This document shows, one piece after another, positions 1 through 40,492 of a stretch of 40,492 bases of DNA. The stretch is from positions 1 to 40,492 of the forward strand of contig JAFEBL010000031.1 of the NCBI GenBank assembly GCA_018242665.1, given 5' to 3'. The notes under the pieces were generated by a model. It had not been told where the DNA came from, searched no databases, and saw only the letters and a program-made list of their open reading frames with translations. Every line of letters begins with the position of its first letter. Position 1 is the first letter of the stretch. Source of the DNA: Nitrospira sp. (GTDB lineage: Bacteria; Nitrospirota; Nitrospiria; Nitrospirales; Nitrospiraceae). Made by a program: the position numbers and the translations under genes.

Positions 1-208
1 CCTCGATTTGCGGGGAGCTTACACCCACACCTTAAGTTTCATCTGCACTACACTGATCGTCTTGTGGAATGTAGTAGTTTGTGCAAATCCTCTGGCACAG
101 AGGCGGACAGGCTTTGCCCCAGATATACAATAGTTTTTACATGCTGATAGCGTTGATCAAAAAAACCGCGTGACTAATCAATGTTGCTCGTACTGACAAA
201 CTGACCAC

Positions 209-1078
209 CTATTCTCTCGTTACAACAAAATATGCAGACGTTGGTCTAAGCTTCTTCCAAATCGATTCGGTGTGATAGGAGAGGTTAGACCCAAATAGTC
301 TGCAAAGCATTCCATCAATGGCAGTCCAGGCTCGATTGTTGTAGACGGAAGCGCCAACCGCCCCAACTCTCTGAACTCCCGGAAACACGCAAAGAGCTTC
401 ATTCTCAATCCGCAATTTATTCTGCTTAAGTATCTCTCGGAACAAACGTAGCGGGATGCCTCTTTCGTGTTTCGTAAGGCCAGGTCGCATTCGTGTCCAG
501 TCTCCCATAGAGACAACAGGTTCATGAATAAGCGCGTAGCCGCCTTTGCGCATACAACGAGATATCTCACTCACAATAAATGTCACATTCGGAATGTGAT
601 GAAGTACACCTAAGCACGTGACGAGATCGAAGGTCCGAGCAGCGAAGGGAAGAACCCCGCTGGGGTCAGGTGGTACATAAGTGGCTGGAATACCACAGAC
701 GGCGTTCGATGCAAAAGCATTAGAGGGTTCGACAATCGAAATCTTTTCTATTTTTGATGCGAGTGGCTCAAACTCGTCACCATATGCTGCTCCCAATCCA
801 AGCGCATGAGAGAAGTGCGATTTGGTTAGATATCTAAACCCGTGTAAGGAGTTTAGTGCATGATATGGATATCTGTAGGTTTCACGATTCTTTGCACCCA
901 ATTCAGCGTAACCTTCTTTTTCGTCTTTGAACCAGGTATCAATCTGTTCCAGTGTAAAGTCGTCGCCATACAGCTTTCTCCCTGAGAGATAATCCTCAAG
1001 TGGATTTGTTTCCTCTGGCGCTGGAGAGTTGAAGCGTTGCCCAATCAGCGGAGGGTGCTTGAAACTAGGTCTTTCCAT
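209..1078 (-). CDS. SAM-dependent class I methyltransferase
   Basis: A 289-residue protein with a Rossmann-type methyltransferase core (Methyltransf_11 style). The SAM-binding glycine loop is seen as ALGLGAAYGDEF (about 92-103), an acidic strand end as IVEPSN (115-120), and the motif IV/post-IV region as DLVTCLGVLHHIPN (151-164). It has no membrane segment, so it should act in the cytosol, probably on a sugar or glycan intermediate, given the glycan locus it closes. The ATG is preceded by a GGAGG about 5 bases upstream, which supports this start. It is the last minus-strand gene in the window. The DNA is AT-richer than the chemotaxis half of the window. The substrate cannot be deduced; a role in O-methylating the surface polysaccharide is inference. 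Confidence 0.85.
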   Translation of the reverse strand: MERPSFKHPPLIGQRFNSPAPEETNPLEDYLSGRKLYGDDFTLEQIDTWFKDEKEGYAELGAKNRETYRYPYHALNSLHGFRYLTKSHFSHALGLGAAYGDEFEPLASKIEKISIVEPSNAFASNAVCGIPATYVPPDPSGVLPFAARTFDLVTCLGVLHHIPNVTFIVSEISRCMRKGGYALIHEPVVSMGDWTRMRPGLTKHERGIPLRLFREILKQNKLRIENEALCVFPGVQRVGAVGASVYNNRAWTAIDGMLCRLFGSNLSYHTESIWKKLRPTSAYFVVTRE

Positions 1079-1173
1079 TCAAACCTCCTAAGGATGCTAG
1101 CGGAGCCCCGGCTTTGCTAAATACCACAACAAAACAGTTCTTCGGTCTACGCGTCATTCTCAATCTTCGCATC

Positions 1174-1749
1174 TCAAGTTTTAAAGGTGCGTGTATTAAT
1201 GATCTTTGCCGGATTGCCACCTACCACTGTCCAGGGCGTAACATTTTTGAATATGCTTGATCGTGCACCGACAATCGCTCCCTTTCCGACTGTCACACCG
1301 GGGCCTATAAAGACGTCAGCTGCAACCCAGGCTCCCTCCGCGATGGTTATGGGAGCGGTGGTGAGAGGCATAGTGGGGACGTTATAATTGTGGCTTGCAG
1401 AGCAGAGATAGCTGTATTGACTGACGGTAGCGTGGGGGCCCAAACAGATTTTATCGACCGAATAACAGTCGACATAGTCTCCAAGGCAACTATGTTCTCC
1501 CATCTCCAGATTCCACGGTGCCCAGATTATTGCCGAAGGATATGCGCGGGCTTTGTACCCTACCCGTGCGCCAAAGAGCCTCAGTAGCATTCGTCTCCAT
1601 CCGTGAAACACCCTGGGACTAGGCCTAAACAGGAGGAGCCATACGATTCGCCATAAAGCCCTGCTCACCTTGTTTGAGAATGGGTGCGGACTGGAGCACT
1701 GCGACAAGTCCACCTGTCGAAGAACATCAGGGCTAGCTTGAGTAGACAC
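1174..1749 (-). CDS. WcaF-type acyltransferase (left-handed beta-helix)
   Basis: A 191-residue hexapeptide-repeat O-acetyltransferase resembling the colanic-acid acetyltransferase WcaF. The N-terminal ~60 residues hold a hydrophobic/basic helix (WRIVWLLLFRPSPRVFHGWR), followed by repeats of the I-G-x-x-x-x pattern, e.g. CLGDYVDCYSVDKICLGP and VFIGPGVTVGKGAIVGARS. A histidine in SASHNYN (about 118) is at the expected catalytic place. The usual C-terminal GNPAKII stretch is present. It would transfer acetyl from acetyl-CoA to a glycan building block in the cytosol. The GTG start lies inside the end of the upstream glycosyltransferase gene (17-base overlap in another frame), which indicates translational coupling. 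No strong Shine-Dalgarno is visible, so a slightly different start is possible. Confidence 0.87.
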   Translation of the reverse strand: MSTQASPDVLRQVDLSQCSSPHPFSNKVSRALWRIVWLLLFRPSPRVFHGWRRMLLRLFGARVGYKARAYPSAIIWAPWNLEMGEHSCLGDYVDCYSVDKICLGPHATVSQYSYLCSASHNYNVPTMPLTTAPITIAEGAWVAADVFIGPGVTVGKGAIVGARSSIFKNVTPWTVVGGNPAKIINTRTFKT

Positions 1750-2896
1750 AATCCGGAGTCCGATCTTTTTTCAGTATCCACTGATAAACGGAGCACATTT
1801 TTTCAACAATGGGACGCCAGGCGAAAGATGCCTGCACTAGTTTCATACCCAACTCTCCCATGCCATCTCTCTGGGTATTGCTTCTTGACATCAAAGCCTT
1901 GAGACCGGCAGCTATACCCTCCACCTCGAAACTGATCTCAATCGCCGCACCTGTTTCAAAACCGACAGGTAAGTTGCACTGGGGTGTCATGAGAACTGGC
2001 AGGCGGTGCGCCCAGGCTTCAAGCACAACCACCGGAAGCCCTTCGCTAAACGAAGGGAGAATGAAGCCTTTGGCCTGACGAAATGCGGCCTCCTTTTCCG
2101 CGCCGAATTTTGCACCCACAAACTGAACAGAGTCTTCGATGTTGAGATCCTTGCAGAGATCCTTAAGAGCCATTTCGTACGTCCTTTCACCCCATCCTGC
2201 GATGTTTAGTACCCATGGCTCCGAACCGTACTGCCGTTTATTGCGCACCACCTGCCAGGCGTGAATTAGATTAGTAAGGCCCTTTTTGGGATGAAGTCTT
2301 CCAAGGTACAGCAAAACATTCTGGCTGCGTTCCTGTTCACGTGGGAAACTTGTGATATCCGGGATGTCAATGCCGAGGGGTATCAAACATATTGGGTTTC
2401 TCAATCCCAGTGAACGAATTGAGTCTGCCTCCGCGTGCGTGAGAGCCTGAATACAGGCAGCATTGCTCAAATGTCTTTGTTGATATAGCCAACCTGCTAG
2501 GATTTTTTTCCACCTCGAATTATTGAGTGCCCATGAATCCAGCATGCCATGAACTGAGGTCAGGTATGGTTTTGCTTCCCTTCGGGCCCATACCGAACCA
2601 GCGATGGCAGGGTAAGTCCACAACCCATGTACGTGAAGCAGATCCAGTTTCGCGCTTTGCATGGCTGTAATCAATTCCGGAGCATACCCAAAGCTTTGCG
2701 GGCCTGCTGTGCGACAAATTGTCAGAGGTAACGGCTGCCACTCCTTTTTGTCCTTCTCGAACTGCTCATCGTACAGGCCGAATATCTGAGGCTTTACGCC
2801 GCAATGCCGGTACAGCGCCTTGTTCTGACCGAGAGTTGCTCCGAAGATTCCGCCTGCTCTGTTGGATGCCGAATGAATTAGCACTCCGATCTTCAT
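1733..2896 (-). CDS. glycosyltransferase, GT4 family
   Basis: A 387-residue GT-B-fold glycosyltransferase. The N-terminal domain begins MKIGVLIHSAS and carries LLHVHGLW (86-93) and SVHGMLDSW (114-122). The C-terminal donor-binding domain has LYLGRLHPKKG (196-206) and PSFSEGLPVVVLEAW (281-295) with the E-x7-E pair E285/E293 typical of retaining GT4 enzymes. It should add a sugar from a nucleotide donor to a lipid-linked glycan at the inner face of the membrane. It follows another glycosyltransferase with a 150-base gap that contains a small inverted repeat, and overlaps the acetyltransferase downstream. Donor and acceptor are unknown. Confidence 0.9.
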   Translation of the reverse strand: MKIGVLIHSASNRAGGIFGATLGQNKALYRHCGVKPQIFGLYDEQFEKDKKEWQPLPLTICRTAGPQSFGYAPELITAMQSAKLDLLHVHGLWTYPAIAGSVWARREAKPYLTSVHGMLDSWALNNSRWKKILAGWLYQQRHLSNAACIQALTHAEADSIRSLGLRNPICLIPLGIDIPDITSFPREQERSQNVLLYLGRLHPKKGLTNLIHAWQVVRNKRQYGSEPWVLNIAGWGERTYEMALKDLCKDLNIEDSVQFVGAKFGAEKEAAFRQAKGFILPSFSEGLPVVVLEAWAHRLPVLMTPQCNLPVGFETGAAIEISFEVEGIAAGLKALMSRSNTQRDGMGELGMKLVQASFAWRPIVEKMCSVYQWILKKDRTPDCVYSS

Positions 2897-3046
2897 ATGC
2901 TTATTTTCCTAGGCACCCTGCAAGCAATTGCAGGGGGAACCACACAGGAAATTCACCCCGTACCATTTGTAAGTTCCAAAGGAACATCTTGTTGATCTCC
3001 GCCCACAGCCTCTCAAAAGAATTAGACGAAGCGGGTGTGCGCCATC

Positions 3047-4210
3047 CTAGATGCGGACTGAATTGGATCGGCCTTTGATTGAAGCCGCAGCATGCACTGC
3101 TCCCCAGAATCGCCTCACCATTTCCGGCAATGTAAACTCTTCGCTTGCCGTGAAGAGTGCCCGTTTCGACATCGCTTGGCGCAAAGTTTCATCGGAAACC
3201 AATTGAAGCATTTTTCTGCTCAGATCCAAGCTGTCGTTTTCTGCGTACAAAATCCCATTTTGCCCCTCAATTAGGGCAGCCACTTCCGGCGACTGGTTCG
3301 AGAGATTATCGTGCGTAATCACAGGAAGTGCATATCCCATTGCGTGCAAAATACTTAACCCGATATACCCCGGATATACGAATACCTTGGCCGAAAGGAA
3401 CCATGGAGCCATAAGATCTTGGTCATAAATGGCCCCGAGCCACCGGATAGATTCCATTACATTTAGTCGCTTTGCCAATTGTTCCAAGTTGTTTCGTTGA
3501 TCGCCATCCCCTATGAGAACCAATAGACAGTTCCTGTTTCGTTTGCGCAGTTGTGCGAGCGCTTCAATAGCCAGGTCGACCCTAGCCTTAGCTGAAAGAC
3601 GCCCGCAAAACAGAAAGACTTGTTTGCCGGATATTCCGTGCTTATCTTGGAACGCGGCAACGCGTGACGAAGGCCACTGGGCTGTTGCTGTCTTCAATGG
3701 TGCCTGATCAATAGCATTGTTAATGGCGAACACACGTTCAGGTGGGAATCCCATGCGGAGAAATTCCTGCTTCTCCCGCTCAGTATAAAGAAGAATGACG
3801 TCCATCCAGCGCATGATTCGTGCGCGCAGGAGGTGCCGAAAGCGATTCTGGCTTGGCATCGAACCAATCCCCCACCAGACAGTTGCGATGTTCCTTCGTT
3901 TTGCCTTCCAGAGGAGAGGATAGTTACTTAGGAATCTTGCATTGCCACACACAACTAAAACATCGCCACTCTTGGAGTTAGGATCAAGTGCGATCCCATT
4001 TTGCCACATCAATCTATTGTTTAAGAACCCAGTGCACGGGTAATTCACCCGGAATGATGGTCCGATGCAGACAGCAGTTTTTATGCTTTGATCATTCGGC
4101 AACTGCTTGCTCGCGAATACACAAACATTGTGGTCACCGTTTTCAATGAGAGTCGTAAAAAATGGAATTCGATACTCAGGGACAATTGGCTGGATAATTT
4201 GAACGTTCAT
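3047..4210 (-). CDS. glycosyltransferase, GT-B fold (GLSxxHxMG type)
   Basis: A 387-residue glycosyltransferase. FLFCGRLSAKAR (199-210) marks the start of the nucleotide-sugar domain, and VLIGDGDQRNNLEQLA (231-246) is the usual second strand/turn. In place of the classic E-x7-E there is VYPGYIGLSILHAMGYALP (278-296) followed by ITHDN and a PE pair. This looks like the recognised subfamily with PGxxGLxxxH rather than a mutated GT4. The ATG overlaps the stop of the upstream polymerase by one base (TAATG), so the two are translationally coupled. A cytosolic role in repeat-unit assembly for the exported glycan is inferred from neighbours; the sugar is unknown. Confidence 0.85.
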   Translation of the reverse strand: MNVQIIQPIVPEYRIPFFTTLIENGDHNVCVFASKQLPNDQSIKTAVCIGPSFRVNYPCTGFLNNRLMWQNGIALDPNSKSGDVLVVCGNARFLSNYPLLWKAKRRNIATVWWGIGSMPSQNRFRHLLRARIMRWMDVILLYTEREKQEFLRMGFPPERVFAINNAIDQAPLKTATAQWPSSRVAAFQDKHGISGKQVFLFCGRLSAKARVDLAIEALAQLRKRNRNCLLVLIGDGDQRNNLEQLAKRLNVMESIRWLGAIYDQDLMAPWFLSAKVFVYPGYIGLSILHAMGYALPVITHDNLSNQSPEVAALIEGQNGILYAENDSLDLSRKMLQLVSDETLRQAMSKRALFTASEEFTLPEMVRRFWGAVHAAASIKGRSNSVRI

Positions 4211-5583
4211 TATTTTTTCCCAATAGTGGGCACAAAATCAGAGAACGGCCTTCTGGCTACCCCTGAAACGCTGAAGGGTCCACGGGAATCAAAAGCATTG
4301 GCAACAGCAATCTCTTTGGGCGCTCTGCTTCGATGCATGAGAGAGTTGGAGTGCTGATCTAGAATGGTGGCAAACATGAAAAATTCAAGATTGCCCAACA
4401 GATTTCCCTGCTTAAAAGAAAGGATGAGGGTAAACAAGGTCAGACTGACGAGTGTCCCGAATACAAGGAGTTCTTCTGGTTCGTTCCTGAGTATCCTTAA
4501 ACCCCTGAAGGAACTGCGACCCAGCCAATAGAGTGTAAGCAGGTAAAGGCCAAAACCAATGAGCCCTTCCTCCGCCAATATCTCTAGCGGAACAAAATGG
4601 GGATAAATACCCAAGATGTGCGGATCGAAGGCGGCAGAATTGCCAAGCCCAAAGATAATCTTCTCTATAGATTGGAACCAGAGATGCAGCAGGTAAAATG
4701 CTTGATCCAACCGCTCTGCCATGGCTCCCTCCATAGCGCTTGTGCTCCATCGGCTTCCACCGGCATAGTAGGAACTCTGCTTACTCCAGAACTCTTGCAG
4801 TCCCAGACTCGTTACTCCAGCCAAGAATCCCATCAGCCCGATCAAAAGAATCACTTGACCGACATTCTTGACCCGATGGCTTAGAGGCCAACACACTACG
4901 GAAACAAGAACAATGCCGACTAACTGCCCACGCGCGCCAGACCTGATCACCAAAATAAGGCACAACGCTACCACCGCCCAGCGCAAGACTTGCCACACTT
5001 TTGACTTCCACGGATCTGCAAGAATGGCCACCAACGTTACCATTCCTGCCATCTGTGAAACGGCCAAGGGATTCCCATGACCACCCTCTAGCACGATTGC
5101 GCGCGAGTCCCAGGAGACAAAGGCCAAGAGAAGGATTGTTAAAGTGGTTCCCATCAGGATCATTGCCTTGAAAGTAACCTGAATGTCTTTGGTGTTGCCA
5201 ATAAGCAAGGGCGTGAGAAGAAGAAATGTTACAGCATACGGGCCACGGCTGGCCCAGATACTTTGGGAGAGTTCAGGGCGTGGCGCCCAAATAGTAGAAG
5301 CAAGGGCGTAGCTGAAGAGAGCAATGACCAACCATCCTACCGGCGGATAATTTGCCCATATATGTTCGCCTTTGATTAGCTTGATGAGGATCGCAAGTAA
5401 GACCGTTCCCCCGATTAAGAAGTTAGTAAACGTTTGATGCTGAGAAAAAAATGGGTGGGTGGCTTGGCCCCATTGCTCCAGGCCGAACATGGACAGCACT
5501 CCCGCAACTGCAATGGAAGGGTACCTCCAGATGAAGAGATACATCCCCCCTGCGACAAGACAATATGCGATAATGCCAAGCAT
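4210..5583 (-). CDS. O-antigen polymerase/ligase family membrane protein (Wzy/WaaL-like)
   Basis: A 457-residue polytopic inner-membrane protein with roughly ten to twelve hydrophobic segments. A large periplasmic loop in the second half carries FGLGNSAAFDPHILGIYPHF and then PLEILAEEGLIGFGLYLL. This H-N-x-PLEILAEEGLIG arrangement is the Wzy_C signature of O-antigen ligases/polymerases. It would join glycan repeat units, or glycan to lipid or protein, on the periplasmic side after Wzx-type export. The last ~35 residues are hydrophilic and Arg/Lys-rich, consistent with a cytosolic tail. The flippase gene precedes it by 14 bases and a glycosyltransferase overlaps its stop. Sequence alone does not distinguish polymerase from ligase. 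Confidence 0.85.
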   Translation of the reverse strand: MLGIIAYCLVAGGMYLFIWRYPSIAVAGVLSMFGLEQWGQATHPFFSQHQTFTNFLIGGTVLLAILIKLIKGEHIWANYPPVGWLVIALFSYALASTIWAPRPELSQSIWASRGPYAVTFLLLTPLLIGNTKDIQVTFKAMILMGTTLTILLLAFVSWDSRAIVLEGGHGNPLAVSQMAGMVTLVAILADPWKSKVWQVLRWAVVALCLILVIRSGARGQLVGIVLVSVVCWPLSHRVKNVGQVILLIGLMGFLAGVTSLGLQEFWSKQSSYYAGGSRWSTSAMEGAMAERLDQAFYLLHLWFQSIEKIIFGLGNSAAFDPHILGIYPHFVPLEILAEEGLIGFGLYLLTLYWLGRSSFRGLRILRNEPEELLVFGTLVSLTLFTLILSFKQGNLLGNLEFFMFATILDQHSNSLMHRSRAPKEIAVANAFDSRGPFSVSGVARRPFSDFVPTIGKK

Positions 5584-5597
5584 TCCGACTAGTTCAC

Positions 5598-7136
5598 TTA
5601 ACTTTCGCGGTCCCCTGTGGCTCGTACGAGCACGCTTTTGATCTCCACGAAACTGTTCCTAATAAATACCTTCGTAAGTCCAAGGTAAATGCAACCATAG
5701 ACAGTTATCGCAGCAGCAGCTTGCCACAAACTCGTTGTATTCTGTCCTTCCCAGAAAATAAACATGCTTGCTGCTGCAACCGCTGCAATCCCCACCCAGA
5801 GCATGACAAATACCTGGGTAAACACTGATCTCAATGGCATCAGACTGCTCTTAGCCACGATGGCGCAGTACATAAACCCCGACAAGAGATTGTAGCCACT
5901 TACTACTAGACTGATAGCAATAAGCCCACCCGTCGAGGCCCCAATGGCTCCAGCGAGAATAATCCCCGCCCCGTCGCTGATGGACAGCACAGACACGAGT
6001 CTCCACTCCCCGCGGGCCTCCAACATGGCTCGACACAGCGGAATCATGAGGCGCACAGGCATTGCCAGCGACAAGATTTGCACCACCGGGATCGCCTCGT
6101 CCCATTTTCCTGCCCAGAGACCGTGAATGGCCGCGGGAGCCGCAATTGCAAGGCCGAAACAGGCAAAGGTCGCCACCACGGCCAGCAGACGAGTTCCTCT
6201 TAGAAACAGCTCCGTCTGGCGTGGTTGTTCGTTGCCGAGCGAGGAGAACGCCGGCATCATGACAGTGTCCAGGCTGCTGGTGACCAACGCCACCAGGGCG
6301 AGGCTTAGCTGATACCCGAAAAAGTAGACACCTAACAACTCTTTGTTCTGGATGAGACTAATTGCCAGATAATCCCCATTAATCGTGAGTGCGCTGGCTA
6401 ATGCGGTGAGCATCACCCACCGGCTGTCCTGGAAAATCTCTTGGATAGAGGGCCAGGTCAGTGACCGGTTAGACGGCCAACATTTGGCCCAGTACCATCC
6501 AAGTGCCGTCTCCACGAGGGCCACGACACAGAGTGGAAAGACAAAACTCAGTGGGCCGAAACCCAGCCACGCAAACAGGACCATAGATCCGTGACGGGCG
6601 AGCGACGACAGAATGATCAGGCGGGAAACCTTAGCAAACTGCAGATCTGCTGAGAGTTTCGCCTGAAAAATCATCGCAGCGGTGCTCAAGGGTAGCGACA
6701 ATCCCAGAATCCAGACCATTGTCCGCAAGGAATGACTGTCGTACAGACCGGAGAGGATCGGAGCCGCCCCCATGAGGACTGCAAAGCCACCGACGTTGAA
6801 CAGGAGGGCGAACTTCAGGTACATCACGGCCAGGCCTGAATACTGTGCGCCCTTCTGTATCAGCAAGCGATGGGTCCCGCCGTTTCTCAACGCCATCACG
6901 ATGGTCGACCAGGAGATGGCAATGGCATACAGCGCAAAATCTTCTTTCGACAGTAGCCATCCGAGGATGAGCTGGGCGATAAGACTTGCGCCCTTGCCCA
7001 CTGCAATGCTCACCACCGACCATAAGATCCCGGAGGTGATCCTGCTTCCCAGGCCTTTCGCGGAGTGTTGGCCGGCATTCACGACAGATGGTTCGTATGC
7101 TTCCGCACTGCATGGCACTGTCGGTCTTCCATCCAT
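5598..7136 (-). CDS. Wzx-type polysaccharide flippase
   Basis: A 512-residue protein made almost entirely of hydrophobic helices (about 12-14). It starts after a ~30-residue polar N-terminus at SRITSGILWSVVSIAVGKGASL, the typical first helix of the MOP/PST exporter family. LLSKEDFALYAIAISW soon after is the family's usual loop 1 and helix 2 region. It would flip undecaprenyl-linked repeat units to the periplasm for the polymerase encoded 14 bases downstream. The gene lies 15 bases after a glycosyltransferase gene, so the block reads as one operon. From about this gene rightward the base composition becomes more GC-rich than in the distal part of the locus. Confidence 0.88.
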   Translation of the reverse strand: MDGRPTVPCSAEAYEPSVVNAGQHSAKGLGSRITSGILWSVVSIAVGKGASLIAQLILGWLLSKEDFALYAIAISWSTIVMALRNGGTHRLLIQKGAQYSGLAVMYLKFALLFNVGGFAVLMGAAPILSGLYDSHSLRTMVWILGLSLPLSTAAMIFQAKLSADLQFAKVSRLIILSSLARHGSMVLFAWLGFGPLSFVFPLCVVALVETALGWYWAKCWPSNRSLTWPSIQEIFQDSRWVMLTALASALTINGDYLAISLIQNKELLGVYFFGYQLSLALVALVTSSLDTVMMPAFSSLGNEQPRQTELFLRGTRLLAVVATFACFGLAIAAPAAIHGLWAGKWDEAIPVVQILSLAMPVRLMIPLCRAMLEARGEWRLVSVLSISDGAGIILAGAIGASTGGLIAISLVVSGYNLLSGFMYCAIVAKSSLMPLRSVFTQVFVMLWVGIAAVAAASMFIFWEGQNTTSLWQAAAAITVYGCIYLGLTKVFIRNSFVEIKSVLVRATGDRES

Positions 7137-7151
7137 CCTGCGATGAGTTCC

Positions 7152-8303
7152 TTAGCTCGATTGGGGTAACGATGCGGCATATGCATCGTAGGTTTCCGAA
7201 ATAAACCGCTCGACGCCGAATAGGCGTCGTCCGCGTTCGTAGGCCGCATGCCGCATCATCCGGAGCCGGTGGCGATTCCCCATCAACGTCAGAAGTTTTG
7301 CCGTGAGATCGTGGACATCGCCACTGTTGAACAGTAATCCGGTGACTTCATTTTCAACAAGTTCCGCCGTTCCACCGGCATCAGCTGCGATCAACGGGAG
7401 GCCGTCCACCAGTGTTTCACAGACCCACATGCTGCAGGGCTCAGGACTGAGACGGCATTGCAACCCGAGATCATAAAATTGATGGTGCTTCCGAAGATCT
7501 TCGGAAAACCCCATGAACCGAATACAATTTCCTGCGTCAGACTGACTCACCAGACGCTGTAACTCCTCATAATAAGGATTCCGATCAAGGGGTCCGCCGA
7601 AGACGTCGAGGCGTATGTCGTGTCCTGTGACTCTCGCATTCAGGACGGCTTGAATTGCCAGGTGGTGTCCTTTGTCTTCTGTCAGACGCCCGGCAATGAC
7701 GCAGCGAATGTGGTCGTCGCGTCGATCATTGGGTCCTTCGAAGAGTTTTGGCGCTGCGTTGTGGATCACTCGTATCGGCACACCCGCGCCTTTCCAGTTG
7801 GATCCAATGAAGTCGCTCACCGGTATCAACAGATCGGCCCCCCATTTCGCCAGCAGATGGTTCAACTTCGACCCCAAGCCGAAGAGTCGGCGTTGGCTCA
7901 TATTTCCATGGATGTGCCACACCGACGCGTAGCCGAGTTTCCGCAGATGTCCGGCGATGATGTGTTGCGGCAGCCAGTGCGCGTGGACAACGCGTATCCC
8001 CAACTGCTGGAAAAGCTTGTGCAAGGCTATCGCGGACTGATAGGCCTTGGCTATGACCGCAGGCAACTGCATGATGGTGCGGGCTGAACTTGTGGCTGTG
8101 AAACTCGACAACCCCTCTACCAGATGAACGCGGTTCCCATTGTGTGTCAGCCAATCAAACATGGCTCCTGGTTGTAGGCAGACAAACTGCAACTCGGGCG
8201 CGTTGCGGGCATAGAGCTTCAAGACGGACGCCACTCCGTACCCGTCGTCACCTTTGCACAACATGGCCGCTGGATAGCCGCCGGCTAGACCGTTGCTCTG
8301 CAC
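7152..8303 (-). CDS. glycosyltransferase, GT4 family
   Basis: A 383-residue GT-B glycosyltransferase. HAHWLPQHIIAGHLRKLG (107-124) and HIHGNMSQ lie in the acceptor domain. CVIAGRLTEDKGHHLAIQA marks the donor domain, and LSPEPCSMWVCETLVDGLP provides the E-x7-E pair, followed by IAADAGGTAELV and GLLF. These are standard GT4 signatures. The start is a GTG preceded by GGAGAAGG about 7 bases upstream; an ATG slightly further upstream is out of frame. It sits between the large membrane/glycosidase-like gene and the flippase, both co-directional. The transferred sugar is not evident. Confidence 0.88.
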   Translation of the reverse strand: MQSNGLAGGYPAAMLCKGDDGYGVASVLKLYARNAPELQFVCLQPGAMFDWLTHNGNRVHLVEGLSSFTATSSARTIMQLPAVIAKAYQSAIALHKLFQQLGIRVVHAHWLPQHIIAGHLRKLGYASVWHIHGNMSQRRLFGLGSKLNHLLAKWGADLLIPVSDFIGSNWKGAGVPIRVIHNAAPKLFEGPNDRRDDHIRCVIAGRLTEDKGHHLAIQAVLNARVTGHDIRLDVFGGPLDRNPYYEELQRLVSQSDAGNCIRFMGFSEDLRKHHQFYDLGLQCRLSPEPCSMWVCETLVDGLPLIAADAGGTAELVENEVTGLLFNSGDVHDLTAKLLTLMGNRHRLRMMRHAAYERGRRLFGVERFISETYDAYAASLPQSS

Positions 8304-8334
8304 GATAGTGCCTTCTCCATGAGGCCAACCCCGT

Positions 8335-11300
8335 CTAGGTGTCTTGATAGGTGACTCTCAGATCGGCGGTTGCTGGAAAGCTGGTCCCTAATTTCACCTT
8401 CACGCGCCGTTCACCGTGAATTACGGCCGACATGGATCGGCCGTTCCAACGCCAATCCAAGAGGATATTTCCGACTCGTAACTTCCGAACGTCCATTTCA
8501 CGACCGACCCATTCTTGCGGTATTCCGCCACCAAGGATCAGCACTGGCTCCTCTTCGTTTTCATCAACATAGCCGAGCATATCCATCTGGAGCAGCGCCA
8601 TCTCCGCGGCAGTCCAATAATGTGGCGTGACCTGTGGAGGGTTCACCCACCCCCGCACCCGTGTCCATTTGCCGAATGAATTCTCTTCCCCCGTACCTTC
8701 CCACCAAGTGTACAGCCCTGGTGAGCTTTGATGGTCCCAAAACCAGTGCAATGTCGCCCACATTCGGTCCAGACGATTCAGGAACAGCCATTGATGTGTT
8801 TCAGCTAACTCGAAATAGGTCCACAGGGGTGGCGTGGTGTACGCGCCAGTCGTGTCGTGTCGCGCTTCCCATCGTCGATCGGCGAGAATCTCGAAATCGC
8901 GACGCTTGGCCGTCGCCACCCAACTGGGCCAGATCGCGCTGATAAACGTCCGATCATTGTCCGAGAGCGGCGGGGCGAACTTGGTTTCCCATGCCGTCTT
9001 AAGTTTGTTGGCCGTTAGCATCCACCGGCGTGCATGTTCGGCATGACGAAGTCGATTGGCTAGTTTTGCCGCCTCCACAAGGCCGCGGTAGCTGATCGCG
9101 TTGACGAACAAGACGGGACGATGATGATCCATTTTTCCGACAATCAGGCCGTCTCGGACCGGCTCGGCAAGCAGGGATAGGTTCGGATTTCCCTTATGCT
9201 TCGGAACGATCGGCCCCTCAACCTTCTGGTACAGATTCGACGATGTTTGGAGCATGGTTTCGATGAGTGCCACTTTTCGACTGATGTGTGGCCAGAGCCA
9301 TTCGTCGAATTCCTTGTGACGCAGTTGGTCGGCGACTGTGCCCAATGCCCAAAGAGATAATCCCGGAGCATCCGCCTCCGGTCCGAATCCTCCGAAAAAA
9401 TCCTTCTCGGCAAACTGTTTCGAGAGGTGCCGCGCGGTATTCAGCTTTCCCGCTCGCGCAAGTGCGACGAGCGCATAAGCCCCATCCCGTTGCCAGGCAA
9501 GCGGATAGTTTGTGGGATCCCCCGGTCGCGTTTCCGCCCCCACGAGCCCCATCATGAGGTGGGCAATCTGTGAGTTCAGGCTCTGTTGAAATCGATCGTC
9601 AGGCAAATTAAGCCAGAGGTCGGCAGCAGTCTTGTCCGAATAAAGATTCGGTGCACCACTCGGCTGTTCGTCGCGGACACTCACGGTCCATTGAGTTGCC
9701 TTACTCAGCACGATGCGGGCAAATCCCCATCCCCCATGACTGACCAGGTGCCGGGCTTCCCCTGTAGATTGTTCCCAATCGGGAGTCGCCTCTTCGCCCA
9801 GTTGCACAGCGCTCGGGAGGGGGGCGATAGCGATAGACCAGCGCCCATTTACCAGCAGGAATTGTCCGTTCCACTGCAGTTCGCGGATGGGCCCTCCGGC
9901 CGGTCCGACACTGCGGATCAACAAGGAGGAAGAGAGACTCACGTGATCCGGTACGGTGACGTGCAGGAGCCACTCCCCCCACTTCGCTTGAGACCATTCT
10001 GTGGCGTAAAAGTCTGTGCTCGTTCGTACTGTGGGAAGAACGGTTCCGTTGGTCCATAGAAACGATTGAGAAAGGTTGCTGAGGGGGATGGTTTCGCTCG
10101 TCACTTTCGGTTTTCCCGTCGCGTCTGTCAGCCACAGAGAAATACCGAACGTGCCCACTCCCGGACTAAAATTCCCTCCGGGCTCGTGATAGGACTTCTC
10201 GGTTTCCAGACTTCCCGGCTGAGCTAGTACGACATGCCCGACGCTGCGCGGCCATGGATCCTGAGGACGCGACAGCATGTGCATTTTGACTTCATGGCGA
10301 GGGGATGCGGCGAGTGCGATGGCCTCACTGAATTTCTGCCAATTGTTGGCGCCAGCTATCGGGATAAGCGCAAGCGCTATTACCATGGCCGGTATGCGCA
10401 GATGGGTCAACGTACTGAGTGCAGCTACTGAGGTCAACAGTGGAAGGAAATGCAGCGAGTAGAGAAACGTTTCATCCCCGTAGAGCGTATGCAGGCTTAG
10501 TTGGCCGAGAAGTGTGAGCCCAAGGGCTATCCGGATTGCCCTTGGTGTGTTTCCTGAGAGTAGTGCCCAGAGGCCCAATCCCAACAGCAGGCTCCAGAGG
10601 AGAATGCCGGCTATGCCAAGCAAGCCGGACGAGCCTGGCACTGAGTTTTGCATACTAAGAAGTGGCCAATCGTGACCGGCTGTCCCTGCGACTGTAATCG
10701 TCGGCGAGATCATCGTATGAAAGAAAACGGTATCGAGCACCGACACGATTCGCCTGATCGAGGGCCAGACCAGATAGCGACCTTCTTCTCGATCGCCGAT
10801 GAAAAACGTCGCCGTTGGGAAGATCTGTTTTTCCATTCCCCACAATATTGCGACCAGAAAGAATGCAACCAGTGTGATTATCGCCGCGCGCTTGAGATTG
10901 TGTGCGGTGATGGTGGCCAGTATTCCGACCATCCAGTTGGTGACCGTCACGCTGAGTGTCATCGCGCTGACGGCGATGTATTTCCACACAGCCTGTCGGC
11001 GGTGAGTCGCCGTCGCGGTTAACAACAGGCCTATGACAATACTTGTTGCCCCCAGACCGTAGGATTCTGGCACCGACAGCCAAAAGAGCGCTGCCGCGCT
11101 GCAGGCTCCAAGAAGTGAAAAGACCAATGCATCCACACGCAAGCATCCTATGGCTCTGAGTAAGGCATAGTACATGAGGAGGTAGAATCCCGCGATGCTC
11201 GCGGTTACCAGCTGCACTGCTTGCAGTGGAGCGAATCCCGATTTCCGGAGAAGGAGCGTGGGAGAATATGTGAGAAGTGAATGAAGCGGGTGTACCTTCA

Positions 11301-11493
11301 CTCGATAGTGCCCTCTGGAAAAACGGTCCGTCATGTTGTCGGATACCCGCTTGAGATCGCTCTGGAACCAGACATCATTGATCTCGGTGAATAGAGCAGG
11401 ATCGTGCTGGCCATGTAAGGTATAGAAAACACCGGCAGCCGCTGACGCAAAAAGAATGGCTAATACTGCCTCAGTGAGATTCAGTTTAGACAT
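8335..11493 (-). CDS. GT-C-like membrane domain fused to six-hairpin glycosidase-like domain
   Basis: A 1052-residue two-part protein. Residues 1-400 contain about ten transmembrane helices with short loops such as NDVWFQSDL (39-47) and LSVPESYGLG (139-148). The D/E-rich first periplasmic loop recalls membrane glycosyltransferases of the GT-C type. Residues ~420-640 look like beta-rich linker domains. Residues ~640-1000 form an alpha/alpha toroid like GH15/amylo-glucosidase-type six-hairpin enzymes: PLAWQRDGAYALVALARAG (664-682, WQRD loop), FGPEADAPGLSLWAL and a late PHYWTAAEMALLQMD segment. The soluble half should be periplasmic. It may process or terminate the glycan, but activity is unproven. 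The start MSKLNLTE is an ATG. I do not recognise a named family with exactly this architecture. Confidence 0.75.
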   Translation of the reverse strand: MSKLNLTEAVLAILFASAAAGVFYTLHGQHDPALFTEINDVWFQSDLKRVSDNMTDRFSRGHYRVKVHPLHSLLTYSPTLLLRKSGFAPLQAVQLVTASIAGFYLLMYYALLRAIGCLRVDALVFSLLGACSAAALFWLSVPESYGLGATSIVIGLLLTATATHRRQAVWKYIAVSAMTLSVTVTNWMVGILATITAHNLKRAAIITLVAFFLVAILWGMEKQIFPTATFFIGDREEGRYLVWPSIRRIVSVLDTVFFHTMISPTITVAGTAGHDWPLLSMQNSVPGSSGLLGIAGILLWSLLLGLGLWALLSGNTPRAIRIALGLTLLGQLSLHTLYGDETFLYSLHFLPLLTSVAALSTLTHLRIPAMVIALALIPIAGANNWQKFSEAIALAASPRHEVKMHMLSRPQDPWPRSVGHVVLAQPGSLETEKSYHEPGGNFSPGVGTFGISLWLTDATGKPKVTSETIPLSNLSQSFLWTNGTVLPTVRTSTDFYATEWSQAKWGEWLLHVTVPDHVSLSSSLLIRSVGPAGGPIRELQWNGQFLLVNGRWSIAIAPLPSAVQLGEEATPDWEQSTGEARHLVSHGGWGFARIVLSKATQWTVSVRDEQPSGAPNLYSDKTAADLWLNLPDDRFQQSLNSQIAHLMMGLVGAETRPGDPTNYPLAWQRDGAYALVALARAGKLNTARHLSKQFAEKDFFGGFGPEADAPGLSLWALGTVADQLRHKEFDEWLWPHISRKVALIETMLQTSSNLYQKVEGPIVPKHKGNPNLSLLAEPVRDGLIVGKMDHHRPVLFVNAISYRGLVEAAKLANRLRHAEHARRWMLTANKLKTAWETKFAPPLSDNDRTFISAIWPSWVATAKRRDFEILADRRWEARHDTTGAYTTPPLWTYFELAETHQWLFLNRLDRMWATLHWFWDHQSSPGLYTWWEGTGEENSFGKWTRVRGWVNPPQVTPHYWTAAEMALLQMDMLGYVDENEEEPVLILGGGIPQEWVGREMDVRKLRVGNILLDWRWNGRSMSAVIHGERRVKVKLGTSFPATADLRVTYQDT

Positions 11494-11632
11494 GGAATGT
11501 TTCTGGACAGAACCTGTTCCAGAGCCTGTGGTCTTCAGTGACTGTCCGTTGGGATTGGAATCATCACAGGGTATATCTGAGAGAGGAGATTCTCTCCATG
11601 CGGTACGTGTTTAGGAGAGCCGAGTGAGCGGT

Positions 11633-12646
11633 TCATGCCAGCCTGACTTCCCTCGTTCCCTCCAACGTTTGCCGTTCTGCCCGAAGGTCGGCTTCCACCA
11701 TCATGGTCACCAACTGTTCAAATGTGACTTTCGGCTCCCATCCCAGCGTGCGCTTGGCCTTCGCCGCATCACCAATAAGAAGGTCCACTTCGGTCGGCCG
11801 GTAGTAGCGTGGATCGATCTTCACATAGTCGTGCCAATCCAGTCCCACGTGGCTGAACGCACGATCGAGAAACTCGCGTACGGTATGAGTCTCTCCGGTC
11901 GCGATGACATAGTCGTCCGGCTGTTCGGCTTGTAACATCATCCACATGGCCTGTACGTAGTCGCCTGCGAACCCCCAGTCTCGTTTGGCGTCGAGATTGC
12001 CGAGAAATAGTTCCTTCTGCACGCCCAACTTGATACGGGCTGCCGCACGCGTAATTTTTCTCGTTACGAACGTCTCTCCCCGACGTGGAGACTCGTGGTT
12101 GAAGAGAATGCCGCTGCAGGCGAACAGATTGTAGGCCTCGCGATAATTCACCGTAATCCAGTGGGCATAGACTTTAGCCGCGCCATAGGGACTGCGCGGG
12201 TAAAACGGCGTACTCTCGCGTTGAGGGATGTCCTGCACCTTGCCGAACATCTCACTGGACGAGGCTTGATAAAATTTCGGCTGAATCCCGGATTCCCGGA
12301 TCGCCTCGAGCAGACGGACCGTACCCAGCGCCGTGATCTCCGCGGTGTATTCTGGGACATCGAAGCTGACTCGGACATGGCTCTGCGCACCTAAATTGTA
12401 GATTTCATCCGGTTGAATGGTCCGGAGGATTCTGTTCAACGAGCTCGCGTCGTTGAGGTCGCCATAGACGAGTTTGAGCCGGGCATCGGGCACATGCGGG
12501 TCTTGGTAAATGGGATCGATACGCCCGGTGTTGAACGAGCTCGAGCGACGGATGATGCCATGCACCTCGTAGCCTTTGGCGAGAAGGAATTCAGCGAGGT
12601 AGGATCCGTCCTGACCGCTGATGCCGGTGATGAGCGCCTTTTTCAC
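11633..12646 (-). CDS. gmd: GDP-mannose 4,6-dehydratase
   Basis: A 337-residue extended short-chain dehydrogenase converting GDP-mannose to GDP-4-keto-6-deoxymannose, the precursor of GDP-fucose, GDP-rhamnose and related donors. It shows the NADP-binding GISGQDG (8-14), [14 protein letters not shown] (31-44) typical of GMD, the catalytic Ser-Glu region ASSSEMFG (128-135), and Y154-x3-K158 in [28 protein letters not shown] is a strong GMD signature. Length matches the family (about 340-370). The start is a GTG with AAAGGAG about 11 bases upstream. It heads the minus-strand glycan operon and diverges from the lyase gene on the plus strand. No reductase partner gene for fucose or rhamnose is in the window. 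Confidence 0.95.
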
Positions 12647-13008
12647 GTGTCGCGTGACTCCTTTGTCCGAATAACAGGGTGCCGGTCACCCAATACATGC
12701 TGTCTTGGCTTCTCGATTCCAGTCTGTGATGCAGCACAAGCAATCAATTTCTCTTAGCATATTTTTCTGAAGAGGTGTGAGGGCCAAACGGCAGCATCGT
12801 CCGAACGCTGCGTGACTGTCTCATCATGATACATATTCAGTTATCTCTACGTAGTTCATTCTCCGACCATCTGTACGTGATATTTCGGCATTGACCAACG
12901 CGCGGAACGAAGGTACTGTTTCGTCCTCACGACCGGAGCCTGCCAGGGCCGGATGGACAGGGTCTTCGAGATGCCTATCTCCGCAAGTTTCATGGTGAGG
13001 AACAGACG
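12647..13008. other. divergent intergenic region between gmd and the lyase gene
   Basis: This 362-base stretch separates two divergent genes and must hold the promoter of the plus-strand lyase and probably one for gmd. A sigma70-like candidate for the lyase is listed separately. On the gmd side I see only AT-rich patches near 12750-12770 (including tatttttctg) and no convincing -35/-10 pair. A short GGGTG/CACCC inverted repeat lies near 12678-12692. No coding frame here looks real. Confidence 0.5.
12891..12919 (+). promoter_or_regulatory. candidate sigma70-type promoter of the lyase gene
   Basis: TTGACC (12891-12896) and TACTGT (12914-12919) are separated by exactly 17 bases. The -35 matches the consensus at five of six positions; the -10 is weaker. 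The pair lies about 90 bases upstream of the TTG start at 13009. This is a pattern match only. Confidence 0.35.
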
Positions 13009-14880
13009 TTGCGCGTTACGCTCTCATTTAAGACGAATCTCTTGCCCCGCAAACTGGAGGCGTCAGCCAAGGCCTTGGCCGCCGGGCGCCCCGAGGATTG
13101 GTGGGATGGGGCGAGGGAACGGGGGTTGTTTTCCCTCTTCCGCCTGCAACGGCAACTGGGCAGCCGTTGGTTGTCGCGTTCGTTTACGGACCAGGACGTT
13201 GCCGCGGCTTCGTTTTGCCGGAGTGCCTACCCGGTGCTTCCTTCCCTTCCCTGGCAGTGTGACCTCAATCCTGCCTCGGTCGAAGATCTGCTGAACGGCC
13301 GCCTGTCGGTGTTTGGGGTGCCATGGCAATGGACGACCGATGAGGCATGCTGGCATCACGCGGTGGATACGGGGCGGACATGGCCCCGGAGGTTCTTCCC
13401 CAATATTGCGATTCAACCAGGCAATTCCTGCGGGGATGTGCGCCTAGCCTGGGAACCATCACGGCTTCAACATCTCGTGACGCTGGGGTTGATCGCGCAA
13501 AAGGCTGATCCCTCCGTTCGGTCGCGAGCTGTCGCCGCTATCGAAGCACAATTTGTGTCTTGGGTCGCGGCCAATCCCCTGCTCATCGGCATTCATTACA
13601 TCTCGCCCATGGAATGTGCCTTGCGTCTGCTCGCGAGTTGTTACGCGTTGGACTTGATCCGTCCGTGGATGCAACAACCGCGACAAACGTGGGGCGCGCT
13701 CCTCGCGCTGGTGTCAGGACATGCGGAATTGATTCGGAAGCGCCTGGCGCTCCGCTCACCCGTTCCGCACGAAACGCTGGCAGGAGCCGCTGCATTGATT
13801 CATGCCGGCAGTCTCTTCACTGAGATGGAGCAGGCGGAACGATGGCTGGCCTTTGGTCTGTATCTGATCGAGGAAGACACTCCCCGTCACATCAGCCAGG
13901 ATGGCGGGAGTCAGGAGCAAGGCCTCGGGTATCTCCAGTTCAGCACCGACCTCTATGGGCTGATCGTTGCCATGCTCGATCACCAGCAACGGCCGCTGTC
14001 TGAGAAGGTCCGCCAGGCCTTTGACCGGAGCCGTGCGTTTCTCGATGAATTTCGTTCGCCGGCCGACGACCGATTGCCTACGATCGGGGACGGTTCCTGT
14101 GAGACGGCACTCTCGCCGTCGCTTCGCTTTCCAAATCCAGGCAGACGGCGCACCTCCGGGTTGACGACGTTTCACCTCTCGGGCTACTCCATCATCCGCG
14201 GGCGCGATTCGCATCGGGCCATCTTTGATCACGGGCCGCTCGGTCTCCCGCCTCGGTACGCTCATGGACATGCCGATGCCCTGTCGATGATTCTCCAGAT
14301 CGGCCCGCAGGAGGTGTTCATCGATCCCGGGACCTATACCTATCTCGGAGAAGACGCATGGCGTTCCTATTTCCGTGGTACGCGCGGGCACAATACCGTG
14401 ACGGTGGACGGAGTGGATCAGGCGGTGCCAGAAGGGGCCTTGACCTGGTCGCACCCGTTTGACACGCATTTGGTTTATCGAGACGAGACGCCGGAAGGCA
14501 AGACCACGGTCATTGCCCGCCACTACGGCTACAAAGAGCGTCTGGGCGTCGTACATTTACGTGGCGTGTCCTACGAACCCTCCGGATCATGGATCATTTG
14601 GGATTGGTTGACCGGAACCGGCACGCACCATCTCGAACTGAACTGGCACTTGGGTTGTCAGGTGGTAGCCGTGGAGGGAGGGTATCGGTTGGAGGGATTG
14701 GACCGGCCACTCTTGCTGACGATTGAGGGGGGAGCTAGCCGACTCCATACTGGATCAACCCAGCCTGTCGCCGGTTGGAGGTCCAGTCGTTATGGGAGCA
14801 AAGACCCGATCACGACGATCCGAGTCGAGCATCATGGCCCGCTGTCTCATGAATTCATGACGCGAATCCGGCCGCTGTAG
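13009..14880 (+). CDS. heparinase II/III-family polysaccharide lyase
   Basis: A 623-residue protein with an alpha/alpha-toroid N-terminal half (Hepar_II_III_N style; GNSCGDVRLAWEPSRLQHLV near residue 140) and a beta-sandwich C-terminal half. The catalytic-type segment RYAHGHADALS holds Y417, H419 and H421. It is followed by VFIDPGTYTYLG and YFRGTRGHNTVTVDG, a strong heparinase II/III and alginate-lyase-family signature. Such lyases cut uronic-acid-containing glycans by beta-elimination. Beside an exopolysaccharide locus it may trim or release the polymer. The start is a TTG with GTGAGG about 8 bases upstream. No clear signal peptide is visible at this start, so periplasmic location is uncertain. 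It is transcribed away from the glycan operon. Confidence 0.85.
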   Translation: MRVTLSFKTNLLPRKLEASAKALAAGRPEDWWDGARERGLFSLFRLQRQLGSRWLSRSFTDQDVAAASFCRSAYPVLPSLPWQCDLNPASVEDLLNGRLSVFGVPWQWTTDEACWHHAVDTGRTWPRRFFPNIAIQPGNSCGDVRLAWEPSRLQHLVTLGLIAQKADPSVRSRAVAAIEAQFVSWVAANPLLIGIHYISPMECALRLLASCYALDLIRPWMQQPRQTWGALLALVSGHAELIRKRLALRSPVPHETLAGAAALIHAGSLFTEMEQAERWLAFGLYLIEEDTPRHISQDGGSQEQGLGYLQFSTDLYGLIVAMLDHQQRPLSEKVRQAFDRSRAFLDEFRSPADDRLPTIGDGSCETALSPSLRFPNPGRRRTSGLTTFHLSGYSIIRGRDSHRAIFDHGPLGLPPRYAHGHADALSMILQIGPQEVFIDPGTYTYLGEDAWRSYFRGTRGHNTVTVDGVDQAVPEGALTWSHPFDTHLVYRDETPEGKTTVIARHYGYKERLGVVHLRGVSYEPSGSWIIWDWLTGTGTHHLELNWHLGCQVVAVEGGYRLEGLDRPLLLTIEGGASRLHTGSTQPVAGWRSSRYGSKDPITTIRVEHHGPLSHEFMTRIRPL

Positions 14881-15147
14881 CAGACGTACCGTGCCGTATG
14901 TTCTCCACATTCCCCTCTTCGGATAACCTGGCAGCGAGTGTTCTATCATTTTAGGGCCCACGTCAATTTTTTAGAAGATCCCGCACCAGCCTGACCAGGA
15001 TTTTGTCAACGCCAGTTCTTCAAGCATCAGCCGTGCCGTGCTCGGACGGCGCCATCAACTCCAATAGACAGTCCTTGAATCCTGGAAGTGCGAAAGACAT
15101 TCGCTAACCGCCTTCACGATGACACGTGAGACGTTTGTGCGATGGGC

Positions 15148-15176
15148 TCGACATCTGCCTAGTTCGCATGTACAAT
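15148..15176 (+). promoter_or_regulatory. sigma70-type promoter of yefM-yoeB
   Basis: TCGACA (15148-15153) and TACAAT (15171-15176) are spaced by 17 bases, each matching the consensus at five of six positions. The -10 lies inside the proposed operator and 27 bases before the antitoxin ATG, so repressor binding would occlude RNA polymerase. Confidence 0.6.
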
Positions 15177-15186
15177 AAAGCGTACA
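15169..15186 (+). promoter_or_regulatory. YefM-type operator (TGTACA/CGTACA pair)
   Basis: A perfect TGTACA palindrome (15169-15174) and a near copy CGTACA (15181-15186) have centres 12 bases apart. The E. coli YefM operator uses palindromes with a TGTACA core and similar spacing, so this is a good candidate for autoregulation by the YefM/YoeB complex. The match is by eye. Confidence 0.55.
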
Positions 15187-15202
15187 GTAAAGGAGGCCTG
15201 TC

Positions 15203-15454
15203 ATGGATGCGATGACCTATACGACCGTTCGCGCAAACCTTGCGAGCGCTATGGACCGCGTATGCGAGGACCATGAGGCGTTAATCATTACCCGGAATGG
15301 AGAACAGTCCGTCGTCATGCTCTCGCTCGAAGACTATAAGGCGCTCGAGGAAACTGCGTATCTCTTGCGCACCCCCGCCAACGCCAAACGCCTGCTTGCT
15401 GCGGCAGCGCAGCTCAGTGGCGGCAAAGGTGTTCAGCGAAAGTTGGCCAAGTGA
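15203..15454 (+). CDS. yefM: type II antitoxin, Phd/YefM family
   Basis: An 83-residue antitoxin. The N-terminal DNA-binding and dimerisation domain is seen as TYTTVRANLASAMDRV, then ALIITRNGEQSVVMLSLEDY, which is the typical Phd/YefM motif. The C-terminal part (AYLLRTPANAKRLLAAAAQ) is the helix and tail that wrap the toxin. It neutralises YoeB and represses its own operon through the operator just upstream. An AAAGGAGG lies close before the ATG; MTYTT three residues later is an alternative start. The stop overlaps the toxin start by four bases (GTGA), the usual coupling for such pairs. Confidence 0.93.
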   Translation: MDAMTYTTVRANLASAMDRVCEDHEALIITRNGEQSVVMLSLEDYKALEETAYLLRTPANAKRLLAAAAQLSGGKGVQRKLAK

Positions 15455-15705
15455 AGCTAATTTTTGCCGATGAGGCATGGGAAGATTACTTGTACTGGCA
15501 AAAGCAAGATAAGCGTATGGTCGAACGGATCAATAAACTGATTCGCGAGACTCAACGCGAGCCATTTGCAGGTATGGGCAAGCCCGAACCGTTGAAACAT
15601 GCGCTTTCAGGATTGTGGTCGCGACGAATTACCGACGAACATCGCATGGTGTACCGCGTCGAGAGGGATGCTCTGATGATCGCTCAGCTGCGCTTTCACT
15701 GCTGA
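15451..15705 (+). CDS. yoeB: YoeB/Txe-family mRNA interferase toxin
   Basis: An 84-residue RelE-superfamily toxin, full length and very close to E. coli YoeB. YoeB cleaves mRNA in the ribosomal A site. The catalytic set is present: E46 in GKPEPLKH, R65 in DEHRMVYRV, and H83 next to the C-terminus; SGLWSRRI (53-60) is the family core. The last residue is cysteine where E. coli has tyrosine, a position reported to contribute to activity, so efficiency might differ. The GTG start overlaps the antitoxin stop. The pair stands alone between the lyase and the converging epimerase gene. Confidence 0.93.
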   Translation: MKLIFADEAWEDYLYWQKQDKRMVERINKLIRETQREPFAGMGKPEPLKHALSGLWSRRITDEHRMVYRVERDALMIAQLRFHC

Positions 15706-15835
15706 GGCGGCGAATGGGCGAGTGCCATGTGGACAGCTATGGAAGCTGGTGATCCGCTCTGAGCACTTGGCTGGGGAGGATGCGTTGTGTAAACGATCTT
15801 TCCATTGGTTGGTCTTTTAGGTCGCGCCGGCTTTG

Positions 15836-16939
15836 CTAGAGGCGCGTCAGTAAAGTCTCGAGATGTCCCACGATCCGCTCCGCTGCCCTCCCATCCCACT
15901 TGGGTGGAATCGCACCTTTTTTCCATTGGCCGGACATCAAGCGTTTCAAAGCGGGTGGCAGTTTTCCCGGGTCAGTGCCAATCAGTTCATTGGTGCCGAT
16001 CGTCACGGTTTCCGGCCGCTCCGTATTGTCGCGTAATGTGAGACAGGGCACGCCTAACACGGTCGTCTCTTCAGTGATCCCGCCTGAATCGGTAATCACG
16101 CCTCGGGCATGTTTCACCAGATAGTTGAATTCCAAATACCCGAGCGGATCGACATAGTGCATCGACGGAAGAGCCTTGCCCGCCTCACGAAGATTCTTGG
16201 CGGTACGCGGGTGCACGGGGAAGACCACCGGCAGGCCTTGGGTACCATCCGCGATGGCTTGCAAGAGGGCGAGTAACTTCTGCTCACCATCCACATTCGC
16301 CGGCCGATGGAGGGTCACGACACAATACTGCTGGGGCTTTAGGGCGAGCGACGTCCAACAAGCGGGCGGCCGCAATCGTCCTTCTTGCTTCAGCAAGGTA
16401 TCGATCATCGTATTGCCGACGAAAAAGATGCGATCCTCGGTGATCCCGGCTCGGCGAAGGTTGTCGTTGGCTGTCTCACTGGTCGTAAAAAACCAATTGG
16501 TGATCGAATCAGTCACCACCCGGTTGATTTCTTCAGGCATGGTCCAATCGTGTGACCGGATGCCGCCTTCCACATGCGCGACGGGCACTCCCATTTTCCT
16601 GGCCACGATGGAACAGGCCATGGTTGAGGTCACATCACCGACCACCAGGCAGAGATCACTTGTCTCTTTCGCCAGCACCTTTTCGTAGCCCACCATGATG
16701 CCCGCAGTCTGCTCGGCCTGTGTCCCCGACCCCACCTCCAAATTAATGTCGGGATCAGGGATGCCCAGCTCTTCGAAAAAACTGCCCGACATGGCCCTAT
16801 CATAGTGCTGTCCGGTGTGAATCAGGCGATACCGCAGCGGGCTCCCGCCTTTCGATTGTGCAGCATGCAACGCGTCGATGATCGGCGCGATTTTCATGAA
16901 ATTGGGTCGTGCTCCAGCGATCAGGTCAATGCGCTTCAT
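15836..16939 (-). CDS. wecB: UDP-N-acetylglucosamine 2-epimerase (non-hydrolysing)
   Basis: A 367-residue enzyme interconverting UDP-GlcNAc and UDP-ManNAc in the cytosol. Family signatures are clear: GARPNFMKIAPII (9-21), HTGQHYDRAMS (41-51), VVGDVTSTMA (99-108), HVEGGIRSHDWTMPEEINR (122-140) and, near the C-terminus, TDSGGITEETTVLGVPC followed by LRDNTERPET. All catalytic acidic residues expected in the D102/E124/E136 region are present. UDP-ManNAc would feed the surface glycan made by the locus to the left. It is a single gene with its own candidate promoter and converges on the toxin gene. Confidence 0.95.
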   Translation of the reverse strand: MKRIDLIAGARPNFMKIAPIIDALHAAQSKGGSPLRYRLIHTGQHYDRAMSGSFFEELGIPDPDINLEVGSGTQAEQTAGIMVGYEKVLAKETSDLCLVVGDVTSTMACSIVARKMGVPVAHVEGGIRSHDWTMPEEINRVVTDSITNWFFTTSETANDNLRRAGITEDRIFFVGNTMIDTLLKQEGRLRPPACWTSLALKPQQYCVVTLHRPANVDGEQKLLALLQAIADGTQGLPVVFPVHPRTAKNLREAGKALPSMHYVDPLGYLEFNYLVKHARGVITDSGGITEETTVLGVPCLTLRDNTERPETVTIGTNELIGTDPGKLPPALKRLMSGQWKKGAIPPKWDGRAAERIVGHLETLLTRL

Positions 16940-16989
16940 GCGTGTCGTTCCGGTGAATGTGTCAGAATGGTGCCGATGGCCCTACTCTT

Positions 16990-17018
16990 TACATAGCGGA
17001 CCTTTGTCGGCGCGTCAA
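16990..17018 (-). promoter_or_regulatory. candidate sigma70-type promoter of wecB
   Basis: On the minus strand TTGACG (17018-17013) and TATGTA (16995-16990) are 17 bases apart, about 50 bases before the wecB ATG. The -35 is good and the -10 only moderate. Confidence 0.35.
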
Positions 17019-17087
17019 CAAAAACGGCGGTGAAGGCGAATGAGATCGATCAGGACAGGGCATAGCGGGGAACGCGAATCGCCGGCA

Positions 17088-17327
17088 TTATTCCTTTTCG
17101 ACGAGTCGCCACCCCTGCTTCTGGAGGCAGCGCTCAGTGGCTTGGATGATCAGGAGCTGAATGCCCTGTTGGAGTTTGGGGTCGCGAAGGGTGTCGGCCT
17201 GACACTTGTTGTAGTCGAGTGTGTATTGATCTTTCGAGCGGGTTGGATGCACCCATTCCGCGCTGCTGCAACCGGTCAATAGGGAGAGCAATGTGAACGA
17301 GCACAGCAGTCGTGTGGACGACGTCAT
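17088..17327 (-). CDS. small lipoprotein of unknown function
   Basis: A 79-residue protein starting MTSSTRLLCSF. The frame is open 26 codons further upstream, but this ATG has a GAGG 7 bases before it and immediately begins a signal peptide. The lipobox is LLTGC with C20 as the lipidated residue, so the mature protein is a ~60-residue lipoprotein. The mature part (SAEWVHPTRSKDQYTLDYNKCQAD, then LQKQGWRLVEKE) has two further cysteines that could pair. The C-terminal CLQKQGWRLVEK resembles a small group of Gram-negative outer-membrane lipoproteins with C-x-x-x-x-GW ends. Function is unknown. It lies 97 bases downstream of the signalling operon. Confidence 0.75.
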   Translation of the reverse strand: MTSSTRLLCSFTLLSLLTGCSSAEWVHPTRSKDQYTLDYNKCQADTLRDPKLQQGIQLLIIQATERCLQKQGWRLVEKE

Positions 17328-17424
17328 GCGGAGCCTCTTGATGAGTCGGAAGGAAGCGTACATGTCGGAAATGGGAAGATAAACTGCGGGGTGGAAAGAC
17401 GTCAAGTTGCCGAACGGCAGACGC

Positions 17425-18324
17425 TCACGGCAGCGGTACAGAAAACATCACCTTCGTGCCGCGTTCGTTATAGGTCAAATCGGGGAAAAAGGCTTTGGCC
17501 AAAAGGACGCCGCGTCCGTTTGCGTCACAGTTGTCTGAAGGATGTTTGCCTTGAGTCAGGATGCGATTCCAGGTGAACCCGTGGCCCTCATCGGCAATCG
17601 CATAGTGAAGCCGGCGACGGTTGAGATCATAGCTGGCATGAACGACCACGCGGCGCGTGATGAATCGTGGGTCACGACGGCGTGCCTCGATCAAGGCCTC
17701 GAATCGATCGGTGCTGAGTGCCTGTTGCTTCTCGTGACATTGAATTTCCAGGCTGCCATGTTCCACGGCATTGACGATGAGTTCGATGAGGGTCGCGCGA
17801 AGATGCAGGCGCTGGGATTCCGGAAGTTTCCCGGCCGTTTGTTCGATCAACCAGCTCACGCAGGCTTCGACCTGATGGGGATCGGTGCCGATGGTGAGAC
17901 GGTAGTCCAATTGCTCAATGCCTGAAATCGCCTCCACCGAACAGGGCAGCCTCTGTATCGCGCGCTCCAGAGCCAGCCCCAGCTCTGCGGCACAGGTCGG
18001 TTGTGGCACAAAGTCTGTCCCGCCGGCGCGCATGGCCTCAAGGATTGTACTTGCGTCGGCTGTGTCGGCGGAGGCGATCATGACCGTGGAGGCCCAACGA
18101 TTGCGGATGGCCTCCATCAGCAGGTGTCCGGTGCGTTCCGGCAAGAAGAGATCCGTGATGACGATGTCCGGGAGCGCCATTTCCACCATGGCGAGCGCCG
18201 CTCTGGGATCCGGAGCGGTGACGACGGAGAGGTGATGCGATGCGGCTTGTTCCAGCGTGAGGGCTAACGTGTCGGAATCGGGGAGGACTGCCAGCAGGGT
18301 ACGGGACGTCCTCGAGGGGGTCAT
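17425..18324 (-). CDS. REC-like domain fused to RsbW-type anti-sigma/HATPase kinase
   Basis: A 299-residue protein. Residues 8-125 fold like a receiver with D58 in IVITDLFLP, but the acidic pair is P15-D16 and the conserved lysine is Q108 (FVPQPT), so the phosphorylation site looks degenerate. Residues 140-299 form a GHKL ATPase of the anti-sigma type: N-box ELIVNAVEHGS with N185, G1 box IADEGHGF with D245, and G2 region GRGVLLAKAFF (270-280). It should phosphorylate a STAS partner and so sequester or release a target. The ATG overlaps the Hpt stop by four bases (ATGA). It is the last gene of the partner-switching operon. Confidence 0.85.
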   Translation of the reverse strand: MTPSRTSRTLLAVLPDSDTLALTLEQAASHHLSVVTAPDPRAALAMVEMALPDIVITDLFLPERTGHLLMEAIRNRWASTVMIASADTADASTILEAMRAGGTDFVPQPTCAAELGLALERAIQRLPCSVEAISGIEQLDYRLTIGTDPHQVEACVSWLIEQTAGKLPESQRLHLRATLIELIVNAVEHGSLEIQCHEKQQALSTDRFEALIEARRRDPRFITRRVVVHASYDLNRRRLHYAIADEGHGFTWNRILTQGKHPSDNCDANGRGVLLAKAFFPDLTYNERGTKVMFSVPLP

Positions 18325-18680
18325 GTGGGGAATCCTTTTTCGATGATCGTCACCAGCGTCTCCGTGAGGCGCCCTGTTTCCCTGTGCACTTGCTCAGCCA
18401 ATGCGGCAAGATCCTGTCGCGCAGCGTTGCGGGCCGATTCTTCCAACTGCGCCGCGGAGGTCACCGTGGGCATGGCGCAAAATTCCATAGCCGATCCCTT
18501 TAACTTGTGCGCTTCTTTCATTAAAGCCTGCAGATCTCCCGCAGTCATCGCGGCCTGAATGGCAGAAAGCGCTTGAGGCGACCGTTCGACGAACAAGCCG
18601 GCTAATGTCAGAAACAGCTCTTGGTCGCCATCCAACCGATCGAGCGCGGCGGCCAGGTCCATGACTGATTGAACATCCAC
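18321..18680 (-). CDS. histidine phosphotransfer (Hpt) protein
   Basis: A 119-residue single Hpt domain. The phosphorylatable histidine is H58 in AHKLKGSAMEF (57-67), the exact H-x-x-K-G-S pattern of Hpt proteins. It lies in a four-helix bundle beginning LDRLDGDQELFLTLAGLF. It should shuttle phosphate between a kinase and a receiver, most simply the REC-PP2C protein encoded just upstream or the REC-like protein downstream. The GTG start overlaps the preceding stop by one base (TAGTG) and its own stop overlaps the next start by four bases, so the three genes are tightly coupled. Confidence 0.9.
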   Translation of the reverse strand: MDVQSVMDLAAALDRLDGDQELFLTLAGLFVERSPQALSAIQAAMTAGDLQALMKEAHKLKGSAMEFCAMPTVTSAAQLEESARNAARQDLAALAEQVHRETGRLTETLVTIIEKGFPT

Positions 18681-19945
18681 TATGCCCTTCCCTTCCGTGC
18701 TCCCGATCCGTCCAGGAGTTCCAGCCCTAACAACGCGACATCATCGGGAAAAATCTCCCCGCCCAGCCACTGGTGGGCGATGGCCATGGTTTCGGTGATG
18801 CTCTGAACCAGGCTGGACGTACGATGCTCCTCGAGTGTGGCCTGCAGGCGAGACTTGCCCCAGAGTTCTCCCGTCGTGGAGGGTGCCTCGTAGATGCCGT
18901 CGCTCAGGAGGTAGAGCCGGTCATTCGGCCGCAGCTGCGCGCAGACGGTATCAAAGGTCGACGCGGGATCGAACCCGAGGGGAAGGCTGGCCGCCGCCAG
19001 CCACTGAGAGTCGCCGGCGGCGGCATGCAGAAACGCGCCGCCATGGCCGGCCGTAGCGTAGGACAACATGTGCGAGGTGAGATCGAGGCGCCCGACCCAC
19101 AAGGTGAAATATTCACCGTCTTGGCTCAACGGAAACCTCTGGTTGGCTTCGTTGATGATCGCGCCGGGGTCAAAGCTGCCAACGGCTTTCACCAGATTGT
19201 CTTCGCGCAGGAAGGTCATGAGCCCCACCGCCCGCAAGGCTGCGGCGACACCATGGCCGGATGCATCGAGAATGTACAGCCCGAGTGCGTCTGTACCCCA
19301 GGGACAGACCTGGAAGAGATCTCCTCCCAGGGCTAGCGACGGCTGATAGGCCCAGTGCATGGCGATGCCCGAAGCCGGGACGCCGGGCAATGGGAGCTGG
19401 GCGCGCACGAAGCTCGCGGCTGACTGCAATTCACTTTCCAATTCATGTTGCTTTGCGGACAGCAGCTTGTGCGACCGATCGAGATCATCCCTCGTGCGTT
19501 CAATTTCGCGAACCAACGCGCTCGATCGCAAGCTGGCCTGCACTCGCGCGAGGACTTCCTGCTTGCTGGCAGCTTTGCTGAGAAAATCATCGGCCCCGCG
19601 CGAGAGGCCTTCAGCAATCTGTTCGGGCCGGTCGTGCGCGGTCATCAAGACGACTTGACTGGAGCGCAACTCGGGATCCGCGCGGATTGCTTCACAGACG
19701 CTGGGCCCGTCCATCCCCGGCATCATCCAATCCAAGATCACCAAGTCAGGCCGTTGCGTGCGGATCGCGGCCAAGCCGGCGCTTCCATCGACGGCTTCGA
19801 TGACACGGTATCCCAAACGCTTTAAGCGACCGGCCATGCCGATTCGGGTGATGTCGTCGTCGTCGACTAGCAAAATCAGCGGCACCGGCTTGTGAACCGT
19901 GTCAACGCTGATCGGCGGTGATGTCTGCGGTGCGGGTTCCCCCAC
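18680..19945 (-). CDS. response regulator fused to PP2C/SpoIIE phosphatase (RsbU/HsbR-like)
   Basis: A 421-residue protein. The receiver occupies ~22-140, with an acidic cluster at ILLVDDDDITR, phospho-acceptor D72 in VILDWMMPGMDG, and K124 (FLSKA, where the usual proline after lysine is alanine). A coiled-coil linker (~142-185) leads to a SpoIIE-type PP2C domain: metal-binding D209 in LALGGDLF, D227 in ILDASGHGVAAAL, and YLLSDGIYEAP near 345. It should dephosphorylate a phospho-STAS protein under control of receiver phosphorylation, which sets the state of the partner switch. It lies 21 bases downstream of the STAS gene that is its likely substrate. The domain order matches the first two thirds of Pseudomonas HsbR. 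Confidence 0.92.
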   Translation of the reverse strand: MGEPAPQTSPPISVDTVHKPVPLILLVDDDDITRIGMAGRLKRLGYRVIEAVDGSAGLAAIRTQRPDLVILDWMMPGMDGPSVCEAIRADPELRSSQVVLMTAHDRPEQIAEGLSRGADDFLSKAASKQEVLARVQASLRSSALVREIERTRDDLDRSHKLLSAKQHELESELQSAASFVRAQLPLPGVPASGIAMHWAYQPSLALGGDLFQVCPWGTDALGLYILDASGHGVAAALRAVGLMTFLREDNLVKAVGSFDPGAIINEANQRFPLSQDGEYFTLWVGRLDLTSHMLSYATAGHGGAFLHAAAGDSQWLAAASLPLGFDPASTFDTVCAQLRPNDRLYLLSDGIYEAPSTTGELWGKSRLQATLEEHRTSSLVQSITETMAIAHQWLGGEIFPDDVALLGLELLDGSGARKGRA

Positions 19946-19966
19946 GTGGACGGCTCCTGAAACTGT

Positions 19967-20317
19967 CTATCCGACGGCCGGCAGGTGAATCGCCGCGAGT
20001 GCGTCCTGCTCCGAGTGATAGATCGGCAGCATCTGATGCAGATTTGCCAAGGTGATAATTTCTTTTACGTAACTTTGAGGATTCAACAAACTGATTCTTC
20101 CCGGCGTCCCATTCAGGCCTTGCGCCACGAGCGCCAGCGTCCCGAGCGCCGAACTGTCCAGGAAACGAACTGCGTGCATGTTCAGAATCAGATGCCGACA
20201 CCCGCCGGCTTTCACCCGATCGACCGCACCTTTGAATGTGGCGCGGTTGGCATAGGTCAGCTCCCCGACCAGGTCGAGGATCGCGACTGTTCCGACCCGC
20301 CGTTCTGTAATCTGCAT
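19967..20317 (-). CDS. STAS-domain anti-sigma factor antagonist
   Basis: A 116-residue single STAS domain of the RsbV/SpoIIAA type. The beta-strand VAILDLVGELTYANRATF (11-28) and the phosphorylation loop RFLDSSALGTL (51-61; serines 55/56) are canonical. It is presumably phosphorylated by the RsbW-like kinase and dephosphorylated by the REC-PP2C protein encoded 21 bases downstream, switching between partners. The next STAS gene is 30 bases upstream, so there are two antagonists for one kinase/phosphatase pair in this operon. Confidence 0.92.
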   Translation of the reverse strand: MQITERRVGTVAILDLVGELTYANRATFKGAVDRVKAGGCRHLILNMHAVRFLDSSALGTLALVAQGLNGTPGRISLLNPQSYVKEIITLANLHQMLPIYHSEQDALAAIHLPAVG

Positions 20318-20347
20318 GCCCGGCCCCCTCTCCGACGGCGGAACCGC

Positions 20348-20686
20348 TCACGCGCTCTTCTTGACCATCGCCGGCGAATCAGATTCGATCAGCGGAATCG
20401 TCTTGTGCAAATTGGCCAACTCGATAATCTGCCGGACGGTCGGCTGGGGATAGGCCAGCGACAACGTGCGCTTTTCGGCTTGCAACTGCCGATGGGAAAT
20501 CATGAGCAGTCCCAACGCGGCGCTGTCGAGGAACGCCACTTGCGTGAGGTCGATCACGATCTGATCTATGCCGTCAATGGCGACCGCCTTCAACATTTCT
20601 TGAAACGGCTTGCGCTGGGTGTACGTAAAATTGCCTTCCAGTTTCAATGTGACTTTGTGATTATTGACTTCTTTCGTGATTTTCAT
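20348..20686 (-). CDS. STAS-domain anti-sigma factor antagonist
   Basis: A 112-residue STAS domain. It opens KVTLKLEGNFTYTQRKPF (11-28) and has the phospho-loop AFLDSAALGLLM (51-62) with S55. It is a paralogue of the STAS protein encoded 30 bases downstream and carries the same F-x-Y-x-x-R element after the first strands. A GAGGAG precedes the ATG at good spacing. It lies 29 bases after cheB, so chemotaxis and partner-switching genes are probably co-transcribed. Role as a second substrate of the RsbW-like kinase is inference. Confidence 0.92.
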   Translation of the reverse strand: MKITKEVNNHKVTLKLEGNFTYTQRKPFQEMLKAVAIDGIDQIVIDLTQVAFLDSAALGLLMISHRQLQAEKRTLSLAYPQPTVRQIIELANLHKTIPLIESDSPAMVKKSA

Positions 20687-20715
20687 CGGTGCTCCTCTAT
20701 GGAAAAAGTGAACGA

Positions 20716-21765
20716 TCAGGCACGGCTGACATGGTTTAAAACTGCGGCGGCGATTTCGTTCAGCGGGCGTACGACTTCCACCGCGCCGAGCTTGATGGCT
20801 TCTTTGGGCATACCGAACACGACGCAGGAGGCTTCATCCTGCGCGATGGTGAAGGCTCCGGCTTCTTTCATCTTGAGTAACCCCTTGGCGCCGTCTCCGC
20901 CCATTCCGGTAAGGATCACGCCGATGGCATTTCCTCCCGCGTACTGCGCGACGGAATCGAACATCACGTCTACGGATGGGCGATGGCGGTTGACGGGTTC
21001 ATCCTGGTTGATGCGGACGGAGTAGCGGGCGCCGCTCCGCACGAGCGTCATGTGGTAGTTGCCGGGAGCCACCAATGCATGGCCGGGCAAGACGCTGTCG
21101 CCGTCCACGGCTTCCTTGACGGAGATGCGGCTCAGTTGGTTCAGCCGGTCGGCCCAGGTCTTGGTGAAGCGTTCGGGCATGTGCTGCGTGATCAAAATCG
21201 GCGGGGTATTGGGCGGCAACACCTGCAGCACGTCTTTCACGGCTTCGGTGCCTCCAGTGGAAGACCCGATGGCGATGATCATGTCGGTGGTCTTGATCAT
21301 GGCCGAGCTCAGCGCGGTCGGCCTGGGAGCACTCTGTTCTCCGGCGGCCGGTGCACGCCGGAGCGTGGCAGTCGCTGCGCCCTTGACCTTGGCGATGAGA
21401 TCGGCGGCGATGTCGTCCATCCCCTGCCGCAGATCGATCTTCGGCTTGGTAATAAAATCTACCGCGCCAAGTTCCATGGCCCGGAGCGTGGTTTCGCAAC
21501 CGGCCTCCGTCAATGAACTGACCATGATCACCGGGGTGGGACGCCCGCGCATGAGCTTTTCCAGAAAGGTTAAGCCGTCCATCTTGGGCATCTCGACATC
21601 CAGAGTCAGCACATCGGGATTGAGTGCCTTGATCTTCTCTCTGGCCACATAGGGGTCCGGCGCGCTGCCGATGACCTCGATGTCGGGATCCTTCGACAGC
21701 AGTTCAGCCAGCACTTGCCTCATCAACGCGGAATCATCGATCGTTAGGACGCGAATCTTAGCCAT
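20716..21765 (-). CDS. cheB: CheB, chemoreceptor methylesterase/glutamine deamidase
   Basis: A 349-residue response regulator with an N-terminal receiver ([12 protein letters not shown]56 in [13 protein letters not shown]108 in FITKP) and a C-terminal esterase. The esterase catalytic triad is S169 in [12 protein letters not shown]195 in ITQHMPERF and D291 in [12 protein letters not shown]. It removes methyl groups from receptor glutamates after phosphorylation by CheA, giving adaptation. It follows cheR and cheD in transcription order, so the adaptation genes are together. It is one of two CheB proteins in the window; this one belongs to the cluster with the globin receptor. Confidence 0.96.
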
Positions 21766-21825
21766 CGCACTCTATCTCCAAGTCTGTTGGTGAGCCGGCA
21801 GATGACCGGCGCCCCCTGTCTTTCG

Positions 21826-22443
21826 TTAGAAGAGCGTGATATCGCTCTGTTGAACTTTCGGCTCTTCTTCGATCCGGTGCTGGTATGCCGATTCCCGCTC
21901 GTAGATGGTGCGGTTTTTCACCCGTTCGATCTTTTTCATCAGCACCCGCCCAGAATCGGTAAAGTAGTACACCTTTCTCGGGTACACATCGCCGAGATCG
22001 CTCTTGGCGATGCTATAGCCCTCCGTCTTCAGAAATTGCAGGACCCATTCGGTGTTCCTGGCGCCGACATCGATATTGCCTTCATAGATGCGTCCTGCCC
22101 CGAACAGTTTGACCTCCAGGCGATGCTTCACTCCGCCGCGTTTAAAAATTTCGTTGATCAGTTGCTCCATCGCGAAGGAGCCGTAGCGCGTCGACTCCCC
22201 TCCCCACGAGTCTCCCGATTGGTGCTCCTTGGGGGCAGGAAGCATGAAATGGTTCATGCCGCCAACGCCGACGATTGGATCGCGAATGCATGCCGAGATG
22301 CAGGAACCGAGGACGGTGTACACCACCATCGGTTCCCGACTGACGAAGAATTCGCCAGGCAGAATGCAGGCGACTTCGTGAGGAAACCGGCGGTCGTGCA
22401 TCCGGCGGATGTGGGAGAAGGTGTCGGTGTCGACGACTGGCAT
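21826..22443 (-). CDS. cheD: CheD, chemoreceptor glutamine deamidase
   Basis: A 205-residue protein. The catalytic triad of the CheD family is seen as T43 and C48 in YTVLGSCISACI and H65 in GGMNHFMLP. CheD converts specific receptor glutamines to glutamates and can bind CheC-type phosphatases or receptors. The frame is open further upstream inside cheR, but the ATG at 22443, just five bases past the cheR stop, is the natural start. It is longer than many CheD proteins (about 160-170 residues) because of a polar C-terminal extension ending QQSDITLF. A similar TLF ending occurs on the receptor/CheZ-like protein in this cluster. Confidence 0.92.
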   Translation of the reverse strand: MPVVDTDTFSHIRRMHDRRFPHEVACILPGEFFVSREPMVVYTVLGSCISACIRDPIVGVGGMNHFMLPAPKEHQSGDSWGGESTRYGSFAMEQLINEIFKRGGVKHRLEVKLFGAGRIYEGNIDVGARNTEWVLQFLKTEGYSIAKSDLGDVYPRKVYYFTDSGRVLMKKIERVKNRTIYERESAYQHRIEEEPKVQQSDITLF

Positions 22444-22448
22444 GTGCC

Positions 22449-23267
22449 TCAGGCTTCCTTCCAGTAGATGGTTGGCGCGATCGCTTTGAACGGATGGGAG
22501 ACCCACTGCAGACTTTCCGAATGCCCGATGAACAGATATCCCCCCGGCTTGAGGTGATGATAAAACTTGTTTACCAGGCGTTCTTGCGTGGGGCGATCGA
22601 AGTAAATCATCACGTTTCTGCAAAAGATCAGATCGAGCGGCGCCTTGATCGGGAACCGATCGTCCATCAGATTCAACCGTCGAAACTTGATGATTGCGGC
22701 AAGATGCGGCTTCACCTTCACGAGTCCTGCGCTCTCCCCGCGCCCATGGAGAAAATGCCGCTTAACGATCTCGGGCGGCACCTCCCGCACGCGTTCCTCC
22801 GCATAAAGTCCTTTGGCGGCATGGGCCAGGACGCGAGTCGAGATATCGGACGCGAGGACCTGGAAGTTCCACTGTTCGGAGGCACGGACGCTTTCATAGA
22901 GCGTCATGGCGATCGTATAGGGTTCTTCTCCGGTGGAGCAGGCGGAAGACCAGATCCGGACCTGCTTCTCCTTCTCCAGTGTGGGCAGGATGCGTTCGCG
23001 CAGGAAATCAAAATGTTTCGGCTCGCGGAAGAAATCCGTCTTGTTTGTCGAGAGGAGGTCCAGCATGCGGGTGAACTCCTCGCCGCTGTCGTCCTGCGTG
23101 ACATACTCATAATACGAGGCAAAACCGTCCATCTGGAGGTGCTTGAGGCGTTTGGTCAGACGCGACACCACCAACGACTGCTTACTGTCCCCGAGCGAAA
23201 TGCCGCTTTCGTCATACAACAATGTGCGGATCTTTTCGTATTCCTGCTTCGAGATCGCGTATTCCAT
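22449..23267 (-). CDS. cheR: CheR, chemoreceptor methyltransferase
   Basis: A 272-residue SAM-dependent methyltransferase that methylates receptor glutamates. The N-terminal helical domain is followed by LLSTNKTDFFREPKHF (71-86), IWSSACSTGEEPYTIAM (105-121, SAM loop), LASDIS and FCRNVMIYFD. The beta-subdomain loop HGRGESAGLVKVK has the same length as in the enteric, pentapeptide-dependent CheR. That fits the aromatic pentapeptide at the end of the globin receptor encoded nearby. It begins four bases after the DUF420 gene, within one operon, and is the only CheR in the window, so it may serve both systems. Confidence 0.96.
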   Translation of the reverse strand: MEYAISKQEYEKIRTLLYDESGISLGDSKQSLVVSRLTKRLKHLQMDGFASYYEYVTQDDSGEEFTRMLDLLSTNKTDFFREPKHFDFLRERILPTLEKEKQVRIWSSACSTGEEPYTIAMTLYESVRASEQWNFQVLASDISTRVLAHAAKGLYAEERVREVPPEIVKRHFLHGRGESAGLVKVKPHLAAIIKFRRLNLMDDRFPIKAPLDLIFCRNVMIYFDRPTQERLVNKFYHHLKPGGYLFIGHSESLQWVSHPFKAIAPTIYWKEA

Positions 23268-23271
23268 CGTG

Positions 23272-23733
23272 CTAGCTCCGATACCAGACGAATAACATGA
23301 GGTATACCAAATAGGCGGTGGCCATCGTGCCGCTGAAGGTCCACACGAGGGCGTGGCCCATGCGGCGATGCGTCGTCATGCCGGCCACCATCGCGCCCAC
23401 GCTCCCGAACCGGAGGCGATGAAGCCCCATGTAGAGGTTGTACGCAGCAAGCACGATGGTTGAGACTGCCAACACCATGTGGGTGACAAAGAGCGGAACG
23501 TACAGAGACCAATAGTCGCTCTCTGGCCCTTTGAACGATTCCCGTCCGAACAGAGCTTGTTTGAGCACGTAGGCGACCAGCCAGATGCCGACGATGGTGC
23601 ACCCGACGATCATGCGATGGGAATGGTGCGACACATCGTGGGACTTGGCGGCGCGGACGCCGGCCAACACGACCAAGTAAGCCACCGTCAAGCTGGTGAG
23701 GACGAGATACCAGAGGATGGTCTTCAGATCCAT
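23272..23733 (-). CDS. DUF420 (YozB/CtaM-like) membrane protein
   Basis: A 153-residue protein with four to five membrane helices (about 5-25, 41-60, 78-100, 128-149). It carries the DUF420 histidine pattern: HSHRMIVG (37-44), VTHMVLAV (83-90) and THRRMGHALVWTF (121-133), then a YLVYLMLF last helix. Family members such as staphylococcal CtaM are needed for heme-copper oxidase function, which suggests heme or copper handling at the membrane. It is unusual to find it inside a chemotaxis operon: it follows the globin receptor and precedes cheR by four bases. A FliA-like promoter lies upstream. A redox- or heme-related accessory role for the receptors is inference. Confidence 0.82.
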   Translation of the reverse strand: MDLKTILWYLVLTSLTVAYLVVLAGVRAAKSHDVSHHSHRMIVGCTIVGIWLVAYVLKQALFGRESFKGPESDYWSLYVPLFVTHMVLAVSTIVLAAYNLYMGLHRLRFGSVGAMVAGMTTHRRMGHALVWTFSGTMATAYLVYLMLFVWYRS

Positions 23734-23805
23734 GATTCGTCCTTAGGCTAAAGGTGAAGTCGGCCGGAGCCGTCGGATCCGGCATGCATACACCCGCACA
23801 TCCCG

Positions 23806-23833
23806 TTATCGGATACGTGCGCCTGTTTCTTGA
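23806..23833 (-). promoter_or_regulatory. FliA (sigma28)-like promoter before the DUF420-cheR-cheD-cheB genes
   Basis: On the minus strand TCAAGAAA (23833-23826) is followed after 12 bases by TCCGATAA (23813-23806). The -10 matches seven of eight positions of the GCCGATAA consensus and the -35 core is one base off TAAAG. It lies 73 bases before the DUF420 start and just downstream of the inverted repeat that follows the receptor gene. A second site of the same layout precedes the STAS gene at 30839. Confidence 0.5.
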
Positions 23834-23890
23834 GGGAGTGCTCGGTACACATGTGGAAGGGAAGGAACACTACGCGTCCGGGACAGACAG

Positions 23891-23925
23891 CCACGAGGGT
23901 GGGCAATATTTGCCCACCCTCGTGG
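23891..23925 (-). terminator. perfect 15-bp inverted repeat after the globin receptor gene
   Basis: ccacgagggtgggca (23891-23905) and its exact complement (23911-23925) flank a 5-base loop. It sits 8 bases past the receptor stop on the minus strand. The stem is strong and GC-rich, but no U-tract follows, so it may be a terminator, an attenuator or an RNA end-stabiliser. Confidence 0.55.
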
Positions 23926-23933
23926 TCAGGATG

Positions 23934-26246
23934 CTAGAACTCTTCGAAGTCATCATCCTTCTTGTGATGGCCGTTCCCCGCCGAAACACCGACCGGCTGC
24001 TTGGCATCTGCCGGCTTCGATGAGAAGCCAGGTTTTTTCAAGCCCGGCTTCGGGGCGGCCACGGCCGACTTGACCACCGTTCTGGTCGCCGATGCGGCTG
24101 GGCGCGAGACCGCGCGGGGTTCGGAGGAGTTGACGATGAACATTTCCATTTGGTTCATCAACTCCTTCGCCTGATCCTTCATCGATTGGCTGGCCGAGGT
24201 GGTTTCCTCAACCAACGCCGCGTTCTGCTGCGTGGTCTCGTCCATCTGCATGATGGCCTTATTAACCTGGTCGATCCCCTGCGCCTGCTCCTGAGAGGCC
24301 GCGGTGATCTCCGCGATGATGTCGGTCACTCGTTTCACCGAGCTGACGATCTCCTCCAGCGTTTTGCCGGATTGGTTCACCAACTCGCTGCCGTCGCTGA
24401 CGCGTTGGATCGATTCATTGATCAATCCCTTGATCTCTTTGGCCGCCGTCGCCGAGCGCTGCGCCAGGTTCCGGACTTCTGCCGCAACCACCGCGAATCC
24501 GCGGCCGTGCTCGCCAGCCCGAGCCGCTTCCACTGCGGCGTTCAACGCCAAGAGATTCGTCTGGAAGGCGATCTCGTCGATCACGGTGATGATGTCCGCG
24601 ATCTTTTTGCTGCTCTTGTTGATCTCGCCCATCGCTTCCACCGCGCGAACCGTGACGGAGCCGCCTTTGTCGGCGATATCTCGCGCCGCAATGGCCAGCT
24701 GATTCGCCTGCTTGGCGTTGTCAGCATTTTGCTTCACGGTCGACGTCATTTCTTCCATGGAGGCAGACGTTTCCTCCAGCGCGCTGGCTTGTTCCGACGT
24801 ACGCTGCGAGAGATCTTCGTTGCCCTTGGTAATTTGCTCTGCGCCGGAGGATACGGCCTGGACAGCTTCTCGCACGGTCGTGATGGTGCTAGTCAGGTTC
24901 TGCACGACCGCATTGATGCTGCACTTCACTTTGTCCAGATCGCCTCGATAGGTCTCGGTCATCTCGAGCGTGAGATCGTTGTTCGCCAGTCGGCCGAGGA
25001 CTGCCTGCGCCTCTGCTACCAGCTTCTCCATGTCCGCTTGCGACTGCTTCTGCGCAGTGATATCCGTCGCAAACTTCACGACCTTGTACGGTTTTCCGCT
25101 GGCATCGAAGATGGGGTTGTAGGAGGCTTGAATCCAAATCTCCCTGCCGCCCTTCGCGATCCGCTTGTAGACACCGGCATCGAATTCTCCGCGGTTCAGC
25201 TTGGCCCAAAAGGCCTGGTACTCGACGCTGTTGGCGAACGCCGGGTCCGCAAACATCCGGTGATGCTTGCCCTTGATTTCATCCAGGCTGTAACCCAGAC
25301 AGGCGAGGAAGTTGTCGTTGGCGGTGACGACGGTTCCGTCGAGATTGAACTCAATGACCGCCTGCGACTTGCTCATTGCGGCCGCCTGCTGTTCCATCTT
25401 CCGCTTTTCCGTCACATCGGCCCACTCCAGTGCATTGCCGAGATACTCTCCGGTCTGGCTCATGACGGCGGTGACCAACAGGCTGAGGGTCAGCGGGCCG
25501 ATCTGAATGTCGGCCTTGTGCGGCATGTTGGCCGGGTCGGACAAGATTCTGCGCTGCTTGCTGGGGTCGAGATGGAAGTCATCGATACAAGTCCCCACCA
25601 CTGAATTCACATTGAACTTCGGCAGCACCTTTTTAATTTCTGATTCAAGGGCCGTGAGGGTCTTCTTCGCCGTCGAGTTGGCATAGGTGATGACCAAATT
25701 GCGATCGCAGAGCAGAATGTTGTTTTGCGACTGTTCCAGTGCGCCCAGGTAAAAGCCGCTCATATCCATCTGCGCTGGCGCTTTCTTCTTTGTCTTCGCC
25801 GGTGCCTTACTCATTGTCTTCTCTCCTTCTGTGTGGTGTCCTCGTTTTGCTCCTTCGAGCATAATCGTCTTAATGGCCGTATAGGCGTCCGTCCAGGCTT
25901 GACTGACTTCGGCGGTCCAGGCGTTCCCGGCGAATTCGCCCAGCACCGCCAACAGATTTTCCCCGACCGCGTCGTAGTACGCCGGCTTGGCGCCGTACCC
26001 GACATGCCTGGCTCCCATCTCCTGCAACACGGGAGTGAGTTTTTCCGGATGGCGGAGGTTTTGGATGACCAGCACGAGAGAAGCCAACAGCTTTTTCTTC
26101 TGTTCGCTGATGGACGCGTTCTTGAACAGCGGCTTGACGACCGGATACTTCTCGAACAGACGTTCATAGAAGCGGGTCACCAACGCGTCGCCCTGCGGTG
26201 CCACAAGTTTAAAGCTCGATTCCAACAATTCGATGTTCAGTCCCAT
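23934..26246 (-). CDS. cytosolic chemoreceptor: globin - PAS - PAS - MCP signalling domain
   Basis: A 770-residue receptor without membrane helices. Residues 1-136 are a flavohemoglobin-like globin: B10 tyrosine Y27 (RFYERLF), CD1 phenylalanine F41, E7 glutamine Q49 and proximal histidine H81 (GARHVGYG). PAS-like domains follow at ~160-285 and ~293-400 ([18 protein letters not shown]), then a HAMP-like stretch (~408-455) and a full MCP hairpin whose tip is [24 protein letters not shown] in halves around the QTNLL core. A flexible Pro/Ala/Lys-rich tail (~690-765) ends in DFEEF, a likely CheR/CheB tether. It should sense O2, NO or redox state and control CheA through CheW. The ATG has AGGGAG upstream. 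A strong internal Shine-Dalgarno and ATG exists at residue 145. Confidence 0.95.
25814..25828 (-). promoter_or_regulatory. internal Shine-Dalgarno and ATG within the globin receptor gene
   Basis: AAGGAG (25828-25823) stands 8 bases before an in-frame ATG (25814-25812, residue M145, MSKAPAK). Initiation here would give a ~626-residue receptor lacking the globin domain. It may be an active second start or a relic of a gene fusion. Confidence 0.45.
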
Positions 26247-26271
26247 GTCGTAGTCTCCCTAGGTGCGATGG

Positions 26272-26781
26272 TTAAGCGGCGATTTTCTCGGATTCCGTCA
26301 TATCTCCGTCGGTCAGCAGGCGGTCCATATCCAGCAGTGCAACCAGCTTGTCGCCGGCTTTGCCGATGCCGTTCAGGAAGCTCACATCGACCTGCGCGCC
26401 GAATTGAGGTGCGGGCTGAATATCTTTCTTATCGATATCGAGCACGTCGGAGACGGCATCCACGACGAGGCCCATGATTTTTTCCTTCACGACGACGACC
26501 ACGATTACGGTGAACATCGTGTATTCGATCGTCGGCATGCCGAACTTCGTTCGCAGCTCGACAATGGGAACGATGGTGCCACGCAGGTTCAACACACCTT
26601 TGATGTGGGGCGGGGTATTGGGAATGCGTGTGACCGCCGTATACCCTTTGATCTCCTGCACGCGGAGAATGTCTACGCCGTACAATTCTTCGCCCAGTTG
26701 AAACGTGAGAAACTGACTGCCGTCCGTGGTGATCCCCATTTGATGATTCAACTCTTTGTTCACCGACTCCTGTTCTGCCAT
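26272..26781 (-). CDS. cheW: CheW, chemotaxis coupling protein
   Basis: A 169-residue SH3-like coupling protein linking receptors to CheA. Typical elements are FLTFQLGEELYGVDILRVQEI (in part, about 23-43), YTAVTRIPNTPPHIKGVLNLRG and VPIVELRTKFGM, with VVVKEKIMGLVVDAVSDVLDI in the second half. The receptor and CheA contact residues around the conserved N-L-R-G are intact. It lies between cheA (54 bases upstream) and the globin receptor gene (25 bases downstream), so it most likely couples that receptor to the adjacent kinase. Confidence 0.96.
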   Translation of the reverse strand: MAEQESVNKELNHQMGITTDGSQFLTFQLGEELYGVDILRVQEIKGYTAVTRIPNTPPHIKGVLNLRGTIVPIVELRTKFGMPTIEYTMFTVIVVVVVKEKIMGLVVDAVSDVLDIDKKDIQPAPQFGAQVDVSFLNGIGKAGDKLVALLDMDRLLTDGDMTESEKIAA

Positions 26782-26835
26782 CGTATCCTCCCACCCTGTT
26801 TAAATCGTCGCTGCACTTGTTCGAAAACGTGTTGC

Positions 26836-28959
26836 CTATGCCGCCTTGGCCGTCCCTTTCCGAGAAATGTTGAGCAATCCGCGGACATCCAGAATGAACC
26901 CGACCGTGCCGTCCCCGAGAATGGTGGCGCCGGCGACGCCTTCGATCTTTCTGAAGTTCTGCTCCATGCTCTTGATGACGACCTGCTGCTGCCCGAGAAT
27001 CTCATCGACCATGACCGCCACGCGCTCGCCTTCCGTTTCCAGAATCAGGAGGATGGCCTTGGTCGGATCCGACAGTTCCGGTTCCAGACGGAAGACTTCG
27101 TAGAGACGCATCAACGGCAGGTAGGTGCCGCGCACGTTCACCAGCTCCCCTTTCCCGACGAGGGTCTTGATCATCTCGCGTTTAGGCTGAATCGATTCCA
27201 GAATCGACAGGAGGGGGACGATGTAGGTGTCCTTGCCGACTCGAACCGTCATCCCTTCGATGATCGCCAGAGTCAGCGGCAGCTTGAGGGTAAAAGTGGT
27301 GCCCTTCCCTGCCGTGGTCTTGATGCTGACCGTGCCGCCCAAGCCTTCGATGTTACGCTTCACCACGTCCATGCCGACCCCGCGGCCGGAGACGTCGGTG
27401 ACCTTTTCAGCAGTCGAGAATCCAGGTTTGAAAATCAACATCCAGATCTGTTCGTCCGACAATTTGTCCGACTCGCTGATCAGTCCTTGCTTGAGGCCTT
27501 TGGCGAGGATCTTCTCTCGATTCAGGCCACGACCATCGTCTTCCACGGTGATGCAGATGTTGCCGCCTTCATGGAACGCATTCAGACGGATGATACCTTG
27601 CTCGGGCTTGCCTGCCGCCACCCGTTCGTCAGGAGGCTCCAGACCATGGTCCGCTGAGTTCCGTACCAAGTGCGTCAATGGATCCCCGATCGATTCGATC
27701 ACCGTCTTGTCGAGTTCGGTTTCCTCGCCCGACAGAATCAAATGAATCTTTTTGCCTGCCTTACCGGAGAGGTCGCGGACGAGGCGCGGAAACCGGCTAA
27801 ACGCGTTTCCGATGGGGACCATGCGAATGCCCATGACCCGTTCCTGAATCTCCCGGGTATTGCGTTCGAGTTGCGCCACCCGTTCCAGCAAGACAGGAAG
27901 CTGACTCATTTCAAAGCGGGAGCCCAGATCGCTCAACATGGACTGCGTAATGACCAGTTCGCCTACGAGATTGATCAATCGATCGATCTTGACGGTATCG
28001 ACCCGAATGGAAGGGGTTTCCGCCTTTTTCGCGGGTGTTGCCGCTTCCGATTGGACCTTTAAGGCGTCGGAGATTTGTTTCGGCGTGGCGATCTTCTGTT
28101 CGATCAAAATCTCGCCGACTCGCTTTTGCTGCGACAGGGCTTGGTTCAACTCTGTCTGGGAGACGATGCCGCTCTCGACGAGGATTTCGCCTAAGGGCTT
28201 CACACCCTCGGACGAAACGGATGAGGAAGAACTCGTCAGGGGCTGATCGACGATCGTCAAGGTGCTGTCTTCGCGCACGAAATCAAACACGGCCTCGATG
28301 ACCTTCAGATCCTTGACTGTATCCAGTTCGAGCGTCCAGGCCAGGTAGCACTGCTCTGGATCCAGGTCCTTCAAACCGGGCAATCGGCTGCGATCGAGTG
28401 CGACATGGGACACGGCGCCCAGTTCGCCCAGTTCCTTGATGAACTGGGTTGGGTCCAGTCCTCGTTGAAAGAGATACCGCGGGGGGACCCACGTGATCAG
28501 GTAGTGATGGTTCTCCTGTGCCTGAGACTGCGCCGGCGCGGGTGATATCGCCCCAGGCTTGGGCGCTGCCGCCCCGCTCTGACAGGCTTCGAGTCGTGCT
28601 CCCAATTCTGACACCAGATCGTCGTTGGGCGCCTCCCCGGACTTTGCGCAATCGATCAAAGTCTTGAGGCAATCGAGCGACTGCAGCAGGAGATCGGCGA
28701 CCTCCACTGTCACCACCATCTGGCTGCTGCGGAGCTGGTCGAGAACGGATTCCATCTTGTGCGTAAACTGAGAGACGGCCGTGAAGCCGAACATGCCGCT
28801 GTTGCCTTTGATGGAATGTGCGCCGCGGAAAATTCGGTTGAGGAGGTCGATGTCCCCGGGACGTTGTTCGAGTTGGAGCAATCCTTCCTCGATCGTCGTC
28901 AGGTGTTCCTGCGATTCTTCGAAGAATGCGTCTTTGAAATGGGACAGGTCAGTGCTCAT
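26836..28959 (-). CDS. cheA: CheA histidine kinase with inserted MshEN-like repeats
   Basis: A 707-residue kinase. Domains in order: P1 Hpt with H48 in RGAHSIKGNSGMFGF; a ferredoxin-like P2-type domain (~150-238; ITWVPPRYLFQRGLDPTQF); two 24-residue repeats (255-278 and 280-303), each beginning x-[LV]-G-E-I-L and ending in Q; P3 dimerisation helices (IDRLINLVGELVITQSML); the P4 HATPase with LVRNSADHGLE, DDGRGLN and GRGVGMDVV; and P5 CheW-like. It autophosphorylates and passes phosphate to CheY and CheB. The repeats resemble the c-di-GMP-binding MshEN fold of type II secretion and pilus ATPases, though the key arginine is kept only in the second. It sits between cheY and cheW. Confidence 0.95.
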   Translation of the reverse strand: MSTDLSHFKDAFFEESQEHLTTIEEGLLQLEQRPGDIDLLNRIFRGAHSIKGNSGMFGFTAVSQFTHKMESVLDQLRSSQMVVTVEVADLLLQSLDCLKTLIDCAKSGEAPNDDLVSELGARLEACQSGAAAPKPGAISPAPAQSQAQENHHYLITWVPPRYLFQRGLDPTQFIKELGELGAVSHVALDRSRLPGLKDLDPEQCYLAWTLELDTVKDLKVIEAVFDFVREDSTLTIVDQPLTSSSSSVSSEGVKPLGEILVESGIVSQTELNQALSQQKRVGEILIEQKIATPKQISDALKVQSEAATPAKKAETPSIRVDTVKIDRLINLVGELVITQSMLSDLGSRFEMSQLPVLLERVAQLERNTREIQERVMGIRMVPIGNAFSRFPRLVRDLSGKAGKKIHLILSGEETELDKTVIESIGDPLTHLVRNSADHGLEPPDERVAAGKPEQGIIRLNAFHEGGNICITVEDDGRGLNREKILAKGLKQGLISESDKLSDEQIWMLIFKPGFSTAEKVTDVSGRGVGMDVVKRNIEGLGGTVSIKTTAGKGTTFTLKLPLTLAIIEGMTVRVGKDTYIVPLLSILESIQPKREMIKTLVGKGELVNVRGTYLPLMRLYEVFRLEPELSDPTKAILLILETEGERVAVMVDEILGQQQVVIKSMEQNFRKIEGVAGATILGDGTVGFILDVRGLLNISRKGTAKAA

Positions 28960-29050
28960 GATCTCTCCGCCTCGGTCTCCGTTCGTTGCGCCTCAATCGA
29001 TCGCTGGTGGTCGATCCATCGAATCCGCATGTGTCTTTGTGGGACGCTCC

Positions 29051-29422
29051 TCACCCCGGTAACACTTTCTTGATGACCGCCATCATCTGCTCGGGATTGA
29101 ACGGTTTCACGATCCATCCGGTTGCGCCCGCCGCCTGCCCGGCCTTCTTCTTGTCATCGGACGCTTCCGTGGTCAGCATCAAGATCGGCGTGAACTTGAG
29201 AGCCGGCATTTTCCGGATTTCCTTGATCAATGAGATGCCGTCCATTTCCGGCATGTTCAGATCGGTGACGACCAAGTCCGGCTTGGTGCCGCCGTTGACT
29301 TTCCCGACCGCCTCCTTGCCGTTTCCGGCTTCGACGACCTTGTAGCCGGCGCTACTCAGGGTAAAAGCCACCATTTGTCGCATCGTCGGGGAATCGTCGA
29401 CCACTAAGACTGTTTTCGACAT
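29051..29422 (-). CDS. cheY: CheY, chemotaxis response regulator
   Basis: A 123-residue single receiver domain. The acid pocket is VLVVDDSPTMRQM (5-17), the phospho-acceptor D54 in VVTDLNMPEMDG, the switch threonine near 84-85 in LMLTTEAS, and K106 in WIVKPFNPEQM. Tryptophan 103 stands where enteric CheY has tyrosine 106. Phospho-CheY would bind the flagellar switch or act as a phosphate sink. AAGGAG precedes the ATG. It lies between cheA (91 bases downstream) and the receptor/CheZ-like gene (37 bases upstream), which encodes a probable phosphatase for it. Confidence 0.95.
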   Translation of the reverse strand: MSKTVLVVDDSPTMRQMVAFTLSSAGYKVVEAGNGKEAVGKVNGGTKPDLVVTDLNMPEMDGISLIKEIRKMPALKFTPILMLTTEASDDKKKAGQAAGATGWIVKPFNPEQMMAVIKKVLPG

Positions 29423-29459
29423 GACGCACTCCTTAATTACTCAGGTGTTCCAGTGTGAC

Positions 29460-30578
29460 TCAAAACAGGGTGACATTGGCATCTTCTGTTGGCGCGGCAG
29501 CTTGCGACGCTTGGGCAAACTGGCCGTTGGTCGATTGATGAAACAGCGCACGCTCTTCTTCCATGGTGTAGCTCTTGTCGAGCTTGCTCAGGAAATCCAA
29601 CCTGGCGGCCACCTGCTCTCGCGGCTGTCCTTGAAGCAAGGCATCCATCAATTCGCGCACTTCGGTGAGCGGCTCGATCACGTGTTCCAGTTTCTGCCTG
29701 GTGATGTCCTGAAACTGCAGCGCCATGATGATTTTGCCGACGTCTTGCGCCAACTCGTCCGCGTGTGATTTGGAGTTCAGGATGGCGGCATGCAGGGTCT
29801 TGTTGCGTTCAGTCAGGTTGCGGGTCATCTGATCCAGACGATGTTTGATCGAGAGCGTTTTGCTGAGGTCGACGGAGGCCAGGCTTTCCACCGTGGTCAT
29901 GGCCTGACTGGTGCTTTTCTGCACCTCCTTCACCATGCTGTTGATGCTGCATGCGGCTTGTCCGGATCGGTTGGCGAGTTTGGTCACTTCGTCGGCCACC
30001 ACGGCGAATCCCCGTCCGTGTTCTCCCGCGCGCGCCGCCTCGATCGCGGCATTCAGCGCAAGCAGCCGCGTCTGGTCCGCAATGAATTGGATCTCACCGA
30101 TCATGCCGGTGATCGCCTTGGTGCTGCGTTCCACTTCGTCCATGATCGTCGCGATGTTGAGCGCCATTTCCGACGACTTCATGACGTCACTGACAAACCC
30201 TTCGAGCATGGTATCCGTGGTTTTCAGCACGGTGTCCATGTTGAGTTCGCCGCCGCCGCCATAGAGGGTCATGAATTCGTTGCCCTGAGCGGTGGCGCGA
30301 GAGGCAATCATGCTGAAACGCTGACCCAGATCGGTCGCGGCTTCTTCGGTCTGATGAATCACGCTTTTCATTTGGGCGTTCAGGATCAGCACGAGCGGCA
30401 TCATCGAATGCCCGAGTTGCTCCCACAAGCCGGTCCGATCGGCATGGTCCTTGAGGGTGCCTTCGAACGTGGAGCGAAGCGAGTCCTGCGTGGAGGCAGT
30501 CTGCCGATGACATCGGGCCCAGGACACATATGCACCGAGACAAAACGCGCACAGGACGTACAACAAGTCGAGAATCAT
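29460..30578 (-). CDS. membrane-anchored MCP-like protein with CheZ-type FQDxxxQ motif
   Basis: A 372-residue protein. One N-terminal hydrophobic segment (1-19) anchors it; there is no periplasmic sensor or HAMP. A short MCP signalling hairpin spans ~120-235 with the tip [20 protein letters not shown] (166-185). After it, residues ~255-315 form another helical segment with [20 protein letters not shown] (283-302). This matches the catalytic helix of CheZ, with D291 and Q295 equivalent to the CheZ acid and glutamine, and it aligns with the CheZ in this window. The C-terminus is DANVTLF. A receptor-array-bound phosphatase for the CheY encoded 37 bases downstream is the simplest reading, but unproven. 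Confidence 0.82.
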
Positions 30579-30608
30579 TGGCAGCTCTTCCCATACCTAT
30601 TTATGGTG

Positions 30609-30839
30609 TTACGCGCCCAAGTCGGCCATTCGCGCTCGCAGGGAATCGGTCATCCCGGTCAACACGAACTGTTCGGATTGGCGCACGGCAATCACGAGTT
30701 GAATCGCCGAGGCGTCGAGCTTGTCGACTTCGGACAGGTCCAATTCCACTTGCGGATGGGCGGCAGCGGTCTGTTTCAGTTCCTCGCAGAGTGCCGCCAC
30801 CTCGAATATTGTCAGATCACCAGTCGGCTTGAGGGTCAT
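30609..30839 (-). CDS. small STAS-domain protein
   Basis: A 76-residue STAS domain: LTIFEVAALCEELKQTAA, VELDLSEVDKLDASAIQLVI (31-50) with S44 in the phospho-loop, then FVLTGMTDSLRARMADLG. The frame is open eight codons earlier, but AAAGGAG lies 7-8 bases before the ATG at 30839. It is more compact than the two STAS proteins near the PP2C gene and resembles the small STAS proteins often placed first in chemotaxis operons. It begins the transcription unit with the MCP/CheZ-like gene, 30 bases downstream. A FliA-like promoter lies 45 bases upstream. Its kinase partner is unknown. Confidence 0.85.
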   Translation of the reverse strand: MTLKPTGDLTIFEVAALCEELKQTAAAHPQVELDLSEVDKLDASAIQLVIAVRQSEQFVLTGMTDSLRARMADLGA

Positions 30840-30883
30840 ACGCAGGCTCCTTTCAAGAGGCACACGCTCCCCGGCGTAACGCT

Positions 30884-30911
30884 GTATCGGTCGATGTCAA
30901 AGGTTTCTTTA
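30884..30911 (-). promoter_or_regulatory. FliA (sigma28)-like promoter before the STAS-MCP-cheY-cheA genes
   Basis: On the minus strand TAAAGAAA (30911-30904) is followed after 12 bases by ACCGATAC (30891-30884). The first five bases of the -35 and six of eight -10 bases match the flagellar sigma consensus. The layout (T-[AC]-AAGAAA, 12-base spacer, [AT]-CCGATA) is the same as in the site at 23806-23833. It lies between motB and the STAS gene. Confidence 0.45.
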
Positions 30912-30982
30912 CACGTAAGGGGGTGCCTGTAAGTCCTATTCCGGCAAGCCGTATGTGATTCGATTCCCATCGGCCACTAGGC

Positions 30983-31762
30983 TCAAAACGGCAGAGCCGG
31001 TGGCGGTGCTCCCGGCAGGAGGGAGTCGAGCGTCTCTTCCGTAAGGTTCTTTTCCAAGATGATGATTTCCACCCGGCGATTCTTGGTCCGGCCCTCAGGG
31101 GTATCGTTCGTGGTCACCGGTTTGGAATCGGCGAAGCCGGTGGCGGAGAGATGATTGATCGGCACTTCATAGAGCTCCGAGAAAATTCTCACCACCATCA
31201 CGGCCCGTACCGCCGAGAGTTCCCAGTTCGACGGGAACTGAGCCGTGCGGATCGGCACATTGTCCGTGTGTCCAAGAATTCGAACATGGCGATCCATTTC
31301 AATCAAAATCTGCGCGAGAGATTTCAGGAAAGGTAAGGCTTCGGGCCGAACACGCGCTTCGCCGCTGGCAAACAGGATGGATTCGGGCAACGAAATCATG
31401 ATGGTGCCGTTGCCGGTTTCCACGATCTTGATATCCGGCATCTCAAGAGCCAGGGTGGGATGGATCTTCTTGAAGATCTCCTTCATCCGTCGGATGACCG
31501 GCTCATTCGCGCTGGCCATGTCGGTGTTGATCATTTTGGGCTTGGAGTCCCCAACGGCGAACGGGAGCCGGCTGGTCGGGGTACTATTGACGGGATTCAA
31601 GGCAGCTTTGATAGAGTCGCTCACCGTGCGGTATTTCCCCTCGTTCACCGAGGAGACGGAGTACATGACCACAAAAAACGCGAACAACAGCGTGATGAAG
31701 TCCGCATAGGACACCAGCCATCGTTCGTGATTCTCGTGTTCTTCGTGTTTCTTTTTGGCCAT
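30983..31762 (-). CDS. motB: MotB/MotD-type flagellar stator protein
   Basis: A 259-residue stator subunit. The polar N-terminus (MAKKKHEEHENHERW) leads to one membrane helix, YADFITLLFAFFVVMYSV (19-36), with the ion-binding aspartate D21. The helix sequence closely resembles MotD of Pseudomonas. The C-terminal OmpA-like peptidoglycan-binding domain shows GHTDNVPIR, NWELSAVRA and SATGFADSKP. It anchors MotA to the cell wall and forms the ion channel with it. A GTG ten codons upstream is in frame, but the ATG before AKKK matches the family start. It lies 63 bases downstream of motA, counted from this ATG. Confidence 0.94.
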   Translation of the reverse strand: MAKKKHEEHENHERWLVSYADFITLLFAFFVVMYSVSSVNEGKYRTVSDSIKAALNPVNSTPTSRLPFAVGDSKPKMINTDMASANEPVIRRMKEIFKKIHPTLALEMPDIKIVETGNGTIMISLPESILFASGEARVRPEALPFLKSLAQILIEMDRHVRILGHTDNVPIRTAQFPSNWELSAVRAVMVVRIFSELYEVPINHLSATGFADSKPVTTNDTPEGRTKNRRVEIIILEKNLTEETLDSLLPGAPPPALPF

Positions 31763-31825
31763 TGCATGCCCGTGAATCGTCTCACGTAACACGTGAAGCG
31801 TCAGGTCCTGGCGATGAGAGCGACG

Positions 31826-32596
31826 TTACTTCTTGTCTTCCTTCGTACGCTCGTGCGGAGGGAGGAAGCTCTCAAGCTTTTCCTGCAACAACCGGGGGTT
31901 TTCCCCCTGCGCCAGTCCCACAAGCCCAAGAATGACCATCGTGCGCAAACCGGCCTCTTCTTTCAGTTTGAACTTCATCTTGTTGGCGATCGGTAGAAAG
32001 AAGAGGTTCGCCAAGCCGACGCCATATACCGTGGCGACGAAGGCCACCGCGATACCACCACCCAGTTTCGAAGGATCGGCTAGGTTTTCCATCACGTGGA
32101 TGAGACCGAGCACGGCACCGAGAATACCGACCGTGGGGGCGTATCCACCGGCGGCTTCCCAGACCTTCGCCGCGTGGACCCCCTCCTCTTCGTGATGTTC
32201 CACTTCGATCTCCAGGATCTCCTGGAGCAACTTAGGGTCGGTTCCATCGACGATGAGTTGAATGCCTTTTTTGAAAAAGGGATCGTGCAGGTCCTTGAGC
32301 TTGCCTTCCAGGGCGAGGAGCCCTTGTTTCCGTGCCACATTGGCGAGATCGAGAATCTGGGTGATCGTGCCCTTCACATCGTGGGGGGGATTGGTAATGA
32401 CCAGCGTGGCGCCGGTCAGCGCCTTGATGACCACAGAAAGCGGATTTTGCACGCAGCAGGCGCCCAGGGTTCCCCCGGCCACGATAATGAAGGCCGTCAG
32501 CTGCATAATGGAGCTGAGATGGCCGCCTTCGAGAGCCTGGCCGCCGATGATCGACCCGATGGCGACGACGACCCCGACGATTGTTGCGATATCCAC
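31826..32596 (-). CDS. motA: MotA/MotC-type flagellar stator protein
   Basis: A 256-residue membrane protein with four helices (about 3-22, 30-50, 153-172, 183-203). The cytosolic loop charged residues that contact the rotor are near R89 and E97 (ARKQGLLALEG). The channel helices contain GYAPTVGILGAVLGLIHVM (151-169) and VYGVGLANLFFLPIANKMK. It works with MotB to convert ion flow into flagellar torque. The start is GTG with GAGGTAA about 9 bases upstream. Gene order around it (cheY, cheZ, cheA, cheB, stator pair, cheW close by) recalls the motCD arrangement of Pseudomonas. The coupling ion cannot be told from sequence alone. Confidence 0.95.
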   Translation of the reverse strand: MDIATIVGVVVAIGSIIGGQALEGGHLSSIMQLTAFIIVAGGTLGACCVQNPLSVVIKALTGATLVITNPPHDVKGTITQILDLANVARKQGLLALEGKLKDLHDPFFKKGIQLIVDGTDPKLLQEILEIEVEHHEEEGVHAAKVWEAAGGYAPTVGILGAVLGLIHVMENLADPSKLGGGIAVAFVATVYGVGLANLFFLPIANKMKFKLKEEAGLRTMVILGLVGLAQGENPRLLQEKLESFLPPHERTKEDKK

Positions 32597-32735
32597 GGTT
32601 CAGTTACCTCGATGCCCTATGCCGTCGACGTTCCCCAAAAGTACCCATGTGAAGCCGGAATGGTGGGATTGCGCGCATCGGAACGACTTTGATAGCGTGC
32701 AGCCTGTCACAAACGTCTTCCATGGAGGTGATGTC

Positions 32736-32978
32736 GTGGGTCCAGCAGATAGCTTGATGCTTGAGGCGAAACAGGCCATTCTCGACGAACAACATCGAAA
32801 ATTTCAGGCGCTGCAACAGGAAGGTCGTTGGCCGGAAGCCATGCAACAATTTCATGTCACCCTGAGTTGCGCGTCTGATGTGCTCACAGAATCGATCCAG
32901 TTGCTGGAGAGGGTCCTCGACGCGCGACATGGCCAAGGACCCTCCTCGACAGACTCTTCTGAGGCGCATGATTCCTGA
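32736..32978 (+). CDS. small conserved-looking hypothetical protein on the opposite strand
   Basis: An 80-residue frame starting at a GTG with a near-perfect GGAGGTGAT 7 bases before it. The predicted protein is soluble and largely helical: LMLEAKQAILDEQHRKFQAL, then EGRWPEAMQQFHVTL and VLTESIQLLERVLDAR, with a polar serine-rich tail. It has no recognisable domain. It is the only plus-strand gene in the chemotaxis half, diverging from motA (139-base gap) and converging on cheW. The ribosome site and regular heptad-like hydrophobic spacing argue that it is real. Function unknown. Confidence 0.6.
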   Translation: MGPADSLMLEAKQAILDEQHRKFQALQQEGRWPEAMQQFHVTLSCASDVLTESIQLLERVLDARHGQGPSSTDSSEAHDS

Positions 32979-33013
32979 GAGGCGCCATCTTCGCCCATTC
33001 CACCTCGGTCGGT

Positions 33014-33532
33014 TTAGGCGCCCCCTTTAGCCAGCAGCAATCGGTTGAGATCCACTAGGATTAGAAGTCGGTCGTCGATACGCCCGACTCCCTGGGTGAA
33101 TTCGGCTCCGGCCATCGTGCCGACCGAGGGCGGTGGCTCGATCGCACTTCTTGGTACCCGCAGGACCTCTTCCACTGAATCCACAATCAACCCCACCAAA
33201 CGGGATTGCACCGACACCACCACGATTCTGGTTTGCGTGGTTTGTTGCGCCCCGCTCAAGCCAAACAGTTTCCGCAGGTCCAATACCGGAATGATGCGGC
33301 CCCGGAGATTGATCACCCCCTCCACGTAGGAGGGGGTTTTCGGGACTCGCGTGACTTCGACGATCCGGTTGATTTCCTGCACACTCAGCACATCGACCGC
33401 AAACTCCTCACTGCCGATCAGACAGATGACGAACTGCAACAGATCGTCCCCCGCCCGCTCGCCCAGACGGTCCGCAGGTTGTTCTGCGGACGCCTGGTAG
33501 TGGGATGGTACTGCTTGTGTAGTCGCACTCAT
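33014..33532 (-). CDS. cheW: CheW, chemotaxis coupling protein
   Basis: A 172-residue coupling protein. After a ~28-residue polar N-terminus it shows LLQFVICLIGSEEFAVDVLS (31-50), VTRVPKTPSYVEGVINLRG with the N-L-R-G core, IPVLDLRKLFGL, and RIVVVSVQSRLVGLIVDSV. It is clearly different from the other CheW in the window, consistent with service to a separate array. It follows the heme-c receptor gene by 27 bases and is the last gene of the second cluster before the interrupting plus-strand gene. AAGGAG precedes the ATG. Confidence 0.95.
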   Translation of the reverse strand: MSATTQAVPSHYQASAEQPADRLGERAGDDLLQFVICLIGSEEFAVDVLSVQEINRIVEVTRVPKTPSYVEGVINLRGRIIPVLDLRKLFGLSGAQQTTQTRIVVVSVQSRLVGLIVDSVEEVLRVPRSAIEPPPSVGTMAGAEFTQGVGRIDDRLLILVDLNRLLLAKGGA

Positions 33533-33559
33533 GCTGGGCTCCTTCTCGTGGTTGGCTGC

Positions 33560-35245
33560 TTAGAGCTTGAATCCACCCACGATCCCCTGCAGCTCGACCG
33601 CCAACTGGCTCAAGTCCTGGCTGGCCTTGGCGGACTCATGCGCGCCTGACGACGATTCCTTCGTGACCTTCGCCACGTTTTCGATGTCGCTGGCGATTTG
33701 CTGCGTCGCAACCGACTGCTCTTCGGAGGCCACGGCGATCTGTCTGATCATGTCCGCGCTCTCGGACACCATGCGGACGATTTGAGCCAGGGCTTCGCCG
33801 GTCTTATTGACCAGGTCCACACCGGCTGTGACTTTTTGCGTACCCTGTTGCATCGAATCGACGGCTCCGCGCGTATCCTGTTGGATCTGTCGGATCATGT
33901 CGCCGATTTCCTTCGTGGCTTTGGTCGTCCGTTCAGCCAGCTTTCTGACTTCGTCGGCGACGACCGCGAATCCACGCCCCTGTTCACCGGCTCGGGCCGC
34001 TTCGATCGCGGCATTCAACGCCAGCAAGTTGGTCTGGTCGGCGATGTCTTCGATCGTGCGGACAATTTCACCGATCTGATCGGACGACTTGCCGAGATCG
34101 GAGATGATGGTCGCCGAGTTCGACACCGCTTCAGACAACTGCTGCATCCCGGAGATGGTGCTCGACACGACCGTTCCACCCTCTTGGGCAGTTTTGACCG
34201 TATCCTGCGCCAAACTGGCAGCCTTCCCGGAGTTCTGCGCGACCTGTCCGACAGTGGCATTCATCTCTTCCACCGCGGCCGCGGTCTGCGAGGCGCGTGA
34301 CGTCAAGGTATCGGTACCCTTCGAGATCTCTTCGGCAGTCGCCGACAGCTCGACAGAGGCGGAGGCGACTTTGTCCGTCACATGAGCCACCTTCTTGATC
34401 ATGTGCTGCAACTTCTCGATGAACTCGTTGAAGTACTTGCCCATCTGTGCGATTTCGTCGTGGCCATCGGCCGGCACCCGCTTGGTCAGATCGCCTTCGC
34501 CCTTGGCAATATCGCGAGAGATCTCGCTCATCTTGGCCATCGGCTGCAAGACGATATTGCGGAGCAACAGATACATCACGACAAGAATGATCACGACGAC
34601 GGCGGCCATGAGTCCGCCCGTCTGCCACAACGATTGGTTTGAAAGGACAATGGCCTGTGTCATCGGCAGCGACATGCTCAACATGCCAAGCACATCGCCG
34701 ACCTGGTTGTTGGTGTGGCAACTCAGGCACGCTGTCGAGGTGGCTTTATCTACTGTGGCGCGACGGAACGTCGGCACCCCGTTCACTTCATCCCGGCGAG
34801 CATAGGATTCGGCCCCGGCCATGATCGCCCGGATGGCTTCGTTCTCAAAATTATCCTTCGCTGTATTAGACGGGTTCATCGGGTTCTGGCTAATGAGGCG
34901 CACGTTGTACAACCCGGTGCGGTTTGCCTCCTCGCCCATTTCACGAACGGCCGTGGCGGGAAACGGGACGGCATCGGCCATGCTCGCGTGGTCTTTCACC
35001 ACCTGGATCTCGTTGCCGGCCTTCGATTTCTTGATCTTCGCCACATAATTCTGCGTGATGTAGGCCCGGCTGATCATGATCTGAGTGCTAACCAGGTTAG
35101 ATCGTCCGGTCATCATCGTGTCCATCTTCGCTTCTTCCGTTTGGTACAGGACCACGAGGCCGGCTGAAATGATGACCAATGCTACCAGCGAAATTGATAA
35201 AATGAACTTCGGTCCGATCGACATGTGCTTCATCAAGCTCCCCAT
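33560..35245 (-). CDS. chemoreceptor with periplasmic heme-c (DUF3365/Tll0287-like) sensor
   Basis: A 561-residue transmembrane receptor. TM1 is ~13-34, the periplasmic sensor ~35-208, TM2 ~211-229, HAMP ~230-282 ([20 protein letters not shown]) and the MCP hairpin 283-561 with the tip [20 protein letters not shown]. The sensor contains CLSCH (173-177), a c-type heme attachment site, near its C-terminal end, and segments such as [16 protein letters not shown] typical of DUF3365 proteins. It probably senses redox potential or a gas through covalent heme. A GGAGGAGG precedes the ATG. It lies between cheB and cheW of the second cluster. It ends GGFKL without an obvious aromatic pentapeptide. Confidence 0.93.
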
Positions 35246-35296
35246 AACTCCTCCTCCTACCTCTCCATGCGTGAACGGTTGAATGAACGATTCCTC

Positions 35297-36394
35297 TCAC
35301 ACCATGTTCATGATCTCGCCGATGACTTTTGACAGCGGCACCACTTTCTCCGCACATCCTGCCTCAACGACGGCCTTCGGCATGCCGTAGACGACACTCG
35401 ACGCTTCATCCTGCGCCACGGTTCGACCTCCTGCTGTCTTAATGGCCTTCATGCCCTCCAATCCGTCATGGCCCATGCCGGTGAGAATGACGCCGATGCT
35501 CCGCTCCGCAAACAGTACGGCGACCGATTGCAACATGATGTCGACCGACGGCGCATGGGGGTGTTTTTCGAAATTCGGCGACAATTTGACCACCGATGTC
35601 GTAATGGTTTTTTTGACGATCCGAAACTGCATCCCTCCAGGGGCAACCAACACCCGTCCTGGTTTCACTTCGTCCCCGTCCACCGCTTCCCGGACCTCCA
35701 AGGCACAGAGATTGTTCAAGCGTTCGGCAAAAGGTTTGGTGAACGAACTGGGCATGTGCTGCACAATGACGATGCCGGCTGGACAGTCGGCTGGAATGGT
35801 CGGGATAATTTCAAACAACGCTTGGGGGCCACCGGTGGAGCATCCGATCGCAATCAGTTTCGTGCCGCGTGTAGCAGACACTGATCGGCTGCTCAGCGCC
35901 TTGGCCGGAGAGACGGCGACTTTGCCCGTTCCCCCGACTGTGAGCCGTTTCAGTTTGCCGGCCGCGTATTTGGCGGCCAGCACTTTGGGAACCAGTATTT
36001 TCTGAATCTCGGCAATTTTTGACGCCACCCCGTCGAGTTGTTTGGGGATAAAATCCACTGCGCCCCACTCCAACGCCTGCAACGTCTCTTGCGCGCCTTC
36101 GACCGTCACGGAGCTCACCATAATCACCGGAACGGGATTCTTGGTCATGATCTGCTGGAGCGCCTGGAGTCCCGTCATTCCCGGCATCTCTACGTCCATC
36201 GTGACGACGTCGGGCTTCAATTGTTGAACCTGCTGCACGGCTTCCTCGCCGTTGCGTGCCACGCCGACGACTTGGATTTGCTTGCCCTCCTCCAACATCG
36301 TGGTCAGGCTCTTCCGCATGAAGGCGGAATCGTCAACGACCAAGACGCGAACCGGATTCGCGGCGCGCTGAGGCTGTGAAAGTGGCAGTGCCAT
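35297..36394 (-). CDS. cheB: CheB, chemoreceptor methylesterase
   Basis: A 365-residue protein from the ATG at 36394, which has GGGGAAG about 6 bases upstream; the longer open frame would run into cheV and has no homologous content. The receiver shows VLVVDDSAFMRKSL (17-30), D67 in VVTMDVEMPGMTG and K118 in FIPKQ. The esterase triad is S186 in AIGCSTGGPQA, H213 in VQHMPSSFTK and D310 in ILTGMGHDGLEG. It differs clearly from the other CheB, so each cluster has its own esterase. No cheR accompanies it here, which suggests it shares the one encoded in the neighbouring cluster. Confidence 0.95.
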   Translation of the reverse strand: MALPLSQPQRAANPVRVLVVDDSAFMRKSLTTMLEEGKQIQVVGVARNGEEAVQQVQQLKPDVVTMDVEMPGMTGLQALQQIMTKNPVPVIMVSSVTVEGAQETLQALEWGAVDFIPKQLDGVASKIAEIQKILVPKVLAAKYAAGKLKRLTVGGTGKVAVSPAKALSSRSVSATRGTKLIAIGCSTGGPQALFEIIPTIPADCPAGIVIVQHMPSSFTKPFAERLNNLCALEVREAVDGDEVKPGRVLVAPGGMQFRIVKKTITTSVVKLSPNFEKHPHAPSVDIMLQSVAVLFAERSIGVILTGMGHDGLEGMKAIKTAGGRTVAQDEASSVVYGMPKAVVEAGCAEKVVPLSKVIGEIMNMV

Positions 36395-36473
36395 AAGGTC
36401 TTCCCCGATACATCGGCCGTCTCCAGAAAAAGCTTGAATCGACTTTGCCGAGACGATGATCTTTGCCTGAGCC

Positions 36474-37457
36474 TTACGCGGCTTTTTTCGCCTGCTGATT
36501 GCCGTCGTGAATGTGGAGCGCCAGCTTCTCGCTGAGCATTTTTGCGTCAAACTTCGTGATGTAGTCCGTTGCGCCGACCGTTCGTCCCTTCTCCATGTTG
36601 CAGGCTCCGGTCAGGGAGGAGTGCAGCATCACCGGCAGGTGCGCCAGCCTCGGATCGGCACGAATGTGTCTGGTCAAGGTGAATCCGTCCATCTCCGGCA
36701 TTTCGATGTCGCTGAGAATGCACTGGATCTGGTCCACCCGCTCCTTCCCCTCCGCGGTGGCCTGATCCGCCAAGGCCTGCAGCTTGTGCCAAGCCTCCCC
36801 GCCCGTAGTGGCGATCACATACGACATTGAGAGTCGGTCCAGGGCTTTGCGAATCTGCATCCGGGCAACCGACGAGTCGTCGGCGAACAGGACGCATTTC
36901 GAGCGCAACTCAGGCGCGATGGTCATGCTGGCAAAAACATCGTCGTCGGTACGTGGGCAGATATCATTCAAGACTTTTTCCACGTCGAGGATCAGCACCA
37001 TGCGACCATCGTCCAGCATGGTGACGGCGGTCACGGCCCCTTTGTTGTTTTCCCGGACGATAGCCGGAGGCGTCTTGATGGCCGACCAGGAGAATCGGAT
37101 GATGCGATCAACCCCTGCCACCAGGAAGCCTTGTAAACTGCCATTGTATTCGGAGACGATCAGGTAAGGATTCGACCCGGCCCCCCCGTCTGTCTGCAGA
37201 TCACTCTCCAGTCCCAGACCGAGACTGCGTTTGAGCCCGACGACCGGCACCATGATGCCGCGGATATTGGCCATGCCGACGATCCGGCTGTCGGCCTCCG
37301 GAATCTGAGTCAGTTCCGGGAGCTTCATCACCTCGCGCACTTTGAAGACGTTGATCCCGAAGATTTCGTTGGTGCCAAGCTTGAACAGCAAGAGCTCCAT
37401 TTGGTTGGCGCCGGCCAGCCTGGTGCGAGCATCGATTTCATTGATCAGTGTGGACAT
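36474..37457 (-). CDS. cheV: CheV, CheW-receiver hybrid coupling protein
   Basis: A 327-residue protein. Residues ~18-168 are a CheW domain (LLLFKLGTNEIFGINVFKV, MANIRGIMVPVVGLKRSLG). Residues ~186-318 are a receiver with FADDSSVARMQIRKAL, phospho-acceptor D250 in ILSDIEMPEMDGF and K302 in YITKFDAK. CheV couples receptors to CheA and, when phosphorylated, adjusts kinase output as an adaptation or phosphate-sink device. GGAGGAAG lies close before the ATG. It lies 94 bases after cheA and 79 bases before cheB. Confidence 0.95.
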   Translation of the reverse strand: MSTLINEIDARTRLAGANQMELLLFKLGTNEIFGINVFKVREVMKLPELTQIPEADSRIVGMANIRGIMVPVVGLKRSLGLGLESDLQTDGGAGSNPYLIVSEYNGSLQGFLVAGVDRIIRFSWSAIKTPPAIVRENNKGAVTAVTMLDDGRMVLILDVEKVLNDICPRTDDDVFASMTIAPELRSKCVLFADDSSVARMQIRKALDRLSMSYVIATTGGEAWHKLQALADQATAEGKERVDQIQCILSDIEMPEMDGFTLTRHIRADPRLAHLPVMLHSSLTGACNMEKGRTVGATDYITKFDAKMLSEKLALHIHDGNQQAKKAA

Positions 37458-37551
37458 ACTTCCTCCGATCTCGCGCGTCGTTCTGCATTCATGACCTTAG
37501 AACGCCGGCAATGATTTTCTCTGTATGACAAGCCCCTAGGCCCTTGAGTCT

Positions 37552-39423
37552 TCAGGCTGCGATGCCCGGGTTGTGCCAGGCCTGCGCATTCTGTACCAGT
37601 TCCGACGTATCCAAGATCAGCACCACTTTTCCCTCACCGGTGATCGTGGCGCCGGACACGCCCTTCACGGTTTCGAGGTAATCCCAGATGGACTTGATGA
37701 CGACTTCTTCTTGCGAACGAAGTTCATCAACGACGACACCGATGCGCCGATCTCCCAACGCGGCCACCACGACATAGAACCGCTCCCGGTCTGCATCCGT
37801 CGGGATGTCGAATTCCTGTGCCAAGCGAATGAGCGGAAGGACGCGGTCCCGCAAATGCAGCACTTCCCGCCCGTTGATGGTTTTGATATCGCTGCGGGAA
37901 ATCCGGACCGCTTCAATCACGGTGCTCAGCGGAATCGCGAAAATCGATCGCTCGACTTCGACCATCAGCGCCTGGATAATGGCGATGGTCAGCGGCAGCT
38001 TGATGATGATCTGGCTGCCTTTTCCCGGTTCCGATTCCAGATCCACGCTGCCGTTGATCTTGCGAATGTTGGTGCGAACGACGTCCATCCCGACGCCGCG
38101 GCCTGAGACATCGGTGACCTGCTCGGCCGTGCTGAATCCCGGAAGAAAAATGAGATTCAAGACTTCACGGTGTTCCATGGTCGCGAGCTCGGCTTCACTC
38201 ACCAGCCCCTTGCTCAGAGCCTTGGCTTTGATCTTTTCCACCTGGATGCCGCGCCCGTCGTCGTTGATGCGAATGACGATGCTGTTGCCTTCTTGACTGG
38301 CCGCGATGGTCAGCAATCCCTCCCCGGTCTTGCCTTTCGCCTGGCGATCCGCCGGTGTTTCAATGCCGTGGTCGATGGCGTTGCGCACGAGGTGAACCAG
38401 GGGATCGCCGATTTCGTCGGCTACGGACTTGTCGAGCTCAGTCTCCTCACCATGCATTTCCAGACGGACCTGCTTGTTCAGTTTCTGGGACAGGTCACGC
38501 ACCATGCGAGGGAGCTTGGCGAAGACCTTCTTGATGGGCAGCATGCGAGTCTTCATTACGGCCAGCTGCAAGTCGGTCGTCACCAGGTTGAGTTGCGCGA
38601 GTGTTTCGCTCAGCACACGAACCTGAGGATCCGACTCATGCTGTTGCTCTAACTGCGTGCCGATTTTGATGAGACGATTGCGTCCCAGCACCAGCTCGCC
38701 GACGAGATTCATGACGCTGTCCAGCCGTTTGGTTTCCACCCGGATGGTGGCGTCCTCTTCCACCGGCTTCGATTGTTTTTCCTGTTTATGCAGCGCCTGA
38801 TCCAGGGCGCGCTCTGTGATGGCCTTGGCCTGAAGCAAAATCTCGCCGAGCGGAGTCTTGGGTTCAGCCTGATGCTGCTGGGCCGTCAAGGCGTCAAACA
38901 CCTGCTCCTTCGAGGCCAGTCCGTCGTTGACGAGAATCTCGCCGATGGTCTGGGCTGGGGCGGCCTCAGGCGCCGCCGCTTCGACTGTGGGTGGCGCCGT
39001 GTCCGCCGCAGGGGCTGGCATGGCGGCGACCGGATTCCCGTTCAAGATATCGTCGAGTTTGGCGGCGATGGCCTGGGTCGGCACGTGGCTGTCCGTCCCG
39101 GAATCCTTGATGTCGGCCATGATGGCCTTAATGACGTCCACCGTTTCGAGAATCACGCTGATGATGGCCGGGCTGACCGCCATTTCGGCTTGCCGGAGTT
39201 TATTGAGAATATTTTCTCCGCGATGCGCGACATCCACGAGATGATTGAATCCCAAAAACCCCGCGGAGCCTTTCATGCTGTGCATCGCACGAAAAATTTC
39301 ATTGAGCAGGTCGGTATTGTTCGGATCGGACTCCAGCGTGACAAACCGCTGATCCAGGACCTCGAGCATCTCGTTCGATTCGGTCAGAAAGTCGTTGAGT
39401 ATTTCCTGCATTTCATCGCTCAT
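37552..39423 (-). CDS. cheA: CheA histidine kinase with inserted MshEN-like repeats
   Basis: A 623-residue kinase. P1 has H48 in RAMHSMKGSAGFLGF. There is no P2 domain like that of the other CheA; instead an Ala/Pro-rich linker (~130-157) leads to two 24-residue repeats (159-182 and 191-214), each with x-[IL]-G-E-I-L and a terminal Q. P3 (LDSVMNLVGELVLGRNRL), P4 (LVRNAIDHGIE, NDDGRGIQ, GRGVGMDVV) and P5 (CheW-like, LVLILDTSEL near the end) follow. It phosphorylates CheY, CheB and CheV. The repeats are MshEN-like, but neither keeps the leading arginine. The gene follows cheZ by 8 bases and precedes cheV. Confidence 0.95.
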   Translation of the reverse strand: MSDEMQEILNDFLTESNEMLEVLDQRFVTLESDPNNTDLLNEIFRAMHSMKGSAGFLGFNHLVDVAHRGENILNKLRQAEMAVSPAIISVILETVDVIKAIMADIKDSGTDSHVPTQAIAAKLDDILNGNPVAAMPAPAADTAPPTVEAAAPEAAPAQTIGEILVNDGLASKEQVFDALTAQQHQAEPKTPLGEILLQAKAITERALDQALHKQEKQSKPVEEDATIRVETKRLDSVMNLVGELVLGRNRLIKIGTQLEQQHESDPQVRVLSETLAQLNLVTTDLQLAVMKTRMLPIKKVFAKLPRMVRDLSQKLNKQVRLEMHGEETELDKSVADEIGDPLVHLVRNAIDHGIETPADRQAKGKTGEGLLTIAASQEGNSIVIRINDDGRGIQVEKIKAKALSKGLVSEAELATMEHREVLNLIFLPGFSTAEQVTDVSGRGVGMDVVRTNIRKINGSVDLESEPGKGSQIIIKLPLTIAIIQALMVEVERSIFAIPLSTVIEAVRISRSDIKTINGREVLHLRDRVLPLIRLAQEFDIPTDADRERFYVVVAALGDRRIGVVVDELRSQEEVVIKSIWDYLETVKGVSGATITGEGKVVLILDTSELVQNAQAWHNPGIAA

Positions 39424-39431
39424 AGCCCACC

Positions 39432-40082
39432 TCAGTTAAAACCGAATTGCTTCAAGATCTCGTCGGCGAGATCCTGGTCCATGGAGGTATTCTTGGTCGC
39501 TTCCAACTGCTTCAGCATCTCGCTCGCCTTGTCCTGGCTTTGCTTGGCCGCCTGCTTTTGATAGGGACCAAAGACCACGACCAGTTGCAACAGCTTGTGT
39601 TCGACTTCCTGCAGAATCGTGACGAGTTTGTTGACGCTCTGCGCGACTAAGTCCTGAAAGGACAACGCGGTCATGATATCGAGCAATCGCTTGTCGTCGG
39701 CGCCAATGGCTTGATTGATGGCCTGCAGCTGTTGAAGGAGTGCCGGAGCGGTCTTCGCGTGCTGCAAGGCGAGCGTCAGCTCTTTAATCATGCCGCTGAG
39801 CTTCAGGTGATTGTCTTGAATAGCTTCGACCTCGAGCATGACGCGATGAGTCCCCTGCTCGGTCATGGTCTTGAGGTTCGTCAGATGCGTCAGTGCCTGC
39901 GGCAACTGTTCTGTCGATGTGCTGACCGGCGTGCTGAACTCGGACAACGTCTTCATCGTGGTATCGATGAATCGAGCGAGTTCCCCCAGTTCCTCGTAGA
40001 GCTTGGTGTCGGGTGCCTTTCCCCCCTGCTCATCCTCGTCTGCCGCATTGTGCGCTTGTGCCGCCACGCGTGGTTCTGCCAT
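39432..40082 (-). CDS. cheZ: CheZ, CheY-P phosphatase
   Basis: A 216-residue protein. The frame opens at a GTG four codons earlier, but that GTG lies inside the Shine-Dalgarno GGTGAGGG that serves the ATG at 40082. The long helical hairpin contains LDIMTALSFQDLVAQSVNKL with the catalytic aspartate and glutamine spaced D-x3-Q, equivalent to D143 and Q147 of E. coli CheZ. The C-terminus DLADEILKQFGFN matches the CheZ CheY-binding peptide (LLxSLGF type) after a flexible linker. It removes phosphate from CheY-P. It lies 26 bases after cheY and 8 bases before cheA. Confidence 0.93.
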   Translation of the reverse strand: MAEPRVAAQAHNAADEDEQGGKAPDTKLYEELGELARFIDTTMKTLSEFSTPVSTSTEQLPQALTHLTNLKTMTEQGTHRVMLEVEAIQDNHLKLSGMIKELTLALQHAKTAPALLQQLQAINQAIGADDKRLLDIMTALSFQDLVAQSVNKLVTILQEVEHKLLQLVVVFGPYQKQAAKQSQDKASEMLKQLEATKNTSMDQDLADEILKQFGFN

Positions 40083-40108
40083 CGTCACCCTCACCGGTTA
40101 AGAGCCGA

Positions 40109-40465
40109 TTACTTGAAGATCTTGTTGATTTTCTCTTGCATCGTCTCTGCGGTGAACGGCTTGACGACATAGTTGCTGACCCCGGCCTGGACGGCTTCCA
40201 TGAGATTTTCTTTTTGCGCTTCGGCGGTGACCATCAACACGGGAATCTTTTTCAGCTTGTCGTCGGCGCGAATGGCTCGCAGCATGTCGATGCCCATCAT
40301 GACGGGCATGTTCCAGTCGGACACCACAAAGCCATAGGTGTCGGCTTTCAACTTGGTCAGCGCTTCCTGGCCGTTTTCGGCCTCTTCGAGATTGTTGAAC
40401 CCGAGTTGCTTCAAGATGTTCTTAACGATGCGTCGCATGGTGGACATGTCATCGACGACTAGAAT
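40109..40465 (-). CDS. cheY: CheY, chemotaxis response regulator (non-AUG start proposed)
   Basis: A receiver domain nearly identical in layout to enteric Che[19 protein letters not shown], phospho-acceptor in [20 protein letters not shown] and YVVKPFTAE. The first ATG (40447) would remove the essential acid pair, because the codons for ILVVDD lie just upstream in frame. Between them and an in-frame TGA at 40486-40484 there is no ATG, GTG or TTG. The best start is ATT at 40465-40463, 10 bases after AGGGGAG, giving 118 residues with D5-D6, D50, T80 and K102. A sequence error at the window edge is the alternative. It leads the second chemotaxis cluster. Confidence 0.82.
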
Positions 40466-40492
40466 CTTCTGTAAGCTCCCCTGTCAACGAGA

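Follow-up and report, generated by a model that had tools for sequence, protein, structure and literature searches.

A compact MshEN_N-like module before the P3 domain of two Nitrospira CheA kinases, a candidate c-di-GMP receptor

Could the chemotaxis kinase CheA read the second messenger c-di-GMP directly? c-di-GMP reaches chemotaxis through adaptors and receptors. A PilZ-domain chemoreceptor is one example (PMC6454048). In the open-access literature, we found no paper in which CheA itself was tested for c-di-GMP binding. The question is raised by a stretch of 40,492 nucleotides of Nitrospira sp. DNA (hereafter the window, part of contig C31 of a 4.06-Mb genome), in which a first-pass annotation had pointed to tandem MshEN-like repeats inside a CheA.

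Results

Two CheA kinases with paired 24-residue motifs before P3

The window encodes two CheA proteins, CheA1 and CheA2, with the following features:

26836-28959, minus strand: CheA1, 707 residues; order P1 (Hpt), P2-like, MshEN_N-like module, P3, P4, P5
28240-28509, minus strand: P2-like alpha/beta domain of CheA1 (residues 151-240), located before the module; assigned at moderate confidence from the strand-helix pattern that the full-length model shows
28126-28197, minus strand: motif 1 of the CheA1 module (residues 255-278, PLGEILVESGIVSQTELNQALSQQ), 24 residues
28123-28125, minus strand: spacer of the CheA1 module, one residue (K279)
28051-28122, minus strand: motif 2 of the CheA1 module (residues 280-303, RVGEILIEQKIATPKQISDALKVQ), 24 residues
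27829-28011, minus strand: P3 dimerization domain of CheA1 (PF02895 match), directly downstream of the module
37552-39423, minus strand: CheA2, 623 residues; P1, MshEN_N-like module, P3, P4, P5 (from Pfam and motifs)
38878-38949, minus strand: motif 1 of the CheA2 module (residues 159-182, TIGEILVNDGLASKEQVFDALTAQ)
38782-38853, minus strand: motif 2 of the CheA2 module (residues 191-214, PLGEILLQAKAITERALDQALHKQ), after an 8-residue spacer

Both proteins have the parts of a CheA histidine kinase—Hpt, P3 dimerization, HATPase_c, and CheW-like domains—in that order. In CheA1, Pfam matched Hpt, H-kinase_dim, HATPase_c, and CheW, CheA entries in the PDB matched with E-values down to 2.6e-154, and a Pfam search of the P2-like domain returned no match. 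Thirteen residues separate the end of motif 2 (residue 303) from the start of P3 (near residue 317). The full-length CheA1 prediction was poor (pLDDT 62, pTM 0.31, 13 sequences) and served for domain order only; within it, residues 241-252 and 307-338 fall below pLDDT 50, and these stretches flanking the module are possibly flexible. Between P1 and P3 of CheA2, Pfam finds nothing and there is no P2, so the module occupies the place of that domain.

The repeats of CheA1 had been read correctly in the first-pass annotation: residues 255-278 and 280-303 follow the tandem pattern xLGxx(h)(h)xx(G)(h)(h)xxxxLxxxLxxQ, with hydrophobic residues at positions 17 and 21 and a final Gln, except that motif 2 has Lys for Gly at position 10. 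It was also right that the leading Arg is kept in motif 2 only and that the spacer is a single residue. The motifs begin with Pro and Arg in CheA1 and with Thr and Pro in CheA2; neither protein has Arg in both, or Arg, Lys, or Leu in both under an extended definition, and neither has a five-residue spacer. Putative ligand-contact residues are present in both CheA1 motifs (G257 and Q278; G282 and Q303).

Relation to the MshEN N-terminal subdomain

Is the resemblance to MshEN more than a repeat pattern? The best adjacent pair of 24-mers in CheA1 is the motif pair shifted by one residue (256/281), with a BLOSUM62 score of 45 that was reached by none of 300 CheA1 shuffles (shuffle maximum 42). With 13 canonical MshEN_N sequences of pilus ATPases as its sole input, a profile found CheA1 (E = 5.6e-9) and CheA2 (E = 1.7e-8), nothing else among the 314 window frames, and no match in 6280 shuffled frames. 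When 36 CheA modules were compared with the 13 canonical domains by hhalign, the probability was 99.0% (P = 7.5e-18). Searched against all PDB sequences, the CheA-module profile matched only MshEN-bearing pilus ATPases, i.e., T. thermophilus PilF (the best, at 1e-33), PilB (4e-13), and MshE (3.9e-12).

AlphaFold2, using an alignment that includes longer-spacer homologs, modeled the 59-residue CheA1 segment as four helices (H6-13, H18-26, H31-37, and H43-57; mean pLDDT 82.4), with a shorter loop at the one-residue spacer and the four-helix bundle unbroken. The top Foldseek matches of this model were c-di-GMP-bound MshE (5HTL) and PilF GSPII-B (8PDK), on both of which it superposes (TMq 0.75-0.82, rmsd 1.0-1.8 Å), at E-values that are weak (0.018), as expected for 59 residues. 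VIA-align scored MshE at a Z of 9.3 and the first unrelated structure in its ranking at 4.0; helical bundles reach middling Z through shape alone, and the fold match was weighed together with the sequence evidence. Structure prediction of the repeat segment, which had been proposed as a check, bore the resemblance out. We conclude that the CheA1 and CheA2 segments are true relatives of the c-di-GMP-binding four-helix MshEN_N subdomain of MshE and PilF. The earlier label "MshEN-like" holds for this N-terminal subdomain on three counts (the profile comparison, the PDB search, and the predicted fold) and does not extend to MshEN_C, the alpha/beta subdomain that follows the motifs in a full MshEN and is absent here.

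Why, then, is Pfam silent? PF05157, the Pfam MshEN model, has no match in CheA1, and such a profile search had been put forward as a refuting check. PF05157 models the MshEN_C subdomain, beginning after motif 2: in the canonical ATPase L120 the motifs span 1342-1500 and the PF05157 match starts at 1501, and in an ATPase of this Nitrospira genome the motif match (43384-43545) abuts the PF05157 match (43123-43383) on the minus strand. Its silence on the CheAs is therefore uninformative and the check non-decisive, and we rejected PF05157 as a test for the module. Also set aside were DUF4388 (PF14332), which scored 15.9-22.7 bits against a gathering cutoff of 25, and matches of FumaraseC_C and Arg_repressor to the isolated CheA1 segment, which were below their cutoffs.

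Conservation and distribution

How well is the module kept, and where else does it occur? Across 12 module-bearing orthologs, mean pairwise identity is 0.70 and 0.73 in the two motifs and 0.17 and 0.48 in the flanking linkers. The highest-identity orthologs of CheA1 all come from Nitrospira, and one relative (L022) lacks the module entirely, which indicates a discrete, losable unit. Among named genomes, CheAs that carry the module ahead of P3 come from Nitrospira, other Nitrospirota, Candidatus Brocadia, Nitrospinaceae, Dethiosulfatarculus, Syntrophus, Desulfobacterales, Desulfurivibrionaceae, Spirochaetota, Planctomycetota, and Hydrogenedentota. It is patchy within the phylum (8 of 30 CheA loci, picked by best P3 score), and across 41 of its genomes a module match lies directly upstream of at least 24 of about 115 P3 matches, as judged by comparing two listings by eye. 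The spacer is a single residue in 23 of the 36 aligned CheA modules and 2, 4, 6, 7, or 8 residues in the others; it is 5 residues in all 13 aligned canonical domains and 7 in some PDB relatives.

Of 72 CheA motifs, 71 keep Gly3, 68 keep Leu21, and 70 keep Gln24; the module-bearing CheAs were partly selected with a motif-1 pattern (positions 2-11), which inflates the motif-1 counts of Gly3 and Gly10, and Gln24 and the whole of motif 2 lie outside this pattern and hence were not chosen by it. Position 1 is Arg or Lys in 38 of the 72 and Pro in 29. Gly10 is replaced by Lys, His, or Gln in most second motifs, and the aligned canonical ATPases also show Asn or Lys. Longer arrays occur as well: a Hydrogenedentota CheA (L110) has four tandem 24-residue motifs (match 2992-3201), and a 1076-residue protein (L112) has many dispersed along its length.

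Within the Nitrospira genome, the CheA-module profile has only three matches: CheA1, CheA2, and one secretion/pilus-type ATPase, where the match lies directly upstream of that protein's PF05157 match. The third CheA of the genome (C45, 1138 residues) lacks the module, both in its full sequence and in the genome profile search; with several Hpt-like segments and a receiver, it resembles ChpA/PilL. The genome's three own ATPases with PF05157 matches (L001 on C8, L002, and L003) have degenerate or unrecognizable binding motifs, so that CheA1 and CheA2 may, by their motifs, be its best MshEN_N candidates for c-di-GMP binding.

Neighboring genes

Adjoining the chemotaxis genes, a set at 17425-20686 (minus strand) encodes a receiver with an anti-sigma-type ATPase, an Hpt protein, a receiver with a SpoIIE phosphatase, and a STAS protein. 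The set is reminiscent of the Pseudomonas HptB-HsbR-HsbA partner-switch, which is tied to motility and c-di-GMP. At 23934-26246 (minus strand), a single 770-residue protein combines a globin domain at its N terminus with PAS domains, a weak HAMP-type match, and an MCP signaling domain; it is a chemoreceptor and, by its predicted domains, a globin-coupled one with added PAS modules. Between the CheY-like gene adjacent to CheA1 and motA/motB lies a gene for an MCP-like protein (29460-30578, minus strand) that matches CheZ weakly (E = 1.9e-4, below cutoff) and contains an 11-residue stretch similar to the active-site helix of CheZ. A full CheZ has its own gene at 39432-40094. A CheV-like CheW-receiver fusion (36474-37457, minus strand) and the presence of two CheB genes in one cluster (20716-21765 and 35297-36550) suggest two neighboring chemosensory systems, each with a module-bearing CheA. 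Elsewhere in the window, a polysaccharide gene cluster holds a 1052-residue open frame (8335-11493, minus strand) with no Pfam match at E 0.001.

Determinants of c-di-GMP binding

Do the CheA modules keep what c-di-GMP binding takes? In MshE, the ligand is contacted by Arg1, Leu2, Gly3, Leu17, Leu21, and Gln24 of each motif (PMC5013675). The subdomain is not strictly defined by its leading Arg, because T. thermophilus PilF GSPII-C binds c-di-GMP with a middle motif that starts PLGEILVE, i.e., with Pro at position 1; PilF GSPII-B binds it at 6 nM with Lys/Leu at this position and no Arg (PMC11731258). Lacking MshEN_C, a 57-residue PilF N-subdomain construct binds at 695 nM; binding there depends on both Gln residues and was lost when motif 2 began with Ser, and such constructs gain order upon ligand binding (PMC12002112).

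The retention of Gly3 and Gln24 in nearly all CheA motifs favors retained c-di-GMP binding, and CheA1 appears, from its sequence, to keep most of the binding requirements, with the one-residue spacer as the main remaining point. Among solved MshEN structures, we found none with a spacer as short as one residue. The earlier worry that loss of Arg and the short spacer may abolish binding is weakened—GSPII-B and GSPII-C bind without a full set of Arg, and the model with the one-residue spacer superposes on ligand-bound domains. Of the two candidate binders, CheA1 (Pro and Arg) is the better; CheA2, whose motifs start with Thr and Pro, may be weaker and is more doubtful. With GGDEF matches at five sites in the genome and 31 PilZ matches, the messenger is very likely present in the cell.

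Discussion

What might such a module do in a chemotaxis kinase? Our reading, to which we give a probability of roughly 55%, is that a compact stand-alone MshEN_N before P3 of both CheAs binds c-di-GMP and tunes the kinase. Homology, position, conservation, and predicted fold are the established part of it, and binding and the effect on the kinase are what we infer. Two 24-residue helix-turn-helix motifs would form a four-helix bundle immediately ahead of P3, where it separates the phospho-donor part (P1, joined by P2 in CheA1) from the P3-P4-P5 core. Each module would hold one c-di-GMP through the Gly3 backbone, hydrophobic clusters around Leu21, and the two Gln24 side chains, with Pro, Lys, or Arg tolerated at position 1. 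Since PilF N-subdomains become more ordered with ligand, c-di-GMP could order, stiffen, or shorten the tether and so alter the encounter of P1 with P4; phosphorylation of P1 would then be tuned, coupling c-di-GMP to chemotaxis output. The more pointed proposal, in which CheA itself is a direct c-di-GMP receptor whose compact MshEN_N controls whether P1 can reach the kinase core, perhaps with the one-residue-spacer site formed in trans across the dimer, we hold at somewhat less than even odds.

Other explanations deserve weight. The MshEN_N fold may have been kept and the ligand lost, leaving an element that spaces P1/P2 from P3 or docks a protein there, for example a PilZ-family partner or CheY/CheB, or that serves array packing; we would put this at about one chance in three. 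In its favor, Xanthomonas citri PilB has an ND0 of the same fold without the c-di-GMP motif residues and an N-terminal domain that binds PilZ (PMC8389850). The ND0 structure (7LKO) is also a fold match to the CheA1 segment model, the genome's PilZ matches would offer partners, the CheA2 module sits at the site of P2, itself a docking domain, and Arg1 and the spacer deviate in the CheA modules. However, X. citri PilB lost its ligand motif, whereas Gly3 and Gln24 are nearly invariant in the CheA modules of several phyla, and if the module were only a spacer, nothing would call for an identical Gln in each motif.

A one-residue spacer might instead block an in-cis site, so that motifs of two CheA protomers pair in trans by domain swap and c-di-GMP reports or stabilizes the dimer. 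The position of the module directly before the P3 dimerization domain in the CheAs examined, the maintenance of short connections (the 23 single-residue spacers), and the CheA with four tandem motifs would all suit such an arrangement, but the monomer model closes a compact four-helix bundle with the one-residue spacer, within 1.0-1.8 Å of ligand-bound domains, and we regard pairing in trans as improbable. As for a chance or low-complexity resemblance within the linker, the silence of PF05157 and the sub-threshold DUF4388 score are what one would expect of it; PF05157 does not cover the motifs, however, and profile comparison, PDB search, conservation, and shuffles reject chance so firmly that we give it next to no credence.

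How does the CheA module compare with known systems? Like the MshEN N-subdomain of V. cholerae MshE (5HTL; PMC5013675), it has two tandem 24-residue motifs, a four-helix fold, and Gly3, Leu21, and Gln24; it differs in its spacer (1 in CheA1 or 8 in CheA2, against 5 in MshE), in not keeping Arg1 in both motifs, in having no MshEN_C, and in its host, a CheA rather than a pilus ATPase. T. thermophilus PilF (GSPII-C, 6EJF and 6F8L; GSPII-B, 8PDK), the best PDB sequence match, has in GSPII-C a motif, PLGEILVELG, that is near-identical to CheA motif 1, Pro at position 1 included, but its GSPII-C spacers are longer and it carries an MshEN_C-type subdomain in an ATPase context. X. citri PilB ND0 (7LKO) has the four-helix fold in common with the CheA module and has lost the c-di-GMP motif residues. 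Wang et al. (2016) mention MshEN occurring with CheA in one clause, with details in supplementary tables (PMC5013675); as far as that clause goes, these fusions are the same association as in the Nitrospira CheAs. We would describe the CheA module as a known receptor fold in compact form, without the C-subdomain; its pairing with CheA has been noted but is unexplored.

Because the public "MshEN" model of Pfam covers the part that follows the binding motifs, modules like these escape it, and stand-alone MshEN_N is probably undercounted. The 59-residue segment is small and conserved, and the two CheAs of one cluster differ in position 1 and spacer, which suits a direct binding question. If the reading is true, c-di-GMP would have a direct path to the chemotaxis kinase, one other than PilZ adaptors, PilZ-bearing receptors, and CheY-like effectors, and the "settle or swim" signal of nitrite-oxidizing Nitrospira may feed directly into that kinase.

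Follow-up and report, generated by a model that had tools for sequence, protein, structure and literature searches.

Modelling of chemotaxis faces a persistent question, namely where CheY-P is broken down with respect to the kinase, and one gene of Nitrospira sp. bears on it. The window considered here (the whole stretch of DNA analysed, 40,492 nucleotides of contig JAFEBL010000031.1) carries, just before its second chemotaxis gene set, an ORF referred to as MCPZ, in which the signalling hairpin of a chemoreceptor (MCP) is joined to a stretch resembling the phosphatase CheZ. The initial annotation, which gave no strand, proposed that this protein has a built-in CheZ-type phosphatase motif; the ORF lies on the minus strand (30578-29460). 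Is it a receptor, a phosphatase or both? The analysis favors a receptor-phosphatase chimera: MCPZ, encoded in a cluster whose genes follow the F7 stage 1 order, is probably a CheZ-type phosphatase that is tethered to the array and acts on the CheY2 encoded next to it. Its parts are as follows.

29460..30578, minus strand: MCPZ, whole ORF, 372 aa, membrane-anchored MCP hairpin plus CheZ-like module
30513..30572, minus strand: N-terminal hydrophobic/transmembrane (TM) helix, residues 3-22 (hydropathy 1.99 in the first sliding segment)
30309..30386, minus strand: conserved N-arm block, residues 65-90, common to hairpin-less homologues and resembling the TEQAA motif of the CheZ N-arm
29724..30158, minus strand: MCP signalling hairpin, residues 141-285 (Pfam MCPsignal, 6.6e-31; tip Glu at residue 186)
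29694..29714, minus strand: FQDITRQ motif (residues 289-295), in which D291 (29708-29706) and Q295 (29696-29694) form the putative catalytic pair
29550..29570, minus strand: YTMEEER block, residues 337-343, conserved, no function assigned
29463..29477, minus strand: last five residues, NVTLF (compare DITLF at the end of the CheD encoded in this cluster)

The receptor character of MCPZ is evident in its hairpin, which, as in MCPs generally (PF00015), is complete and has a canonical tip; its MCPsignal score is 107.9 bits against a Pfam cut-off of 34.6. In the predicted structure, residues 135-236 superpose on Tsr in the E. coli core signalling unit (6s1k_E; Z 13.9, 1.3 Å, 45% identity) and residues 28-321 on the Thermotoga maritima MCP 2ch7, the AF2 models being monomers of moderate confidence (pLDDT 77, pTM 0.37). 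MCPZ differs from MCPs in that its membrane anchor is a single TM helix at the N-terminus (by hydropathy), in lacking a CheR pentapeptide at the C-terminus, and in that no periplasmic, HAMP, PAS or other sensor domain was found with Pfam up to E 1.

Behind the hairpin comes the 17-residue CheZ-like stretch that had been noticed from the sequence, with FQDITRQ at 29714-29694. In the long forms of several phyla, almost without exception, 105 residues (15 heptads) separate the tip Glu from the D of the motif. The motif takes up the height at which a C-arm methylation site is found in E. coli receptors. On the opposite arm, the family consensus is PLVxxLxxQMxxVxxQTExAA, and its TExAA block is placed about 108-116 residues ahead of the MCP tip, so that it would face the FQD region once the hairpin closes. 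The CheZ-like motif is no simple C-terminal addition: the conserved N-arm is part of the same module, with the MCP hairpin between the two arms. Further along, the Y, T and R of the YTMEEER block are nearly invariant, and its M and E are invariant in A2.

The neighbors of MCPZ in the window are listed below, together with the ordinary CheZ of the adjoining cluster.

30609..30839, minus strand: STAS-like protein, encoded immediately upstream of MCPZ and recognized by eye in the reading frame
29051..29422, minus strand: CheY2, the proposed substrate, 37 bp downstream of MCPZ (Pfam Response_reg, 4.4e-29)
26836..28959, minus strand: CheA2, kinase of the MCPZ cluster
26272..26781, minus strand: CheW2
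23934..26246, minus strand: globin-PAS-MCP receptor in an aer2-like slot, C-terminus DFEEF (CheR pentapeptide type)
39432..40094, minus strand: CheZ1, ordinary CheZ of the neighboring cluster, for comparison only (Pfam CheZ, 7.9e-21, 75.3 bits)

The cluster reads STAS, MCPZ, cheY2, cheA2, cheW2, globin-PAS MCP, DUF420 membrane protein, cheR, cheD, cheB2, two STAS, RR-PP2C, Hpt and RR-HATPase, several of these names being based on reading of the sequence and blastp among these proteins. As described, it has its own CheY next door and no separate CheZ; a STAS-like gene precedes MCPZ in most Nitrospirales loci. The order matches, with exceptions, that of the F7 stage 1 systems of gammaproteobacteria (anti-sigma antagonist, cheY, cheA, cheW, aer2-like MCP, cheR, cheD, cheB, STAS, PP2C; PMC7184735), a class assignment made by gene order. 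It differs in that MCPZ is inserted between STAS and cheY, in having one cheW and no mcpA-like gene, and in the added DUF420 gene. The same survey reported cheZ only with F6 systems in gammaproteobacterial genomes (PMC7184735).

Some further features of this region may be recorded. The DUF420 membrane protein (window 23272-23733, minus strand; Pfam 2.5e-24), encoded between the globin-PAS MCP and cheR, occurs in many Nitrospira loci, and cheB2 is followed by a partner-switch-like output set (17425-20686, minus strand) of two STAS-like proteins, RR-PP2C, Hpt and RR-HATPase. Both CheA proteins of the window (37552-39423 and 26836-28959, minus strand) contain an MshE-type c-di-GMP-binding motif (43.2 and 45.2 against 38 bits, NCBIfam). 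CheD (21826-22390, minus strand) ends SDITLF and MCPZ ends NVTLF; a [VI]TLF-like end is found in 72 of 80 MCPZ homologues and 20 of 26 ORFs labelled CheD, and is possibly a docking peptide common to the two proteins.

How close, then, is MCPZ to CheZ? The second Pfam family to match it is CheZ (PF04344; residues 213-331, E 1.9e-4), with 21.8 bits below the gathering cut-off of 30.7, and the NCBIfam CheZ model NF041271 gives 22.6 against a cut-off of 350. The globin-PAS MCP of the same window has no CheZ match in Pfam up to E 1. Translation of the window in six frames finds FQDxxxQ in MCPZ and, at 39659, in the CheZ of the neighboring cluster, with no other occurrence. When the stretch is aligned to E. 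coli CheZ (1kmi_Z), KIMMAQDFQDLTGQ, D291 and Q295 fall on D143 and Q147, in agreement with the spacing of the CheZ catalytic pair claimed earlier. Against a profile of Nitrospirota CheZ plus E. coli CheZ, the C-arm of the MCPZ family scores E 7.5e-7 (hhalign) and the hairpin-less homologues, with both arms, 1.7e-5; ordinary MCP C-arms taken at the same height as a control give 0.042. Sub-threshold Pfam CheZ matches recur in family members from Nitrospirota, Geobacter, Spirochaetota, Acidobacteriota and deltaproteobacterial/Myxococcota MAGs.

The N-arm is a different case. It aligns with CheZ in the correct register of the TExAA-type block, RLYYVVQMTAQAA, and when an N-arm HMM was run against 8825 ORFs plus CheZ sequences, the first match outside the family was CheZ in that register (E 0.04). 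By profile alone, N-arm homology was not significant, the value of 0.012 against CheZ being no better than that of ordinary MCP N-arms (0.0036), and it is only suggested.

MCPZ and CheZ (PF04344; E. coli 1kmi, CheZ1) have in common the FQDxxxQ helix with its acid/amide pair, similar residues ahead of that motif (KIxMAxxFQD) and a partner cheY encoded nearby, to which the N-arm may add a TExAA-like block facing the helix. They differ in the MCP hairpin between the arms of MCPZ, its N-terminal TM anchor and its extra YTMExER block. The C-terminal CheY-binding end of CheZ (xxLLxxLGF type; CheZ1 ends ILKQFGFN) is also absent, NVTLF standing there instead of an LGF-type end, and because neither this end nor a score above the Pfam cut-off is present, MCPZ is not filed as a CheZ. 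On present evidence it would nonetheless work like one.

A catalytic role predicts that D and Q are held together. Among 64 module copies chosen by profile rather than by motif, the primary modules retain the two residues in 58/58 cases and the degenerate second copies within longer proteins lack the two in 6/6, while the neighboring positions vary (F289 is F, S or Y; Q290 is Q, H, N or S). The profile-picked set was used for this purpose, and not a larger set of 80 loci, since those were fetched from contigs with patterns that contain the motif. A group of proteins of 600-660 aa (L111:1411-3210, L112, L113, L114, L147 and L150-L153) has an intact F[H/Q]DITRQ module followed by a degenerate MCP-like half, several with a second motif copy minus both D and Q; most of them end GDN[VI]ELF.

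The same MCP-FQDxxxQ architecture, which the initial annotation had proposed looking for elsewhere, is not confined to this contig. The 80 loci come from Nitrospirota, Geobacter, deltaproteobacterial/Myxococcota MAGs, Spirochaetota and Acidobacteriota; 56 encode full-length, hairpin-bearing proteins, 21 encode short forms of 177-235 aa, and 3 are cut by contig ends. In 79 of them cheY lies directly after the Z protein, within 1.5 kb, and cheA is nearly always next. Beyond Nitrospirota the module is patchy (18 of 118 genomes in the phylum of G148, 12 of 100 in that of G149), with some longer or degenerate architectures, and no relatives were found on plasmids.

The short forms can be read as a natural deletion experiment. 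They retain the N-arm (5.7e-17 by hhalign against that of long forms), the FQD arm, YTMExER and the VTLF ends, and they occupy the same STAS-Z-cheY2-cheA2 slot, in many Nitrospira with a dedicated CheZ cluster directly adjoining. On a midpoint-rooted CheA2 tree, with hairpin-bearing forms of other phyla on both sides of the root, the genuine short forms make up one clade nested among long forms; only L031 falls outside it, and L031 is a long form cut short by the end of its contig. Two proteins (L048, L049) look intermediate, with T-to-D distances of 60 and 74 instead of 41. The simplest reading would be a single loss of hairpin and membrane anchor in one Nitrospira clade, with retention of the CheZ-like part. 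Since that clade kept both arms, the D/Q pair and the slot, the CheZ-like part appears to be what selection keeps. All sequence-level tests agree with the proposal of a built-in CheZ-type motif: the profiles are similar, D and Q are conserved together and lost together, their spacing to the tip is fixed, the linkage to cheY is conserved, and a hairpin deletion spares the motif.

In other Nitrospirota a single ORF, some 400-435 aa long, encodes CheZ fused behind a CheW domain (L122:787-2082, L130:817-2007, also L125, L131, L132, L134 and L138-L141); in L122 and L130 the CheW and CheZ Pfam matches are both far above cut-off. This fusion is predicted to be a second kind of covalently array-tethered CheZ.

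CheZ is a dimeric four-helix bundle built from two hairpins. Among the structural matches of the short form, modelled as a monomer, 1kmi_Z comes only at rank 50 (Z 8.0), a score that unrelated helical hairpins also reach; this model has no Foldseek match at E <= 0.001, and CheZ is not among the matches listed for the long-form model. These searches count neither for nor against a relation to CheZ. By a helical-wheel estimate, the D of MCPZ makes an angle of 79 degrees with the hydrophobic face, which places it on the flank, and the Q points outward at 130 degrees; the corresponding angles for E. coli CheZ are 160 and 149, so the MCPZ pair is less exposed, a point against the favored reading.

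Because the D/Q pair and the place beside cheY are conserved in several phyla, a phosphatase built into the receptor array is the probable function. In CheZ, the amide side chain orients water and the acidic side chain pairs with the receiver lysine (PMC3035606). For MCPZ, catalysis, CheY2 as substrate and insertion into the array are all inferred: the tip would join the CheA2/CheW2 array, the upper part of the hairpin would bear the CheZ-like site on its C-arm, D291 would engage the active-site lysine of CheY2-P, and Q295 would orient the attacking water as Q147 does in CheZ, so that CheY2-P may be erased beside its own kinase, CheA2. CheY2 keeps D12, D13, D57, N59, E89 and K109 (E. coli numbering); as a point against, its loop 90-95 is unlike that of CheZ-partnered CheYs, with D, E or A for K92 and near-invariant K94/K95.

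Could other phosphatases serve this cluster? Both CheYs could be substrates of CheZ1 from the adjoining cluster, which counts against the favored reading. Within the genome PF04344 is represented by CheZ1 and MCPZ only, and profile searches found no CheX and no CheC; these and FliY use an acid and an amide side chain like CheZ-type enzymes (PMC3035606) but differ from MCPZ in fold and motif. The idea that MCPZ replaces all CheZ was rejected for Nitrospirota, in which 33 of 35 carrier genomes also have a CheZ match. Two genomes of other phyla (G150, G153), of completeness not known, yielded neither CheX nor CheC, nor any CheZ match that passed the cut-off.

Several other explanations have to be weighed. 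The module might be a docking site, or a phosphate sink, for CheY2 or CheY2-P on the array, without catalysis; adjacency to cheY in 79/80 loci fits binding equally, the CheZ-type C-terminal CheY-binding end is missing, and the phosphatase role is deduced from sequence. We regard this as unlikely, as D and Q are kept or lost together, as expected of a catalytic pair, and it is the aromatic neighbors that vary instead. That MCPZ acts on a different receiver encoded in the cluster, such as CheB2, the RR-PP2C protein (18680-19945) or the RR-HATPase protein (17425-18324), rather than on CheY2 is quite improbable: there are several such receivers and a STAS/PP2C partner-switch set lies downstream, but in every phylum examined cheY alone is the immediate neighbor, and Spirochaetota and Geobacter loci keep the ZC-cheY-cheA order amid different surroundings.

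The intact tip, the strong MCPsignal match and the superposition on chemoreceptor cores would also suit an ordinary sensorless MCP that regulates CheA2, with FQDxxxQ a structural stretch. A whole Nitrospira clade has nevertheless dispensed with the MCP hairpin while keeping motif and slot, and ordinary MCP C-arms do not resemble CheZ, which makes such a role very improbable. Low-complexity helices do give spurious matches, as seen in other weak Pfam matches and the N-arm control, and a chance resemblance between coiled coils was therefore entertained. It was rejected on the profile controls (7.5e-7 against 0.042) and the co-loss of D and Q, and with a residue-exact motif, several phyla and fixed linkage to cheY it has next to no likelihood.

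The principle of a CheY-P phosphatase bound to the array has a precedent. E. coli CheZ localizes to the pole through binding CheA and is concentrated there, at the receptors, non-covalently (PMC7750401); in MCPZ, by contrast, the phosphatase-like module is a covalent part of a receptor-like protein. It is this covalent form that appears to be new: no paper describing the MCP-CheZ architecture was found within the open-licence literature, FQDITRQ gave no match there, and searches for CheZ fused to MCP or CheW returned, judging by titles and abstracts, only engineered fusions, databases or unrelated papers. A broader reading, which we put forward as speculative and rather doubtful, would see a widespread, unrecognized receptor-phosphatase class, paralleled by the CheW-CheZ fusions of other Nitrospirota. 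In such a class the erasure of CheY-P would be a covalent part of the array, array state could gate both phosphorylation and dephosphorylation, and the VTLF end shared with CheD would be a docking signal that links adaptation with signal removal.

If MCPZ is, as favored here, a receptor-like protein that brings a CheZ-type site of its own, it would set opposing activities on one lattice, and the hairpin-bearing orthologues, together with the clade that deleted the hairpin in the same genomic slot, offer a natural test set. MCPZ would also give a phosphatase to clusters with F7 stage 1 order, cheZ having been confined to F6 systems in the gammaproteobacterial survey, and it suggests that genomes counted as without CheZ, CheX and CheC may still carry a protein of this type.
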